DNA from: Lachnospiraceae bacterium
Lineage (GTDB): Bacteria; Bacillota_A; Clostridia; Lachnospirales; Lachnospiraceae
DNA length: 64,000 bases
Direction: 5' to 3'
Assembly (NCBI GenBank): GCA_024683935.1
Contig: JAIKXV010000025.1
Coordinates: 36,059-100,058 of the forward strand
The notes below the pieces were generated by a model. That model worked only from the letters and a program-made list of their open reading frames with translations. It was not told the DNA's origin and searched no databases. A program made the translations under genes and the position numbers. Of this stretch, positions 1 to 64,000 are shown one piece after another. Numbering within the stretch: the stretch's first letter is position 1; each line of letters starts with the position of its first letter.

Positions 1-351
1 AATTACTGCATGTCCTGCCATGAATTCTATGATCTGGACTATATGAAGGCAAGCACCGATCCCGTGCCCCGGTGCGCAAAGTGCGGAGGCATCATCAAAC
101 CCGATGTGGTGCTCTACGAAGAGGGACTGGATCAGGAGACGATAAATAATGCAGTGGATGCGATTTCCAGAGCTGATGTGCTGATAATCGGCGGTACCAG
201 CCTCGTGGTCTATCCTGCAGCGGGACTCATTGATTACTTCAGGGGAGACCATCTGGTGCTTATAAATAAAGGAGCTACCGCAAGGGACAGCCAGGCGGAT
301 CTCTGCATAGCGGACAGCATAGGAGAGGTTCTCGGCGCCGTGACAGTGTAA
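1..351 (+). CDS. Sir2-family NAD-dependent protein deacetylase, C-terminal part
   Basis: The reading frame is open from base 1, so the gene starts upstream of the window and only about 116 C-terminal residues are seen. They contain the sirtuin zinc site as two CxxC pairs (CMSC near the window start and CAKC about 20 residues later), then GGIIKPDVVLYEEG, and the Rossmann-fold part with GGTSLVVYPAAGL and LINKG, which contact NAD in this family. Sirtuins remove acyl groups from lysine using NAD and act in the cytoplasm. The catalytic histidine and the NAD-binding N-terminus lie outside the window. It ends about 80 bases before ileS on the same strand. Family assignment is firm; substrate is unknown. 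Confidence 0.9.
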   Translation, partial: NYCMSCHEFYDLDYMKASTDPVPRCAKCGGIIKPDVVLYEEGLDQETINNAVDAISRADVLIIGGTSLVVYPAAGLIDYFRGDHLVLINKGATARDSQADLCIADSIGEVLGAVTV

Positions 352-359
352 GCATTTCA

Positions 360-388
360 TTGACAATCGGCGGAAAAAATAGGAAAAT
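360..388 (+). promoter_or_regulatory. Possible sigma-A promoter for ileS
   Basis: A perfect TTGACA (360-365) is followed after 17 bases by GAAAAT (383-388), a 4/6 match to the -10 consensus. It lies in the gap between the sirtuin gene and ileS, about 45 bases before the ileS start. No T-box leader fits in this short gap. Weak -10, so tentative. Confidence 0.4.
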
Positions 389-432
389 AATACGGCGTGT
401 GCGGAGACAGCGCCGAAAGGAGTTTTTGATAA

Positions 433-3400
433 ATGGCAGTGTACAGTAAAGTTAACACAGACTTAAATTTTGTGGACAGGGAGAAGGAGGTTGTTAAGTT
501 CTGGAATGAGAATCAGATCTTCCGGAAATCCATGGATTCCAGAAAGGAAGGAGAGACCTATACTTTCTATGACGGACCTCCCACGGCAAACGGGAAACCC
601 CATATAGGCCACGTGCTGACACGTGTCATTAAGGATATGATACCCAGATACCACGCCATGAAGGGAGCTTTCGTTCCGAGAAAGGCGGGCTGGGATACCC
701 ATGGTCTTCCGGTGGAGCTGGAAGTGGAAAAGAAGCTCGGACTGGATGGCAAGGAGCAGATAGAGAAGTACGGACTGGAGCCCTTTATAAAGGAGTGTAA
801 GGAGTCCGTATGGAAATATAAGGGGATGTGGGAAAAGTTTTCCGACCAGGTAGGATTCTGGGCGGATATGGAGCACCCCTATGTAACATATGAAGATGAT
901 TATATCGAATCCGAATGGTGGGCTCTGAGCGAGATCTGGAAAAGGGGTCTGCTCTATAAGGGCTTTAAGATCGTGCCCTACTGCCCGCGCTGCGGAACCC
1001 CTCTTTCCAGCCATGAGGTAGCCCAGGGCTACAAGGCCGTAAAGGAAAGATCCGCGATCGCCCGTTTCAAGGTAAAGGACAGGGATGAGTATATCCTTGC
1101 CTGGACTACCACCCCCTGGACTCTTCCCAGTAACGTGGGTCTCTGCGTAAATCCGGAAGAGACCTATGTAAAGGTTCATACCGCTGACGGATATACCTAT
1201 ATCCTAGCAAAGGCACTTTCAGAAAAGGTTCTGGGAGGAGAGGACGCTCCCACCGCACCCTATGAGGTGATCGATGAGTTCCTGGGTAAGGAGCTTGAGC
1301 ATACTGAGTACGAGCCCCTCTTCAAATGCGCGGCAGACCTGGCCGATAAGCAGAAAAAGAAGGCGCACTTCGTAGTAGTTGACGACTATGTAACGATGGA
1401 AGACGGTACCGGCGTGGTTCACATCGCTCCCGCCTTCGGTGAAGATGACGCAAGGGTCGGCAGGAAGTATGATATGCCCCTTGTGCAGTTCGTTGACGAC
1501 AAGGGAAATATGACGGAGGAGACTCCCTTTGCGGGACTCTTTGTAAAGGATGCGGATCCCGAGGTATTAAAGGATCTGGATTCCAGAGGACTTCTTTTCT
1601 CCGCGCCGAAATTTGAGCATGACTATCCCTTCTGCTGGCGCTGCGATACGCCGCTTATCTACTATGCAAGGGAATCATGGTTCATAGAGATGACGAAGGT
1701 CAGGGATGACCTCGTGGCAAATAATGAGAAGATAAACTGGATACCCGCGACCATAGGTTCCGGCAGATTCGGTGAATGGATAAAGAATATCCAGGACTGG
1801 GCGGTATCCAGAAACAGATACTGGGGTACTCCCCTTAATATCTGGGAGTGCAAGGACTGCGGACACAGGGAGTCCATAGGCTCCAGGGAAGAGCTCTACA
1901 GGCTTTCCGGAAATGAGAAGGCGCATACTGTTGAGCTCCACAGACCCTTTATAGACGAGATCACCTGCAAGTGCCCCGAGTGCGGAAAAGAGATGAAGAG
2001 GGTGCCGGAGGTTATTGACTGCTGGTTTGACAGCGGTGCCATGCCTTTCGCTCAGCATCATTATCCCTTTGAAAACGAGGATCTTTTCAAGGCCCAGTTC
2101 CCTGCTTCCTTTATTTCCGAAGCGGTGGACCAGACCCGTGGATGGTTCTATTCCCTGCACGCCATATCTACGCTGCTCTTTAATAAGCCCTGCTTTGAGA
2201 ATGTCATAGTTCTTGGACTGGTGTTAGATGAGGACGGTAATAAGATGAGTAAATCCAAGGGCAACGCGGTTGATCCCTTTGAAGCCCTGGATACCTTCGG
2301 TGCCGACGCCATCAGGTGGTACTTCTATATCAACAGTGCGCCCTGGCTACCGAACCGTTTCCATGACAGGGCGGTTACCGAATGTCAGAGGAAGTTCATG
2401 GGAACCCTCTGGAATACCTATGCTTTCTATGTACTTTATGCAAATATAGATAACTTTGATGCGGCGGACCACAATCTTGATACGGACAGTCTCTCCGTTA
2501 TGGACAGATGGATACTCTCCAGGCTCCAGTCCACGATAAAGGAGACCGATGACAATCTCGGCAACTACAGGATACCTGAAGCTGCCAAGTCCCTTCAGTC
2601 CTTTGTGGATGAGCTCAGCAACTGGTATGTGAGACGCTGCCGTAAGAGATACTGGGCAAAGGGCATGGAGCAGGATAAGATCAACGCTTACATGACCTTA
2701 TTCACCTGCCTCAGGGATATCTGCAAGGCTGCAGCTCCGATGATCCCCTTCATGACTGAGGAGATCTACCTGAACCTTATCGCGGGAAGAGACAAGAACG
2801 CACCGGAGTCCATCCATCTCTGCGATTACCCCGTGCCGGATGAAAGCCTTATCGACAAGGAGCTGGAGAAGGATATGGAGGAGGTTCTTGATATCGTGGT
2901 TCTCGGCCGTGCTGCCAGGAACGAAAGCGGCATAAAGAACCGCCAGCCCATAGGACAGATGTACGTGAAGGCTCCGGAGATGTCGGAATTCTACAAGGAG
3001 ATAATCGCGGACGAGCTCAATGTGAAGAAGGTAGACTTCTCCGAAGAATTGAGGAGCTTTACCACATACAGCTTCAAGCCCCAGTTAAAGACCGTGGGAC
3101 CGAAGTACGGCAAGGTGCTGAACAAGATAAGGGAAGCTCTTACCGGTCTGGACGGAAACGAGGCCATGGATACCCTGAAGGCAGAGGGCGCTCTGAAATT
3201 CAATTTTGACGGAACAGATGTAAGTCTTGCCGAAGAAGACCTTCTTATCGAGATGAGCAATAAAGAGGGATTCGTTGAGCAGAACGACAATAATATCACC
3301 GTTGTGTTAGATACGAATCTGACTCCCGAGCTTCTGGAGGAGGGCTACGTCAGAGAGCTTATCAGCAAGATCCAGACCATGCGTAAGGAAGCAGGTTTTG

Positions 3401-3588
3401 AGGTGATGGATAAGATCCGTATCTCCATGACCGGAAGTGAGAAGCTGGAGGAGTACTTAACAGAGAATGCCGATTTCGTAAAGACCGAGACCATGGCTTC
3501 GGAAATAGACATGGCAGGCCTTTCGGGATACACGAAGGAATGGGATATCAACGGAGAGCATGTGACTCTCGGTGTTGAACGTTTATAA
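433..3588 (+). CDS. ileS: Isoleucyl-tRNA synthetase
   Basis: Charges tRNA(Ile) with isoleucine in the cytoplasm. The 1051-residue class I synthetase has PHIGH (HIGH motif) near residues 56-60 and KMSKS near residue 603, the editing domain between them, and cysteine pairs such as CPRCG near 186 and CKCPECG near 516. The long form with PPTANGKPHIGH resembles the type 2, eukaryote-like IleS common in Clostridia, which is often less sensitive to mupirocin; that subtype call is inference from motif wording and length. The start has AAAGGAG about 8 bases upstream. There is no T-box leader, so the usual Gram-positive tRNA-sensing control appears absent here. glgP follows after 38 bases and may be co-transcribed. 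Confidence 0.97.
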   Translation: MAVYSKVNTDLNFVDREKEVVKFWNENQIFRKSMDSRKEGETYTFYDGPPTANGKPHIGHVLTRVIKDMIPRYHAMKGAFVPRKAGWDTHGLPVELEVEKKLGLDGKEQIEKYGLEPFIKECKESVWKYKGMWEKFSDQVGFWADMEHPYVTYEDDYIESEWWALSEIWKRGLLYKGFKIVPYCPRCGTPLSSHEVAQGYKAVKERSAIARFKVKDRDEYILAWTTTPWTLPSNVGLCVNPEETYVKVHTADGYTYILAKALSEKVLGGEDAPTAPYEVIDEFLGKELEHTEYEPLFKCAADLADKQKKKAHFVVVDDYVTMEDGTGVVHIAPAFGEDDARVGRKYDMPLVQFVDDKGNMTEETPFAGLFVKDADPEVLKDLDSRGLLFSAPKFEHDYPFCWRCDTPLIYYARESWFIEMTKVRDDLVANNEKINWIPATIGSGRFGEWIKNIQDWAVSRNRYWGTPLNIWECKDCGHRESIGSREELYRLSGNEKAHTVELHRPFIDEITCKCPECGKEMKRVPEVIDCWFDSGAMPFAQHHYPFENEDLFKAQFPASFISEAVDQTRGWFYSLHAISTLLFNKPCFENVIVLGLVLDEDGNKMSKSKGNAVDPFEALDTFGADAIRWYFYINSAPWLPNRFHDRAVTECQRKFMGTLWNTYAFYVLYANIDNFDAADHNLDTDSLSVMDRWILSRLQSTIKETDDNLGNYRIPEAAKSLQSFVDELSNWYVRRCRKRYWAKGMEQDKINAYMTLFTCLRDICKAAAPMIPFMTEEIYLNLIAGRDKNAPESIHLCDYPVPDESLIDKELEKDMEEVLDIVVLGRAARNESGIKNRQPIGQMYVKAPEMSEFYKEIIADELNVKKVDFSEELRSFTTYSFKPQLKTVGPKYGKVLNKIREALTGLDGNEAMDTLKAEGALKFNFDGTDVSLAEEDLLIEMSNKEGFVEQNDNNITVVLDTNLTPELLEEGYVRELISKIQTMRKEAGFEVMDKIRISMTGSEKLEEYLTENADFVKTETMASEIDMAGLSGYTKEWDINGEHVTLGVERL

Positions 3589-3626
3589 ACCAAAATATCT
3601 GATCGAAAGGAGTGAGCCGGCAGGAA

Positions 3627-6101
3627 ATGATAAGCAGCAAAAAATTCGACAAGGGAAAATTCAAGCAGCAGATAGAGGACAATATCCGTTCTCTTTACAG
3701 GAAAAACCTGAAGGAAGCGGATAAGCAGGAGATTTTCCAGGCGGTATGCTATGCGGTTAAGGATACGATAATCGAGGACTGGATGGCTACCCAGAAAGCC
3801 TACGAGAAGGAAGATCCGAAGACGGTTTACTACCTTTCCATGGAATTCCTTATGGGACGTGCCTTAGGAAACAACCTGATCAATCTCTGCGAGTATAAGG
3901 AGATAAAGGAAGCGCTGAAGGAGCTGGGAGTAGACCTTAATAAGGTCGAAGACGAGGAACCGGATGCAGCTCTCGGCAACGGCGGCTTGGGACGTCTCGC
4001 AGCCTGCTTTCTGGATTCCCTGGCAACCCTTGGATATTCTGCATACGGATGCGGTATCAGATACCGTTACGGAATGTTCAAGCAGAAGATAAAGGACGGC
4101 TATCAGCTGGAGATCCCGGATGACTGGCTTCGTGACGGCAATCCCTTTGAACTCCGCCGCAGGGAGTACAAGAAAGAAGTTAAGTTCGGCGGCTATGTAA
4201 GAGTGGAGACCGACAGCAACGGACGGAACCACTTTATACAGGACGGATATCAGTCTGTAAACGCCATTCCCTATGACATGCCTGTAGTGGGCTACGGGAA
4301 CGGCATAGTAAACACCTTAAGGATCTGGGACGCGGAGCCCGTGGAGTGTTTCCAGCTGGATTCCTTCGATAAGGGTGATTACAGAAAGGCTGTGGAGCAG
4401 GACAACCTGGCAAAGAATATAGTCGAGGTTCTGTATCCCAATGACAATCACTATGCAGGTAAGGAGCTGAGGCTGAAGCAGCAGTACTTCTTCATTTCCG
4501 CCTCTGTCCAGGAGGCCGTGGACAAGTACATGCGTAAGCATGACGATATCAAACGCTTTGCGGAGAAGAATATCTTCCAGCTGAATGATACCCACCCCAC
4601 GGTGGCTATTCCCGAACTCATGAGGATCCTGATGGATGATCACGATCTGACCTGGGATGAGGCCTGGGCTGTGACTACAAGCACCTGTGCATATACCAAC
4701 CACACCATAATGAGCGAAGCTCTGGAAAAGTGGCCTATTGAACTGTTCTCAAGGCTTCTCCCCAGGGTTTATCAGATAATCGAAGAGATCAACCGCCGAT
4801 TCTGCCTGCAGATACAGGCGGCCTATCCCGGAGATCAGGAAAAGATCCGGAATATGGCCATCATCTATGATGGCCAGGTAAGGATGGCGTATCTTGCCAT
4901 CTGCGCCGGATTCTCTGTAAACGGCGTGGCCCGTCTCCATACGGAGATACTGAAGAAGAGGGAACTGAAGGACTTCTATGACCTGATGCCCGAAAAGTTC
5001 AATAATAAGACCAACGGTATCACCCAGAGGCGTTTCCTTCTTCACGGAAATCCCCTCCTTGCAGATTGGGTGACCGACCATGTGGGACCCGACTGGATCA
5101 CGGATCTGAAGAAGATACACGGGATCGCGGTCTATGCTGACGACAAGAAGGCCCAGAATGAATTCATGAACATTAAGTTCAAGAATAAGCAGCGGCTGGC
5201 AAAGTATATCCTCGAGCATAACGGAGTCGAGGTAGATCCCAGATCCATCTTTGATGTACAGGTAAAGAGACTGCATGAGTATAAGAGACAGCTCTTAAAC
5301 ATTCTTCATGTAATGAGTCTCTATAATAAGATAAAGAGACATCCGGATATGGATTTCTATCCCAGAACCTTCATCTTCGGAGCCAAGGCTGCAGCGGGAT
5401 ACCGGAATGCAAAGCTTACGATAAAGCTCATTAATTCCGTAGCTGATGTTGTTAATAACGATCCTGCCATAGAGGGAAAGATCAAGGTCGTATTCATAGA
5501 GGATTACAGGGTCTCCAATGCGGAGCTTATCTTTGCGGCGGCTGACGTTTCAGAGCAGATATCCACCGCAAGTAAGGAGGCTTCCGGAACCGGCTGCATG
5601 AAGTTCATGCTGAACGGCGCCCTGACTCTCGGCACTATGGACGGAGCCAATGTGGAAATGGCAGAGGAGATGGGCAAGGAAAATATGTTCATCTTCGGTA
5701 TGAGTGCTGAAGAGGTAATGAATTATGAAAAGAACGGCGGATATGATCCCATGGATATCTTCAATTCCGATCAGGAGATCAGGGATGTACTTACGCAGCT
5801 CATTAACGGCTTCTACTCCAAGGATGATCCGGACAGATTCAGGGATCTGTATAATTCCCTTCTCAATACCCAGAGCACCACAAAGGCGGATATGTACTTT
5901 ATCCTGAAGGACTTCCGCTCCTATGCGGAGGCTCAGAGCGAGGTTGAAAAGCAGTACCGCGACAAGGCAGGCTGGGCAAAGAAGGCCATCATCAACGTAG
6001 CAAGCACCGGAAAGTTCTCATCAGACAGAACCATTCAGGAGTACGTTGACGAGATCTGGCATCTGGATAAAGTGAAGTTATCAAGAAGGGCGAAGAAATA
6101 A
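3627..6101 (+). CDS. glgP: Glycogen/starch/alpha-glucan phosphorylase
   Basis: Releases glucose 1-phosphate from the non-reducing ends of glycogen (GT35 family, PLP enzyme). The PLP-lysine region EASGTGCMKFMLNG lies near residue 655 and is followed by TMDGANVEM; LGNGGLGRLAACF and the E-Y-K-R-Q-L-L-N segment are also typical. Length of about 825 residues is normal. A GTG at 3612 is in frame, but AAAGGAG (3606-3612) overlaps it, so the ATG at 3627, 14 bases after that Shine-Dalgarno, is the more sensible start. A glycogen debranching enzyme lies at 45327, so both steps of glycogen breakdown are in this window. The family-B repeat starts directly after the stop codon. Confidence 0.96.
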   Translation: MISSKKFDKGKFKQQIEDNIRSLYRKNLKEADKQEIFQAVCYAVKDTIIEDWMATQKAYEKEDPKTVYYLSMEFLMGRALGNNLINLCEYKEIKEALKELGVDLNKVEDEEPDAALGNGGLGRLAACFLDSLATLGYSAYGCGIRYRYGMFKQKIKDGYQLEIPDDWLRDGNPFELRRREYKKEVKFGGYVRVETDSNGRNHFIQDGYQSVNAIPYDMPVVGYGNGIVNTLRIWDAEPVECFQLDSFDKGDYRKAVEQDNLAKNIVEVLYPNDNHYAGKELRLKQQYFFISASVQEAVDKYMRKHDDIKRFAEKNIFQLNDTHPTVAIPELMRILMDDHDLTWDEAWAVTTSTCAYTNHTIMSEALEKWPIELFSRLLPRVYQIIEEINRRFCLQIQAAYPGDQEKIRNMAIIYDGQVRMAYLAICAGFSVNGVARLHTEILKKRELKDFYDLMPEKFNNKTNGITQRRFLLHGNPLLADWVTDHVGPDWITDLKKIHGIAVYADDKKAQNEFMNIKFKNKQRLAKYILEHNGVEVDPRSIFDVQVKRLHEYKRQLLNILHVMSLYNKIKRHPDMDFYPRTFIFGAKAAAGYRNAKLTIKLINSVADVVNNDPAIEGKIKVVFIEDYRVSNAELIFAAADVSEQISTASKEASGTGCMKFMLNGALTLGTMDGANVEMAEEMGKENMFIFGMSAEEVMNYEKNGGYDPMDIFNSDQEIRDVLTQLINGFYSKDDPDRFRDLYNSLLNTQSTTKADMYFILKDFRSYAEAQSEVEKQYRDKAGWAKKAIINVASTGKFSSDRTIQEYVDEIWHLDKVKLSRRAKK

Positions 6102-6106
6102 AAAGC

Positions 6107-6205
6107 CAACAAAGCCTTCTCCATAAGGAGAAGTTCCCCCGAAGGGGACAACAGTCTACAAAGCCTTCTCCTTGAGGAGAAGGTGCCCCGAAGGGGCGGA
6201 TGAGG
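6107..6205 (+). repeat. Interspersed double-hairpin repeat (family B), two units
   Basis: Two adjacent units, each with 'CAAAGCCTTCTCC', a short hairpin and a GAAGGGG box. The first unit (6107-6151) is degraded. The second (about 6158-6205) has a hairpin of CCTTCTCCT with AGGAGAAGG, a second hairpin GCCCC/GGGGC around GAA, and the tail GGATGAGG (6198-6205). Related units occur at 59017-59133 and a 3' half at 61179-61200. The tail is 5 bases before the ATG of the next gene, so the repeat supplies its ribosome binding site. Confidence 0.75.
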
Positions 6206-6210
6206 TGTAT

Positions 6211-8490
6211 ATGACAGATTCAATAACCGTCCGGGACTCCGGCGCCTACCTCCTTAACGGCAGGGAAATAAGCGACGCCGCTCCCGGAAATATCTCAAAG
6301 GAAGAAGCCCGCAAGGGCACCATTGCCTACGGCATATTAAAGGAACACAATACCTCCGGAGACATGGAAAAGCTCCGAATAAAGTTCGACTGTATAACGA
6401 GCCACGATATCACCTATGTGGGAATCATACAGACAGCCAGGGCATCGGGACTGAAGCGCTTCCCTCTTCCCTATATCCTCACAAACTGCCACAATTCTCT
6501 TTGTGCGGTCGGCGGTACGATAAACGAGGATGACCATGTATTCGGTTTAAGCGCAGCCAGAAAATACGGCGGAACATATGTGCCTCCGCATCAGGCTGTT
6601 ATCCATCAGTACGCGAGGGAAATGCTCGCCGGCTGCGGCAAGATGATCCTCGGCTCCGATTCCCATACGAGATACGGTGCGCTCGGCACTATGGCGATGG
6701 GAGAGGGAGGACCGGAGCTGGTAAAGCAGCTCTTAAACCAGACCTATGACATTGATTATCCTGAGATAGTAGCCATTTATTTAGAAGGTGAACCCTCCTT
6801 CGGAGTGGGACCCCAGGATGTGGCTCTTGCCCTCATCGGAAGGCTCTTTGCCGAAGGCATCGTAAAGAATAAGGTGATGGAATTCGTAGGCCCCGGAGTG
6901 TCGGGTCTCAGCGCGGATTTCAGGATCGGTATCGACGTGATGACCACGGAGACCACCTGTCTCTCCTCCATCTGGAGAACTGATGGTAAGACGGAAGAAT
7001 TTCTTTCCCTTCACGGCAGGAGCGGAGAATACAGGGAAATGAATCCCGCTGACACCGCATATTATGATGAGGTGGTAAGGGTGGATCTTTCAAAGATAAA
7101 GCCCATGATAGCCCTGCCTTTCCATCCCAGCAATGTTTACACGATAGAAGAGCTGAACGCTAACCTCTCCGACATCCTTTCCGATGTGGAGAAGAAGGCA
7201 AAGGTGTCCTTCGGAGAAAAGATCGATTTTGATCTGCATAAGAAGATTAGAAACGGCAGATTATTTACAGATCAGGGAATAATCGCAGGCTGTGCCGGAG
7301 GCGGATTCGAAAATCTCTGCGCTGCTGCGGACATCCTGAAGGGTGCGGATATAGGAAGCGATGAGTTCACGATGAGTGTTTATCCCGCTTCCATGCCGGT
7401 GTACGCAGAGCTTGTAAAGAACGGAGCGGTTTCAAAGTTCATTGACGCCGGAGTGGTTGTAAAGACCTGCTTCTGCGGTCCCTGCTTCGGAGCCGGAGAT
7501 ACGCCGTCAAATAATGCCCTTTCCATCCGTCATTCCACAAGAAACTTCCCCAACAGGGAAGGCTCCAAGGTACAGGAGGGGCAGATATCCTCTGTCGCCC
7601 TTATGGATGCCCGTTCTATTGCAGCCACGGCTGCCAATAAGGGAATACTGACCCCTGCATCGGATATGGATGTGGAGATAGGGAAATATAAGTACTTTTT
7701 TGACAGTAATATCTATGAGAAGAGGGTATTCGATTCAAAGGGCGAGGCAGATCCTGATGCGGAGCTCACCCTGGGACCGAATATCAGGGACTGGCCCGAG
7801 ATGCCGTCCTTAACGGATAACCTTCTGCTAAAGGTTGTATCCGAGATCCATGATCCGGTTACCACTACGGACGAGCTGATCCCTTCGGGAGAGACCTCAT
7901 CCTACAGATCAAATCCCTTAAAGCTCGCAGAATTTGCCCTTTCCAGAAAGGATCCCGACTATGTTCCCGGAGCAAAGGAGATAGCGGCATATGAGAAGGC
8001 GAGGGAAGAGGGAGTTACAGCCCTTGAAAAGATGGTGGAATCCTCAGCGGAGCTCCAGCCGGTTGTGAAGGAGCTGAAGAAAGCTTTCCCGGATGCCGGA
8101 TGGGATAATACCGGAATAGGATCCGTGATCTTTGCCGTAAAGCCCGGTGACGGTTCGGCAAGAGAGCAGGCTGCTTCCTGTCAGAAGGTTCTCGGAGGCT
8201 GGGCAAATATCGCCAATGAATACGCTACAAAGAGATACAGGAGCAACCTCATAAACTGGGGAATGCTGCCCTTTATCATTGAGAAGGGTGACCTGCCCTT
8301 TAAGAAGACGGACTTTCTCTTTATTCCCGGAATAAGGGAGGCTGTCAGTGAGAAGAAATCCTCTGTGAAAGCCTATACCGTGAGAAGCGGCGGCATGACA
8401 GAGTTTGAACTGAAGCTCGGAGACCTTACGGATGATGAAAGGCAGATAATCCTGGACGGCTGCCTCATCAATTACAACAGAGTTGATTAA
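6211..8490 (+). CDS. Aconitase-family hydratase of unknown substrate (YbhJ-like)
   Basis: A 759-residue member of the aconitase/isopropylmalate isomerase superfamily, which dehydrates and rehydrates hydroxy acids at a [4Fe-4S] cluster. Cluster cysteines are visible in [12 protein letters not shown] (middle) and [24 protein letters not shown] matches the conserved GDSH loop, and [10 protein letters not shown] with [10 protein letters not shown] near the C-terminus is the swivel domain. It is closer to the uncharacterised YbhJ-type hydratases than to AcnA, AcnB or LeuC. An in-frame TTG at 6172 lies inside the upstream repeat; the ATG at 6211, preceded by GGATGAGG at 5 bases, is the better start. 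It follows glgP and ends before a bidirectional terminator. Substrate cannot be read from the sequence. Confidence 0.85.
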
Positions 8491-8568
8491 AAGATCCTTC
8501 GGTGACGCTCAGGATGACACAGGAGGAGATTCCTCTCATCTGTCATTCTGAGCGAAGCGAAGAATCTT
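8491..8568. repeat. Inverted pair of family-A interspersed repeats
   Basis: 8491-8518 is an inverted copy (its reverse complement reads GTCATCCTGAGCG, then GAAGGATCTT), and 8541-8568 is a direct copy (GTCATTCTGAGCG, then GAAGAATCTT). The pair faces each other and could form one long hairpin after the hydratase gene. Other copies: 19002-19028, 33888-33914, 45229-45255, 52451-52480, 55702-55729, 62978-63047. Confidence 0.8.
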
Positions 8569-8570
8569 AC

Positions 8571-8604
8571 AAAGAACCCCGGCGGGTAACCGCCGGGGTT
8601 CTTT
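8571..8604. terminator. Bidirectional intrinsic terminator
   Basis: A perfect 15-base-pair stem (AAAGAACCCCGGCGG, 8571-8585, with its complement at 8590-8604) closes a GTAA tetraloop. T-rich bases follow on one side and the stem ends in A/T runs on both sides. It lies between the convergent hydratase gene and dhaM and would serve both. Confidence 0.9.
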
Positions 8605-8616
8605 AATAAAACTTTT

Positions 8617-8997
8617 TCAAAATTTCGCTTCACCTGCAGCTTCCATGGCTGCCTGTTTTACTTCATCCAGACTGGAACCGCCCTCCGATTCCGCCGCAGC
8701 GGCAGCTGCTCCTTCCACCATGGGGCAGTCAACCATTTCTACTCTTTTGCCTTCCATGTTTTCAATGACCATTTCCGTGGTCATACAGGAAGAACCGAGA
8801 TCCATGATGACAACCACTCCGTCATCACTGTATACGGAATTGATGGCCTCTTCGATCTTTTCATAGCTGGTTCCGAAGCTTCCGTCCTCCAGTCCTCCGG
8901 CCGCAGCCATCGGACATTCGCCTGCAATGAGCCTTGACAGCTCTACAACACCCTCGGCAAGCTTTTTACTGTGGGATACAACAACTATTCCAACCAT
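8617..8997 (-). CDS. dhaM: Dihydroxyacetone kinase phosphotransfer subunit DhaM
   Basis: Passes phosphate from the PTS protein HPr to ADP bound on DhaL. At 126 residues it is the minimal EIIA(mannose)-like domain, with the phosphorylated histidine in VVVSHSKKLAEG (His9), and VVIMDLGSSCMTTEM. E. coli DhaM is fused to HPr and EI domains; this one is not, so it must use the cell's general HPr. It is the last gene of dhaKLM, 18 bases after dhaL, and ends just before the shared terminator. Confidence 0.93.
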   Translation of the reverse strand: MVGIVVVSHSKKLAEGVVELSRLIAGECPMAAAGGLEDGSFGTSYEKIEEAINSVYSDDGVVVIMDLGSSCMTTEMVIENMEGKRVEMVDCPMVEGAAAAAAESEGGSSLDEVKQAAMEAAGEAKF

Positions 8998-9015
8998 ACT
9001 CCACCTCCCGTATCA

Positions 9016-9639
9016 TCAATACAGCGCTGCAATCGATTCTAAGAGAAGAGTGAAGGAAGTGGCTCCGGGATCCTGATGTCCTATGGAGCGTTCTCCCACA
9101 TAGCTGGCACGTCCCTTGGTGGCAATGATGGTCTTCGTGTATTCCACGCCTTCCTTTGCCGCAGCCACGCCGTCTGCAAGGAATGCAGAAGGTGACTTGC
9201 CCTCGGAAACGCCCTTCTTTATGGCTTCTGTAGCGGGGATCATGGCGTCGATCATGGTCTTTTCGCCCTGTTCCGCCTTGCCGCGCAGCTGAACGCCGCC
9301 AACGGCAGCTTCCATTATTGCTACGAAATCATCGGCGTTGATCTCATATTTGCCCGCAACAGCGGCTCCGGCCTTCATAAACGCCGTGCCGTAAAGGGGA
9401 CCTGAGGAACCGCCCACTGTGGATACCAGATCCATACCGGTCTTTTTCAGAATAGCGCCGATATCGTCCTTTTCCACGCCGGGAAGATCCTGGAGAACCT
9501 TCTGGAATCCCCTGTCCATATTTATACCATGGTCGTTGTCTCCGATGGGAGCGTCCAGATCTGTTAAGAACTGGGCGTTCTCATGGATGATCTCAGCCAT
9601 AACCTTTATTATCTCTATTACTTTCTTGCTGTCTGTCAT
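9016..9639 (-). CDS. dhaL: Dihydroxyacetone kinase ADP-binding subunit DhaL
   Basis: Holds the ADP/ATP cofactor that phosphorylates dihydroxyacetone on DhaK. The 207-residue protein has the Mg-nucleotide loop DAPIGDNDHGINMDRG near residues 28-43, VGGSSGPLYGTAF, and KGRASYVGERSIGHQDPGA near the C-terminus, all typical of DhaL. Length matches E. coli DhaL. It lies between dhaK (26 bases upstream) and dhaM in one operon. The presence of dhaM rather than a fused ATP-dependent kinase indicates the PTS-dependent type. Confidence 0.95.
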   Translation of the reverse strand: MTDSKKVIEIIKVMAEIIHENAQFLTDLDAPIGDNDHGINMDRGFQKVLQDLPGVEKDDIGAILKKTGMDLVSTVGGSSGPLYGTAFMKAGAAVAGKYEINADDFVAIMEAAVGGVQLRGKAEQGEKTMIDAMIPATEAIKKGVSEGKSPSAFLADGVAAAKEGVEYTKTIIATKGRASYVGERSIGHQDPGATSFTLLLESIAALY

Positions 9640-9665
9640 TTTCTGATAATACCGTTCCTTTCCTA

Positions 9666-10658
9666 TCAGAGTTTTTTGAATGCAGGAGTATCAGCGGTAG
9701 CATCCAGAAGGGTCTTCATCTCATCATCAAGCTTCAGGAGAGAGATTGAGAAGCCTTCCATCTCAAGGCTTGTCATATATTCGCCAACGAATGTGGTGTA
9801 AACCTTGATGTTCTTTGACTTGAGCACATCACTAACATGGTTATTAACGATCAGGAGCTCCATAAGAGGTGTGGCACCGCAGCCATTGATCATAACTGCT
9901 ACTTCGCTTCCGCCGTAGTCGATGTCTGCAAGGATCTTGTCCAGGAGCTGGTCAACGATCTGGTCAGCCTTCTGCATCTTTTCCTTGTGAGTTCCGGGCT
10001 CGCCGTGGATACCGATACCGATCTCCATCTCATCTTCTGCGATCTCGAAACCGGGCTTTCCTGCTGCAGGAACGGTGCAGGGGGTGATAGCCATACTCAT
10101 TGAACGAACATTTGCGATAACCTTCTCTGCAACTGCCTTAACTTCCTCAAGGCTTGCACCGGTCTCTGCCTTTGCGCCTGCGATCTTGTGAACGAATACT
10201 GTTCCGGCGATACCGCGGCGTCCTACTGTATAGAGAGAGCCGTCAACTGCAACGTCATCATTAACAACTACTTCGTCAACCTTTATGCCCTCGTCCCTGG
10301 CCATGTCTGCAGCCATCTCGAAGTTCATAACGTCTCCGGTATAGTTCTTTACAACCATGAGTACGCCCTGGTCGGTAGCGATTTCCTTTATACCTTCAAA
10401 TACCTGATCCGGTGTGGGTGAAGTAAATACAGCACCTGCAACTGCAGCGTCCAGCATTCCCTTTCCTACATAACCTGCGTGAGCGGGTTCGTGTCCGCTT
10501 CCGCCGCCGCTTATAAGGGCAACTTTCCCTGTCTTCTTGTCGGAACGTACAACAACGGTTGTTCCGGGAATCCTCTTAACATATCCGGGATAAGCCTTTA
10601 CTAAACCTTCAACCATCTGCTCCTCAACCTGGCTGGTTTCGTTAATGATCTTCTTCAT
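9666..10658 (-). CDS. dhaK: Dihydroxyacetone kinase substrate-binding subunit DhaK
   Basis: Binds dihydroxyacetone covalently and turns it into dihydroxyacetone phosphate with DhaL and DhaM. The histidine that forms the hemiaminal bond is in GIGIHGEPG at residue 218, the same number as in E. coli DhaK, and SGGGSGHEPAHAGYVG (residues 51-66) is the conserved phosphate/substrate loop. The frame is open upstream to 10709, but the ATG at 10658 has TAAGGAGGAA 8 bases before it and gives the usual 330-residue length. First gene of dhaKLM. A promoter and an inverted repeat precede it, suggesting control, but no dhaQ/dhaS/dhaR regulator gene is adjacent. Confidence 0.96.
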   Translation of the reverse strand: MKKIINETSQVEEQMVEGLVKAYPGYVKRIPGTTVVVRSDKKTGKVALISGGGSGHEPAHAGYVGKGMLDAAVAGAVFTSPTPDQVFEGIKEIATDQGVLMVVKNYTGDVMNFEMAADMARDEGIKVDEVVVNDDVAVDGSLYTVGRRGIAGTVFVHKIAGAKAETGASLEEVKAVAEKVIANVRSMSMAITPCTVPAAGKPGFEIAEDEMEIGIGIHGEPGTHKEKMQKADQIVDQLLDKILADIDYGGSEVAVMINGCGATPLMELLIVNNHVSDVLKSKNIKVYTTFVGEYMTSLEMEGFSISLLKLDDEMKTLLDATADTPAFKKL

Positions 10659-10721
10659 GCTGTTCTTTTCCTCCTTAATACACATAAAGACTGCCTGAAT
10701 TTTCGGCAATTAACACGAAAC

Positions 10722-10753
10722 ATACAGGGAAATGATGTGGCATCCCCCTGTAT
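10722..10753. promoter_or_regulatory. Inverted repeat in the dhaK leader
   Basis: ATACAGGG (10722-10729) and CCCTGTAT (10746-10753) form an 8-base perfect inverted repeat with 16 bases between. It sits downstream of the predicted dhaK promoter, inside the leader, where it could be an operator or an RNA hairpin. Confidence 0.4.
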
Positions 10754-10772
10754 ATTCCACAAAGATAATCTG

Positions 10773-10801
10773 ATTTTATAATATAATTAGGTAATTTTCA
10801 A
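10773..10801 (-). promoter_or_regulatory. Predicted sigma-A promoter of dhaKLM
   Basis: On the minus strand, TTGAAA (10801-10796, 5/6) and TAAAAT (10778-10773, 5/6) are 17 bases apart. It gives a leader of about 110 bases to dhaK. Confidence 0.6.
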
Positions 10802-10818
10802 CAACAAAAACTTAAAAA

Positions 10819-10847
10819 TGGAAAAACGATTAATAATGTGCTATACT
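10819..10847 (+). promoter_or_regulatory. Predicted promoter of the acyl-CoA ligase gene
   Basis: TGGAAA (10819-10824, 4/6) and TATACT (10842-10847, 5/6) with a 17-base spacer lie about 40 bases before the start codon. It is back to back with the dhaK promoter. Confidence 0.5.
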
Positions 10848-10888
10848 TTGGGACGTTGACGCGATAAAGTCTTAAGGAGGAAGTATAA

Positions 10889-12535
10889 ATGCCCATTACG
10901 GATCTGTTGGAAAAGAATGCCAGACTCTACAGGGATGAGGTTGCCCTGGTGGAACTGAACCCTGCAATGAAGGAAGTCAGGCGTATTACATGGAAGGATT
11001 ATTCCCTTATACAGCAGACAGAGGATCTGCCTTACCGCCACGAGATAACCTGGGGCGTGCTGGATGAAAAGGCAAACCGTGTAGCCAATATGCTGTTATC
11101 CAAAGGCATCAAAAAGGGTGAAAAGGTGGCCATACTCATGATGAACTGTCTGGAGTGGCTGCCCATATATTTCGGAATACTGAAAACAGGGGCGATAGCG
11201 GTTCCCTTTAATTTCCGCTATTCTGCGGATGAGATAGAGTACTGTGCGGATCTTTCCGATACCAGCGTTCTCTTCTTCGGTCCCCAGTTCATAGGCCGTA
11301 TAGAGGCGATAGAAGAACGCTTAAGCAAGGGACGCCTTCTTATATATGTAGGAGAAAACTGTCCCACTTTTGCGGACAGCTATATGGAGCTCACCGCTGA
11401 CTGTTCCAGCCGGCCGCCGCTCATTCCCTTAAATGATGATGACTATGCGGCGATATATTTTTCATCCGGAACAACCGGCTTTCCGAAGGCCATACTCCAT
11501 AAGCACAAGGCCTTGACTCAGTCGGCGGAGGTGGAGCAGAAACATCATCTCCAGACCCATGACGACGTATTTCTCTGCATCCCGCCCCTCTACCATACCG
11601 GAGCGAAGATGCACTGGTTCGGAAGTCTTATCTCCGGCAGCAAGGCCATTCTTCTGAAGGGTACTGAGCCGGACGTGATCCTGAAAGCGGTGTCCGAAGA
11701 AAAATGTACGATAGTCTGGCTGCTGGTTCCCTGGGCCCAGGATATCCTGGATGCTTTAGACAGCGGAAAGGTAAAGCTCTCCGATTATGAAAATATGAAG
11801 CAGTGGAGGCTCATGCACATAGGAGCGCAGCCGGTGCCGCCTTCTCTTATCAAGCACTGGAAGGACTACTTCCCGGATCATGACTACGATACGAATTACG
11901 GTCTGTCGGAATCCATAGGACCGGGCTGCGTACATCTGGGACTTCATCATGAGCACAAGATCGGAGCGATAGGCATACCCGGCTACAACTGGGAAACAAA
12001 GATCGTGGATGATAACTACAATGAAGTACCCCAGGGTACCGAGGGAGAACTCTGTGTAAAGGGCCCCGGAGTCATGGAGTGCTATTACAAGAATCCCGAA
12101 GCCTCCGCGGAAGTGCTGCCGGGAGACGGATGGTTAAAGACCGGAGATGTGGCCATGCAGGACGAGGACGGATACATTTTCCTGGTGGACAGGAAGAAGG
12201 ACGTCATAGTATCCGGAGGAGAAAACCTGTATCCGGTACAGATAGAAGACTTCCTGCGCGGATATGAAAAGATAAATGACGTGGCTGTGATAGGTCTGCC
12301 GGACAAGCGTCTGGGAGAGATAGCAGGAGCCATTATCCAGCTTAAGGAGGGTATGGAAGCTACCGAGGAAGAGATCAATACCTTCTGCGAGGGACTTCCC
12401 AGATACAAGAGACCTCATAAGATAATATTCGCGGAGGTTCCGAGAAATGCCACCGGAAAGATAGAGAAACCCCTTCTTCGCAAGCGCTATGGTGCGGACA
12501 AGCTGGTGGCGAAGGAAATACAGAAAGAAGTATGA
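10889..12535 (+). CDS. AMP-forming acyl-CoA synthetase
   Basis: Activates a carboxylic acid to acyl-AMP and then to acyl-CoA. The 548-residue ANL-superfamily enzyme has the ATP loop YFSSGTTGFPKA near residues 190-201, YGLSESIG (A5) near 340, GWLKTGD (A7), DRKKDVIVSGGENLYP (A8) and NATGKIEK (A10, with the adenylation lysine) near the C-terminus. SD AAGGAGG lies about 10 bases before the ATG. A sodium:solute symporter gene follows after 68 bases, which suggests a carboxylate transported by the latter and activated here; the chain length is not predictable. It is divergent from dhaKLM. Confidence 0.88.
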   Translation: MPITDLLEKNARLYRDEVALVELNPAMKEVRRITWKDYSLIQQTEDLPYRHEITWGVLDEKANRVANMLLSKGIKKGEKVAILMMNCLEWLPIYFGILKTGAIAVPFNFRYSADEIEYCADLSDTSVLFFGPQFIGRIEAIEERLSKGRLLIYVGENCPTFADSYMELTADCSSRPPLIPLNDDDYAAIYFSSGTTGFPKAILHKHKALTQSAEVEQKHHLQTHDDVFLCIPPLYHTGAKMHWFGSLISGSKAILLKGTEPDVILKAVSEEKCTIVWLLVPWAQDILDALDSGKVKLSDYENMKQWRLMHIGAQPVPPSLIKHWKDYFPDHDYDTNYGLSESIGPGCVHLGLHHEHKIGAIGIPGYNWETKIVDDNYNEVPQGTEGELCVKGPGVMECYYKNPEASAEVLPGDGWLKTGDVAMQDEDGYIFLVDRKKDVIVSGGENLYPVQIEDFLRGYEKINDVAVIGLPDKRLGEIAGAIIQLKEGMEATEEEINTFCEGLPRYKRPHKIIFAEVPRNATGKIEKPLLRKRYGADKLVAKEIQKEV

Positions 12536-12603
12536 GACCGGACCGGATCCGGTCAGGAGAGATCGAATCAATAAAGGGGAATAAACTTTAGGAGAATATC
12601 AAA

Positions 12604-14184
12604 ATGGAAACAATGATACTAAGTAGTCTGTTACTGATCATATTCTTCGCGGTGATGATCTTCGTGGGTTTTTACACACGGAATATGGCGAAGGATGTGG
12701 AGGGATTCGCCCTGGGAGGACGTTCCGTCGGACCCTGGCTTACGGCCTTTGCCTTCGGAACATCGTACTTTTCAGCCGTTATTTTTGTGGGATACGCAGG
12801 ACAGTTCGGTTGGCTCTACGGAATGTCAGCCACCTGGGCAGGTCTCGGAAACGCCTTTATAGGATCCCTGCTGGCATGGAATATTCTGGGAAGACGTACC
12901 CGTATCATGACGCAGAAGCTGGATGCGAAGACCATGCCGGATTTCTTCGGAAAGAGATTCGACTCCACCACGTTAAAGGTAGTGGCTTCAGTCATAGTCT
13001 TTATCTTCCTTATACCTTATACCGCTTCTCTTTATAACGGTCTTTCAAGTCTTTTCGGTCTTGTATTTGATGTGCCCTACTGGCTTGTGATCGCGGTTAT
13101 GGCAATGCTTACCGGAGTATACGTGATCTTCGGAGGATATACGGCAACCGCCATTAATGATTTTATTCAGGGAATAATCATGCTCTTCGGAATCTCAGCG
13201 GTTATAGTTGCTGTGCTTAATGATAACGGCGGCCTCGTGGAAGCTGCGAAAAAGCTTTCGGAGATACCTGCCGATAACTGGGAGCACGGAGCTTTTTCTT
13301 CATTCTTCGGACCTGACCCCCTGGCCCTTCTCTTTGTCGTTATCCTGACATCCCTCGGAACCTGGGGACTTCCCCAGATGGTGGGCAAGTTCTATGCGAT
13401 TAAGAGCGAGAAGGACATACATAAGGGAACCGTGATCTCCACGATATTTGCCGTAGTTGTGGCAGGCGGCTGCTATTTCCTCGGAGGCTTCGGACGTCTC
13501 TATGCAGACAGGATAAAGTTCAATGAAACCACCGGAAAGCCTCTCTTTGACACTATAGTACCCACCATGCTCTCGACCCTTCCTTCTATTATAATAGCCA
13601 TAGTGATAGTTCTGGTGCTGGCGGCATCAATGTCAACACTGTCATCCCTGGTGCTTACTTCCAGCTCTACCTTTACCTTAGATGTTATCAAAACATGTAA
13701 AAAGGACATGAGCGAAAAAGACCAGGTTACCGGAATGAGGGTATTTATCGTATTCTTTATCGTGATCTCGGCAGCACTCGCTATAATAAAAGATTCCTAT
13801 CCCGGACTCACCTTTATAGCCCAGATGATGGGTATTTCCTGGGGCGCTCTGGCCGGAGCCTTCCTGGCACCTTTTCTCTACGGTCTCTATTGGAAGGGAG
13901 TGACAAGGGCATCTGTGGCAGTATGCTTTGTATGGGGCTGCGGTATCTCACTTTTCCAGCTCTATGTTACCCTTTCCGGAATGGATGTATCAGGATGGGG
14001 ACCGGTTCTCGGAACCATCTTCAAGTCCTCCATTAATTCCGGAGTTATAGCAATGGTTGGCGGACTCGTGATCGTTCCGATAGTGAGCCTCTTTACTTCA
14101 AAGATGGAAGCTGCTACTGTGGATGAGATGTTCACAAGCTTTGAAAAGAAAGTAGAAGTGCCTCAGAAGGAAGCACTGGATTAA
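12604..14184 (+). CDS. Sodium:solute symporter (SSS) family transporter
   Basis: A 526-residue polytopic inner-membrane protein with about 13 hydrophobic segments. FALGGRSVGPWLTAFAFGTSYFSA near residues 35-60 and the GGYTATAINDFIQGIIM segment are hallmarks of the SSS (LeuT-fold) family, and SMSTLSSLVLTSSS near residue 345 matches the Na2 sodium site. Members carry proline, pantothenate, acetate or other carboxylates with sodium. Being next to an acyl-CoA synthetase favours a monocarboxylate, but this is inference. AGGAG precedes the ATG by about 10 bases. It ends at a palindromic element facing fkp. Confidence 0.9.
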   Translation: METMILSSLLLIIFFAVMIFVGFYTRNMAKDVEGFALGGRSVGPWLTAFAFGTSYFSAVIFVGYAGQFGWLYGMSATWAGLGNAFIGSLLAWNILGRRTRIMTQKLDAKTMPDFFGKRFDSTTLKVVASVIVFIFLIPYTASLYNGLSSLFGLVFDVPYWLVIAVMAMLTGVYVIFGGYTATAINDFIQGIIMLFGISAVIVAVLNDNGGLVEAAKKLSEIPADNWEHGAFSSFFGPDPLALLFVVILTSLGTWGLPQMVGKFYAIKSEKDIHKGTVISTIFAVVVAGGCYFLGGFGRLYADRIKFNETTGKPLFDTIVPTMLSTLPSIIIAIVIVLVLAASMSTLSSLVLTSSSTFTLDVIKTCKKDMSEKDQVTGMRVFIVFFIVISAALAIIKDSYPGLTFIAQMMGISWGALAGAFLAPFLYGLYWKGVTRASVAVCFVWGCGISLFQLYVTLSGMDVSGWGPVLGTIFKSSINSGVIAMVGGLVIVPIVSLFTSKMEAATVDEMFTSFEKKVEVPQKEALD

Positions 14185-14195
14185 TAAACACAAAT

Positions 14196-14260
14196 CAATC
14201 AGGGTCAATCAGGAGACGGTTTTCAATCACAGAACCGTCCCCTGATTGAGAACCTGATTG
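14196..14260. repeat. Long imperfect palindrome at a convergent gene junction
   Basis: The left arm 14196-14221 contains CAATCAGG twice, then AGACGGTT. The right arm 14233-14260 begins AACCGTCCCCTGATTG and ends CCTGATTG. The arms pair over about 25 bases with one G-U and a small bulge around an 11-base loop. It may end transcription from both sides, though it lacks a clear T-run; the core ACGGTT...AACCGT resembles palindromic repeats seen in other Clostridia. Confidence 0.6.
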
Positions 14261-14262
14261 AG

Positions 14263-17205
14263 CTAAATAATCTCCGTCTTCCACACCGAAACCCCGGAGT
14301 CCGAAAAGACTTCGTCGAGCCTCCGCTGCAGATCTTCGAGACTTACCCCTTCTTTCATGATGACCTGGATAAAGCCGCCGCCGCCGGCGCCGCAGATCAT
14401 CTTTCCGCATATCAGATCCCCTATAGCCATGAAGAGCTGGTCTATACAGGTATTCGTGCAGCCCTGGTCCAGCTTTTTGGAGAGCTCCCAGTGTTCATTC
14501 AGGAGCCTGGCAAAGCCGTCCACATGTCCCTTTTCCAGTTCCAGACGCATAAGTACAGCGAGCTGCTGTATCCGGTACAGCACGTCCAGCACCACGGGAT
14601 CATTTCCGAGGTACTTTCCGACTATATCCCTTAAAAGGTTCCGGGCGAGCCTTCTCTGTCCGGTATAAACAATGGCAAAGCGCTCGTTCAGTTCCTTCAG
14701 GGTTTTCTCTCCCATCCGGACCGGAGTGCATATTATCTTCTGCTCCAGGGATTCGTCCGTTGTAACCATTTTGATGCCGGGGGCGAGACCGCCCACCTGA
14801 TCCTGCCAGCCGCCGCCGGTGGACATGATCTGCTCCATGCAGAGAACCCTGTTATAGAGATCATTGTCATCTATGGAGATGCCGAGGAAGCTGTAGAGGC
14901 CCTTTACACAGGCGCCTGCCAGTATGGAGCTGGTGCCGAGGCCGCTGCCCTTTGGGATATTTATCACACGGGTATTCATGTAAATACCGCCGCCCAGCCG
15001 TTCACAGATGCTGTTGAGATCCGATCCCCGATCCGCCTCATCTCCGTAGGGTATCACTCCGCAGGCGATGAGGGCCGCCTTATGCAGCGCAAAGGCGTCC
15101 ATCGGATCATGGCAGTCCTGCAGTGCTTTCAGGGAATCGAACTCCCTGTAGCTTCCGATGTCGGTGCTGGTGAGTATCACCTTGTTTTCATTAAGCCGCT
15201 TTATGGTCACCTCTATCGGCAGTTCGCCGTTTAAGGTTACTGCGGCGTTCAGTACGGTGCCGCCGTGCTCCATACAGTAGGGAGGAGTGTCGGACCAGCC
15301 GCCGCCCCAGTTTACCCTTACGGGGAGCTTTATCACTACTTCATCCTTTGAGATCCTGAAGTCTCTGTTATAACCGGTTTCCTTTAACGCGGTCTTCAGT
15401 ATGGTATCCCTTATCGTGTCAAAACATTTATCAGCCATCCTGTCATGGTCGATGACCTTTGACAGATAGTAGTAGATCCTTATTTTTTCGCTGAATTCCT
15501 GAGGTATATCGGCAGAGAGCTGCTCAGCCCGGGTAAGGAGCATATCCTCGACCCGCTTGGAAATGCCGGTTCTGAAGATATCAACGGACTCTTCCACGGG
15601 AAGACCCTTCCTGATGGCTTCCATCAGACTGCCGGCCTTCATCCTGTCATTCAGTTTTTCCTGCCAGGGGATGATCTCCTTTACATCCGCCATGTTAAAG
15701 CTGTCTTTTAAGCTCAGGAGTTCTCCTGTAGCGTCCCTTGAAAGCACTGCGGATAAGGCTTCTTCCATTGTATCCCGCACGGGGAACAGGGGCTTGTCCC
15801 AGAGAGCCTCATCTATATCGCGGCCAAACCACTTCTTTTCCTTCGGGTTATCATTTACGCCGTACATCCTTACCACGAAGCGGCCGTCATTGAGCTTCAG
15901 CCCGTGCAGTACCGTGTGGTCCGGAATGACTACGTTTTTCTCTTCGGAAGAAAGAGAGGCGTGTCCCACAGTGAGACCGGATACTACGCTGCCCTCGCCT
16001 ATGACGGAGTTGTGGTGAATATAGCTGTCCTCAATATAGCTTCCCCTGCCTATCGAAGCCCGGGAGCTGATATAGGAATTGGAGGCTGCAAAGTCATGCC
16101 CCTTATAATTGCTGTTTACGCTGTTTGACCAGTTCAAGTCGCCGAAGCCTTCGATATCCTCGGTCACCAGCTTCAGCACCTCGGCGGTAGTTCCGAAATG
16201 CAGGAAGGATGCGGGTGAAAAACGGATGAGCTTCATCCTGTATATATGAAGCTTATCCCAGATACGTTCCCTTGCTTCCTTCAGCTCTGGACTGAAATCC
16301 CCTTCCGGCTTTTCCTTATAGAAAAGATCCAGGGTGCTGTCCTCAGCCAGGGGATAGAGAAAGTCCGCGTAGAAGGAAAGCCTCACATGGTCATTGACCA
16401 GTTTCTCGTAATCCTTTTCATCCTCTATCAGTTCATAGAGGGATTTCACTAAATTTCCGCTGAATATCACGGCTCCGGTATCGATATTTATAAGGTCGGC
16501 GGAGTCGGCAGCGCCGCTTTCCCGGAGGCTTTCTACGGTCTGCTTATGGAGAAAACGCCTGACATAGCCGTCATCGGAACCGAGGAACACTCCGTGATTC
16601 TTCCCCACCTCGGCGGGTTCCTTTATGGAAAGAGCCGCAGCACCTTCCTCGTAGAAGTCGAGCTGCAGGGGGTTAAAGAGCAGGGTCACGTCTCCGGAGC
16701 AGACCAGCATGCCGCCGGATATCCTGGCCGGAATACCGCACATGGCTATCATGAATTCGTCAAAAAGGGTGGAACGGTGGCCGTCCGGAAGCATCCGGGG
16801 CACCGGTGAAAAGATCTTGCCGCAGGCGCTGTACTGGGGAGTTCTTTTGGAATCCCCTCCGCTGTGCATTATGAGGATCCGTAAGCTCTTCAGATCCCGG
16901 TCGTCATTTTCCGCAATGTACTTCAGTATGTTCAGGGTGGCGCCGCCGGAGCCCACTCTTTTTCCGCCGGGATCCGGTACCACCGCATACTTTGTCTTTG
17001 AGGGAAGCCGGCCTTCCTTCAGCCTCTCATTTATCTGCGCCCTGTATGAAACTGCCTGGGATTCATTGGACGCCGAGAGTATCACATGATCCCATACCGT
17101 GACCGGACGGAGAGGGGAATTCTTCTCCCTTTCTATGATATCCCTGTAAAGGGCGGTGCTGTCATTATAGGACTGCTGTAAGAAAAGATTTTTGTATTTA
17201 TTCAT
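14263..17205 (-). CDS. fkp: Bifunctional L-fucokinase / GDP-fucose pyrophosphorylase
   Basis: Salvages free L-fucose to GDP-L-fucose, the donor for fucosylation. The 980-residue protein has an N-terminal fucose-1-phosphate guanylyltransferase half (VVPDPGGKRVGSGGATLNIL near residue 80, with HSGGDSKRTP), a left-handed beta-helix-like stretch (repeated I-G-x-G-S), and a C-terminal GHMP kinase half (VNWGGGWSDTPP, PKGSGLGTSSILAGA, CGAGGGGFI). This order and length match Bacteroides Fkp. The ATG at 17205 is preferred; a TTG at 17241 lies inside the promoter. No Shine-Dalgarno is seen and a -10 box ends 7 bases before the ATG. No fucosyltransferase or fucose transporter gene is adjacent. Confidence 0.85.
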   Translation of the reverse strand: MNKYKNLFLQQSYNDSTALYRDIIEREKNSPLRPVTVWDHVILSASNESQAVSYRAQINERLKEGRLPSKTKYAVVPDPGGKRVGSGGATLNILKYIAENDDRDLKSLRILIMHSGGDSKRTPQYSACGKIFSPVPRMLPDGHRSTLFDEFMIAMCGIPARISGGMLVCSGDVTLLFNPLQLDFYEEGAAALSIKEPAEVGKNHGVFLGSDDGYVRRFLHKQTVESLRESGAADSADLINIDTGAVIFSGNLVKSLYELIEDEKDYEKLVNDHVRLSFYADFLYPLAEDSTLDLFYKEKPEGDFSPELKEARERIWDKLHIYRMKLIRFSPASFLHFGTTAEVLKLVTEDIEGFGDLNWSNSVNSNYKGHDFAASNSYISSRASIGRGSYIEDSYIHHNSVIGEGSVVSGLTVGHASLSSEEKNVVIPDHTVLHGLKLNDGRFVVRMYGVNDNPKEKKWFGRDIDEALWDKPLFPVRDTMEEALSAVLSRDATGELLSLKDSFNMADVKEIIPWQEKLNDRMKAGSLMEAIRKGLPVEESVDIFRTGISKRVEDMLLTRAEQLSADIPQEFSEKIRIYYYLSKVIDHDRMADKCFDTIRDTILKTALKETGYNRDFRISKDEVVIKLPVRVNWGGGWSDTPPYCMEHGGTVLNAAVTLNGELPIEVTIKRLNENKVILTSTDIGSYREFDSLKALQDCHDPMDAFALHKAALIACGVIPYGDEADRGSDLNSICERLGGGIYMNTRVINIPKGSGLGTSSILAGACVKGLYSFLGISIDDNDLYNRVLCMEQIMSTGGGWQDQVGGLAPGIKMVTTDESLEQKIICTPVRMGEKTLKELNERFAIVYTGQRRLARNLLRDIVGKYLGNDPVVLDVLYRIQQLAVLMRLELEKGHVDGFARLLNEHWELSKKLDQGCTNTCIDQLFMAIGDLICGKMICGAGGGGFIQVIMKEGVSLEDLQRRLDEVFSDSGVSVWKTEII

Positions 17206-17212
17206 AATGTAT

Positions 17213-17241
17213 AATATAACTGAATATGTCGTGGTTGACAA
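17213..17241 (-). promoter_or_regulatory. Predicted fkp promoter, near-zero leader
   Basis: On the minus strand TTGTCA (17241-17236, 5/6) and TATATT (17218-17213, 5/6) are spaced 17 bases apart. The expected start of transcription falls at or next to the fkp ATG (17205). The -35 box overlaps the metN -35 box on the other strand. Confidence 0.6.
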
Positions 17242-17263
17242 ACAATTATATCAATGCTATAAG
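17235..17263 (+). promoter_or_regulatory. Predicted metN promoter, near-zero leader
   Basis: Perfect TTGACA (17235-17240), 17-base spacer, TATAAG (17258-17263, 5/6). Transcription should begin around 17269-17271, leaving only 1-3 bases before the metN ATG at 17272. There is no room for an S-box or T-box leader. Confidence 0.7.
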
Positions 17264-17271
17264 AGACGGAT

Positions 17272-18333
17272 ATGGCTGTAATAGAGATAAAAGATCTGTC
17301 AAAAACCTTTATACAGAAGGACTCCGTGGTGGAGGCTCTGAAAAACATCAATTTTTTCGTGGAAAAAGGTGATATCTACGGAATAATAGGTATGTCCGGA
17401 GCCGGAAAGAGCACATTGGTCCGCTGCCTTAATTTCCTGGAGAGACCGACCAGCGGTACTGTGCTGGTTCAGGGTAAGGATCTCAGTACCCTTTCGCCTG
17501 CGGAATTAAGGAAGCTTCGCTGCAATATGGGGATGATATTCCAGAATTTTAATCTCCTGATGCAGGACAATGTACTTAACAACGTGACCTTCCCCCTTAC
17601 CATACACGGGACATCTGCAAAGGCTGCAAAGGAAAAGGCCATGAAGCTTCTGGAGACGGTGGGACTGTCGGACAAGGCGTCCGCATACCCTGCCCAGCTT
17701 TCCGGAGGACAGAAGCAGAGAGTGGCGATCGCCAGGGCTCTGGCCTGCGATCCCGAGATACTGCTATGTGACGAAGCCACCAGCGCCCTTGATCCCCAGA
17801 CTACCCAGCAGATACTGGCTCTTTTAAAAAAGATAAATAAAGAGACGGGGATCACGATAATCATCATTACCCACTCCATGAATGTGGTCCGGGAGATCTG
17901 CCATAATGTGGCAATTGTGGAAAAGGGAGAGATAGTTGAGGACGGACTGGTGGAGGAAATATTTACCCACCCGAAGTCAAAGGCCGCAAGGCGACTTATC
18001 ATAGAAGGAAAGGATCCCGAAGAATGGGAGAGATCTGAAAGCAGTTCCCTGGCCCGCTCAGTGGAACAGCTGAAGGGCGGAAAACGTGTCAGGATAGTCT
18101 TCTCCGGTACCTCTTCCTACGATCCTGTTATAGCCAACATGGTACTGGCAATTTCAGCTCCGGTAAATATCCTCTATGCCGCCACGAAGGATGTGAACGG
18201 CATAGCAAGAGGAGAGATGATACTGGGGCTTTCAGAGGATCCGGCAACAGCCGATAAGCAGATCGCCTATCTGAAAGAGAAGGGGATCGCGGTTACAGAG
18301 ATCTTTCATGAAGAATCGAAAGGGGGTGTTTAA
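17272..18333 (+). CDS. metN: Methionine ABC transporter, ATP-binding protein
   Basis: Energises methionine import with MetI and MetQ. The 353-residue protein has Walker A GMSGAGKST (residues 40-48), the signature LSGGQKQRVAIA near 143-154, Walker B ILLCDEATSALD, and a C-terminal NIL (ACT-like) methionine-sensing domain from about residue 270 (VRIVFSGTSSYDPVIANM). That domain inhibits transport when methionine binds in E. coli MetN. The ATG lies 8 bases after a -10 box and has no Shine-Dalgarno, so the mRNA may be leaderless. First gene of metNIQ. Confidence 0.92.
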   Translation: MAVIEIKDLSKTFIQKDSVVEALKNINFFVEKGDIYGIIGMSGAGKSTLVRCLNFLERPTSGTVLVQGKDLSTLSPAELRKLRCNMGMIFQNFNLLMQDNVLNNVTFPLTIHGTSAKAAKEKAMKLLETVGLSDKASAYPAQLSGGQKQRVAIARALACDPEILLCDEATSALDPQTTQQILALLKKINKETGITIIIITHSMNVVREICHNVAIVEKGEIVEDGLVEEIFTHPKSKAARRLIIEGKDPEEWERSESSSLARSVEQLKGGKRVRIVFSGTSSYDPVIANMVLAISAPVNILYAATKDVNGIARGEMILGLSEDPATADKQIAYLKEKGIAVTEIFHEESKGGV

Positions 18334-18335
18334 CG

Positions 18336-18995
18336 GTGTCAACCCAGGAAATGATGATGATAGCCGAGGGAATACTCGACACCCTCTATATGACCATAGT
18401 ATCCACGCTTTTCGGATACGTGATAGGACTTCCATGGGGAATAATCCTTACTGTTACAGGGAAGGACGGCATACGCCCCAATAAAGCGGTATATCAGGTG
18501 CTGGACACGATAACGAATATCATGCGGTCCATCCCCTTCCTGATACTGTTGATACTGGTGCTTCCCATAACCCTTTTTATCGTGGGAAAAACCTATGGTT
18601 CCACGGCAACGATAGTGCCCCTTGTGATATCTGCATCGCCCCTTATTGCACGTATGGTGGAATCCTCCTTAAATGAGGTGGATAAGGGAGTGATAGAGGC
18701 TGCCCAGTCCATGGGAGCTGACAATAAGCAGATAGTATGGAGGGTGCTTCTCGGTGAGGCAAAGATTTCCCTGATATCGGGCGCCACCATTACCACGGGA
18801 ACCATCCTCGGATATTCCGCGATGGCCGGAACCGTAGGCGGAGGAGGTCTGGGAGACATTGCGATCCGTTACGGTTATTACCGTTATCAGGCGAATATCC
18901 TGTGGGTTACGGTCATACTTTTGGTGTTATTAGTGCAGATATTCCAGTTTATAGGGAATCTGATCTCTGTGAAGCTGGATAAGAGGAGAATATAA
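18336..18995 (+). CDS. metI: Methionine ABC transporter, permease
   Basis: Forms the membrane channel for methionine. The 219-residue protein has about five transmembrane segments and the EAA loop (VIEAAQSMGADNKQIVWRVL) that contacts the ATPase. It begins with GTG 2 bases after the metN stop; AAGGGGG about 10 bases upstream supports this start. Length is normal for MetI. Confidence 0.93.
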   Translation: MSTQEMMMIAEGILDTLYMTIVSTLFGYVIGLPWGIILTVTGKDGIRPNKAVYQVLDTITNIMRSIPFLILLILVLPITLFIVGKTYGSTATIVPLVISASPLIARMVESSLNEVDKGVIEAAQSMGADNKQIVWRVLLGEAKISLISGATITTGTILGYSAMAGTVGGGGLGDIAIRYGYYRYQANILWVTVILLVLLVQIFQFIGNLISVKLDKRRI

Positions 18996-19001
18996 ATATA
19001 A

Positions 19002-19028
19002 TCATCCTGAGGAAACAAAGGGTCTTAT
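19002..19028 (+). repeat. Family-A interspersed repeat, diverged copy
   Basis: Reads TCATCCTGAGG, then CAAAGGGTCTTAT, between metI and metQ and just upstream of the metQ Shine-Dalgarno (AAAGGAGAGG). Confidence 0.5.
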
Positions 19029-19045
19029 ATTGAAAGGAGAGGATT

Positions 19046-19876
19046 ATGAAAAAGAGAGTATTTTGCGTGTTGCTGACGGTTGTTTTTGCGGCAGGGCTTA
19101 TTGCGGGATGCGGAAAGTCCCAGGCCGGAAACGATAAGATTATCAAGGTGGCGGCGTCCGAGACACCCCACTCAGAGATACTGAATCAGGCGAAGGATAA
19201 ATTAAAAGAGCAGGGCTATGACCTTCAGGTTACTGTGTTTGAAGATTACGTACAGCCCAATAATGTGGTGGAGCAGGGAGAATTCGACGCCAACTACTTC
19301 CAGCACATCAATTACCTGAATTCCTTCAATGAAGAGAACGGCACGAGCCTTGTGGTAGCGGATAACGGAAAGATCCACTATGAGCCCTTCGGTATTTATG
19401 CAGGGACAAAGACCTCCCTTGCCGATCTCGCTGACGGTGACTCCATTGCGATCCCCAACGATACCACCAATGAAGCCAGGGCTCTGCTTCTTCTCGAGCA
19501 GGAAGGCCTTATCAGGCTGGAAGATGGCGCAGGCGTTACGGCTACCGTAAATCAGGTTGCGGAGAACCCGAAGAATCTGGAACTGGTTGAGGTTGAGGCT
19601 GCCCAGGTACCGAAGCAGCTTAAGAGCGTGGCTTTCGGAGTAATCAACGGAAACTACGCCCTGGAAGCCGGACTGAATGTGGGAAAAGATGCTCTGGCCG
19701 TGGAGGCTGCCAGCGGCGAAGCGATCCAGCAGTATGTAAATATCATCGCGGTTAAGAAGGGTAATGAGTCTTCGGAAAAGATAAAGGCTCTGACCTCTGT
19801 TCTGAAATCGGATGCTATAGTATCATATATAAAAGACACATATGAAGGCGCAGTTGTTCCCTATGACGGAGAATAA
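19046..19876 (+). CDS. metQ: Methionine-binding lipoprotein
   Basis: Substrate-binding protein of the MetNIQ importer (NlpA family). The 276-residue precursor has a signal peptide ending in the lipobox LIAGC (Cys near residue 22), so it is anchored to the outer face of the membrane. EDYVQPNNVVEQGEFDANYFQH and the DSIAIPNDTTNEARAL segment are typical of MetQ. AAAGGAGAGG lies about 5 bases before the ATG. It sits 50 bases after metI with a repeat between. Confidence 0.93.
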   Translation: MKKRVFCVLLTVVFAAGLIAGCGKSQAGNDKIIKVAASETPHSEILNQAKDKLKEQGYDLQVTVFEDYVQPNNVVEQGEFDANYFQHINYLNSFNEENGTSLVVADNGKIHYEPFGIYAGTKTSLADLADGDSIAIPNDTTNEARALLLLEQEGLIRLEDGAGVTATVNQVAENPKNLELVEVEAAQVPKQLKSVAFGVINGNYALEAGLNVGKDALAVEAASGEAIQQYVNIIAVKKGNESSEKIKALTSVLKSDAIVSYIKDTYEGAVVPYDGE

Positions 19877-19899
19877 GGATCTTAGGGAGAGGAGAAAAG

Positions 19900-20775
19900 A
19901 TGCAGGAATATAAGCCGGTAAAAAGCGGAAAAGTAAGAGAGATCTACGAGGCAGATGAAAATCTTATCATGGTTGCAACAGACCGTATCTCTGCCTTTGA
20001 CGTAATACTGAAAAATAAGATTCCGGGAAAGGGCATAGTCCTTACCCGCATCTCCGAATTCTGGTTTGATTTCACAAAGGATATACTGCCAAACCACCTG
20101 GTGAGCTCGGATGTGAACGACATGCCGGAATTCTTCAGGACCAAGGAATTCGAAGGCAGATCCATGCTGGTAAAGAAGCTCCGGATGATCCCCATAGAGT
20201 GTATAGTCAGGGGTTATATCACCGGCAGCGGCTGGGAGAGCTATCAGAAGGACGGAAGGATCTGCGGACATACTCTTCCGGAAGGGCTTAAAAACTGCGA
20301 CAAGCTCGCCGAACCCGTCTATACCCCGAGCACAAAGGCTGATATAGGGGATCATGACGAGAATATAAATTTCGAAAAGAGTGCAAGCCTGTTAAACGAG
20401 GAATTCCCCGGAAAGGGAAAGGCTTATGCCGAAAAGATCAGGGACTATTCCCTCGCCCTCTATAAAAAGTGTGCGGAATATGCTCTGAAGCGCGGCATAA
20501 TACTGGCGGATACCAAGTTCGAATTCGGGCTGGATGAGGACGATAATATCGTTCTGGCAGATGAAGTGCTGACCCCGGATTCCAGCAGGTTCTGGCCGGT
20601 GGAGGGATATGAAGCCGGCAGACCCCAGCCTTCCTTTGACAAGCAGTTTGTAAGGGATTATCTGAAAGCAAATCCGGGCTGCGATTATACCCTGCCCCAG
20701 GATGTCATAGATAAGACCATCGAAAAATACAAAGAAGCTTACCGGATGCTTTCCGGTAAGGAAATCGGGTTTTGA
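19900..20775 (+). CDS. purC: Phosphoribosylaminoimidazole-succinocarboxamide synthase
   Basis: Purine synthesis enzyme that joins aspartate to CAIR to make SAICAR, using ATP. The 291-residue protein starts SGKVREIYEADENLIMVATDRISAFD, the family's N-terminal ATP-binding stretch, and has VRGYITGSGWESY and LADTKFEFG. Length fits the longer clostridial form. It stands apart from other pur genes. The stop overlaps the TTG start of the next gene (TTGA), which suggests translational coupling. Confidence 0.95.
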   Translation: MQEYKPVKSGKVREIYEADENLIMVATDRISAFDVILKNKIPGKGIVLTRISEFWFDFTKDILPNHLVSSDVNDMPEFFRTKEFEGRSMLVKKLRMIPIECIVRGYITGSGWESYQKDGRICGHTLPEGLKNCDKLAEPVYTPSTKADIGDHDENINFEKSASLLNEEFPGKGKAYAEKIRDYSLALYKKCAEYALKRGIILADTKFEFGLDEDDNIVLADEVLTPDSSRFWPVEGYEAGRPQPSFDKQFVRDYLKANPGCDYTLPQDVIDKTIEKYKEAYRMLSGKEIGF

Positions 20776-22427
20776 GTTTTTTTAAGGAACTGGAAAACAA
20801 AAGATACGGTGCCGGAATGATCTTCCTAGTGGGATTTATTACCGGTGCCATTCTTTTTGTGCTGACATACGGCGTAAGGATCCTGGATGTCACATATGAC
20901 AGCTGGATATTCAGGGTAAGCGACGTGGACATACACCAGCACTATATCGGCTGGTGCCATTTCAGGGAAGCACCCTGGACCTTCCCGCTGGGACTAATGG
21001 ACAGTCTGTCCTGGCCGAAAAAGATGTCTGTCCTCTGGACGGATTCCATCCCCCTTCTCGCCATCATTTTCAAGGCCTTCAAATTTATTCTGCCGGAGAC
21101 CTTCCAGTATTTCGGGATCTACGGGCTTTTTTCCTTTGCGATGACAGGCGGGACGGCGGCTCTTCTGATATATAAACTGAGCGGCAGCGGGACGGCAGCG
21201 CTTCTCTCTGCGCCCCTTGTGGCTGAGAGCTTCATCATGCTGCAGAGGATGTTCTACCATACCTCCCTGACAGCCCACTATCTGATCATCATCCCCATGC
21301 TTTTTTATCTTTATGACGGCTATAAATGGTCTGTTGTGAAAAAATGCTGTGTCTGGGGAATATATTTTTTCATTGCGGTAATGATACATCCCTATCTGTG
21401 GGCAATGGGTGCGGTCATTGCGGCATTTTCCTTTATCGAAGAGATCCTGCGGATCAAAACCCTGGTGCCGGCCCTTGCAACCGCTGCGGTTTCGGGAGCC
21501 CTTACCTTTGCGGGTCTCTATATCACGGGGGCTTTTTACGGGAATGTGGAGGCGGCTTACAGCTTCGGAGGATATGAAGCCAACCTGAATACCTTTATCA
21601 ATTCCATGGGAAAGGGACGTTTTCTCCCGGAGCTTCCCCTGAAGAATCCGAGCCAGTACGAGGGCTTTGCCTATCTCGGCCTCGGAGGACTTATACTGGT
21701 GATCGCAGCTCTCATCATGTTTATCCGGACCTTCGGACAGAATAAAGGGAAGGACAGGAAGATGCTGATCTTTATTCTCTGCCCGGTCTTTATCATTCTG
21801 TCGGTCATTCCGGAGATCACCTTTAATACCAGGATGTTAATAAAACTGCCGCTCCCCGGAGCGGTAATGCGGATACTCGGGATATTCCGCTCCAACGGCA
21901 GATTTATCTGGCCGGCGGTGATACTGATATATGCAGGCGCAGTGATGCTGATCTGCAGAAGCAAAAAAAAGGTTATGCCTGCCCTTTGTTTAGTGTTATG
22001 CTTAATAGTACAGATCATGGATATGAGTCCGCAGATCTACGCAAAGTATGAGAAATTTACCAAACCCGGAAAACATTGGAATCAGGATCTGTCCAACCCG
22101 GCGCTGGAAGCGCATATGGACCGGTATGACCATATAGTTGTGGTTCCGGATAACAGCCGGATCGTGGAAAGATCGGCCTTTTTCGCGGTAAAGAACGATC
22201 TCACGGTCAACCGCTTTTACTTTGCGAGAGACATAGACGAAGAAACAGAAAAGATGCTGGAGTATTATCATGAACTCTGCCGGGAGGGCAGGGCACCCGA
22301 TGATGTGATCTTTGTCTTTGATGAAGAGACCTATGACCAGTGGAAGGCAGATACGGATCTTCATTTCTATGACCTTACCGGCACCATAATAGGTATCGCA
22401 GAGGAGATAGAGCTGCCCGGGCTCTGA
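20772..22427 (+). CDS. Polytopic membrane protein, DUF6311-like (GT-C type fold possible)
   Basis: A 551-residue protein with about 11 hydrophobic segments and a soluble C-terminal tail of some 110 residues. The first outside loop contains VSDVDIHQHYIGWCHFR and, further on, LWTDSIPLL, reminiscent of acidic loops in GT-C glycosyltransferases and of DUF6311 proteins; the match is from memory and is tentative. The TTG at 20772 overlaps the purC stop and has TAAGGA about 10 bases upstream; an ATG at 20817 is an alternative. A possible role is transfer of lipid-linked sugars to cell-surface polymers. The following lipoprotein gene starts only 12 bases later. Confidence 0.6.
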   Translation: MSFFKELENKRYGAGMIFLVGFITGAILFVLTYGVRILDVTYDSWIFRVSDVDIHQHYIGWCHFREAPWTFPLGLMDSLSWPKKMSVLWTDSIPLLAIIFKAFKFILPETFQYFGIYGLFSFAMTGGTAALLIYKLSGSGTAALLSAPLVAESFIMLQRMFYHTSLTAHYLIIIPMLFYLYDGYKWSVVKKCCVWGIYFFIAVMIHPYLWAMGAVIAAFSFIEEILRIKTLVPALATAAVSGALTFAGLYITGAFYGNVEAAYSFGGYEANLNTFINSMGKGRFLPELPLKNPSQYEGFAYLGLGGLILVIAALIMFIRTFGQNKGKDRKMLIFILCPVFIILSVIPEITFNTRMLIKLPLPGAVMRILGIFRSNGRFIWPAVILIYAGAVMLICRSKKKVMPALCLVLCLIVQIMDMSPQIYAKYEKFTKPGKHWNQDLSNPALEAHMDRYDHIVVVPDNSRIVERSAFFAVKNDLTVNRFYFARDIDEETEKMLEYYHELCREGRAPDDVIFVFDEETYDQWKADTDLHFYDLTGTIIGIAEEIELPGL

Positions 22428-22439
22428 AAACCCTAAGAC

Positions 22440-23318
22440 ATGAAGGATAAGAACGGCATAAAAAAGCATAGGCTCTGCCTCGTACTCTGTTCCGCGGTTC
22501 TGCTGTTAAGCGGCTGTATGGAAGCCGGAGCAGCGGACTGGATAGGTATGAGCATCACGCCGACAGAGAGCTCCGAGGAGCCTGCCACCGAAGAGCCGAA
22601 GGAGGAAACCGTCGGTGAAATGGACGGCGGTGACAAGGAAGTGGAAAATGTGCTTCCCACATACTCCATTGAAGATGAATACGATGATGCAGATGAAGAG
22701 GTCCTGATCGACGAACCCCTCGAAGAGGAAGAAGAGGAGGAAGAGGAAGAGGAAGAAGAAGCCGTCAGCGACAACACCGTCAGTGACAATACCCCGGCAC
22801 CGGAAGAAACTCCGGAGGACGGAGAAAACCATGATGTCACAAAGGGAAAATGGAACGGAAACGACTGGGAGGCAGAAGCTACTATAGGAGAAGACCATAA
22901 AATAAAGGTCACTGTATCCGCAACGAAAGAAGCCATGGTGCAGGAGAAGGTGGCGGAGTACTCCCCTGCCTCAGAGAAGGGCGGAAAGAATATAAATGAT
23001 GCCCGCTTCGCCTACTATACAAAGTATGAGGACGGCGACAGGAGCGCCGCTGCTTCCGATGTGGAGTCCTACGAAGATATCGACGGTATGACGAAAAAGC
23101 AGTTTAATGCCTTCATGAACGTGGCTGACGATATCGGAAAGCTGATAGCCCAGTTTGGCATCACTGCCTATGATTTCAAGCATCCGGCAGAAAATAATGA
23201 CAATGAGATCATTCTGGATCTGTACAGAAAGAATAAGTACCAGTATCTGATGACACTGATCTTTGATGAGGATAATGAGAACAGGCTTCTGGAAATAGAA
23301 TTCTCCCTGGAAGAATAG
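22440..23318 (+). CDS. Glutamate-rich lipoprotein of unknown function
   Basis: A 292-residue protein with a signal peptide and lipobox LLSGC (Cys near residue 26), so it should be membrane-anchored outside the cell. Residues about 38-125 are an acidic linker with 13 consecutive glutamates and the words VSDNTVSDN. The C-terminal 160 residues are a compact soluble region (KGKWNGNDWEAEATIGEDHK onward) that I do not recognise. The VSDN/VSGN words recur in the giant surface protein at 34029. It is 12 bases after the membrane protein gene and probably co-transcribed. No clear Shine-Dalgarno. Confidence 0.7.
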   Translation: MKDKNGIKKHRLCLVLCSAVLLLSGCMEAGAADWIGMSITPTESSEEPATEEPKEETVGEMDGGDKEVENVLPTYSIEDEYDDADEEVLIDEPLEEEEEEEEEEEEEAVSDNTVSDNTPAPEETPEDGENHDVTKGKWNGNDWEAEATIGEDHKIKVTVSATKEAMVQEKVAEYSPASEKGGKNINDARFAYYTKYEDGDRSAAASDVESYEDIDGMTKKQFNAFMNVADDIGKLIAQFGITAYDFKHPAENNDNEIILDLYRKNKYQYLMTLIFDEDNENRLLEIEFSLEE

Positions 23319-23339
23319 CGGGGGGCGATCCGGCGCCTA

Positions 23340-23369
23340 TTGACGATAGTGATGAAAAAATTATATTAT
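23340..23369 (+). promoter_or_regulatory. Predicted promoter of the DUF212 gene
   Basis: TTGACG (23340-23345, 5/6) and TATTAT (23364-23369, 5/6) with an 18-base spacer, about 65 bases before the TTG start at 23434. Confidence 0.55.
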
Positions 23370-23433
23370 GTATACAATTCTGGGGCGTTTCTACGGAAAA
23401 CGAAGGTATGGGTATTAGAGAAGGGAGAGCACA

Positions 23434-23895
23434 TTGACCATCTTTGAGGAGCTGCTTAGAAACAGGATCCTGATCACGGGCGTGGCAGGATGGGCAGTGG
23501 CACAATTATTAAAAGCTATAATATACGCTCTTATCAATAAGAAGATTGACTGGAAACGGCTTACCGGAGACGGGGGAATGCCGAGTTCACATTCTGCAAC
23601 AGTCACCAGCCTTGCAGTAATGACGGGACTGTTATACAGCTTTGATTCTGTCTATTTCGCGATCGCAGCCATACTGGCCATTATCGTCATGCATGACGCC
23701 ATGGGAGTCAGGCTCGAGACCGGAAAGCAGGCTATGGTGATCAATGAAATGTTTGAGCTTTTGGACCGTTTAAGCGAAGAGAGTCTCAGCATGGACGTAA
23801 AGCTGAAGGAACTGGTGGGACACACTCCGATGCAGGTTGTGGCGGGCTGCGTGCTGGGGATAATAGTGGCAGTCTGCTCGTATAACTACTTTTAA
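23434..23895 (+). CDS. Divergent PAP2 family (DUF212) membrane protein
   Basis: A 153-residue membrane protein with the DUF212 pattern GDGGMPSSHSATVTSLAV near residues 46-63 and HDAMGVRLETGKQA near 89-102. This resembles the phosphatase motifs of PAP2 lipid phosphatases but is divergent, and no activity is established that I know of. The TTG start is supported by AAGGGAGAG 7 bases upstream. Predicted three to four membrane segments. Confidence 0.85.
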   Translation: MTIFEELLRNRILITGVAGWAVAQLLKAIIYALINKKIDWKRLTGDGGMPSSHSATVTSLAVMTGLLYSFDSVYFAIAAILAIIVMHDAMGVRLETGKQAMVINEMFELLDRLSEESLSMDVKLKELVGHTPMQVVAGCVLGIIVAVCSYNYF

Positions 23896-23949
23896 TACAT
23901 ATCCTGCCATATCGGTGCAGATCTTACGATCAACTCCGGGGATAAAGGG

Positions 23950-25641
23950 ATGGAGAAGGTAAAGATTGGAAGTATATGGGAAATGATCGGCTGTTTCCTG
24001 ACAGCCCTTCTTCTCGTGTTCCTTTTTTTCGGAGGGATCTCCGCACATACCCATGAAACAGAGATATATGAGATAAAAGAGGGATGGGAAGTAAGGAAGG
24101 GTGAAAAGACCGTCCTGAACATCCCCCTCACGAACATGGGCTCTATTTTCAATGATGTAAAATGGAATGACACCTTTGTCTTAAGCCATAACCTTGATAT
24201 CAAGAGCCGTGATCCCCTGATAATGAGGATATATACCAGACTTTCCGCAATACAGGTACTGGTGGATGGAAAGCTTATATACAGCTACGGCACGGAAAAT
24301 ATAGCAAAGCACAGGATGGTGGGCAGCGGCTATCATTTTATCCTGCTTCCTACCAGCTTTTACGATAAAGAAATGAATATTGTCCTGATGGCCTCGGAGG
24401 ATGCTGCCATTAAGAGCGCACCCGAGATCATCATCACCCCGGCAGACGGAGCTGTCTCGACCTTTTCCTCAGACAGAATGTTCGGTATCTTTTCCGGACT
24501 CTTTATGTTCGTTGCCGGGATTTTCATTATGATATTGTCGATAACGGCGGTTTATATGGACAGGAGATTTTATCCCCTGGCCATTATCGGTCTCTTTTCC
24601 GCTGCTGCCGGCATATGGTGTCTGGCAACGATAAAGGCGCTGCAGCTCTTTTCCGGAGATGTCACGCTTAATTCCATCATGGAATATCTGACAATGTATC
24701 TCCTGCCGGTTCCAGCGCTGTTCCTAAGCCGTCATTTCAGGCAGTCAGCTTCTCCCAGGATTCGCAAGTTCACGTTCTTTATGACTGTTATATCCGGGAT
24801 ATTCTTTATCACGGCGTTCTTCCTTCAGATAAGCGGCATAGCCGAGGTGACAAAGGTAGTGAAGTATTACCATATCCTTCTGGTACCGGTGGTGCTTACC
24901 CTGCTTTTTGCCGGCGGCTCCAAATGGAGAAGAATGAAGGCTGCGGAAAAGATGTACCAGATGGGAATGATACTTATAGTTGCCATGGTCGTTCTGGAGA
25001 TGTCGGTATATTACCTGATCAATCTGGTATATCAGTTGTCAAACCGCATTAATACAGTGATCACCCCGCTTGCCATGATGACGCTTACCGTGGTAATGGT
25101 TATCGGTTTCCTTCTGGAGATATATGACATGCGCTTAAAGGATACCGAGAGAAAGAGGCTGCAGAAGCTGGCCTTCCGCGATCAGATGACAGATCTGATG
25201 AACAGGGGTATGTGTGAGAAACGTTTTGAAGAACTGAAGGAAAGCAAAGAAGTTTTTGTTATGCTGGATATGGATCTGAACGGCTTGAAAATAGTGAATG
25301 ACAAGCACGGGCATCTGATGGGTGACAAGTATATCACTCTGTTTTCCGGCATTATCATCAAGTCCCTGGGAGGAGACCGGAATCTCTACAGAGTGGGAGG
25401 AGATGAATTCCTCTATATAGATACGGGTGTGACCCGTGAAGATATGGAAAAGAAGATAGATTTCATAAAGAAGTTAGAGAAGATAATAGGCAGGGAAGAG
25501 AACATTCCATTTGCCATTGACGCATCCTTTGGAGTTGCCTGGAGTGATGAAGTGCCTTCCGGTGATCCCGAAGATGTATACCGTCTCGCGGACAAGCGCA
25601 TGTATGAGATGAAGAGGAGCATGAAGAAGGAAAGGGCTTAA
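23950..25641 (+). CDS. Membrane-bound diguanylate cyclase (7TM-GGDEF), copy 1
   Basis: Predicted to make cyclic di-GMP from GTP. The 563-residue protein has one N-terminal membrane segment, an outside domain of about 150 residues (IYEIKEGWEVRKGEKT onward, like 7TMR-DISM sensor domains), about seven membrane segments (residues 180-390) and a cytoplasmic GGDEF domain with an intact YRVGGDEFL and MDLNGLKIVNDKHGH. The inhibitory RxxD site usually five residues before GGDEF is absent, so product inhibition by that site is not expected. A paralog follows after 24 bases in the same order of domains. Ligand of the outer domain is unknown. Confidence 0.85.
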   Translation: MEKVKIGSIWEMIGCFLTALLLVFLFFGGISAHTHETEIYEIKEGWEVRKGEKTVLNIPLTNMGSIFNDVKWNDTFVLSHNLDIKSRDPLIMRIYTRLSAIQVLVDGKLIYSYGTENIAKHRMVGSGYHFILLPTSFYDKEMNIVLMASEDAAIKSAPEIIITPADGAVSTFSSDRMFGIFSGLFMFVAGIFIMILSITAVYMDRRFYPLAIIGLFSAAAGIWCLATIKALQLFSGDVTLNSIMEYLTMYLLPVPALFLSRHFRQSASPRIRKFTFFMTVISGIFFITAFFLQISGIAEVTKVVKYYHILLVPVVLTLLFAGGSKWRRMKAAEKMYQMGMILIVAMVVLEMSVYYLINLVYQLSNRINTVITPLAMMTLTVVMVIGFLLEIYDMRLKDTERKRLQKLAFRDQMTDLMNRGMCEKRFEELKESKEVFVMLDMDLNGLKIVNDKHGHLMGDKYITLFSGIIIKSLGGDRNLYRVGGDEFLYIDTGVTREDMEKKIDFIKKLEKIIGREENIPFAIDASFGVAWSDEVPSGDPEDVYRLADKRMYEMKRSMKKERA

Positions 25642-25665
25642 TACAGCTGGTGACCGGATCGAAGT

Positions 25666-27345
25666 ATGGATAAGAAAAAAGACAACAAATTTAAAATGTC
25701 GATATATCTTATTATCATTGTCCTGCTCCTTGCATTGGCAGTGGCCTTTTTTGAGTTCATAAAAAACACCTCCAGAAACCGTATGATGGATTTCAGCGAG
25801 GGCTGGACCGTAAACTTCAGGGGTGTGGAGTATCAGGATGTGGATCTGGATAAATTCCGTTTTCCCGGAGGAGTGAAGAGAGGGGATCTCATTTCGATAA
25901 AAAACCGTCTGCCGGTGAATATGACAAACGGATCGGCCATAGTATTTCCGCTGCAGCTATCCACCATATCCGTTGATGTAAACGGAAAGATAGTATACGG
26001 ATACGGATCCAGAGACTTTGCCGATAACAAGATGGTGGGATCTGCCTTGCATATCGTCCGCCTGCCGGATGACAGCCAGGGAGTTCCGGTTTCCATAGTC
26101 ATAGTGCCGGGGGAGGATAACGCCTTCACTTATCTGTCGAAAATGGTTCTGGATCCTACAAGCTGGGGTTTTGCGGATTATCTGAACAGCAATATCTATC
26201 CCGTGGTGGTATCCATCTCCCTTGTGACGGCGGGAATGATAATCCTTATCATCTCCCTGTTCCTAGCGATAAAGAAACAGGATTGGGTGCGTATCAATCA
26301 GACCGGCATGCTCTTCTTTACGATTGGCTGCTCGAATATCTTTGAGATCCATGCCATACAGATATTCTCCATTGATTACAGATGGAATACCTTTGCGAGA
26401 TATTTCTTCGGGATCTTAAGCATACTGCCGGTCCTTAGGATAATAAGCTCCGCCCATTTAGAAAAGAGATTTAAGGATGTGCTGGTACAGAAAACCATTT
26501 TCTATGTCAATGAATTCCTTATTTTCGGGGCTGCGATACTGGGTATGGTGAATGTGATCCATATCTGCAATACCCGCTATTTCTTTGAGGTGGTGGGTGT
26601 TGTCAGCATGCTGGCGGTAGCTTATATCGAGTGGAAGGACTACAGCATGAAAGAGCTGATCACGGAAGCGAGATTCCAGGAGCATCTGATATGTTTCCTC
26701 TTTATAGCCATAGAGGCGGTAAGATATATATCAAACAGTATTATGAATTTCAGCATACAGGCATTTCAGCATTCCTTCCTTCTATACGGAACGGTCTTTT
26801 TGGTTCTGATGATGATAGGTTCATATATTTACGAGCTGTATGAATCATATATTAAAAAGGCTGAAGAAGAGAGCTTAAAGCATATAGCATATACGGATGG
26901 TCTTACGGGGCTTTTGAACCGGACCTTCTGTAAGGACAGGATGGAAGATCTGGACCGGAACAATAAGAATTATTATATGATCAGCTTTGACGTTGACGGC
27001 CTTAAGAAAATAAATGACACCAAAGGGCATCAGGCCGGAGACAAGCTCCTTACGACCTTTGCGGATATACTCTCCCAGTGCTTCTCCGATGTGGGGAATG
27101 TGATCCGTCCCGGAGGGGATGAATTCCTTGTAATTTCCGATGATGCGGGGAAACAGGAGCTGATCAGCAGGCTTGGCTGGCTTGACCAGCTGGAAAAGAA
27201 TGCGGAAAAGGCTCTGGGCTTTCCTGTCAGAGCTTCATATGGTCTGGCCGGAAGAGAAGAAGTTCTGGGCAATACCACAGAAGAGGTGTATTACCTTGCG
27301 GACCAGCGTATGTATGAGATGAAGACCGCCAACGGGAGACGCTGA
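25666..27345 (+). CDS. Membrane-bound diguanylate cyclase (7TM-GGDEF), copy 2
   Basis: Paralog of the preceding gene with the same architecture over 559 residues: N-terminal membrane segment, outside domain with FSEGWTVNFRGVEY and VYGYGSRDFADNKMVGSA (compare YSYGTENIAKHRMVGSG in copy 1), about seven membrane segments, then GGDEF. The catalytic IRPGGDEFLVIS and FDVDGLKKINDTKGH are intact. No RxxD inhibitory site. Both proteins end LAD[KQ]RMYEMK. The tight spacing implies one operon and an old tandem duplication whose sensor parts have since diverged. Confidence 0.85.
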   Translation: MDKKKDNKFKMSIYLIIIVLLLALAVAFFEFIKNTSRNRMMDFSEGWTVNFRGVEYQDVDLDKFRFPGGVKRGDLISIKNRLPVNMTNGSAIVFPLQLSTISVDVNGKIVYGYGSRDFADNKMVGSALHIVRLPDDSQGVPVSIVIVPGEDNAFTYLSKMVLDPTSWGFADYLNSNIYPVVVSISLVTAGMIILIISLFLAIKKQDWVRINQTGMLFFTIGCSNIFEIHAIQIFSIDYRWNTFARYFFGILSILPVLRIISSAHLEKRFKDVLVQKTIFYVNEFLIFGAAILGMVNVIHICNTRYFFEVVGVVSMLAVAYIEWKDYSMKELITEARFQEHLICFLFIAIEAVRYISNSIMNFSIQAFQHSFLLYGTVFLVLMMIGSYIYELYESYIKKAEEESLKHIAYTDGLTGLLNRTFCKDRMEDLDRNNKNYYMISFDVDGLKKINDTKGHQAGDKLLTTFADILSQCFSDVGNVIRPGGDEFLVISDDAGKQELISRLGWLDQLEKNAEKALGFPVRASYGLAGREEVLGNTTEEVYYLADQRMYEMKTANGRR

Positions 27346-27379
27346 CACAGGTCCGGTACCGTTGGTATTCAAAAATGTA

Positions 27380-27408
27380 TTGATTTAAACACAAAGCTGC
27401 ATTAAAAT
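27380..27408 (+). promoter_or_regulatory. Predicted ispE promoter, near-zero leader
   Basis: TTGATT (27380-27385, 4/6), 17-base spacer, TAAAAT (27403-27408, 5/6). The predicted transcription start near 27415 is about 3 bases before the ATG at 27418, and after the ATG at 27409. Confidence 0.6.
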
Positions 27409-27417
27409 ATGTATACA

Positions 27418-28317
27418 ATGAGCAATAACAGTGCAGCGACGGAATATGCTTACGCCAAGATAAATCTTGGTCTTGATATAGTCGGGAAAAGAGAAGACGG
27501 TTACCATCTCCTCAAAATGGTGATGCAGTCCCTGGAGCTCCACGATACCGTTACGGTCAGCGTGGGAAACGAGGGATCCGGGATAAGAACCGTTACAGAC
27601 AGTGACCTGGTATCGGATGACAGTCACAATCTGGCATATCGCGCAGCAAAACTCCTTAGTGAAAAATTCCATATCGATAAGGGAATGGAGATCCGGATAG
27701 AGAAGAAGATCCCTGTGGCGGCGGGGCTTGCCGGGGGCAGCAGCGACGCGGCGGCGGTCTTAAGAGCGGTGAACAGGCTGTTCGGACTCGGTCTTGATAA
27801 TGCCGGGCTGAAATCCCTGGGACTTAGCCTGGGGGCGGATGTGCCCTACTGCATAGAAGGCGGCACCATGCTGTCGGAGGGTATAGGAGAGATGCTGACT
27901 CCCGTTACCCCGGCGCTCGGAAGCTATCCGGTGCTTCTTATCAAACCCGACAGGGGAGTGTCCACGAAGGAAGTGTATGAGGCTTACGACAGTATAGAAG
28001 TAAAGGATCATCCCGATACGGAGAGGATACTGAAAGCAGTAAGAACCGGGGATGTAAAGGAGATGGGGGCTTCGTTCTCAAATGTGCTGGAAAAGGTTAC
28101 CATCCCGAAGGTTCCCGTAATAGAGGAGATAAAGGAGTTCTTAAAAGACAGGGGAGCGGGAGCGGTGCTGATGAGCGGAAGCGGGCCTACCGTTTTTGCC
28201 CTTAGCGGTGATGAAGGGAAATTAAAAGAAATATCGGAAGAGGGAAAATTACGTTTCCCGGAATGTGATGTGATACTCACTACAACCAAAAGAAAGGAAA
28301 ATGGTACAAATATATGA
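27418..28317 (+). CDS. ispE: 4-diphosphocytidyl-2-C-methyl-D-erythritol kinase
   Basis: Isoprenoid precursor synthesis by the non-mevalonate pathway: phosphorylates CDP-methylerythritol with ATP. About 300 residues, with AYAKINLGLDIVGKREDGYH at the N-terminus, the GHMP loop PVAAGLAGGSSDAAA near residues 95-109 and MSGSGPTVFAL at the C-terminus. ATGs at 27409 and 27418 are both possible; the first directly abuts a -10 box, so 27418 is preferred. There is no Shine-Dalgarno. The stop overlaps the next start as ATGA. Confidence 0.95.
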   Translation: MSNNSAATEYAYAKINLGLDIVGKREDGYHLLKMVMQSLELHDTVTVSVGNEGSGIRTVTDSDLVSDDSHNLAYRAAKLLSEKFHIDKGMEIRIEKKIPVAAGLAGGSSDAAAVLRAVNRLFGLGLDNAGLKSLGLSLGADVPYCIEGGTMLSEGIGEMLTPVTPALGSYPVLLIKPDRGVSTKEVYEAYDSIEVKDHPDTERILKAVRTGDVKEMGASFSNVLEKVTIPKVPVIEEIKEFLKDRGAGAVLMSGSGPTVFALSGDEGKLKEISEEGKLRFPECDVILTTTKRKENGTNI

Positions 28318-29030
28318 GCCTCCCGTCTTATATGGATACAACAAATGACGCATTCCTGCCCTTAAGGGATACGGTATTTAATCAGCTGCGGCTCCAGATA
28401 CTTCACGGGGAACTGAAGCCCGGAGAGAGACTGATGGAGGTGGCCCTTGCCGATAAACTGGGCGTATCCAGGACTCCGGTCAGGGAAGCGATCAGAATGC
28501 TGGAGCAGGAAGGACTGGCGGTGCTGCTGCCGAGAAGGGGCGCCCATGTGGCCAGCATCGATAATAAGCAGCTGGAGGATATGCTGGAAGCCAGACGAAC
28601 ATTGGAGGCTTTCACCGTGAATGCAGCCTGCGGCAGGATCACCAGGGCACAGATAGAGGAACTCCGGCAGTACAATCTGAGATTCCGTGAAGCTGTTAAG
28701 AGCGGCGATACAGTAGCTATGGCGGATGCGGATTTCATCTTCCATGAGGGTATTGCCAGGGCAGCGGGAAACGGCAGGATAATGGAAATGCTGCAGCACT
28801 TAAGGGAACAGCTTTTCCGCTATCAGTATGAGTATCTGAAGGATACTCCCGAGCACCGGCATCTCGTGGATGAGCATGAGATGATATGCAAAGCCTTCGA
28901 AGATGCGGACAATAATAAGGCGGTGGAGATCATAAAGCTCCATATAGATGATCAGGAGCTCGGGATATACTACCAGCTTGAAAAGGATAATCAGACAAAG
29001 ACTACTAATAAAAAAGGCAGATCCAGATGA
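28314..29030 (+). CDS. GntR-family transcriptional regulator, FadR/FCD type
   Basis: A 238-residue repressor-type DNA-binding protein. Residues about 20-82 are the winged helix-turn-helix (LADKLGVSRTPVREAIRML), and residues 90-225 the helical FCD ligand domain, with metal-ligand residues visible in DADFIFHEGIARAAGN, VDEHEMI and IIKLHIDDQE. FCD members usually sense small carboxylic acids. ATGA overlaps couple it to ispE upstream and the DUF1934 gene downstream, neither of which hints at its target. Confidence 0.9.
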   Translation: MSLPSYMDTTNDAFLPLRDTVFNQLRLQILHGELKPGERLMEVALADKLGVSRTPVREAIRMLEQEGLAVLLPRRGAHVASIDNKQLEDMLEARRTLEAFTVNAACGRITRAQIEELRQYNLRFREAVKSGDTVAMADADFIFHEGIARAAGNGRIMEMLQHLREQLFRYQYEYLKDTPEHRHLVDEHEMICKAFEDADNNKAVEIIKLHIDDQELGIYYQLEKDNQTKTTNKKGRSR

Positions 29031-29449
29031 AAAAAGATGTACTGGTTTCTATAAAAGGATTGCAGATAGATGAGACGAATGATGATGAGGCTGTGGAAAT
29101 CCTCGTAAACGGAAAGTACAACGAGAAGAACGGCCGGCATTTCCTTCGTTTCGAGCAGTATGAGGACGATGGTACTCCGACAAAGAATGTACTCAGCTTT
29201 GACGAAAAGGCCATGGAGCTCACCCGCCGCGGAGGCACCCAGCTCCATATGACCTTTATGGAAAAGGAGAAGACATTAACCAGCTATACCACGCCCTTCG
29301 GAGCACTTATGGTGGGCGTGAATACTGACAGGATCTTCGTGGAAAAGAGCGATGACAGGATACACGCGGAGGTTGATTACGGTCTGGAATTCAATTACGA
29401 ATATGTGGCCGACTGTCAGCTGTCACTGGATATAACCCCAAGGGGATAG
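29027..29449 (+). CDS. DUF1934 domain protein (YwiB-like)
   Basis: A 140-residue predicted beta-barrel protein of the DUF1934 family. Typical words are EILVNGKYNEKNGRHFLRFEQ, GGTQLHMTF and TPFGALMVGV, with the C-terminal DITP. Calycin-like fold is reported for the family; function is not known to me. It overlaps the GntR gene by ATGA and precedes a membrane-anchored unknown gene. Confidence 0.8.
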   Translation: MKKDVLVSIKGLQIDETNDDEAVEILVNGKYNEKNGRHFLRFEQYEDDGTPTKNVLSFDEKAMELTRRGGTQLHMTFMEKEKTLTSYTTPFGALMVGVNTDRIFVEKSDDRIHAEVDYGLEFNYEYVADCQLSLDITPRG

Positions 29450-29473
29450 GAATTTAGGAGGATTTTTTAACCA

Positions 29474-29959
29474 ATGATTCATTTGAACACACTGACCATA
29501 GTTCTGCTGATTGTTCTTGCGGTTCTGGCCGTGATACTGGTCGCTCTGGTATTTCTCGGCAAAAGGGCGGAGAAGAAGCAGGCTGAGCAGCAGGAGGCAA
29601 TGGACGCCGTTAAACAGACGGTATCCATGCTGATAATCGACAAGAAGAAAATGAAGATAAAGGACGCGGGTCTGCCGGATGCGGTGCTGAACCAGACTCC
29701 CTGGTATTTAAGAAGTACCCGTGTGCCTATTATCAAGGCCAAGGTCGGACCTCAGATAATGAGCTTTATCGCGGATATCAAGGTCTATGATATCGCGCCG
29801 GTAAAGAAAGAGGTCAAGGCCACCGTAAGTGGTCTTTACATTACCGACATGAAGGGCATAAGGGGTTCCATCGCCCCGGCTCCTGCGAAAAAGAAGTCAA
29901 AATTTGCCGAATGGCGTGATAAGCTGCAGGCAAAGGCAGGTGCCAAGCCCATCAAATAA
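29474..29959 (+). CDS. Membrane-anchored hypothetical protein
   Basis: 161 residues: an N-terminal membrane helix (about 8-29), a lysine- and glutamine-rich linker, then a soluble region LIIDKKKMKIKDAGLPDAVLNQTPWYLRSTRVPIIKAKVG-like in wording (key words KDAGLP, PWYLRS, KVGPQI) and a basic C-terminus. I recognise it only as a kind of small conserved protein of Lachnospiraceae. AGGAGG lies 12 bases before the ATG. Its place before the exported PPIase hints at an envelope role. Confidence 0.65.
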   Translation: MIHLNTLTIVLLIVLAVLAVILVALVFLGKRAEKKQAEQQEAMDAVKQTVSMLIIDKKKMKIKDAGLPDAVLNQTPWYLRSTRVPIIKAKVGPQIMSFIADIKVYDIAPVKKEVKATVSGLYITDMKGIRGSIAPAPAKKKSKFAEWRDKLQAKAGAKPIK

Positions 29960-30004
29960 AAGTGTCTTTGGGCACAAGGAAGAATTTTTAAGAGGAGAAG
30001 CATT

Positions 30005-31150
30005 ATGAAAAAGTCATTTCTGTTGGCGGTGACTGCCGTTATGGCGTTATCGCTGCTGTCGGGTTGCGGCAAAAAAGAGGAGACTGCCGTTGAAACCGCC
30101 CCGGCAGGAGGCACCGAAACTGCGGGCAAGGGGGAGAACCTGGAAACCGCCGACATCTCGGATCTCATCAGCCTTGGAAATTATAAGGGTCTGAAGGTCA
30201 CTCTTCAGGATACCTCTGTGACCGATGAAGATGTACAGGAGTATATAAAGAGCGGGCTGGAGATGATGAAGACGACCGAGCCGGTAACCGACAGGGCTGC
30301 TGAAATGGGAGATACGGTTAATATCGACTATGAAGGAAAAAAGGACGGCATTCCCTTTGACGGAGGTACTTCCAAGGGTCGCAATCTGGAGCTCGGAAGC
30401 CACAGCTTTATAGATGGTTTTGAAGACGGGCTTGTGGGAGCTGAGATCGGAGAGACACGGGAACTGAACCTCACATTCCCAGAGGATTATCACAAAGCGG
30501 AGCTCGCCGGGCAGGATGTGGTATTTACGGTAAAGGTAAATTCCATAAGCGCCAATATACTTCCGGATCTTACCGATGAAGTGGTGAAAAAGCTTGATCC
30601 CGATGTCTCATCGGTTAAGGAATACAGGGAAAAAGTTAAAAACGATATGAAGAAGTCCAGGGAGGATACTGCGAAATCCCAGGCCTTCAGTGAACTGCTG
30701 AGCATGGTACAGGGGAACTCCGATATCAAAGCGGCAGACCAGCTTCCCGACTGGCTTCTGGACGATATAAAGAGTAAGCAGAAGCAGAGCTTTGAGTCCA
30801 GCCTGCAGCTTTACGGTATCGACCTTGAATCATATCTCAAACAGCAGGGTATGACAGAGGCTGATTTTGATGAGACTCTGACTGCTTACGCCCAGTCCAT
30901 AGCAGGACAGCAGCTTACGGTACAGGCTCTTGCCAATGCGGAAAATATCACCGTTACTGAAGAGGATCTGACAAAGCAGTACGAAGAGGATGCGGCTGCA
31001 TACGGATACAAGAGCGGGGAGGAATTCAGGGAAGCCGTTAAAAATATGGGTGAAGAGCAGACCTTCAGGGATGCAACCCTCACCCGTAAGGTGGAGGAGA
31101 TGCTCCTTTCCTACGCAGATATCACAAACCCTGAAATGCTTACCAAATAG
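30005..31150 (+). CDS. Exported FKBP-type peptidyl-prolyl isomerase with trigger-factor C-domain (lipoprotein)
   Basis: Predicted folding helper on the outer membrane face. The 381-residue precursor has a signal peptide with lipobox LLSGC (Cys near 20), an FKBP domain (GDTVNIDYEGKKDGIPFDGG, LGSHSFIDGFEDGLVG, LNLTFPEDY; residues about 95-185) and a helical trigger-factor-like C-domain (residues 190-370). The ribosome-binding N-domain of cytoplasmic trigger factor is missing and is replaced by the signal. The role would parallel PrsA in Bacillus; this is inference. SD AGAGGAG precedes the ATG. Confidence 0.85.
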   Translation: MKKSFLLAVTAVMALSLLSGCGKKEETAVETAPAGGTETAGKGENLETADISDLISLGNYKGLKVTLQDTSVTDEDVQEYIKSGLEMMKTTEPVTDRAAEMGDTVNIDYEGKKDGIPFDGGTSKGRNLELGSHSFIDGFEDGLVGAEIGETRELNLTFPEDYHKAELAGQDVVFTVKVNSISANILPDLTDEVVKKLDPDVSSVKEYREKVKNDMKKSREDTAKSQAFSELLSMVQGNSDIKAADQLPDWLLDDIKSKQKQSFESSLQLYGIDLESYLKQQGMTEADFDETLTAYAQSIAGQQLTVQALANAENITVTEEDLTKQYEEDAAAYGYKSGEEFREAVKNMGEEQTFRDATLTRKVEEMLLSYADITNPEMLTK

Positions 31151-31193
31151 AATCTCAAGCGAAGAGTCTTAGAAAGAGAAGAGGTACAACAAA

Positions 31194-32594
31194 ATGGAAA
31201 AAATGACAGAGATCCGTTCACTGTTCCGGGAGACGGATAAATACATCGATAAAGAGATAACTGCAGGAGGCTGGATCAGAACCAACAGGGACTCAAAGTC
31301 CTTCGGATTTTTAGTGGTAAGCGACGGAACCTTCTTCAGCACGCTGCAGATCGTATATCACGACAGCCTGAAGAATTTTCAGGATATCTGCCGCCTGAAT
31401 GTGGGCACTGCGGTCATAGCGAAGGGAAAGCTGGTAGCCACACCCGATGCGAAGCAGCCTTTTGAACTGCAGGCGGAGGAAATAACTGTGGAGGGTGCAT
31501 CCACACCGGATTATCCCCTGCAGCCGAAGCGCCATTCCATGGAGTTCCTGCGCACCATTACCCATCTCCGTCCGAGGACCAATACCTTCCAGGCGGTATT
31601 CAGGGTAAGATCCCTGATCGCCTATGCGATACACAGGTTCTTCCAGGAGAGGGATTTCATCTATGTCCATACTCCCATCATCACCGGTTCCGACGCTGAG
31701 GGAGCGGGAGAGATGTTCCAGGTGACTACGCTTCCCCTTGATAATATCCCGCATACGGAGGACGGGAATGTGGATCACGCCAAAGATTTCTTCGGTAAGC
31801 CAACCAACCTCACGGTTTCCGGACAGCTTAACGGAGAGACCTTTGCCCAGGCCTTCAAGAACATATATACCTTCGGACCCACTTTCAGGGCGGAGAATTC
31901 CAACACCACCCGTCATGCGGCGGAATTCTGGATGATAGAGCCGGAGATCGCATTTGCCGATCTTGAGGATGATATGGCCCTTGCCGAGGATATGATAAAG
32001 TACATCATTTCCTATGTGCTGGAGAATGCGCCGGAGGAGATGGCCTTCTTTAACCAGTACATTGATAAGGAGCATGCTCTTTTGGACAGACTGAATCACG
32101 TCGTAAATTCCGATTTCGGCCGTGTTACCTATACGGATGCGGTAAAGATGCTGGAAGAGCATAATGACAGCTTTGAATATAAGGTTTCCTGGGGCGTGGA
32201 TCTGCAGACCGAGCATGAGAGATATCTTACGGAGACCGTTTTCAAGAAGCCCGTTTTCGTAACAGATTATCCGAAGGAGATAAAGGCCTTCTACATGAAG
32301 CAGAATCCCGACGGAAAGACCGTTGCTGCAATGGACTGCCTGGTTCCCGGTATCGGAGAGATCATCGGCGGATCCCAGAGAGAAGATGATTACGACAAAT
32401 TAAAGCAGCGTATAGAAGAGCTGGGAATGACTGAGGAGCAGTACGGATTCTATATGGATCTCAGAAAATACGGCTCCACCAGGCATGCAGGCTTCGGCCT
32501 CGGCTTTGAAAGGGCTGTCATGTATATAACAGGCATGGAGAACATCAGGGACGTACTTCCCTTCCCCAGAACAGTAGGTACCTGCGAACTGTAA
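31194..32594 (+). CDS. asnS: Asparaginyl-tRNA synthetase
   Basis: Charges tRNA(Asn). The 466-residue class IIb enzyme has the OB-fold anticodon domain at the N-terminus ([21 protein letters not shown]), motif 2 ([22 protein letters not shown]) and motif 3 ([27 protein letters not shown]). The words [13 protein letters not shown] distinguish it from AspRS. Length is normal. GAAGAGGT lies about 9 bases before the ATG. The next gene starts one base after the stop. Confidence 0.97.
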
Positions 32595-32595
32595 G

Positions 32596-33879
32596 ATGAA
32601 AAGAGCGATCTCGTTTTTCCTCACAATTGCATTAGTGACAGCGCTCGGCGTGAACGCTTTTGCTGCCCGTTCCACAGAACAGATCAAAAAGGAACAGGCT
32701 GAGTCTCAGCGCAATCTTGCGGCTGCAGAGGAGGAGGCTTCCGACATCCAGAGCGAAAAATCCATGACCGAGGAGGAACTGGAGGAGAATAAGGAGCAGC
32801 TGGCCCGGGTCATCACATCCGTATCCATTATCGAGGATGAAATAAAGGCAAAGGATGTGGCGGTAGACGAGGCCGAGAAGCAGTACGAGGAAGCAAAGAA
32901 GAAAGAGGAAGCCCAGTATAAGGCTATGAAGCGCCGTATCCGCTACCTCTATGAGCATGGGGGAACGAACGCCTATGCGGAGTTCTTTTCGGGCGGATCC
33001 AGCTTTGCGGACATTTTGAACCGCTCTGCCTATGCGGAGGAAATATACGAGTACGACAGGAGCCTGCTGGAGGATTACCAGGAGGCCAAAAAGAGGGTTA
33101 AGGAAAGCGAAGAGAAGCTGCAGCAGGAACTGGATGAGCTGACCGAGATAAAGAATACCTACGAAGAAGAATCCGATGCGCTGGAGCAGACCATTGCCGA
33201 GCAGAAGGAAAAGGTAGAGGACTTCGATAACCAGCTGGCAAGCGCCAGGGCGAAGGCCAGCCAGTACAAGAACCAGATAGCGGCGCAGAATAAAGAGATA
33301 AGGGATATCGCGGAAGCAGAGGCGAAAGCCGCCGCAGCTAAGAAAAAAGCTGAGGAAGAGGCAAGGAAGAAGGCAGAGGCCGAAGCGAAAAAGAAGGCTG
33401 AAAAAGAAGCTAAGAAGAAGGCCGAAGAAGGCAGGAACGAGGACAGCGGAGACCAGGAGGAAGAGTATGCTCCCGAGGAAGAGGGAGAATACGAAGAGGA
33501 AGAGAAGGAAGAAAAGAAATCTGACAGCGGAGGCTCCGGTATCGGCAGCCAGATAGCTTCCTATGCCCAGCAGTTCCTTGGCAATCCCTATGTATCGGGA
33601 GGCACCAGCCTTACCGACGGAGCAGACTGCTCAGGCTTTACCCAGGCAGTGTATTCGCACTTCGGTTATTCCATACCGAGAACCAGCTGGGAACAGCAGT
33701 CGGCAGGCCGGGGAGTATCATATTCCGATGCCCAGCCCGGGGATATTTTCTGCTATTCCGGACACGTGGGGATCTACATCGGCAATAATACGATCTGCCA
33801 TGCTTCAACCCCCGAAACCGGCATAAAGCTGACTCCCGCCACCTACAGAGATATCATAACCATCAGGCGTATTGTATAA
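32596..33879 (+). CDS. Secreted coiled-coil NlpC/P60 peptidoglycan hydrolase
   Basis: A 427-residue cell-wall hydrolase. A signal peptide (residues 1-24, ending NAFAA) is followed by a long coiled coil (25-260) like those of PcsB and CwlO, a Lys/Glu/Ala-rich linker (260-310), and an NlpC/P60 domain (315-427) with the catalytic cysteine in DCSGFTQAVYSHFG, histidine in GHVGIYIG and a third polar residue near NTICHAS. It should cut peptide stems of peptidoglycan. Coiled coils of this type are often controlled by FtsEX, not present here. No clear Shine-Dalgarno; it begins one base after asnS, so translational coupling is likely. A repeat and a terminator follow. Confidence 0.9.
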   Translation: MKRAISFFLTIALVTALGVNAFAARSTEQIKKEQAESQRNLAAAEEEASDIQSEKSMTEEELEENKEQLARVITSVSIIEDEIKAKDVAVDEAEKQYEEAKKKEEAQYKAMKRRIRYLYEHGGTNAYAEFFSGGSSFADILNRSAYAEEIYEYDRSLLEDYQEAKKRVKESEEKLQQELDELTEIKNTYEEESDALEQTIAEQKEKVEDFDNQLASARAKASQYKNQIAAQNKEIRDIAEAEAKAAAAKKKAEEEARKKAEAEAKKKAEKEAKKKAEEGRNEDSGDQEEEYAPEEEGEYEEEEKEEKKSDSGGSGIGSQIASYAQQFLGNPYVSGGTSLTDGADCSGFTQAVYSHFGYSIPRTSWEQQSAGRGVSYSDAQPGDIFCYSGHVGIYIGNNTICHASTPETGIKLTPATYRDIITIRRIV

Positions 33880-33887
33880 CTCAACAT

Positions 33888-33914
33888 GTCATTCTGAGCG
33901 GAGCGAAGGATCTT
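33888..33914 (+). repeat. Family-A interspersed repeat
   Basis: Reads GTCATTCTGAGCG, then GAGCGAAGGATCTT, 9 bases after the NlpC/P60 stop codon. Confidence 0.75.
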
Positions 33915-33938
33915 GTCGTAAAACGTGCGTAATTTGTC

Positions 33939-33980
33939 GCCGGATTCCTTGTGTATACAGGGGATCCGGTGTATTTTTTT
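33939..33980 (+). terminator. Intrinsic terminator after the NlpC/P60 gene
   Basis: GCCGGAT (33939-33945) pairs with ATCCGGT (33964-33970) around an imperfect inner stem, followed by TATTTTTTT. It separates the asnS/NlpC unit from the giant surface protein gene. Confidence 0.65.
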
Positions 33981-33990
33981 CTAAGATAGA

Positions 33991-34005
33991 AAAACTGGCA
34001 GTTTT
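33991..34005. promoter_or_regulatory. Operator-like palindrome before the giant surface gene
   Basis: AAAACTG, one G, CAGTTTT: a perfect 15-base palindrome 24 bases before the ATG at 34029. It could be a repressor site or a small leader hairpin. Confidence 0.35.
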
Positions 34006-34028
34006 CTGCTTTTTTGTGAGGGAAAAAG

Positions 34029-37000
34029 ATGAAGAAAAATTGGAAAAGCGGCTTAGCCGTACTGGTTCTCGCAGCACTTCTGCTTCAGTCGGGAGCCCAT
34101 GTGATCTCAAATGTCCTGGACTACGACAGGGACTATGCCATGGCCGATGACGACCTGGAGGAATACGAGAGCAATGATTCCGATGACAGCTCTGATGAGG
34201 AGTCTAATGAAGAAGACTCCGCAGAGGAGGAATCATATGATGACTCTGCTGATGAGGACTCTTACGAGGAAGAGTCTTTTGAAGAGAACTCTGACAGCAA
34301 TGAGAGCTCCGACGGGGGAGAGAGTTATGAAGAGTCCTTTGAAGGAAGCCGGGAGGAAGGCGGCGAAGCTATAGAAGAGAGCGAGCCGGCAGATCAGGGA
34401 GAAGAACCTGAAGAAGAACCGGCTGATGAAGCAACAGAAGAAAGTACGGAAGAAGCCACGGAGGAAGCCACGGAGGAAGCAACCCTCGCGGCATCTTTTG
34501 ATGTAAACCTCACAGTAAGCTATCAGGACGATAAAGGAAACAGCCTTAGAGATACAGAAGATCTGGATATTGAAGAGAATTCAGTCATCATCATGAAGAG
34601 CGCCGCTCCTTCCATAAGCGGTTACGAGTATGAGAACGCACTGCTTGAATTCACGGATCAGGACGGTGAAGACCAGAGAGGCACCATCCAGGCAGTACGT
34701 TACATATCTGAGGACGGGGAGAACGACGGATACGCATTCACGGTGAAATATGACGGCGAAGGAAGCGACTGGATCGCTATCACCGGAGACGGCAATATCA
34801 CCTTAAACTACAGCGCGATTGAAGAGGAAGAAGCTTCCACTGAGGCCGCCGAAGAGAGTTCGACCGAAAGCTCAACCGAAGAGGCAGAAACAGAAGAGGC
34901 CGGTGAGAGCAGTACAGAAGCTTCAACCGAAGCACCTGCTGAGGAGATCGGCAGTACCGAAGCTTCCACAGAAGCATCCACAGAGGAAGCCACAGAAACA
35001 GTAAGCGGAGATGAGGTATCAGGCGTGAAGCTTGATATCGAAGAAGAGCTGGTAAGCGGAAATGAGCTTGCGGCAGAAGAGAGCTCCACAGAAGAAGCTG
35101 TAAGCGACAATGAGGTGGTAAGCGGAGTGACCATCAGCGAAAACGCAGCTGAGGAAGGTGAAACGATCACCCTTCCCGTTGTAGACGTGGATGCATCTGT
35201 TGTGGATGAATTCGGCTATGAGATAGATCCGGAATTCACCCATATACCTCTTGATTTTGACGGATACCTTGCCCTTGACGATCCTGAGAATCCTCCTGTA
35301 AAGAAGGTCCGCAAGGCTTCGGGACAGGTCTTCTTTATCACAACCTATACCGACTATGAGTTCTCCAAGGCCACCCTTAACGGAGAAGTGATCAAGGGCC
35401 TGAAGAAGGAAGAGGCCGTACAGGCTCCCGGTGAAGAAGAGGATGAAGATAAGGGCTTCTTTGCAGCGCTGGTAGAGGCTGTAACAGGCGGCGGCGACAA
35501 GGATAAGGAATACTCTTACTCCTATACCACCGACGGTGAGAACTTCACGACCCTCGAGCAGGATGCAACTGTTACTCTTGAGTACAAGCTGGGTGAAAAC
35601 AACAGGACAAGCTATGTATATGAGGATGACAGCGTTATCGTTACTGCGCTGATACAGGATCCCAACGCTCTTCCCGACAATGCGGAGCTCAGAGTCATTC
35701 CCATAACCGGCGGCGAATTCGACTCTGCAATGAGCAGGATGAATGCATCCGGCAGCGGAGACGAAGAGGACAAGACAGTTTATGATGAGAGCAATACCCT
35801 GCTCTATGACATCAGCTTTGTAGTACCCGCAGACGAAGAGGGCGGAGCCGAGACCGAGGTTGAGCCCGCTGAAGGCGCTGTAAAGGTAACCTTTGAATTC
35901 AAAAATAATCAGTTAAGCCAGGGACTGGGGGCAACCGATGCGAAGAGCATCACCGTTACCCACTTCCCTGATGGTTCAGAAACCGTTGAAAAGATTTCCA
36001 CCGACTCAGCATCGGTATCAGGATCCGAGGAGGTGTCCTTTTCATCATCAAATTTTAGCAAATACGCCATCACTGCCGGTCAGGATGGCGGACTGAATAT
36101 CACATTAAGATTTGTGGACGAAAATGAATCAGGCGTTTCCGTAGATCTTGGAGACCAGAAGATACACGGATATATTGAGGGATCTGACGGTTCATTTGGC
36201 TATGTGGCTTTCCAGAAAAAGAATGATTCCGGAATGTATACCGCATCTGTCCGGAATCTTTACAGGAATGAAAACTGGCAGCTTAAACAGCAAAATATAA
36301 GGGATGATGTAAACTACACCGTTCAGATAGGGACAAGTAAGGCTGACAGCATAGGTAATCAGTGGTGGATGCCTGAATACAGTCAGAGCGGCATGCAGCC
36401 CTTTGTTAAAGGCACGCTCATCGGAAACAGCTGTTCCATTACAGAAGAAACAGATGAGATACCTTTATCGAAAGGCATTACCAATACTGTCTATGTCGTA
36501 GTAAATAACTTTGGCGGCCCCGGCAGTGATAACTATCAATCCATACTCGGAGAAGCGATCAATTTCGGCGTTGTGACCGGATCGCTGATCGGAGGCGAAG
36601 CCAGGACCAATTTTGCTACAGGTAATATCGAGTCCTTCGAGCATCAGATGGGAAATGACATAGTCAATTCTTCCAGGCAGACATTTATCATTCCCAGTAT
36701 TTCCGGCGGACAGCAGATACATATAAAGGGAGCGGATGCCATTGTATGGACTACAAAGGAGATCATAGAAGGATCGCAGAATCAGCCCAGGACAATCTGG
36801 CATGAAAAAGACGGTGACACGAATAATCCGATCCAGCATATAGTATTTCAGGAGTACACCGAGGATTATCTGAAAGGATTAGCGGGGAGGCTCCTGGATC
36901 AGGGGAAGAGCTCCTCGGCAGCACTGGCTTCCAGAAAAGACAACGCAGGTTTCAGTTTTTCAAATGACAATCCGCCTTTCTGTGACATTGATCTGACCGG

Positions 37001-40000
37001 AAGAGGTGCGGGCTGCTTCTATGTGACTATAGACGAAGATCTGTATTCGAAGATTATCGGAGGAGGATCCGGAAGCGGAAGGCTTCGTATTAAAAAGGAC
37101 GATGACCAGACGATTGTTTTTAATGTTACCAAGTCCGGTACCGCTGAATTATGCAAGTATGTAATAGCAAGGAACGGATCAAATAACTACAACGACTGTC
37201 AGAATTATACGGAACCGGGCGGAGATGTAGTTTCAAAAACTGTAGTATGGAATTTCATTAATGCAGATACCGTTGACGCTCATGAAACATCTGCTATAGT
37301 TCTTGCTCCGAATTCCAAGGTATTATCTACATCCGGCAAGTGCGGCGGATGGCTGATCGCAGGAAGTGCCAGGGTAAGCGGTGCAGCCTGGGTAAATAAT
37401 AACAGCAATCCCCAGCCGTATGAACCGGGCAATTACAACAATCCGACAGAGCCTGAAGGGACAAAGTACGGTTCTCTTACCGTACACAAGGTTGTTACAA
37501 GAATACCCGTAGGATTTGGATCGACGAGTTTACAGGACATTATCTACAAGGTTAAATTCAGGATAACCAGGGTGGATGTAACTCCTAATGAGGTTGTCGG
37601 TACTATTGACCGCAGCGATGCTTATTATGCGGGTAACAGTAATTATAAGCTGGATAATCTTCCCTATGGACAGTATAAGGTCGAGGAATTAGATGCTGAT
37701 TATCAGGACTATAAGTATGTGACCACCTACAATTACGGCGAGTTTAATGAAGGAACCGAATTATCAGAGAGCCCGATAGTTACGATCGGGGATGATGATC
37801 CGGATCCTATGATCACCGTTCACAACAAGTATTTCGGAAAGAAGAATGTAAGCGTAACAAAGGTATGGAAGGACAGTGAAGGAAATGCTCTTTCATCCCA
37901 CCCTGACTCCGTTCAGGTTAAGCTGAAGTCTTCCGAAAACAATGACATTGGTACAGTTACCCTTAATGACGGGAATAACTGGAGCCACACATGGGAGAGA
38001 CTTGAGGCTCTGACAACCGCAGGCGCTGATATAACATACAGCGTTGAAGAAGTTAATACACCCGGGTTCACAAGCGTGATCACCGGAAACGAGACAGACG
38101 GATTCGTGATCACAAATACGGTTCAGACCGGAAGCCTTAAAGTAACCAAGTCGGTAGTGGCTGACAGAGAAGAGGATAAGAATAAGGACGAATTTGACTT
38201 TACCGTAACCCTTACTGACAGCAAGGGCGGAAATGTATCCGGAACCTTTGGCGGAACTGTCTTTAGTAACGGCGTTGCTTCATTTAAGCTGAAGAATGGC
38301 CAGGAAAAGCTCATCAGCGGAATACCCGTGGGAACAGCCTACACCGTTACAGAGACGGCCAATGATGATTATATCGTTACCAAGAGCGGAGATACCGGAA
38401 CCATAAGTTCAGCTGAATCAACTGCCGCATTCACCAATACAAAGGATGAGGGCGGACTGACCGTTACAAAGACCGTTGAGAGCAGCGTGGCCGTTGACCA
38501 GAATATGGAATTCGGTTTCACCGTGAAACTCGATGATGCGGGCGTAAACGGTACCTATGGCGATATGAGCTTCACAAACGGCGAGGCAAATATCAAGCTG
38601 AAGAACGGCGAATCAAAGACCGCATCAGGACTTAAGAAGGGTACAGGCTATATGGTAACCGAGAACGGCGAAAAGAATGACAGGCTGGATATCGGTGACA
38701 TCACCTTTGACGTGGAGAAGAGCGGAACTGCCGGCACAATACCGGCATCGACAGAATCCGCGGCAGTAGCGGCCTTTACCAATAAGAGAACCAGCGGCAG
38801 CATTACGATAGCAAAGAATGTTGAAAGCGGAAGAACTGATGATATTAATGCCAAATATACCTTTGATATCAGCTTAAGCGAGGGAATCAGCTTAAGCGGC
38901 GAGAACTACAGCATCACAGCCGGAACCGGAACAGTAACCGTTCCCGCAAACTCTTCCGTAAAGATAGAGGGTATCCCCGCAGGAACCGAATACAGCATCA
39001 CTGAAGCAGCAGCCAGCAGTGAAGGTTTTGATGTAACGGTTCCCTCCAATGCAGAGGGCAAGGTCAGGGGTTCTGAGGATAAGGTGGTTACCTTTAAGAA
39101 CACCAGACAGACCGGGGCACTCAGCATTACGAAGTATGTTGAGTCTCCCATTCCTTCCGAGGCGGCAGCCGATTATACCTTTACCGTTGCCCTGAGTGAC
39201 ACCGGAATAAATCAGAATATCGGCGGAATCGACTTTACTGACGGATCAGCCACGATCACAGTCAGGGGAGGTGAAACAAAGACCATAACAGGACTTCCCG
39301 GCGGACTGGGTTACAGGGTTTCCGAAGCGGAAAATACAAGCTTTACCGTTGAAAGCACCGGCGCAGAAGGAACCATTGGTGCAGACACTTCAGAGGCAGT
39401 CTTTACCAACAGGAAGAAGACCGGCGAATTAAGCGTTACGAAGACTGTTGACAGCAGGACTACTGCAGACAAGAGCAGGGACTTCGAATTTAAGGTAATT
39501 CTCGGTGACAGCTCCATCGGAGGCGATGATGGAAAGGCATTCGGCGGAATGACCTTTAAGAACGGAACAGCAGCCTTCACGCTTCGGGATGGTCAGACGG
39601 TAACAGCCTCAGGACTTCCTGTGGGCGTAAGCTACAGGGTTGAGGAAACTCCCGATCCCGGCTTTGTTACTACAAAGACCGGAGATGAAGGAACCATAGG
39701 AACTGAAAGAGCCGAAGCATCATTCACCAATAAGAGGGATGACGGCGGCCTGGTTGTAGGCAAGAGTGTCGTAAGCAGTGTTGCTTCCGATAAGCAGATT
39801 GATTTCAGCTTCAGGGTAGAGCTTTCCGATACGACTATAAACGAGACCTATGGCGACATGAGCTTTACCGATGGCATTTCTGTATTCACCCTGAAGGACG
39901 GCGAAACAAAGTCGGCTGACGGGCTTCCGAACGGTATAGGATACACCGTGACCGAGGTCGGCGAGACAGAGGATCATAAGCTCACAACTGCTGAGGGAGT

Positions 40001-43000
40001 GACCTTTAAGGTTGAGAAAACCGGCGTGACCGGAACCATTGATAAAGACCATGCCGGAAAGGCAGAGTTCACGAATAGAAGAGAGACCGGAGAGATCCGT
40101 ATAACCAAGACGGTGGAAAGCCCCGTTCTTGCTGATCTGGAAAAGGTATATTCCTTTGAGATAGCTCTTAATGATAATACGGTGAACGGAACCTTTGGCG
40201 GCGTGATCTTTGACGGCGGCAAGGCCACAGTAACTCTTACAGGTGAAACAGGCAGCAATGAGAAGATCATAACAGGTCTTCCCGCCGGAGCAGAGTTTAA
40301 GGTAACCGAGGCTGAGGATCAGAACTTCATTACAAAGTCCGGCGAAACAGAGACTCATTCTACAGCGTTCACGCCTGTGGATGCCTCGGTAAGGAAGCTC
40401 GCAGCCTTTACCAACATCAGAAAGACCGGAGAACTTGTGATCAATAAGAGTGTAACCGGAACCACGGATGAGGCGGAGCTTAACGGAACATACGAATTTA
40501 CCGTTGATCTGGATAACGACAGTATAAACGGCGAAGTTGGCGGAGTTATCTATTATAACGGTACCGCAGATATCAGCATTCCTGTTGTAAACGGTCAGGG
40601 TTCAAAGACGATAACGGGACTTCCTCTCGGAACCGGATATACGATTACCGAGAAAAAGGGAGAGAACTTTAACTTTGACGTAAAAATAAACGGAACTGTT
40701 AAGGACAAGGCAGAGGGAAGCATAACCGCAGCTTCTTCGGAAAGCTTTGAAAATGCGAGACAGACCGGAAGCCTCAGTCTGAAAAAGACCGTTGACAGCC
40801 CGTCCGATACGGATAAGAACGACAGGGAATATACCTTTAAGGCAGTCTTTGATAAGGCCTTAAACGGCGAGTATGACGTGACCGATGAAAAGGGTGCGGT
40901 GTCCAGGCTCTCAATAAGCGGAACCGAGCAGACCTTCAAGCTTAAGAATGGCGGAATGGTTACTATTGACGGTCTGCCTAAGGGTCTGGGATACACGGTA
41001 AGCGAGGTCATGACAGACGCCGAGAAGAATGATTTCCTGACTACTGTCACAGGAGGCGACAGAAATACAGAAACCAGCGCAGCCGGCAGCATTGACGGCA
41101 ATAATGATGCGGTAGAATTTAATAATATCAGATCAAAGGGCGCTCTTATCATTCATAAGACCGTGGAAAGTGATCTGGATAAGAACAATAAATACAGCTT
41201 CACGATCACCCTTGACGACAAGAGCGTGAACGGCGAATACAGCGGTATCAGGTTCACGAACGGAGTGGGCCGGGCTGTTCTGGGCGACGGTGATACACTG
41301 AAGATAGAAGGACTTCCCGACGGAACCGGCTTCAAGGTGGAAGAAGAAAATACCGGGAACATGACTCCTGTTTACCGTGAGGGAACAGTGGGAGTTCTTG
41401 ACAGCAGCAGCCGTATGGTAAGCTTCGATAATACAAGAAATAAGGGCAGTCTCACCATTGCCAAAGAACTGGTAAGCGATGTGGATGCAGACGGCGATCA
41501 GAGCTTTACCTTTGATATCGTGCTGAAGGACAGCAGAGTTGACGGGGACAGCAGCAAGTACGGCGGAACGGCCTTTGATAAGGGCAGGGCTTACGTTACC
41601 CTTAAGGGCGGAGAGAGCACTACGATAGAAAACCTGCCCCAGGGTGTTGAGTACGAGATCACGGAGCGTAATCCCGGAAACCTGAAGCTTACGGGAATAA
41701 CTGTAGATGGTGCGAAGTCCTCGGTTATTAACGGCAAGGGATCCGCAAAGGGTGTGATCAAAGCCGAGAACTCTGTGGCATTTGAGAACAGCCGCGGAAC
41801 CGGGGAAATGGAGATCGTAAAGACCCTGGTAAGTGACGCAGCCGGAGATCAGGATCAGGAATTCACCTTTAACCTTACTCTGAGCGAAACGATCACAAAG
41901 GAATACAGCGGAGTTCAGTTCACAGGCGGAACTGCGGTAGTTAAGCTTAAGGGCGGACAGTCAAAGCTCATACAGGGTCTGCCTGAGGGTATCTCCTGCA
42001 CCGTGAAGGAAGTTGGTGCCGACGGTTATTCCACAACCGCTGACGGTAAGAACTCTGACAGCGTGACTCTTAATATCGGCTCCGATAAGGCTGTGGCTGA
42101 ATTCGTAAATACCAGAGACACAGCAGACCTCGTGGTTGAAAAGAAGGTTCAGAGCAGCACAGCTGCAGATCATACAAAGGACTTCAACTTCACCGTTACC
42201 CTTGGAGATACTTCTATAGGCGGTTCTGAAGGAAAGACCTATGGCGGAATGACCTTTAAGGGAGGCGTTGCAAGATTCACACTGAAGGACGGAGAAAAGA
42301 AGACCGCAACAGGCCTGCCTATAGGAGTGGATTACACCGTTACGGAGACAGAGGCCGATAAGAACGGCTTTAGAACAGAGCCTGTGGGTAACAGCGGAAC
42401 CATAAAGACAGGAGAAAACAAAGCCGTCTTCACCAATATCAGGAATGAGGGCGAAAGCCTTACGGTTATAAAGGAAGTTCTTAACGGAACAAACGACGAC
42501 CTTGATAAGAAGTTCAAGATCAGGATCGACCTTGCCGGAGATACGGAGATCACAGGAACCTATGGTGATATCACCTTTAATTCCGGCGCTGCCGAGCTTG
42601 AACTTAGGAATGGTGAAAGCAGGACAGCACAGAAGCTTCCGAAGGGCATCACCTATACAGTAAATGAGACTCTTTCCGAAAGTGACGGAAAGCTCTATAA
42701 CGTTACATATGACGGCGAGAGCGGAACAATAGGAGACACGGCGCTTACTGCAAAGGTTACAAATGACAGAAAGACCGGCGGAGATCTTGAGATCAGCAAG
42801 ACGGTCGTAAACGGAACTGCTTCCGATGCTGACAGGTACTTTACATTCAATATAGTTCTTAATGAGAATGTGAACGGAACATACACAGCAGCGGGATACG
42901 GAGATGTGACCTTCACAAACGGAAATGCAGCAGTATTCCTTAAGGCCGGAGAAAAGGCCGTAATAAAGGGTCTTCCTTACGGAGTGACCTACAGGGTTAC

Positions 43001-45134
43001 CGAGACCGATGATCCGAGCGGCTATCTCGCAGCAAACTACAACACGAGTGTGAACGGCACAGCCGGATATGAGACTTCGGGCACCATAGGCGAAGGCTTA
43101 TCGGCAGCGGTCTTCAGTAATGAGCGTAAGAGCGGCGGACTGAAGGTAACAAAGACCGTCCGCAGCGAATTTGAAGGAGACTTAAGCAACAGGTTTGACT
43201 TTGAGGTGAAGCTGGATGATGCTTCTATCGATGGCGACTTCGGCGAGATGAAGTTCAATAAGGGTGTCGCAGAGTTCAGACTTTCGAGCGGACAGTCCCT
43301 GACAGCTTCAGGACTTCCTAAGGGAGTTGGCTACACCGTTACGGAAACAGCAGCGGAGTACAGCGGAAAGACCTATTCCGTAAGCTACAAAAATAATAAG
43401 AACAGCGGAACTATCACGGAAAATGTGACATCCGAGGTGGAGGTCATCAATACCCCCAATGCAGGAATAGAGATACCTGTACAGAAGATCTACAAGGTCA
43501 ACGGTGCGGAGGCTCCTCTTCCCGCATCCGGCTTTACCTTCAGCCTGAAGGATGAGGATACCGGAAAGACTCAGCAGATCACCCTTCATGAGAAGACAGG
43601 AACATTTACACTCAAGTTCAGCGACAATGAGATCGGAGCCCATAATTATCTTCTTTATGAGGAGTACGGCGGGGATACCAATGTTCAGTACAGCAAGGCG
43701 GCCTACAGGATATCTGTCAATGTTACAAAGGATAATGAGGGAAGGCTCGGTGCATCAGGTAATATCGAAAGCCTGAAGAACAGGGAAGATGAGAATACCG
43801 AGAAGGTTAATAAGACACTCTTTAAGTCTATCGTGCAGTTCTTTACCGGAACGCCTTTGAAGATCGATACCTGTGCATTCACCAACTACGGAAATGAGAT
43901 CCGTCTGGTGAAGGTGGACAAGGTGAGCGGAGAAGAGGTTGACGGTGCAGCATTGGCAGTGACCGGACCTGACGGAAAGGAGCAGAGGTATGTTACACCT
44001 GCAACCCTCAACGAGGGTCTCGCTCCCGGAAAGTACACGGTTAAAGAGTATGCGGCGCCTTACGGTTACAAGAAAGCAGAACCTTCGGATACCGACTTCT
44101 TCACTGTGGCAGATGACGGAACCATCACGGTAAATAAGGGAGAGAATATCTCCTACAACAATAATAACGGAACCATTAATATCGCCTATGCCAATAAACC
44201 GTACTTCGGAGAAATGGAATTCAGGAAGCTGAAGGTTTATAAGGAAGGCGGAGAATGGCTGAAGGCTCCGTTCGAGGGAGTGACCTTCGACCTCTATATC
44301 TATGGTAAGCCCCAGACCGGAGCACAGCTCGCTGCATCCGGTGTAGTGAACGGCAACTGGTACAAGAAGGGCAGCTACACCACGGATAAGGACGGTTATG
44401 TAAAGATTGATAATCTGATCTGGGCAGACTATGCTATAGTGGAAACTGCCAACGGAGATGACAATTACGTCTTTGATCCCCAGAAAGCATATTACTTCAG
44501 GATCAACGAAGGAAATCTCGTAGACAGGACCTACTATAACAAACCGATAGAAAACTACAGGAAGGTTGACCCTGCGGTTCAGCCCGGAACGAACAGTTCC
44601 AGCAGCTCAAGTACTACCAGCAGTTCCAGCAGCTCCGGCGGTTCAGGCAGCACTACCAGCAGTTCCAGCAGCTCCGGCGGTTCGGGCAGCACCACCAGCA
44701 GCTCCAGCAGCTCTGGCAGTTCGGGAACCACAGGCGGAACAGGAGGAAGCTCAGCAGACAGCGGCGCGGCCGGCACAGGTGCTGAAGGCTCCGGTCTGAC
44801 AGAAGGAGCAGCAGCGGACAGCGGCATAGTTTATGTTGAGACGCCGGATGGCATAATGGGAATCTCTCTGGCTCCAGCACCTGAGACAGGTATAATGGGT
44901 ATTAAGCTTGATGATGACGTCCTGGGAGTACGTATCGGACCCGACGGCGCAGTGCTGGGCGTAAGAACAGGCCCCGGATCTGAGGTTCTGGGTGACAGAC
45001 TGGCACCCGCCAACGGAGAAGGCGTGAACCTGATCTTCTGGATACTGATCCTCGCGGCATCGGCTCTTGTGGCAGGAAAGATCATCTATGATGATAAGAA
45101 GCGCCGCAAGGCAGCAGTAGAAGAAATGAAGTGA
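34029..45134 (+). CDS. Giant repeat-built cell-surface protein (3701 residues)
   Basis: Predicted adhesin. Order of parts: signal peptide (1-37); Asp/Glu/Ser/Thr-rich acidic region (38-390) with VSGDEVSG and VSDNEVVSG words; beta-rich region (390-830); a choice-of-anchor A-like domain (about 834-1130, GEAINFGVVTGSLIGGEARTNFA-type opening); a SpaA/Cna-B-like pair (1145-1365); sixteen tandem repeats of about 111 residues (1367-3140), each starting like GSLKVTKSV and ending like AxFTN; a pilin-like Spy0128 domain (3140-3280); SpaA-type domains (3285-3510); Ser/Gly/Thr linker; VLG repeats; a membrane helix (about 3668-3686) and a basic tail. No LPxTG is seen; VLGDRLAPANGEG stands in its place. 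GAGG 6 bases before the ATG. No sortase gene is adjacent. Confidence 0.85.
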   Translation: MKKNWKSGLAVLVLAALLLQSGAHVISNVLDYDRDYAMADDDLEEYESNDSDDSSDEESNEEDSAEEESYDDSADEDSYEEESFEENSDSNESSDGGESYEESFEGSREEGGEAIEESEPADQGEEPEEEPADEATEESTEEATEEATEEATLAASFDVNLTVSYQDDKGNSLRDTEDLDIEENSVIIMKSAAPSISGYEYENALLEFTDQDGEDQRGTIQAVRYISEDGENDGYAFTVKYDGEGSDWIAITGDGNITLNYSAIEEEEASTEAAEESSTESSTEEAETEEAGESSTEASTEAPAEEIGSTEASTEASTEEATETVSGDEVSGVKLDIEEELVSGNELAAEESSTEEAVSDNEVVSGVTISENAAEEGETITLPVVDVDASVVDEFGYEIDPEFTHIPLDFDGYLALDDPENPPVKKVRKASGQVFFITTYTDYEFSKATLNGEVIKGLKKEEAVQAPGEEEDEDKGFFAALVEAVTGGGDKDKEYSYSYTTDGENFTTLEQDATVTLEYKLGENNRTSYVYEDDSVIVTALIQDPNALPDNAELRVIPITGGEFDSAMSRMNASGSGDEEDKTVYDESNTLLYDISFVVPADEEGGAETEVEPAEGAVKVTFEFKNNQLSQGLGATDAKSITVTHFPDGSETVEKISTDSASVSGSEEVSFSSSNFSKYAITAGQDGGLNITLRFVDENESGVSVDLGDQKIHGYIEGSDGSFGYVAFQKKNDSGMYTASVRNLYRNENWQLKQQNIRDDVNYTVQIGTSKADSIGNQWWMPEYSQSGMQPFVKGTLIGNSCSITEETDEIPLSKGITNTVYVVVNNFGGPGSDNYQSILGEAINFGVVTGSLIGGEARTNFATGNIESFEHQMGNDIVNSSRQTFIIPSISGGQQIHIKGADAIVWTTKEIIEGSQNQPRTIWHEKDGDTNNPIQHIVFQEYTEDYLKGLAGRLLDQGKSSSAALASRKDNAGFSFSNDNPPFCDIDLTGRGAGCFYVTIDEDLYSKIIGGGSGSGRLRIKKDDDQTIVFNVTKSGTAELCKYVIARNGSNNYNDCQNYTEPGGDVVSKTVVWNFINADTVDAHETSAIVLAPNSKVLSTSGKCGGWLIAGSARVSGAAWVNNNSNPQPYEPGNYNNPTEPEGTKYGSLTVHKVVTRIPVGFGSTSLQDIIYKVKFRITRVDVTPNEVVGTIDRSDAYYAGNSNYKLDNLPYGQYKVEELDADYQDYKYVTTYNYGEFNEGTELSESPIVTIGDDDPDPMITVHNKYFGKKNVSVTKVWKDSEGNALSSHPDSVQVKLKSSENNDIGTVTLNDGNNWSHTWERLEALTTAGADITYSVEEVNTPGFTSVITGNETDGFVITNTVQTGSLKVTKSVVADREEDKNKDEFDFTVTLTDSKGGNVSGTFGGTVFSNGVASFKLKNGQEKLISGIPVGTAYTVTETANDDYIVTKSGDTGTISSAESTAAFTNTKDEGGLTVTKTVESSVAVDQNMEFGFTVKLDDAGVNGTYGDMSFTNGEANIKLKNGESKTASGLKKGTGYMVTENGEKNDRLDIGDITFDVEKSGTAGTIPASTESAAVAAFTNKRTSGSITIAKNVESGRTDDINAKYTFDISLSEGISLSGENYSITAGTGTVTVPANSSVKIEGIPAGTEYSITEAAASSEGFDVTVPSNAEGKVRGSEDKVVTFKNTRQTGALSITKYVESPIPSEAAADYTFTVALSDTGINQNIGGIDFTDGSATITVRGGETKTITGLPGGLGYRVSEAENTSFTVESTGAEGTIGADTSEAVFTNRKKTGELSVTKTVDSRTTADKSRDFEFKVILGDSSIGGDDGKAFGGMTFKNGTAAFTLRDGQTVTASGLPVGVSYRVEETPDPGFVTTKTGDEGTIGTERAEASFTNKRDDGGLVVGKSVVSSVASDKQIDFSFRVELSDTTINETYGDMSFTDGISVFTLKDGETKSADGLPNGIGYTVTEVGETEDHKLTTAEGVTFKVEKTGVTGTIDKDHAGKAEFTNRRETGEIRITKTVESPVLADLEKVYSFEIALNDNTVNGTFGGVIFDGGKATVTLTGETGSNEKIITGLPAGAEFKVTEAEDQNFITKSGETETHSTAFTPVDASVRKLAAFTNIRKTGELVINKSVTGTTDEAELNGTYEFTVDLDNDSINGEVGGVIYYNGTADISIPVVNGQGSKTITGLPLGTGYTITEKKGENFNFDVKINGTVKDKAEGSITAASSESFENARQTGSLSLKKTVDSPSDTDKNDREYTFKAVFDKALNGEYDVTDEKGAVSRLSISGTEQTFKLKNGGMVTIDGLPKGLGYTVSEVMTDAEKNDFLTTVTGGDRNTETSAAGSIDGNNDAVEFNNIRSKGALIIHKTVESDLDKNNKYSFTITLDDKSVNGEYSGIRFTNGVGRAVLGDGDTLKIEGLPDGTGFKVEEENTGNMTPVYREGTVGVLDSSSRMVSFDNTRNKGSLTIAKELVSDVDADGDQSFTFDIVLKDSRVDGDSSKYGGTAFDKGRAYVTLKGGESTTIENLPQGVEYEITERNPGNLKLTGITVDGAKSSVINGKGSAKGVIKAENSVAFENSRGTGEMEIVKTLVSDAAGDQDQEFTFNLTLSETITKEYSGVQFTGGTAVVKLKGGQSKLIQGLPEGISCTVKEVGADGYSTTADGKNSDSVTLNIGSDKAVAEFVNTRDTADLVVEKKVQSSTAADHTKDFNFTVTLGDTSIGGSEGKTYGGMTFKGGVARFTLKDGEKKTATGLPIGVDYTVTETEADKNGFRTEPVGNSGTIKTGENKAVFTNIRNEGESLTVIKEVLNGTNDDLDKKFKIRIDLAGDTEITGTYGDITFNSGAAELELRNGESRTAQKLPKGITYTVNETLSESDGKLYNVTYDGESGTIGDTALTAKVTNDRKTGGDLEISKTVVNGTASDADRYFTFNIVLNENVNGTYTAAGYGDVTFTNGNAAVFLKAGEKAVIKGLPYGVTYRVTETDDPSGYLAANYNTSVNGTAGYETSGTIGEGLSAAVFSNERKSGGLKVTKTVRSEFEGDLSNRFDFEVKLDDASIDGDFGEMKFNKGVAEFRLSSGQSLTASGLPKGVGYTVTETAAEYSGKTYSVSYKNNKNSGTITENVTSEVEVINTPNAGIEIPVQKIYKVNGAEAPLPASGFTFSLKDEDTGKTQQITLHEKTGTFTLKFSDNEIGAHNYLLYEEYGGDTNVQYSKAAYRISVNVTKDNEGRLGASGNIESLKNREDENTEKVNKTLFKSIVQFFTGTPLKIDTCAFTNYGNEIRLVKVDKVSGEEVDGAALAVTGPDGKEQRYVTPATLNEGLAPGKYTVKEYAAPYGYKKAEPSDTDFFTVADDGTITVNKGENISYNNNNGTINIAYANKPYFGEMEFRKLKVYKEGGEWLKAPFEGVTFDLYIYGKPQTGAQLAASGVVNGNWYKKGSYTTDKDGYVKIDNLIWADYAIVETANGDDNYVFDPQKAYYFRINEGNLVDRTYYNKPIENYRKVDPAVQPGTNSSSSSSTTSSSSSSGGSGSTTSSSSSSGGSGSTTSSSSSSGSSGTTGGTGGSSADSGAAGTGAEGSGLTEGAAADSGIVYVETPDGIMGISLAPAPETGIMGIKLDDDVLGVRIGPDGAVLGVRTGPGSEVLGDRLAPANGEGVNLIFWILILAASALVAGKIIYDDKKRRKAAVEEMK
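38130..43452 (+). repeat. Sixteen tandem protein-coding repeats, about 333 bases each
   Basis: Units begin near 38130, 38450, 38795, 39113, 39421, 39745, 40090, 40429, 40768, 41140, 41443, 41803, 42125, 42450, 42780 and 43137. Each encodes a G-[SEGA]-L-x-[VI]-x-K-x-V start, F-x-[FV]-x-[LV] strands, a short G-x-Y-G-x-[MI]-x-F turn, [KR]-x-G-[EQ]-[ST] then G-L-P-x-G-x-x-[YF]-x-V-[TS]-E, and an FTN/FEN end. Units are clearly related but not identical in DNA, so the expansion is not recent. Confidence 0.85.
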
Positions 45135-45159
45135 TCACAACGAAATAAATGATTAGAGA

Positions 45160-45196
45160 TCAGCCGGGAGCGAAACCCGGCTGATTTTCTTTTTTC
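45160..45196 (+). terminator. Intrinsic terminator of the giant surface gene
   Basis: A perfect 10-base-pair stem (ATCAGCCGGG 45160-45169, complement 45177-45186) with a 7-base loop and then TTTCTTTTTT. Confidence 0.93.
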
Positions 45197-45228
45197 GGGC
45201 TAAAGCCCTCAGAATTCATTAGTAGTTG

Positions 45229-45255
45229 CCATTCTTGGCGAAGCGAAGAATCTTA
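45229..45255 (+). repeat. Family-A interspersed repeat
   Basis: Reads GCCATTCTTGGCG, then AAGCGAAGAATCTT, between the surface protein terminator and glgX. Confidence 0.65.
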
Positions 45256-45326
45256 TTGATTTACACGGGGAATATAAAATGATATTCTGAAAAAAGCTGA
45301 AAAGTATAAGAAAGGGGATTCAGTAT

Positions 45327-47507
45327 ATGGCAGTAAAAAGGACGGGGACAGAAAAAGACACAAAAAAGGCTGAGAAAAAAGGGGGATGGAAAGCCAGTTA
45401 TGATGTGGATCCGGAGGTGCCGAAGTACGGCCGGATACATATGTATCCTCTGGACAATGTGGCAGGGTATGACATCAGGCCGGGCTTTTATGACCTGATG
45501 GGTGCTACGGCGATCCCCTGCGGGGTGAATTTCACGATATCATCCAACCAGGCTACAAAGATAGAGCTGCTGCTCTTTAAGAGGGATGCGAAAAAACCCT
45601 ATGCGGTGATACCTTTTCCGAATAACTACCGGATAGGAAATGTTTACTCGATGATAGTCTTTGATCTGGATATCGAGGACTTTGAATACGCATACCGGGT
45701 GGACGGACCGAATGATCCGAAAAGGGGACTGGTCTTTGACAAGACAAAGGTTCTGCTGGATCCCTATGCAAAAGCCGTTACAGGCCAGCATGAATGGGGC
45801 ACGGCTGTAAACAGCGAGTATCACGCAAGAGTGGTAAAGAATAACTTCGACTGGGGAAATTCGGAAATGCCCCTCACCCCGATGGAAGACCTCATCATAT
45901 ACGAAATGCATGTCCGGGGCTTTACAAAGGATGAATCCTCGGGAGTCCAGGAAGGCCGTAACGGAACATTTGAAGGTGTGCAGGAAAAGATACCCTATCT
46001 TAAGGAACTGGGAGTCACAGCGGTGGAGCTGATGCCCATCTTTGAATTTGACGAGATCCTGGGACGCCGGGATTTCCACGGACGTGAGCTGATGGACTAC
46101 TGGGGCTACAATACTGTCTGCTTCTTTGCGCCGAATACCAGCTATGCCTCTGCAAGGGAACATAACCGTGAGGGCAGCCAGCTGAAATCCCTTATCCGTT
46201 CATTCCATGATAACGGGATAGAGGTATTCCTGGATGTGGTATTCAACCACACCGCCGAGGGCAATGAAAACGGACCCTATATCAGCTTCAAGGGGCTGGA
46301 TAACAATATTTACTATATGCTGACCCCCGACGGCTATTATTACAATTTCTCCGGCTGCGGCAATACCCTTAACTGCAATCATCCCATTGTTCAGAAGATG
46401 ATAAGGGACTGTCTCCGCTACTGGGTTACAGCATATCGTGTGGACGGTTTCCGTTTCGATCTTGCTACGATACTGGGACGTAATGAGGACGGTTCTCCCA
46501 TGTCCGAGCCTCCGCTTCTGCAGAGTCTGGCCTTTGACGCGATACTCGGCAAGGTAAAACTTATCGCAGAAGCCTGGGATGCGGGCGGACTCTATCAGGT
46601 TGGCTCCTTCCCTTCCTGGAACCGCTGGGCGGAATGGAACGGGCGCTACCGTGATGATATGCGTGCTTTCCTCAAGGGCGACAGCGGCAAGGCCTGGGCA
46701 GCCGCCAACAGGATGATAGGATCGCCGGATCTCTATAACGGAGATGCCAGAACCTACAATGCCTCCGTAAATTTCCTCGTATGCCATGACGGCTTCACGC
46801 TGCACGATCTCTATGTTTACAATGAAAAGCACAATGAGGAGAATAACTGGGGAAATACCGATGGTATAAATGACAACCTGTCCTGGAACTGCGGAGTAGA
46901 GGGAGAGACCACGGATAAGGAAGTGCGGACATTGAGACGACGCATGATGAGAAACGCCATGGCAGCCCTGCTTTTATCCAGGGGAACGCCCATGTTCTTT
47001 ATGGGAGATGAATTCGGCAATTCCCAGGGCGGCAATAATAATGCCTACTGTCAGGATAATTATATTTCCTGGCTTGACTGGACCAAGCTGGATCTGAATA
47101 TCAAATTCCATGACTATGTAAGGGATATGATAAAGTTCAGGAAGGCGCACATAGCTATCCGCAAGGAATGTGAGCCCTGCTCATTAATGTTCCCGACTAC
47201 TTCTGTACACGGAGTGAACCCGTGGAATGCCGATTTTAATAACGATACCCACTATGTTGGAGTGATGTTTGCCGGCAGGAAGCCGAAGGGCAGGGGAGAC
47301 GATATCGTCTATGTCGCTATGAACACCTACTGGGAAGACATGGAGATAACCCTGCCGGAGCTTTCAATAAGCAGCGGTCTCCGCTGGCTTACCGCCATAG
47401 ATACCTTCGAGGAAGAACCCTTTATGAAGGGCAAAAAAGAAGCGCCTTCCCGCATAACCGTGAGACAGCGCTCCATTATGGTATTCTGTGCTGCGCCCTT
47501 AAAATAA
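45327..47507 (+). CDS. glgX: Glycogen debranching enzyme (GH13, isoamylase type)
   Basis: Hydrolyses alpha-1,6 branch points of glycogen or of limit dextrins. The 726-residue protein has an N-terminal CBM48-like domain and a GH13 catalytic barrel with the nucleophile in YRVDGFRFDLA, the acid/base in KLIAEAWDAGG and the transition-state aspartate in VCHDGFTLHDL. DVVFNHTAEGNENGPY and GTPMFFMGDEFGNSQGGNNNAYCQD are typical of GlgX/TreX. A lysine-rich N-terminal 25 residues precede the fold. AAAGGGG lies about 10 bases before the ATG. Together with glgP it gives glycogen mobilisation. Pullulanase-like action on starch cannot be excluded. Confidence 0.9.
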   Translation: MAVKRTGTEKDTKKAEKKGGWKASYDVDPEVPKYGRIHMYPLDNVAGYDIRPGFYDLMGATAIPCGVNFTISSNQATKIELLLFKRDAKKPYAVIPFPNNYRIGNVYSMIVFDLDIEDFEYAYRVDGPNDPKRGLVFDKTKVLLDPYAKAVTGQHEWGTAVNSEYHARVVKNNFDWGNSEMPLTPMEDLIIYEMHVRGFTKDESSGVQEGRNGTFEGVQEKIPYLKELGVTAVELMPIFEFDEILGRRDFHGRELMDYWGYNTVCFFAPNTSYASAREHNREGSQLKSLIRSFHDNGIEVFLDVVFNHTAEGNENGPYISFKGLDNNIYYMLTPDGYYYNFSGCGNTLNCNHPIVQKMIRDCLRYWVTAYRVDGFRFDLATILGRNEDGSPMSEPPLLQSLAFDAILGKVKLIAEAWDAGGLYQVGSFPSWNRWAEWNGRYRDDMRAFLKGDSGKAWAAANRMIGSPDLYNGDARTYNASVNFLVCHDGFTLHDLYVYNEKHNEENNWGNTDGINDNLSWNCGVEGETTDKEVRTLRRRMMRNAMAALLLSRGTPMFFMGDEFGNSQGGNNNAYCQDNYISWLDWTKLDLNIKFHDYVRDMIKFRKAHIAIRKECEPCSLMFPTTSVHGVNPWNADFNNDTHYVGVMFAGRKPKGRGDDIVYVAMNTYWEDMEITLPELSISSGLRWLTAIDTFEEEPFMKGKKEAPSRITVRQRSIMVFCAAPLK

Positions 47508-47514
47508 CTGACGC

Positions 47515-48807
47515 TTAATCGTTTGCCGCTTCACGGAAGAGGCGGCATTCGATAAGTTTGTCGATAAGGGGTATCAGTCTGTCGATCGGAACCCCAATGA
47601 TATTTGATATATCTATAAGGTCATTGCTGCCGTCCGCATAGGCGATGAGATCCTTCAGAGCAAGGGTCTGCTGGTATGTGGTCTTGTCGGACATGGTGGG
47701 AACCAGTCCGCGGCGGCCGAGCTGGGGTTCGCCCAGGGTGGTGACCTTAAAGTTCCTGTTGTATTCCAGAGCGTCTATAACCTTCTTCATTACATCAAAG
47801 GAGCCCTGCAGTCCGCCGGTGGAGATAAAGTCCAGGTTGTCTGCGGAGGTATGGTATTCGGGGAATACGTGGTATTTCGAACGGCAGAAAGCAACCATCG
47901 GAACATCCACACCCGGAGCCTGATACTGTCTCTCATCGGAACCCCTCTTTGTATAATCATAGTCCTTGTACTCGGGATAATGGAACTTCAGTACATTGGA
48001 CAGTACCTTGTCCGCCAGGGTATTGCCATAGCGGGAATGTACCAGGGAATAGGTCCTGTCATCACCGACGCAGGTAAGGTTGAAAGCTGCCTTCACATGG
48101 GACTGGAGGTGCGGCAGGTTTTTGCTGATATAGGTAAGGGCTCCGATGGTTTCCGGTGCCAGTACCAGACGGTAGCTGAAGCGTCTCTTCGGCAGAGAGT
48201 ACAGGTATCTTGCAAGCTCGATGATAAGGCTGGGACCTGAGCACTCGTTATTTGCCATCGAGGGATGGCAGGTATAGCTTGAGAAGAAGATCTCCTCGTC
48301 CCTTTCGCCGGGAAGCAGTATCTCGCCGTAGGTCAGGCTGCCGTCCTTTAATTCCGAGTCGATATATACCAGATATTCGCCTTCCTTCAGATTTACAAAA
48401 TCATTGTAGGCCATGCAGAAACCCCAGCGCTCCTCATAGAAGCTGGAAGCATAGGGGATCACATCCGGCTGGTCCGGAAGGGTAGTGATGTGTTCCTTCA
48501 GTTCATCCAGGGTCACGGTCTTATTCACCGGGATACTGTAGTGCAGTATATGGAGATTATTCTTTTTGAATTCGCAGATAATGTCTCCGCCGGGAGTTCT
48601 GATATAGGCGTCATTGATATTCCATTCTTTCGGTACCTTCCAGTCCAGCACCTGGGTGCCGGTGGGAACTTCGTGCATCTCAAAGGGGATATCGGGTATC
48701 TCCGCCTGCAGCAGACGGAAGGTTTCCCTCACGCCGTTTCCCATGATGCTCCTGCAGATCGGGAACATCCTCGTGCACAGTCCGTACATTCTTCTTCCTT
48801 CGTTCAT
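47515..48807 (-). CDS. DUF4910 family metallo-aminopeptidase-like protein
   Basis: A 430-residue protein of the DUF4910 group, which combines an M28-like zinc peptidase fold with a C-terminal winged helix. Probable metal ligands are in SSYTCHPSMANNECSGP near residue 180, in APETIGAL, and in PEYHTSADNLDF near 325. Relatives are often found with surface polysaccharide genes, but here it is the last gene of an operon with nth. Its ATG overlaps the nth stop codon by one base. The true substrate is unknown. Confidence 0.8.
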   Translation of the reverse strand: MNEGRRMYGLCTRMFPICRSIMGNGVRETFRLLQAEIPDIPFEMHEVPTGTQVLDWKVPKEWNINDAYIRTPGGDIICEFKKNNLHILHYSIPVNKTVTLDELKEHITTLPDQPDVIPYASSFYEERWGFCMAYNDFVNLKEGEYLVYIDSELKDGSLTYGEILLPGERDEEIFFSSYTCHPSMANNECSGPSLIIELARYLYSLPKRRFSYRLVLAPETIGALTYISKNLPHLQSHVKAAFNLTCVGDDRTYSLVHSRYGNTLADKVLSNVLKFHYPEYKDYDYTKRGSDERQYQAPGVDVPMVAFCRSKYHVFPEYHTSADNLDFISTGGLQGSFDVMKKVIDALEYNRNFKVTTLGEPQLGRRGLVPTMSDKTTYQQTLALKDLIAYADGSNDLIDISNIIGVPIDRLIPLIDKLIECRLFREAAND

Positions 48808-49448
48808 TAAACAACCTCCTGTTTATTATTCCTTGAGGGGCAGAGATCACTCAAAAAGCATTCACCGCATTTCGGGTTTCTGGCGGTGCAAATCGTCCTC
48901 CCCAGGGTTATGAGCTGCAGATTGATGGCTGACCACTGTTCCTCCGGCAGCTTCTTCATCAGATCGAACTCTATCTTTACCGGATCCTCTTCCTTTGTTA
49001 TACCAAGCTTCCGGGAAATACGCTTTACATGCGTGTCCACGACCACCGAGGGAATGTGGAAAATGTGCGTCCTTACCACATTGGCGGTTTTACGGCCCAC
49101 TCCCGAGAGGCTTGTAAGATCCTCGAGCCCGGATGGCACCTCATCATTGTAAACCTCGTGGAGCCTGGTGCAGGCTTCTATTATATGCATGGCTTTCGCG
49201 TGGTAGAAGCCGACGGAATGGATGTCCTTTTCCAGCTCCGCAAGATCTGCCTCCGCAAAGTCCTTTACGCTTTTATATTTCCGGAAGAGATCCTTTGTGA
49301 CCATATTCACCCGCTCGTCGGTGCACTGCGCTGACAGCATGGTGGCGATCAGGAGCTCGTGGGGATTTCCGTAATCCAGGGTGGGCTCCGGGATATTTCC
49401 GTATTCTTTATTCAGTCTGTCTGTGATAGCTGCGGTTTTCTTTGTCAT
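48807..49448 (-). CDS. nth: Endonuclease III (DNA glycosylase/AP lyase)
   Basis: Removes oxidised pyrimidines from DNA. The 213-residue protein has the helix-hairpin-helix with the catalytic lysine (LTSLSGVGRKTANVV, near residues 108-122), the catalytic aspartate in VVDTHVKRI, and the C-terminal [4Fe-4S] cysteines C-x6-C-x2-C-x5-C in CTARNPKCGECFLSDLC. It overlaps the upstream hypothetical gene by ATGA and the downstream DUF4910 gene by one base. Confidence 0.96.
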   Translation of the reverse strand: MTKKTAAITDRLNKEYGNIPEPTLDYGNPHELLIATMLSAQCTDERVNMVTKDLFRKYKSVKDFAEADLAELEKDIHSVGFYHAKAMHIIEACTRLHEVYNDEVPSGLEDLTSLSGVGRKTANVVRTHIFHIPSVVVDTHVKRISRKLGITKEEDPVKIEFDLMKKLPEEQWSAINLQLITLGRTICTARNPKCGECFLSDLCPSRNNKQEVV

Positions 49449-50074
49449 GCCACTATATCCATCAGAGTCTGTATTTCCTTCAGACTGCTCAGTATCTCTC
49501 TTTTTTGAACGACGCCATCTTCCAGAGCCTCTGCCTTTTCGATCAGTTTTTCCAGGGAATCCCGGTCTTCACTTCTGAGATAAAGACGACCCAGATCCTG
49601 CCAGCAGGCGGTGATATCGCAGCCGATCGAGACCGCAAATTCCAGAAGCTCCCGGGCTTCTCCTTCGTAGCCTGCTTTTATATAGGAAGAGGAAAGACCG
49701 GTCAGGGTGCGGCAGAGGGTGATATAGCGCTGGTCTGCCTTTGACAGCTCCTCCAGATTTTTGTTTCCGTAGGACATCCTTATATCAGTATTGCTGATAC
49801 CGGACAGGTCTATGATGTCCTTTTTCGTAAGGTTGTCCAAAATTTCCTGATACTCCTTGATTCGGGGATCATCTGTGCTAATATGGATTGGCAGGTTATC
49901 GGGAACCTTTACAAAATCGAGATCGTCGGTGGATCTCTCCGGAGCACGGTATGAATCCCGTTCTTTTTTCCAGAATTCATCCTGAGCTTTTTTGCTCCGG
50001 GCATTGCTTTTCCGTATGGCGTTGTTTATCACGAGACCCATCAGGACTACGCTTGTCAAAGTAAGGAGTTTCAT
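49445..50074 (-). CDS. Membrane-anchored hypothetical protein, TPR-like C-terminus
   Basis: 209 residues: a weak N-terminal membrane helix (1-17), a charged linker, and a helical C-terminal part (residues 110-205) whose spacing (SSYIKAGYEGEARELLEFAV, LGRLYLRSEDRDSLEKLIEKAE) looks like tetratricopeptide repeats. I do not recognise the family. First gene of the operon with nth. TATACA lies 8 bases before the ATG on the minus strand and no Shine-Dalgarno is present, so this mRNA could also be nearly leaderless, though the -35 is poor. Confidence 0.65.
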   Translation of the reverse strand: MKLLTLTSVVLMGLVINNAIRKSNARSKKAQDEFWKKERDSYRAPERSTDDLDFVKVPDNLPIHISTDDPRIKEYQEILDNLTKKDIIDLSGISNTDIRMSYGNKNLEELSKADQRYITLCRTLTGLSSSYIKAGYEGEARELLEFAVSIGCDITACWQDLGRLYLRSEDRDSLEKLIEKAEALEDGVVQKREILSSLKEIQTLMDIVA

Positions 50075-50183
50075 CTATAATCTGTATAGTTTGAGCGGTA
50101 TTTTATTCAGAAACCGCTATATGTTGTATCTAAAACATCTCTTCTGCCCTTTTGGCAGGGGAAAAGGAGCTTTATTTACCGCA

Positions 50184-50291
50184 ATGAATTTCTTCAGGTT
50201 TTTTAATAAGAGGAACAGGAAAAAGATCGCGACCATAATAGTGATAGTACTGATCGTTGCCATGATCCTTATGTTCCTTCCGGGGAATTGA
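50184..50291 (+). CDS. Small basic single-span membrane protein, 35 residues
   Basis: MNFFRFFNKRNRKK followed by a hydrophobic run of about 18 residues (IATIIVIVLIVAMILMFL) and PGN. The basic start and single helix give an N-in topology. AAGGAG lies 14 bases before the ATG, rather far. The frame is open upstream to 49992 but that part overlaps the minus-strand gene and looks noncoding. Short proteins of this form are common beside envelope genes in Clostridia; VanW follows after 36 bases. Confidence 0.5.
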   Translation: MNFFRFFNKRNRKKIATIIVIVLIVAMILMFLPGN

Positions 50292-50327
50292 TGATCCCGA
50301 TAACAGTATAACATACAAGGACACGAT

Positions 50328-51938
50328 ATGAGAAAAATTATACATACACTTGTCATTATGACATTCCTCTCTCTCATATCCGCCATTCCTGTGGCTGCGG
50401 CCGACGGGACTCTGATAAAAGAAGGGGTTTATGCCGGGAAGGTGGATCTCTCCGGTATGACGGAGAGCGAAGCGATGAGCGCGGTGGATTCATATATAAA
50501 GGATCTCGACAACGCGGAGCTGATCCTTAACTGTGTAAGCGGGAATACCGTAGCGGTAAAGCCTGCTGATTTTTCAGTTTCCTGGGGCAACAGGGAGATA
50601 GTGGCCGACGCCGTATCTCTTGGCAGATCCGGCAATGTCATCAGGCGGTTCAAGGATCTTTCCGACCTGAAAAAGCACAAAAAGGTATATGACATCGAGC
50701 TTGCGATGGATGATGAAGCACTGAAACAGGTGCTTACGGAGAAGTGCGCGGCATATAACACCAATCCCAAAAATGCGGAGCTGATCCCCGGAGAGGGCGG
50801 AAACTTCACTATCATTGAAGGAGAGGAAGGAGCAGCGGTCAATGTGGATGCTTCCCTCGAAGTGGTGGAAAACTATATAGCAAATGATCTTACGGCAGAG
50901 GGCGGCGCCGTGGATCTGGTGATAGAAACGGTAAAACCAAAAGGAGATACCGAGACCCTTTCCAAGATAAAGGATAAGCTCGGCAGCTTCACCACAAAGT
51001 ATGAGACCAGCGGTGCTGACAGAAGTGCAAACATCGCTACCGGCTGCAAGCATATAAACGGAACCCTGCTCTATCCCGGAGAACAGTTCTCGGTATATGA
51101 GCACGTGAGTCCCTTTACCGAGGAGAACGGATATCACCTTGCAGGATCCTATCTGAACGGTCTCGTGGTTGAGTCCCTCGGAGGCGGTATCTGTCAGGTG
51201 TCTACCACCCTTTATCAGGCGGTGCTCCGGGCCGAGCTTCAGGTGGACGAGAGAAGCAACCACTCCATGGTCGTGGATTATGTGCCCCATGGCGGGGATG
51301 CGGCCATAGCGGGAACGGCCAAGGATTTTAAGTTTACTAATAATACGGAGTATCCGATCTATATAGCGGGACAGACCGGCGGAAAGGCGATTACCTTCAC
51401 TCTCTACGGAGTAGAGACAAGGGATATGTCAAGGAGGAGCCTGGATTTTGAGAGTGTTGAACTGTCAAAAGAGGAGCCGGGGGCCGATCAGGTTGTGGGA
51501 GATCCTGAGTCTCCTGCAGGATCTGTGCATACCCAGTCTGCCCATACAGGATACCGCTGTGAATTCTGGAAGATCATAAAGGAAGACGGCGTAGAGAAAG
51601 ACCGTGTGAAGATCAGCACCAGCACCTACAAGGCGGTTCCGAAGATCATTACAATAGGAACGGCAACCGACAATGAGGTGACGAAGGCTGCGCTGAATAA
51701 TGCCATTGCTACCCAGAACCCGGATTATGCCAAGGCTGTGGCGGCGTCCGTGGCCCTTGACGGAGGAGCAGGTGCGCTGGCGGAGCAGCAGATGGGTGCG
51801 GCGGCTGCGGCAGCGGAAGCGCAGCAGGCAGAAAACGCCGGTGAAGGCGGCGCGGAGCCTGAGGCTCAGCCCCAGCAGGAACAGCATGAGGAGCATCAGG
51901 AGTACCGTGCAGAAGATGAAGAAGAGCCGGACGGCTGA
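50328..51938 (+). CDS. VanW family exported protein
   Basis: A 536-residue secreted or envelope protein. Signal peptide 1-25 (ends VAAA), two peptidoglycan-binding-4-like regions (residues 30-200), then the VanW domain (about 210-360) with NGTLLYPGEQFSVYEHVSPF and the conserved GGGICQVSTTLYQAVLRA and ERSNHSMVVDYVPHGGDAAI. The C-terminal 80 residues are low-complexity (Ala, Gln, Glu, His). VanW proteins are named from vancomycin clusters but most, as here, are not linked to resistance; the function is unknown. AAGGA about 7 bases before the ATG. The 3' end overlaps the next gene by 23 bases. Confidence 0.85.
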   Translation: MRKIIHTLVIMTFLSLISAIPVAAADGTLIKEGVYAGKVDLSGMTESEAMSAVDSYIKDLDNAELILNCVSGNTVAVKPADFSVSWGNREIVADAVSLGRSGNVIRRFKDLSDLKKHKKVYDIELAMDDEALKQVLTEKCAAYNTNPKNAELIPGEGGNFTIIEGEEGAAVNVDASLEVVENYIANDLTAEGGAVDLVIETVKPKGDTETLSKIKDKLGSFTTKYETSGADRSANIATGCKHINGTLLYPGEQFSVYEHVSPFTEENGYHLAGSYLNGLVVESLGGGICQVSTTLYQAVLRAELQVDERSNHSMVVDYVPHGGDAAIAGTAKDFKFTNNTEYPIYIAGQTGGKAITFTLYGVETRDMSRRSLDFESVELSKEEPGADQVVGDPESPAGSVHTQSAHTGYRCEFWKIIKEDGVEKDRVKISTSTYKAVPKIITIGTATDNEVTKAALNNAIATQNPDYAKAVAASVALDGGAGALAEQQMGAAAAAAEAQQAENAGEGGAEPEAQPQQEQHEEHQEYRAEDEEEPDG

Positions 51939-52464
51939 GACCATAGTAATCACCAAATGGACAGGCCTGAAGGGCAGCGCTCTTATCGCTGAGAAAAAGG
52001 AAGAAGAGCTTTTAAAATATTTCTCACCCTGCTTCGTGGATACGGTGAAGGATTTTGGGAACCTTCTTTCAAACGAGGCGGAGGAAGAACTCCTCGGGGA
52101 ATACGGGATCGGTTCCTTCCGGGAGATCAGGGAAGGCGGAGTGTATGGCGCCCTCTGGGACATGGCGGAGGAAAGGGATACGGGTATCAGCGTATATCTG
52201 AAGGATATCCCGATAAAGCAGGAAACCATAGAGATAGCAAATTATCTCGACTTTGATCCCTATCTCCTTTTATCATACGGTTCATACCTGATTTTTACGG
52301 ACAGAGGATATGAGCTTATGCGGGCCTTGCGGGAAAAGGGACTGCCGGCCGCCATGATCGGAGAAACAACGGACAATAATGACAGGGTCGTGATAAATAA
52401 CGGAAGCAGAAGATTCCTGTCACCCAGATATGAAGATGCATTGAACTCTGTCATCCTGAGCTAA
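51916..52464 (+). CDS. AIR-synthase-related protein, C-terminal domain only
   Basis: 182 residues from an ATG that overlaps the end of the VanW gene; AGGAG is 13 bases upstream. ETIVITKWTGLKGSALIAE, LREIREGGVYGALWDMAE-like wording (key word EGGVYGALW), then DPYLLLSYGSYLIF and GETTDN match the C-terminal half of HypE/ThiL-like (PurM superfamily) proteins. The N-terminal ATP-binding half, normally some 150 residues, is missing. So this is either a degraded remnant or a stand-alone domain. The last four codons (VILS) and the stop lie in a family-A repeat sequence. Function cannot be assigned. Confidence 0.6.
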   Translation: MKKSRTAETIVITKWTGLKGSALIAEKKEEELLKYFSPCFVDTVKDFGNLLSNEAEEELLGEYGIGSFREIREGGVYGALWDMAEERDTGISVYLKDIPIKQETIEIANYLDFDPYLLLSYGSYLIFTDRGYELMRALREKGLPAAMIGETTDNNDRVVINNGSRRFLSPRYEDALNSVILS

Positions 52465-52480
52465 TATTGTCATCCTGAGC
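52451..52480 (+). repeat. Two truncated family-A repeats
   Basis: GTCATCCTGAGC occurs at 52451-52462, inside the end of the preceding reading frame, and again at 52469-52480. Confidence 0.6.
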
Positions 52481-52524
52481 AATAACGACGCATATCATAC
52501 ATCCCAGATGCATGATGCCGCCCC

Positions 52525-52557
52525 GGCGAGGGGTTGCGAAGCAACAGGAAGGATCTT
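52525..52557 (+). repeat. Short hairpin repeat fragment
   Basis: GGTTGCGAAGCAAC (hairpin) followed by AGGAAGGATCTT. It joins wording of both repeat families (compare GCATCACGAAGCAAC at 59041 and the GGATCTT end of family A). Confidence 0.45.
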
Positions 52558-52585
52558 TTCAACACATATAAGGAGCAAAAAACTG

Positions 52586-53083
52586 ATGGATAAAAAGGAA
52601 ACCCGGATCAGAATACTGAAAGCCATAGAACATGAGGCGAGAGTTGACATTGCGGAGCTTGCGGTACGCCTCGGCATGGATCAGACTGACATCCTGAATG
52701 AAATGAATGAGATGGAAAAGGAGGGAGTGATCTGCGGCTACCTTACCCTGGTGGACTGGGACAAGACAGACGAGCAGACGGTTACAGCTCTTATCGAAGT
52801 GCGCTGTACTCCCCAGAGAGGACAGGGCTTTGATGTGGTGGCGGAACGTATATACAAATTCGCTGAGGTCAACAGCGTCTATCTGATATCCGGAGGCTTT
52901 GACCTTCTGATCACGATAGAGGGCAGAACCTTAAAGGAGATCTCCAGATTTGTAACGGAGAAGCTCTCCGCCCAGGAAGCGGTGCTTTCCTGCGCAACCC
53001 ATTTTATACTCCGCCGTTATAAAGATCACGGAACGATCCTGGCTAAAAAGTACGAAGATGAAAGGCAGCTTATAACACCATGA
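52586..53083 (+). CDS. Lrp/AsnC family transcriptional regulator
   Basis: A 165-residue regulator with an N-terminal helix-turn-helix (DIAELAVRLGMDQTDILNEMNEME, residues 15-40) and a C-terminal RAM/ACT-like domain (EVRCTPQRGQGFDVVAERI onward) that senses amino acids in this family. The ATG at 52586 has AAGGAG 10 bases upstream; the open frame before it runs through repeat sequence. It overlaps the aminotransferase gene as ATGA, so the pair is translationally coupled and it probably regulates that gene. Confidence 0.9.
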   Translation: MDKKETRIRILKAIEHEARVDIAELAVRLGMDQTDILNEMNEMEKEGVICGYLTLVDWDKTDEQTVTALIEVRCTPQRGQGFDVVAERIYKFAEVNSVYLISGGFDLLITIEGRTLKEISRFVTEKLSAQEAVLSCATHFILRRYKDHGTILAKKYEDERQLITP

Positions 53084-54252
53084 CAGATCCTATATCCAAA
53101 AGAGTCACGGAGTTAAAGCCCTCCGGCATCAGAAAATTCTTTGATATAGTAAGCGAGATGAAGGATGCGATCTCCCTCGGCGTGGGAGAACCTGATTTTG
53201 ACACCCCCTGGCATATCAGGGATGAGGGCATCTATTCCCTTGAAAAGGGCAGAACCTTCTATACCTCGAATTCCGGACTGAAAGAGCTTCGTAACGAGAT
53301 CACAAAGTATGTAAAGGAATCCCAGGGCATAGATTATGATCCCCTGCATGAGGTTCTTATAACCGTGGGAGGATCGGAGGCCATCGACCTTGCCTGCCGT
53401 GCACTCCTTAATCCCGGCGACGAGGTCATAGTTCCGGAGCCCAGTTATGTTTCCTATATTCCCTGTACGGTAATGGCAGGCGGGAAGCCTGTTATCATAA
53501 ACCTGAAGGAAGAGAATGAGTTCCGTCTGCAGCCTGAAGAACTGGAGGAGGCGATCACAGATAAAACCAAGCTCATGGTCCTTCCTTATCCGAATAACCC
53601 CACCGGGGCCATAATGGAGAGAAAGGATCTGGAAAAGATAGTAGATATTATCATCAGGAATGATATCTATGTGATAAGTGACGAGATATATGCCGAGCTT
53701 TCCTATAATGAGAAGCATGTGAGCATTGCAGCCTTCCCGGGAATGAAGGAGCGGACCATATATATCAACGGCTTTTCCAAGGCCTATGCCATGACCGGCT
53801 GGAGGCTCGGATACGCCTGTGCTCCCGCAAATATCTGCGTCCAGATGACGAAGCTTCATCAGTTCTGCATAATGTGCGCTCCGACAACCAGCCAGTATGC
53901 AGCGATTGAGGCTCTGCGCCACGGGTCCAATGATGTAAAGGAGATGAGGGACGCCTACAACGAGCGCCGCCGTTTCCTTATGCATGAGTTTAAGAAAATG
54001 GGTCTGCAGTGCTTTGAGCCCTACGGAGCTTTTTACGTATTTCCGAGCATTAAGGAATTCGGCATGACAAGTGAGGAATTCTGTACGGAGCTCTTAAAGA
54101 AAAAGAAAGTTGCGGTGGTTCCCGGAACGGCCTTCGGTGAATGCGGAGAGGGCTTTGTCAGGATCTCATATGCATATTCCATTGATAATCTGAAGGTCGC
54201 TCTCGGCCGGATAAATGAATTTATAGAGGAACTGCGGGCCGGCCGGAAGTAG
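53080..54252 (+). CDS. Class I/II pyridoxal-phosphate aminotransferase
   Basis: 390-residue fold-type I aminotransferase. YPNNPTGAIM near residue 167, SDEIYAEL near 205, the PLP lysine in NGFSKAYAMTGWRLGYA near 235, and the C-terminal GFVRISYAYS with the substrate-carboxylate arginine. Resembles the aromatic/branched-chain or PatA-like group; the amino donor is not predictable. Coupled to an Lrp-type regulator upstream. Confidence 0.92.
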   Translation: MTDPISKRVTELKPSGIRKFFDIVSEMKDAISLGVGEPDFDTPWHIRDEGIYSLEKGRTFYTSNSGLKELRNEITKYVKESQGIDYDPLHEVLITVGGSEAIDLACRALLNPGDEVIVPEPSYVSYIPCTVMAGGKPVIINLKEENEFRLQPEELEEAITDKTKLMVLPYPNNPTGAIMERKDLEKIVDIIIRNDIYVISDEIYAELSYNEKHVSIAAFPGMKERTIYINGFSKAYAMTGWRLGYACAPANICVQMTKLHQFCIMCAPTTSQYAAIEALRHGSNDVKEMRDAYNERRRFLMHEFKKMGLQCFEPYGAFYVFPSIKEFGMTSEEFCTELLKKKKVAVVPGTAFGECGEGFVRISYAYSIDNLKVALGRINEFIEELRAGRK

Positions 54253-54265
54253 GAGGTACTTTGCC

Positions 54266-55696
54266 TTGAAAATGCGGAGAACACTATATTTAAAGTTTCT
54301 GCTTATATATGTGCTCTTCGGCATAGCTGCGGTCATTGTCATTGCCACCTTTACGAGCCGCAGGACATTGCAGCACCTGACCGACAGGGCAGCGTCCTCC
54401 CTGTACAGGGAAGCAAGCCTTATCGCATCCAATTATGCGGTGCAGATCTACGATAAGGACGAGAATGCGAAAAACCGGGCGGAGATGCAGCTGAAGGCCA
54501 TCGATACCTATATTTCCGCCGATATCTGGATAATCAATAATGAAGGAAAAGTACTCTTCGATTCGAGGCAGAATATCGATGCTTCGGATAACGTGGTGTA
54601 CGGGGATTTTAACCCCGCCGTGTCCGGTGGTTATTATATGACCGGCGACTTCTACGGAGCTTTCAAGGAAGAGGCGATAAGCGTCTTTTCCCCTATCACG
54701 TCAAATTTCAAAGTCATGGGATACGTGGTAATACACCAGTCCATGAAGTCTATAATAGCTTCCCGGAATGAAATACTGAATATCATGTACCTGACCATGG
54801 GCATCATTCTGCTGCTGTCACTTATGATCCTGGCAGGCTTCACGGCCTTCGTGTATGTGCCGCTGAAGAGGATAACCACAGCTGCCGAGGAGTACGCCAA
54901 GGGCAATCTCACCTTTGTTTCCAATGAAGCCCACCGCCATGACGAGATGGGATATCTCGCGGGGACCCTGGAATATATGGCAAGCGAGATCGCGAGATCC
55001 GAAGAGAACCAGAAGAAATTCATTGCCAATGTATCCCATGATTTCCGTTCACCCCTGACTTCGATAAAGGGATATTTGAATGCCATGCTGGACGGCACCA
55101 TTCCGCCTGAAATGCATGAGAAGTATATCTCCATCGTGTCCAATGAGACGGACAGGCTTACGAAGCTTACCAACGGGCTGCTGGAATTGAATACCCTGTC
55201 CAGCCGCGGATCCATGGTGCTGGAGACTACGGATTTCGACATCAATGCTGTTATTAAACGTACTGCGGAGACCTTCGGCGGCACCTGTACCGCAAAGAAG
55301 ATAAATATCGAGCTGGTGCTTACGGGGAAAAAGCTCTTTGTCAGGGCGGACATGAGCAAGATCCAGCAGGTGCTCTATAACCTCCTTGATAACGCGATCA
55401 AGTTCTCGCATGTGAATTCGATAATAAAGATAGAGACCACGGAGAAGAGCGAGAAGATATTTGTGTCCGTAAAGGACAGCGGCATAGGCATCCCGAAGGA
55501 ATCTGTGGGTAAGATCTTTGACAGATTTTATAAAACAGATCTGTCCCGCGGAAAGGACAAGAAGGGGACGGGTCTCGGTCTTTCCATAGTAAAGGAGATC
55601 ATTCAGGCTCATAATGAAAATATCAATGTTATATCGACTGAAGGCGTCGGCACTGAATTCATTTTCACTCTGCCGAAGAGCAATATTGAAATGTAG
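54266..55696 (+). CDS. Membrane sensor histidine kinase (no adjacent response regulator)
   Basis: 476 residues: membrane helix 1 (about 9-30), outside sensor domain (31-165), membrane helix 2 (168-192), HAMP (193-245), HisKA with the phosphorylated histidine in ANVSHDFRSPLTSIKGY near residue 258, and HATPase_c (NLLDNAIKFS, DSGIGIP, GTGLGLSIVKEI). The start is TTG at 54266, placed 9 bases after AGGAGG; an ATG lies two codons later. No response regulator gene is on either side, so its partner is elsewhere or lost. Confidence 0.92.
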   Translation: MKMRRTLYLKFLLIYVLFGIAAVIVIATFTSRRTLQHLTDRAASSLYREASLIASNYAVQIYDKDENAKNRAEMQLKAIDTYISADIWIINNEGKVLFDSRQNIDASDNVVYGDFNPAVSGGYYMTGDFYGAFKEEAISVFSPITSNFKVMGYVVIHQSMKSIIASRNEILNIMYLTMGIILLLSLMILAGFTAFVYVPLKRITTAAEEYAKGNLTFVSNEAHRHDEMGYLAGTLEYMASEIARSEENQKKFIANVSHDFRSPLTSIKGYLNAMLDGTIPPEMHEKYISIVSNETDRLTKLTNGLLELNTLSSRGSMVLETTDFDINAVIKRTAETFGGTCTAKKINIELVLTGKKLFVRADMSKIQQVLYNLLDNAIKFSHVNSIIKIETTEKSEKIFVSVKDSGIGIPKESVGKIFDRFYKTDLSRGKDKKGTGLGLSIVKEIIQAHNENINVISTEGVGTEFIFTLPKSNIEM

Positions 55697-55701
55697 GAGA
55701 T

Positions 55702-55729
55702 TTCATCCTGAGCGTAAGCAAAGGATCTT
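55702..55729 (+). repeat. Family-A interspersed repeat
   Basis: Reads TTCATCCTGAGCG, then AAGCAAAGGATCTTA, ending 4 bases before the GAGGAG of the nrdG ribosome binding site. Confidence 0.65.
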
Positions 55730-55743
55730 ATGAGGAGAACACC

Positions 55744-56298
55744 ATGAACTACGGCAATATCAAATACTACGACATAGCAGACGGAGCGGGCGTCCGCACC
55801 ACACTTTTTGTGTCCGGCTGCACCCACCACTGCAGGGAGTGCTTCCAGCCTGAGACCTGGGACTTCGGTTTCGGAGAGGAATTCACTGAGGAGACGGAGA
55901 ACGGGATAATAGAATCCTTAAAAGAAGATGTGGTGGAAGGCCTTACCCTTCTCGGGGGAGAACCCTTCGAGCCGGAAAATCAGAAGGTGCTGCTGCCTTT
56001 CTTAAAAAGAGTCAGGGAGGAAGTGCCCGGAAAAACCATCTGGTCCTATTCCGGATATACCTGGGAGGAACTTAACGATCCGGACAATAAGCGCTGCCAT
56101 ACAGAGGACACCCTGCCCATGCTCAGGCTTCTGGATATCCTGGTGGACGGTGAATTTCATATAGAAGAAAAGAATCTGGCATTACGGTTCCGGGGCAGCG
56201 CCAATCAGAGGGTGCTGGATGTAAAGAGCTCCCTTGAAAAAGGCCTGCCGGTCCTCTCCGAATATAACGAGAAAGAGAAAATAGCGGTTACGCGGTAA
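55744..56298 (+). CDS. nrdG: Anaerobic ribonucleotide reductase activating protein
   Basis: Radical SAM enzyme that installs the glycyl radical in NrdD, for anaerobic deoxynucleotide synthesis. 184 residues with the cluster cysteines in GCTHHCRECFQ (C-x3-C-x2-C) near residues 26-34, GGEPFEPEN and WSYSGYTWEEL. Length is normal. nrdD is not in the window. GAGGAG lies 7 bases before the ATG. Confidence 0.93.
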   Translation: MNYGNIKYYDIADGAGVRTTLFVSGCTHHCRECFQPETWDFGFGEEFTEETENGIIESLKEDVVEGLTLLGGEPFEPENQKVLLPFLKRVREEVPGKTIWSYSGYTWEELNDPDNKRCHTEDTLPMLRLLDILVDGEFHIEEKNLALRFRGSANQRVLDVKSSLEKGLPVLSEYNEKEKIAVTR

Positions 56299-56337
56299 TT
56301 GTTTTGATTTTTGAACAAAAATATTTATAATATATCC

Positions 56338-56364
56338 TAAAGAAAAAGCAAAAACATCCGATAA
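56338..56364 (+). promoter_or_regulatory. Sigma-28 (FliA/SigD) flagellar promoter
   Basis: TAAA (56338-56341), exactly 15 bases, then TCCGATAA (56357-56364): 11 of 12 bases of the sigma-28 consensus TAAA-N15-GCCGATAA. It lies about 70 bases before flgM and would drive the flgM-flgN-flgK operon. Confidence 0.88.
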
Positions 56365-56435
56365 ACTTATTGTAAATGGAAATAACTGTGGCATGGAGGC
56401 TGCAGAAGCAAACGACAAGGAAAGGAGGAGTCGGA

Positions 56436-56708
56436 ATGCGCATAGATGCATTATCAACCATTCAGAACGTATACGGAACCCAGCCGAAAAGGAAGACGGC
56501 GTCCGTATCGCAGACCAGTTACGGAAGAGATGCGGTAGAAATATCCAGCATCGGAAAGAGCTTTCAGATAGCAAAGCAGGCTGTTAAGGATGCAGATGAT
56601 ATCCGCCAGGAAAAAACGGCTCCGTTAAAGGAGCAGGTGAAAGCCGGTACTTACGATGTATCCGGTGAGAGCTTTGCTGAAAAGCTCATGGAGAAGCTCG
56701 GGCTCTAA
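56436..56708 (+). CDS. flgM: Anti-sigma-28 factor FlgM
   Basis: Holds sigma-28 inactive until the hook is complete, then is exported. The 90-residue protein starts MRIDALSTIQNVYGTQ, is polar in the middle, and has a C-terminal helix region (FAEKLMEKLGL) as in clostridial FlgM. ATG at 56436 has AAAGGAGG 8 bases upstream. A sigma-28 promoter upstream would give negative feedback on its own synthesis. First gene of the flagellar run. Confidence 0.88.
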   Translation: MRIDALSTIQNVYGTQPKRKTASVSQTSYGRDAVEISSIGKSFQIAKQAVKDADDIRQEKTAPLKEQVKAGTYDVSGESFAEKLMEKLGL

Positions 56709-56736
56709 GACCCGGCATTAAGAGAGGTAGTTTCAG

Positions 56737-57255
56737 TTGGCCAGTTTAATGGAAGAACTGATCCGTGTATTGGACGCGGAAGAAGAAAAATATAAAGACC
56801 TTCTCGAACTATCGAAAAAGAAAACTCCCGTCATAATCGAGGGAGACATTCAGAAACTTCAAAAGATCACGGATGAGGAACAGTTGATTGTCGATGAAGT
56901 AGCTGCCCTGGAGCAGAAACGGCAATCGGTGATGGATGACATCGCCAATGTGCTTAACACGGATGTTAAGACTTTGAAGCTTTCGTATCTCGAAGAGGTA
57001 CTCGGGAAAAGACCTAAAGAACGTGAGGATCTAGCTCTCGTTCATGACCGGCTCAAAGCCACAATCGGTGAGCTGATGGTGATCAACAACCAGAACCGCG
57101 AACTGATCCGACAGTCCCTGGACATGATCGATTTTAATCTGTCGCTGGCTAAAGCAATGAGGACAGCGCCGGAGACAGGAAATTACACTAAGAACGCATC
57201 CAATGCGGGTAGTGTTTTAGGAAGTGCCCAAGGCGGCTTTGATGCCAAACAGTAA
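56737..57255 (+). CDS. flgN: Flagellar export chaperone FlgN
   Basis: Binds and protects FlgK and FlgL before export. The 172-residue, largely helical protein begins at TTG (56737) with AGAGAGG 8 bases upstream; an ATG lies four codons in. LIRVLDAEEEKYKDLLELSKKKTPVIIEGD and a central ELMVINNQNRELIRQSLDMIDF helix match FlgN. Place between flgM and flgK agrees. Confidence 0.88.
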   Translation: MASLMEELIRVLDAEEEKYKDLLELSKKKTPVIIEGDIQKLQKITDEEQLIVDEVAALEQKRQSVMDDIANVLNTDVKTLKLSYLEEVLGKRPKEREDLALVHDRLKATIGELMVINNQNRELIRQSLDMIDFNLSLAKAMRTAPETGNYTKNASNAGSVLGSAQGGFDAKQ

Positions 57256-57296
57256 GTGACGGCTCCGTGCCGGAAAGAATTGTTTGAGGTGATCAT

Positions 57297-59006
57297 ATGC
57301 CGCTTTTGAGCGCTCTTTATGTTGGAGCATCAGGTTTACAGACGAGCCAGAATGCGCTCAACACAACAGCACACAACCTTGCAAACATTGATACCACAGG
57401 CTACACGAGGCAGCAGGTATTACAGGGAAACAGGGAACTCATTAAGATAGGTGAGTCCTATAATAACACCCTGCAGTCCGGACTCGGAGTGGCTTATACT
57501 GATGTCCGTGCAGTGAGGGATGAATTCCTCGACAGGCAGTACAGGACAGAATCAGGCAGATCAGCCTATTATTCCACCAGTTATGAAGTAGTTTCGGAGA
57601 TCAACACTCTTTTTGGAGAGACAGAAGGAACCGAGTTCCAGACTTCCCTTCAGAATCTTCGTGATGCACTGGAGAACCTGTCAAAGTCTCCGGCGGACGC
57701 TACGGTACAGGCAGCACTTGTCAGCACCGCATCCCAGTTCCTTGACAGGGCTAACGCAGTATATACCGACCTGCAGACCTATCAGGAAAACCTGAATCAG
57801 CAGATCAAGGACCAGGTCGACAAGATAAATGAATATGCAAAACAGATCGCAGATCTCAATGTAAAGATCACCGCGTATGAGGTATCCGGGATAGAGAGCC
57901 CGAATGACCTCCGCGACGCCAGGGATCAGATACTGGACGAGCTCTCAGCATACGGACGTATCGATTACAGGGAAGATCTGTACGGCAGGGTAAAGGTATT
58001 CTTCGAGGGAGTGACCCTGGTGGATGAAGATGATACCAACCCTATGGCAGCCGCGGTTCTTCCCGGTGATGAAGACAGCGGATATGTTACTCCCGCATGG
58101 GAGAGATACGATAACCAGAAGGTTTTCAACCTTACCCAGCCTGTGAATGCGGATATCGGATCAGACAGCGGATCCCTGAAGGCTCTGTATTTCACCAGAG
58201 GTTATAAGAGCGGAACCTGGAATGATCTGGAAAAGAGTAATTATCCGGATCCTGAATTTGCAGATAAGCAGAAAACCGGAGAAATTGGTTTTGAGGCCTA
58301 CGATGAAGCAGGAAAGGTTTCCTTTGTGGGACCTGCGGGCTTCAATATTTCAGAAGTTCAGGCTGAGTTTGACAACCTTATCCACAATATCGTAACCAGG
58401 ATAAATGACATCCTGACAGATAATCATACAAATGGTTCACCGGAGCTGTTTACCAGGATAACAACCCACAATTCTCCCACTAAGACGGACAATGCGATTG
58501 CTACTACATCCGCCGATATTGAGGCGCTGGAGCTCACAAAGGATGCGGAAGGTGTAAATTACGAAAAGGCGACCTACACCACTCCGAACCTGATGATCAA
58601 CAAGGATCTTCTCCGTCAGCCCACACTTCTGAGCGATGTAGGATATGGCGGCTTTGTTAAGAGTGACCAGACAGTGGATTACGAGAAGGCAAAAGAGCTT
58701 GCAGACCTCTTTACCACGGAAAAGGACAATCTTAATCCGAATACGGTCACTCAGTTCAGTTACGAGAACTACTATATAAACATAGTGAATCAGTACGCAA
58801 ACTACGGCAATACCTACAGAAGCGTTTCTCTGGGCCAGGAAGCCTCGGTTCTAAGCATCGACAATTCCAGACAGCAGGTGGTGGGTGTTTCAGATAATGA
58901 AGAACTGACAAAGATGATCAGATTCCAGAACGCATACAACGCCAGCAGCCGTTACATCAATACCGTGAACAGCATGCTGGATACACTGATCACTTCACTG
59001 ATCTAA
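57297..59006 (+). CDS. flgK: Flagellar hook-associated protein FlgK, copy 1
   Basis: First junction protein between hook and filament. 569 residues with the D0/D1 helices at both ends: GASGLQTSQNALNTTAHNLANIDTTGYTRQQ at the N-terminus (key words HNLANIDTTGYTRQ) and MIRFQNAYNASSRYINTVNSMLDTL at the C-terminus. Length is near E. coli FlgK (547). A second, more diverged FlgK follows. Confidence 0.93.
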   Translation: MPLLSALYVGASGLQTSQNALNTTAHNLANIDTTGYTRQQVLQGNRELIKIGESYNNTLQSGLGVAYTDVRAVRDEFLDRQYRTESGRSAYYSTSYEVVSEINTLFGETEGTEFQTSLQNLRDALENLSKSPADATVQAALVSTASQFLDRANAVYTDLQTYQENLNQQIKDQVDKINEYAKQIADLNVKITAYEVSGIESPNDLRDARDQILDELSAYGRIDYREDLYGRVKVFFEGVTLVDEDDTNPMAAAVLPGDEDSGYVTPAWERYDNQKVFNLTQPVNADIGSDSGSLKALYFTRGYKSGTWNDLEKSNYPDPEFADKQKTGEIGFEAYDEAGKVSFVGPAGFNISEVQAEFDNLIHNIVTRINDILTDNHTNGSPELFTRITTHNSPTKTDNAIATTSADIEALELTKDAEGVNYEKATYTTPNLMINKDLLRQPTLLSDVGYGGFVKSDQTVDYEKAKELADLFTTEKDNLNPNTVTQFSYENYYINIVNQYANYGNTYRSVSLGQEASVLSIDNSRQQVVGVSDNEELTKMIRFQNAYNASSRYINTVNSMLDTLITSLI

Positions 59007-59016
59007 ATTCATGAGA

Positions 59017-59133
59017 AATAGCCTTCCCCTTGAGGGTAGGGCATCACGAAGCAACAATAGCCTTCCCCCTGAGGGTAGGGCATCACGAAGCAACAATAGC
59101 CTTCCCCTCTGGGGAAGGGGGACCGCGAAGCGG
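59017..59133 (+). repeat. Family-B repeats: two 39-base tandem units plus a third diverged unit
   Basis: Units 59017-59055 and 59056-59094 start AATAGCCTTCCCC and differ by one base (T or C after CCCC). The third unit, from 59095, carries an intact hairpin CCTTCCCC/GGGGAAGG, then ACCGCGAAGCGGT and the tail GGATGAGG. They fill the gap between the two flgK genes. The flgK2 ribosome binding site (CAGGAGGT) follows separately. Confidence 0.85.
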
Positions 59134-59171
59134 TGGATGAGGCATCGGCATCACCGCCCAGGAGGTAATAC

Positions 59172-61157
59172 ATGGGTACATCTCAATTTTTCGGGCTGAT
59201 GATCGGATACTCCGGTCTGACAGCATACCAGGTAGCAGAAAATACAGTGGCCAATAACGTGGCCAACGTGGAGACCGAAGGCTATTCCAGACAGTACGCC
59301 GAGAGGAAGGCTTCAGATGCCCTTCGTACCTATACCAGCTACGGCATGCAGGGTACCGGTGTTACGGTAAAGAGCATAGACCAGTACAGAAACGAATTTC
59401 TGGATAATAAGTACTGGGCGAATCAGTCTGATGTAGGTCGTTATGAGACTCACGAAGCCCATATGATCAGAATAGAGAAATACTTTGAGGACAGCAGCAC
59501 CGTCAACGGTTTCTCTACTATTTACGATAAATTCAATGCGGCTCTTGAAGAGCTTGCTAAAAACCCCGGACAGACATCTACCAGAACATCATTTATCGGA
59601 ACAGCCCAGACGCTTTCCGAGTATTTCAGGACCATGTCCTCCAATCTGAAGGCAGAGCAGCAGTCTATCAATGAAGAAATCAAGACAACGGTTGAGAGGA
59701 TCAATGTCATTGCGGAAGAGATAGCTGCCTTAAATAAGCAGATAAACCTAATAGAACTCCGTGGCTCAAAAGCCAATGAACTCAGGGATAAGAGAGCCAT
59801 TCTTGTGGATGAACTATCAAAGATCGTGGACGTGGAAGTTTCCGAGGTTCCGGTTTTGAATGAAGCGGACAAGAATAATCCTACCGGAGCAAACCGCTAC
59901 ACTGTAAAGATCAGTAACGGTAATACTCTGGTAAGTAATTATGATTACAATACCCTGGAGCTTATCGGAAGGGATGAAAATGCAAAGTATAACCAGTCGG
60001 ATGTGGACGGTCTCTATGACATACGCTGGAAAGAGACCATGTCACCCTTTAATGTGCTGGCGGATAACCTTTCGGGGAGCTTAAAATCCCTTATCGAGCT
60101 CCGTGACGGCAACAATACAGAGAATCTTAAAGGACAGAAATCTGCAGATTATCCAAACGACGGTTTTGTGAGTTTTGATGAAACGGTGATCCCTAATGCG
60201 GATCCGACCAAAACGATCAATAATACACTTACGTTCAAGACCAGTACAATAATAGCCGATAATCTGGAGGAAGCTATATCAAAGCTCAATATACCTGAAC
60301 AGGGAACCATCAATGTAGGCGGTACGAGTTATACATATTCTAACTGGAAGGTAAGCGGAGCGAAAAATGCTTCAACCGGAGCATATGAGCTGACATTTGA
60401 GTTCTATAATATTTACAATGACGCCGGAACATACGGACTGAAGAGCACTCCCGATACAGGAGCAAGGGTTCAGATAGGATCATCTGTTGATTATCAGGGT
60501 ATTCCCTACTATCAGAGCCAGCTGAACCAGTGGACCCGCCAGTTTGCATACAGGTTTAATGAAAGGGAAAAGAAGGGGGAAGATCTTCTGGGGGATAAAA
60601 TGAGTCTTTCTTTCTTCCAGTGGAAGGAAAAGGACGGAGATCTCCGGAGTCTCTATGAATATGATTTTTCCACAAGCACCGCAGCGAGTTTCAGTACGAT
60701 TGACTATGATCCGACCAGTACTGCTGAGACAAACTATTATTATCTTACAGCCGAGAATTTCTATGTGAATAATGATATCATCAAGGATCCCCGGCTGATG
60801 AGCACTACCGCGAAGGATGGTGACGTGGACACGGATGCATCGGATGTCGTGGATGAGCTTATAAAGATAAAGGATAATAAGTCGGTCATGGAGTTCAGGG
60901 GATGTACCTCCGGAGAGTTCCTGACCTGTATACTTTCCGATATTTCATTAAATTCCATGAGTGCCAAGACATTTAAGACCAACAGCAATAACATCAGGGC
61001 ATCCATTCAGAATCAGAGGGATTCTGTTTCATCCGTGGATGATGATGAAGAGGCAATGGATCTTGTTAAGTTCCAGAACGCCTATAACCTGAACGCCAAG
61101 GTCATCCAGACGATGACAGAGATATATGACAGGCTGATACTCCAGACAGGAGTATGA
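59172..61157 (+). CDS. flgK: Flagellar hook-associated protein FlgK, copy 2
   Basis: 661 residues, about 90 longer than copy 1. The N-terminus (YQVAENTVANNVANVETEGYSRQYAERKA; key words NNVANVETEGYSRQ) and the C-terminus (LVKFQNAYNLNAKVIQTMTEIYDRL) are the FlgK D0/D1 helices; the middle is expanded and unlike copy 1. AGGAGGT lies 6 bases before the ATG. May form a mixed junction with copy 1 or serve a second filament type. Confidence 0.88.
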   Translation: MGTSQFFGLMIGYSGLTAYQVAENTVANNVANVETEGYSRQYAERKASDALRTYTSYGMQGTGVTVKSIDQYRNEFLDNKYWANQSDVGRYETHEAHMIRIEKYFEDSSTVNGFSTIYDKFNAALEELAKNPGQTSTRTSFIGTAQTLSEYFRTMSSNLKAEQQSINEEIKTTVERINVIAEEIAALNKQINLIELRGSKANELRDKRAILVDELSKIVDVEVSEVPVLNEADKNNPTGANRYTVKISNGNTLVSNYDYNTLELIGRDENAKYNQSDVDGLYDIRWKETMSPFNVLADNLSGSLKSLIELRDGNNTENLKGQKSADYPNDGFVSFDETVIPNADPTKTINNTLTFKTSTIIADNLEEAISKLNIPEQGTINVGGTSYTYSNWKVSGAKNASTGAYELTFEFYNIYNDAGTYGLKSTPDTGARVQIGSSVDYQGIPYYQSQLNQWTRQFAYRFNEREKKGEDLLGDKMSLSFFQWKEKDGDLRSLYEYDFSTSTAASFSTIDYDPTSTAETNYYYLTAENFYVNNDIIKDPRLMSTTAKDGDVDTDASDVVDELIKIKDNKSVMEFRGCTSGEFLTCILSDISLNSMSAKTFKTNSNNIRASIQNQRDSVSSVDDDEEAMDLVKFQNAYNLNAKVIQTMTEIYDRLILQTGV

Positions 61158-61178
61158 TAGAAGACGGATCGGGAAAAG

Positions 61179-61200
61179 TGGCGCTAAGCGCCGGATGAGG
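61179..61200 (+). repeat. Family-B repeat, 3' half
   Basis: GGCGCTAAGCGCC hairpin followed by GGATGAGG (61193-61200), which is 8 bases before the flgL1 ATG and serves as its ribosome binding site. Confidence 0.7.
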
Positions 61201-61208
61201 TGTAATAT

Positions 61209-62807
61209 ATGCGAATCACCAACAAGATAATGAACAACTATTCCGTATATAACATAAATACCAACAAAGCCCTGTTGGATAATCTGAATACGCAGATGTC
61301 CACCAGGAAGAAGATAAATGATCCCACAGAGGATCCGGTAACCGCTATACAGGCGTTAAGATACAGAGGCAGTCTTTCCGAGTACACACAGTATCTCGGA
61401 AAGAATGTCACTGATGCAGCCAGCTGGACTGATACCACGCAGACGGCCATAGATACGGCGAAGGATATTATCCGGTCCCTCAAAGCTGAGTACACTTCGG
61501 CCTCCAATGGTTCCAATGAAAGCACTGACAGATGGACTTATTACAACAATATGAGAAATATTGTAAATGAGTATTTCTCTGTCGGCGACACCACCAACGA
61601 GAACCGCTATATCTTTACAGGTGCCCGCACCGGAGACAGCCTGACTTTTTCCGATAAGGACTTTGCAGACCGGGCCAAGGAACATGGTGGGATTTTTCTT
61701 GACGATCACCGGGATACATTTATGTACAAGGCTATTACGGAATACTTTGAGCTTGAAGATGTTGAAAGCTACAGTTATACCGCAAGAACCGACAATACCG
61801 GAACTTCCGGTTTCAGCGGTATAACGGATAAGGAGATAAACGAGCTCAGCAGTGTTGTGGATGAGACAACAGTGCAGAATGTGGAAGTGTTCAGGCTTCG
61901 TCTTTCATACGAGGATCTGGATACAACCCAGGCGGGTATTTTAGGAGATGAGAACCGGAAAAGTCTGACACTGCATGTAAAAAACGGATCTACAGTGACC
62001 AAATATCCTGTAGAAATGATAAGAAATGATTATGAAGTAAACCAGGATTCTTTCGTGGGCGACAGGATATATCTGAATACCACCACGGGAAATCTGATAT
62101 TTGGAAGTGATATGAAAGCAAAGGTCACAGAAGCTCTTTCCGGAAACGGGGAAGTATATTACTGTTATGACAAATTCCATTTTGAAACAGGGGATGTCAA
62201 GCCTGAGCATTTGTTTGACTGTGTGGATGTCGCACTTAAAACCAGTATTACCTATAATGACTATAGTCAGGATATTTATTACAATGTAGGAGAAAACCAG
62301 CAGATAAAGGTTAATTCCAACGCAGAAGATGTATTTACTCTTGATGCCCGCCGGGATCTGGATGAACTGGAGGATGCCCTTACAGCCATGGATGAAGCTC
62401 AGGCAAAGGTTGACCGTCTGAAGGAGATGCAGGAGGATAAGCTGAGATACAGCACGGCTGAAGAACAGCAGAAGATCACGGATCTTTTGAGGGCAGCCAC
62501 AAAAGAAGCAGAATATGCAAAGACCAAAGTGGATACTATGTTGAGCAATGGTATTACAAAAGCAGGTGATTACTTTGACATGGTGAATCTCGCAGGTACC
62601 GCCATGGGAACCTCGGTAAACAGGCTGAATCTCATAAGGAACCGCCTGACTGAGCATCAGGCCACCACCACTGCCCAGGCATCCGACAACGAGAATATCG
62701 ATATCTCAACTCTGGCGGTGGAGGTAAATTCCGCCACTCTGTCATACAACGCAGCGCTGCAGGTAACGGGTAAGATAAGCCAGCAGTCCCTGGTCAACTT
62801 CTTATAA
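61209..62807 (+). CDS. flgL: Flagellar hook-associated protein FlgL, copy 1
   Basis: Second junction protein, to which flagellin joins. 532 residues, against about 320 in E. coli. The N-terminus (MRITNKIMNNYSVYNINTNK, with NDPTEDPVTAIQALRYRGSL) and the C-terminus (IDISTLAVEVNSATLSYNAAL) are the flagellin-like helices; a middle insertion (about residues 170-400) makes it long. A second FlgL gene follows after a gap of about 260 bases holding repeats. Confidence 0.92.
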   Translation: MRITNKIMNNYSVYNINTNKALLDNLNTQMSTRKKINDPTEDPVTAIQALRYRGSLSEYTQYLGKNVTDAASWTDTTQTAIDTAKDIIRSLKAEYTSASNGSNESTDRWTYYNNMRNIVNEYFSVGDTTNENRYIFTGARTGDSLTFSDKDFADRAKEHGGIFLDDHRDTFMYKAITEYFELEDVESYSYTARTDNTGTSGFSGITDKEINELSSVVDETTVQNVEVFRLRLSYEDLDTTQAGILGDENRKSLTLHVKNGSTVTKYPVEMIRNDYEVNQDSFVGDRIYLNTTTGNLIFGSDMKAKVTEALSGNGEVYYCYDKFHFETGDVKPEHLFDCVDVALKTSITYNDYSQDIYYNVGENQQIKVNSNAEDVFTLDARRDLDELEDALTAMDEAQAKVDRLKEMQEDKLRYSTAEEQQKITDLLRAATKEAEYAKTKVDTMLSNGITKAGDYFDMVNLAGTAMGTSVNRLNLIRNRLTEHQATTTAQASDNENIDISTLAVEVNSATLSYNAALQVTGKISQQSLVNFL

Positions 62808-62837
62808 AAAATTATAAAAACAGCTAAGTATTTCAGG

Positions 62838-62897
62838 CGGCTGTGCCGATACATATTTCAGATGAGGATTCGTACCTCGTATGTACCGGCACAGCCG
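62838..62897. terminator. Long hairpin after flgL1 (terminator or repeat)
   Basis: An 18-base arm starting CGGCTGTGCCGATACATA (62838-62855) pairs with 62880-62897 with one G-U; the loop holds a smaller GAGG/CCTC stem. Only a short T-run follows, so it may be a transcript-stabilising or attenuating hairpin rather than a full terminator. Confidence 0.5.
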
Positions 62898-62977
62898 TTT
62901 CAATATCTAAAAGGTTTCACGGAGGAAACCTTACCCCCGCTGAATGGATTCAGTGATCAATGTAATACCGGGCACAT

Positions 62978-63047
62978 GATTCTTCGGGATCTGCCCCCGG
63001 AATGACATGATTGGTTTGTTGTCATTCTGAGCAAAGCGAAGAATCTT
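62978..63047. repeat. Inverted pair of family-A repeats between the two flgL genes
   Basis: 62978-63006 is an inverted copy (GATTCTTCGGGATC, then CCGGAATGAC) and 63021-63047 a direct copy (GTCATTCTGAGCAAAG, then CGAAGAATCTT), the same face-to-face arrangement as at 8491-8568. Confidence 0.75.
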
Positions 63048-63065
63048 TATTTCAGGAGGTAAGGT

Positions 63066-64000
63066 ATGAGAGTCACCCGTAAGATGATGAATGATAACTC
63101 CGTGTATAACATCAACGCCAACAAGGAATACATGGATAAGGTCAATACCCAGATGGCCACACAGAAAAAGTATGTGGATCCCTCTGATGACCCCATAACG
63201 GCGATCAGAGCACTCCGTTTCAGGAATAATCTTTCCGAAGTAACCCAGTTTCTGGACAGAAACGTATCAGATGCAGTGAGCTGGACAGAGAGTACCCAGA
63301 CTTCCATTGATTCTGCAAAGGAGATCATGCGCTCCCTGAAGTCGGAATATACTTCGGCTGCCAACGGGACAAATGAGAGCAAGGATCAGAGGATCTACTA
63401 TCAGAATATGAAAAATCTGGTAGATGAGTACTTCTCTCTCGGAAACGCTTCCACTGAAGACAGACATATCTTTACCGGATACCGCACCCAGGACAGCCTG
63501 ACCTTTACCGAAGCTGATTTTGAATACAGGGAAAGTTCTGTACAGAATGGTAAGTATATGTATAAGGGTATAAAGGAGACCTTTGATCTCGATGATCTGG
63601 AGAATTACAGTTTTACAATAGGAAAAAAAGCGGGATCTACCGGCATAACAGATGATGATATTACTACACTGGATACCAATGCTTTGACTGCTCCGAATGA
63701 AACTGATATAAAGCTTGTTGATGTATACCGTCTCCGTCTCTCCTATGAGGACATTGATTCTACAAAAGATTCTGTTTCATATGATTATAAAGATAATAAG
63801 GGAGAAATTCATTCAGGATCAACTGAACCTCTGGTATTGAAGATCACAGGATCATTAATATCGCCAGACTATAGCTATCAGGTGGTCACACAGATTAACG
63901 GAGAGGATATTACATCTGATGCTCAAATAGGAGAGCCTGCGGATGATGAAGTTTATCTGAATAAGGTTACCGGTAATCTCATATTCGGAAAAAGTGTACA
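63066..64000 (+). CDS. flgL: Flagellar hook-associated protein FlgL, copy 2 (cut by window end)
   Basis: The first 311 residues are seen. MRVTRKMMNDNSVYNINANKEYMDKVNTQMATQKK (key words SVYNINANK, DPSDDPITAIRALRFRNNLSE) closely parallels the start of copy 1, and VYLNKVTGNLIFGKS near the window edge matches copy 1 near residue 295, so the full length is probably similar, above 500. AGGAGGT is 5 bases before the ATG. No stop codon within the window. Confidence 0.9.
   Translation, partial: MRVTRKMMNDNSVYNINANKEYMDKVNTQMATQKKYVDPSDDPITAIRALRFRNNLSEVTQFLDRNVSDAVSWTESTQTSIDSAKEIMRSLKSEYTSAANGTNESKDQRIYYQNMKNLVDEYFSLGNASTEDRHIFTGYRTQDSLTFTEADFEYRESSVQNGKYMYKGIKETFDLDDLENYSFTIGKKAGSTGITDDDITTLDTNALTAPNETDIKLVDVYRLRLSYEDIDSTKDSVSYDYKDNKGEIHSGSTEPLVLKITGSLISPDYSYQVVTQINGEDITSDAQIGEPADDEVYLNKVTGNLIFGKSV

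Follow-up and report, generated by a model that had tools for sequence, protein, structure and literature searches.

A 3701-residue surface protein from a probable rumen Lachnospiraceae bacterium: a choice-of-anchor A head, 16 DUF7601 units and an apparently diverged sorting signal

The giant gene and its surroundings

The 64-kb stretch of DNA analysed here (the window) carries a gene for a giant surface protein whose frame of 3701 codons, as the initial annotation had read it, is unbroken in the window sequence (Table 1). A stretch resembling its N-terminal module, as judged by eye, also precedes the head in P0002, P0043 and G009, and the small domain that follows the module aligned clearly only with the orthologue in G001 among the eight aligned rows. 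Upstream of the giant are genes for a class II tRNA synthetase and for an NlpC/P60 hydrolase; an isoamylase-like enzyme is encoded downstream. The claim that the giant stands alone is plausible: of the terminator-like hairpins in the region, the two longest lie on either side of it. The hairpin scan as a whole gave 16 sites versus 10.7 (s.d. 3.6) in shuffled sequences, which makes this weak pattern evidence. Rfam at gathering scores returned no match in the window.

The isoamylase-like neighbour is 85–88% identical to loci L001–L005 and L050, all from Lachnospiraceae MAGs (among the best 80 of 571 loci). Goat rumen and roe deer rumen appear in the titles of L002 and L005, and the RUG names of L001, L003 and L050 presumably also denote the rumen. 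Judged by these relatives of the neighbouring gene, the host of the giant is probably a rumen Lachnospiraceae bacterium. Among these six closest genomes, which are fragmented MAGs, only G001 and G005 carried the giant as recognized by head or C-terminus; the remaining four may lack the gene or be incomplete. No orthologue closer than these two was found. At L001 (G001, 10001–15199) the isoamylase gene faces the 3′ end of the giant, and in the window and L005 both genes run in the same direction; the arrangement in G001 reflects either an inversion or a misassembly.

Other features of the window lie further from the giant. A 27-base element, CATTCTGAGCGNAGCGAAGNATCTTNT, occurs in four copies, all on the + strand (8544–8570, 33890–33916, 45230–45256 and 63023–63049). 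The copies (up to two mismatches) fall outside the main frames, one on either side of the giant, and none was found in 100 shuffles; the pattern was derived from the two copies flanking the giant, leaving the other two as the independent finds. Two consecutive FlgK-like genes and a flagellin-like gene (57297–62807) point to a probably flagellated host in which a hook-associated protein is duplicated. Near the giant, a product with VanW, peptidoglycan-binding and G5 domains (50328–51938) is likely to be another cell-wall-facing protein.

Table 1 Features of the giant gene and its flanks (window coordinates; residue numbers refer to the giant protein)
Feature	Position	Strand	Basis
Terminator-like hairpin upstream of the giant, 15 pairs	33938..33971	+	Hairpin scan
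Giant surface-protein gene, 3701 aa	34029..45134	+	Open frame, intact in window sequence
Signal peptide, residues about 1-28	34029..34112	+	Sequence reading only (MKKNWKSGLAVLVLAALLLQSG...); kept in G001 orthologue
Acidic Ser/Glu/Thr low-complexity segment	34113..34493	+	Sequence; TRF rows at 34428-34483
N-terminal module before the head, residues about 380-690	35166..36098	+	Alignment read by eye
Small domain between N-terminal module and head, residues about 691-829	36099..36515	+	Alignment
Choice-of-anchor A head, residues 830-1125	36516..37403	+	TIGR04215 match, model, structure comparison
SpaA/CnaB-like domain, residues about 1149-1268	37473..37832	+	Weak SpaA hit (E 0.2) and motif positions; putative triad K1154, E1219 or E1220, N1266
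Cna_B domain, residues 1274-1364 by Pfam	37833..38126	+	Pfam
16 DUF7601/DUF5979 units, residues 1368-3145, Lys/Glu/Asn triad in each	38130..43463	+	Pfam, HMM, alignment
FctA (Spy0128-like) domain, Pfam 3152-3252	43464..43889	+	Pfam
SpaA prealbumin-like domains, read as two	43890..44564	+	Motif positions; three SpaA stretches by Pfam, best 3290-3369
Ser/Gly/Thr linker with 39-base repeat	44583..44813	+	Sequence, TRF
VLGxR repeats and putative diverged sorting signal APANGE (residues 3659-3664)	44826..45023	+	C-terminus comparison with relatives
C-terminal hydrophobic helix and basic tail	45027..45131	+	Sequence reading only
Terminator-like hairpin downstream of the giant, 13 pairs	45156..45188	+	Hairpin scan

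The repeat units and the length of the rod

Pfam placed 16 stretches of DUF7601, 15 of DUF5979 and three of SpaA on the giant, together with Cna_B and FctA, and the DUF7601 model (PF24547) scored 707 bits against a Pfam cut-off of 27. The families that the initial annotation had named for a profile search, DUF5979, SpaA and Cna-B, all have matches on the giant. Its 16 related units of about 111 residues were recovered by an HMM trained on eight of them, which tiled the array with 16 units of 102–124 aa separated by gaps of 0–1 residue. After re-training, the model added one further row, the 17th, which is very weak (2.8 bits) and lies inside the SpaA-like domain ahead of the array. The units share 22–54% pairwise identity (median 35%), and four alignment columns, K, G, E and N, are invariant in all 16. 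In every unit Lys, Glu and Asn occupy the positions of the CnaB-type isopeptide triad, the order and spacing of which were checked against Table 1 of the survey in PMC12617251. A structure model of two units (pLDDT 97.1) has the CnaB-type beta fold and matches the pilins PitA and Spy0128, so that the repeated beta domains anticipated earlier are present in the model. The triads lend support to an isopeptide-type stalk, in which each DUF7601 unit would carry a self-formed Lys-Asn isopeptide bond.

In DNA the units are not tandem repeats: all five rows returned by TRF fall in the Ser/Gly linker or in N-terminal sequence of low complexity. Repeat expansion at the DNA level, of the Periscope type, was ruled out as a candidate, since TRF found no DNA array of units.

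A single Spy0128 layer measures 5 nm. In RrgB, three layers of CnaB-type domains span about 115 Å (PMC3132780), and a rod of about 21 domains at 3.8–5 nm a layer would extend roughly 80–105 nm, plus flexible ends. Scaled on RrgB, the fibre of some hundreds of nanometres that had been proposed is too long for the giant, and a length nearer 0.1 µm is indicated. The acidic Ser/Glu region, previously taken for a stalk, does not appear to be one: it is N-terminal and would lie beyond the head if the protein is anchored by its C-terminus.

Comparison of repeat number across relatives, also suggested at the outset, gave at least 24 units in the G005 orthologue, which runs to the end of its contig, against 16 in the window. 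Units 13–24 of G005 found their best matches in window units 5–16, in order and without exception (12/12), and units 1–12 matched window units 5, 2, 4, 4, 1, 5, 4, 13, 1, 2, 4 and 4 best. The G001 orthologue is split over two contigs, and its last four units matched window units 13–16 (4/4). The unit alignment began from 704 aligned units, of which 60 matched in fewer than 90 columns and 49 were identical; once these were removed, 579 remained besides the 16 of the window. Judged by the ordered matches of G005 and G001, the rod looks constant on the cell side and its length looks to differ at the head side only, as far as one long and one short comparison can indicate.

The C-terminal signal and sortases

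The statement that the giant has no LPxTG is correct as it stands, but its C-terminus, which ends ...LAPANGEGVNLIFWILIL... and has APANGE at the signal site, appears to be a sorting signal in diverged form, of which the two orthologues and 12 further related C-termini have the intact version. All 14 of these distinct related C-termini, from 13 genomes, have [SAG]PxTGD followed by a helix; they were counted among fetched loci fitting a pattern that required VLG, P and G with T, N or S at the Thr place, G-less signals, of which L100 offers one example, falling outside the count. APANGE lacks the PxTG of (S/P)PXTG-type sortase substrates, while the helix and basic tail are present. At the T/N place the codon is AAC in the window and ACA in both orthologues. 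Given these codons, and because the D/E place differs as well, APANGE is not most simply explained by one erroneous base, although an error is possible in a signal seen in one copy only. The C. difficile sortase SrtB cuts (S/P)PXTG between Thr and Gly, does not recognize LPXTG, and in a computed model contacts the Thr hydroxyl through Arg217 (PMC5118464). Since the window signal lacks the Thr of all 14 relatives, wall attachment of this copy seems doubtful.

Both the uniformity of the relatives and the cleavage and contact described for SrtB would suit a decaying copy, in which the altered signal means that anchoring was lost and the protein is shed or held in the membrane. We consider decay distinctly unlikely, as the frame is intact over all 3701 codons, the triads are kept in 16 of 16 units, and the 42 codons around the signal and helix include, in comparison with G001, 12 synonymous against 7 amino-acid-changing codons. 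Loss of TG may moreover be tolerated: a different exported protein of G005 (L100:1613–5413, 1266 aa), which ends VLGDRMAP...VLGDRLAPVADF, has VLGDR repeats, a helix and a basic tail without TG. The end of P0002 likewise has no PxTG.

Among window frames of at least 50 aa no sortase was detected (filters off, best E 0.59), and the scan of 30 other window ORFs gave no pilin domain, both as the initial annotation had stated for the neighbourhood; three relatives do have a sortase near their giant. It lies directly upstream in AC3007 (G009) and G026 and one gene further in G025, the giants of all three carry related heads, and the AC3007 sortase shares 83% identity with the one in G026 and 84% with the one in G025. 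Sortase genes were present in 9/10 and 11/11 related genomes searched, three genomes being common to both sets. G005 encodes one elsewhere in its genome (40% identical to that of AC3007), and G001 a piece at a contig end (48% over 163 residues). Sortases beside or one gene from a giant, together with the pilin-type domains FctA, SpaA, Cna_B and DUF7601, would be expected if the giant were a subunit of a sortase-polymerised pilus; this we regard as highly improbable, because one chain already makes the whole rod and the window offers neither a sortase nor a further pilin domain in the ORFs scanned.

Two arrangements were noted at the loci of relatives. In G026 two giant frames (5394 and 4453 aa) stand in tandem downstream of one sortase (L144, G026:C79:45000–64800), and in AC3007 genes with DUF4956 and VTC domains adjoin the sortase and the giant (L098:16524–17997).

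The head, its possible ligand and related systems

Scored alone, the head reached 39.2 bits against TIGR04215 (choice_anch_A; NCBIfam cut-off 29) over about residues 956–1121 (profile positions 105–248 of 255), which agrees with the choice-of-anchor A head first proposed. With the whole giant protein as query, TIGR04215 was not listed at E up to 0.1, and Pfam returned no model naming the head at E up to 10, including PF20597, which we take to be the choice-of-anchor A family (the link is also found in the source row of P0036).

A model of the head was obtained from a six-sequence alignment (mean pLDDT 66.5; 105 of 458 residues under 50). Foldseek matched it to the fold of DUF3494 ice-binding proteins (best E 1.3e-3), an irregular beta-solenoid with a side helix, and sequence identity to LeIBP (3uyu) and 24 other DUF3494 entries was 8–17% in a VIA-align comparison covering the chains ranked by Foldseek. 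No sequence link to ice-binding proteins emerged, either in Pfam or when the A2 profile was run against the chains, both read to E 10, and ice would be an unexpected ligand for a gut bacterium. On the model, the head is tentatively predicted to be an ice-binding-protein-like beta-solenoid.

Identity in 60-residue windows is 29–48% in the head and 54–82% in the N-terminal module, and the head appears to diverge much faster than its flanks, which suggests selection on it; a quickly evolving tip would also be compatible with immune or phage pressure. A swap of the window head from another protein is not favoured, as the window and G001 heads are sisters (support 93/93, short of the 95 set by the tool; the tree has 8 of 14 inner branches open and excludes rows of 180 or fewer aligned columns). 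The same contrast between head and N-terminal module bears on a function in which length itself is what counts, the giant serving as a cell-to-cell or biofilm spacer with the head as a passive cap. Related heads do sit on quite different stalks (37 DUF7601 units in P0002 and at least 26 in P0003, an FctA array in AC3007), yet the signs of selection on the head make a spacer quite improbable in our view, more so than decay of the copy.

Direct searches with the head region found nothing at E 1e-3 among giant proteins (2035–6476 aa; 2020 candidates scored) and no relative in genome contigs; its divergence puts the head beyond their reach, and relatives came from the HMM instead. Among 145 G001-related genomes, DUF7601 was present in 38 (35 over the cut-off) and choice-of-anchor A in 19 (14 over the cut-off), against 0/14 controls in each case; the A2 head profile matched 14 genomes and the C-terminal query 28. 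Of the 53 large proteins returned by a database search, 50 have 2–37 units by the window HMM, two carry PF20597 in precomputed Pfam annotation, and P0002, P0003, P0011 and P0015 combine units with a related head, both by HMM. The last 666 residues of the giant retrieved three proteins, with no orthologue among them.

Anaerobic gut fungi are, we assume, the carriers of arrays of the choice-of-anchor A domain. Such arrays are described in PMC6541295, as are the Jonah lectins of Acanthamoeba, wall-binding proteins with this domain that bind cellulose, and a Bacillus protein in which the domain adjoins a collagen-binding domain; the same source notes that natural glycopolymer ligands are hard to identify. 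Cellulose-binding lectins of this family and the probable rumen origin make plant fibre the leading candidate ligand, and a plant cell-wall polysaccharide such as cellulose is put forward tentatively. The Bacillus example allows a host ligand instead, in which case the head would bind collagen, mucin or epithelium and the stalk would lift it past the bacterial surface layer, in the manner of the many stalked surface proteins that bind host ligands (PMC9704523). We judge this unlikely: Pfam shows no collagen-binding domain on the giant, and plant fibre is the abundant solid of the rumen, if the bacterium lives there.

We think it probable, with some reserve, that the giant is a single-chain fibrillar adhesin whose isopeptide-locked rod places a choice-of-anchor A head on an insoluble polymer. 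In architecture it is a long chain of adhesive and stalk domains, as fibrillar adhesins are described in PMC8286594. The protein would be exported through its signal peptide and held at the cell by its C-terminus (the putative sorting signal, hydrophobic helix and basic tail). The rod, built from about 21 prealbumin/CnaB-like domains of which 16 are DUF7601 units with a self-formed Lys-Asn bond in each, would hold the head and the N-terminal module some 0.1 µm from the cell, where the predicted solenoid would bind its polymer, plant cell-wall polysaccharide being the most likely. A more specific version, rather unlikely to hold in every part, is that the flat face of the ice-binding-protein fold grips crystalline plant polysaccharide in the rumen, on about 20 self-locked domains of which the cell-side twelve stay constant, with gain or loss of units next to the fast-evolving head, and that the sorting motif changed from PxTG to PxNG in this lineage.

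The grip of rumen bacteria on plant fibre is a practical matter for feed digestion. For a domain family seldom named in the literature searched, the head model offers a structural hypothesis, an ice-binding fold that binds polymer surfaces. The isopeptide survey cited above drew on AlphaFold DB entries no longer than 1280 residues (PMC12617251); giants of the present size fall outside it, and chains with 16–37 predicted isopeptide locks are accordingly little described.

Among known systems, the pilins Spy0128, PitA and Cpa (3b2m, 7w6b and 4bug) share the domain fold and the Lys-Glu-Asn triad with the units of the giant, although for 4bug only the Glu aligns, with that of unit 12, its Lys and Asn lying outside the local alignment. 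These are pilus subunits or tip proteins of few domains, whereas the giant is a single-chain rod of 16 units. Periscope proteins, as presented in PMC9704523, resemble it in their N-terminal head, repeat stalk, C-terminal anchor and varying repeat number among relatives, but their repeats are highly identical in DNA. The Jonah lectins share the choice-of-anchor A domain and are eukaryotic, without the stalk or bacterial anchor of the giant; cellulose binding is established for them (PMC6541295), and the head of the giant is likened to them by its domain family.

Closer in build are P0002 (5906 aa) and the partial sequence P0003 (4104 aa; source label Atopobiaceae), in which a related head (HMM E 1.6e-15 and 3.7e-23; 26–27% identical) precedes DUF7601 arrays longer than the 16 units of the window; the end of P0003 is cut off. 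P0036 and P0039, giants with PF20597 (P0036 choice-of-anchor A by source), likewise have DUF7601/DUF5979 and SpaA by label, with 8 and 10 detectable units, but keep Thr-Gly in their C-termini (...PTTGD and ...APETGD), and their heads, which the window-head profiles did not find, are equivalent by name only. The AC3007 giant (L098:1695–15434, 4579 aa) has a related head and a VLGxR/SPVTGD C-terminus; unlike the window giant with its DUF7601 rod, it has a stalk of 13 FctA stretches without a unit by the window HMM (one weak DUF7601 match), and its sortase is adjacent. Judged by these profiles, databases already contain giants that combine a related head with a longer array of such units (P0002, P0003), and the protein type is known; the uncommon points of the window giant are the predicted ice-binding-like fold of its head, the fast change of that head, a rod that differs in length where it meets the head, and a sorting motif that departs from PxTG.
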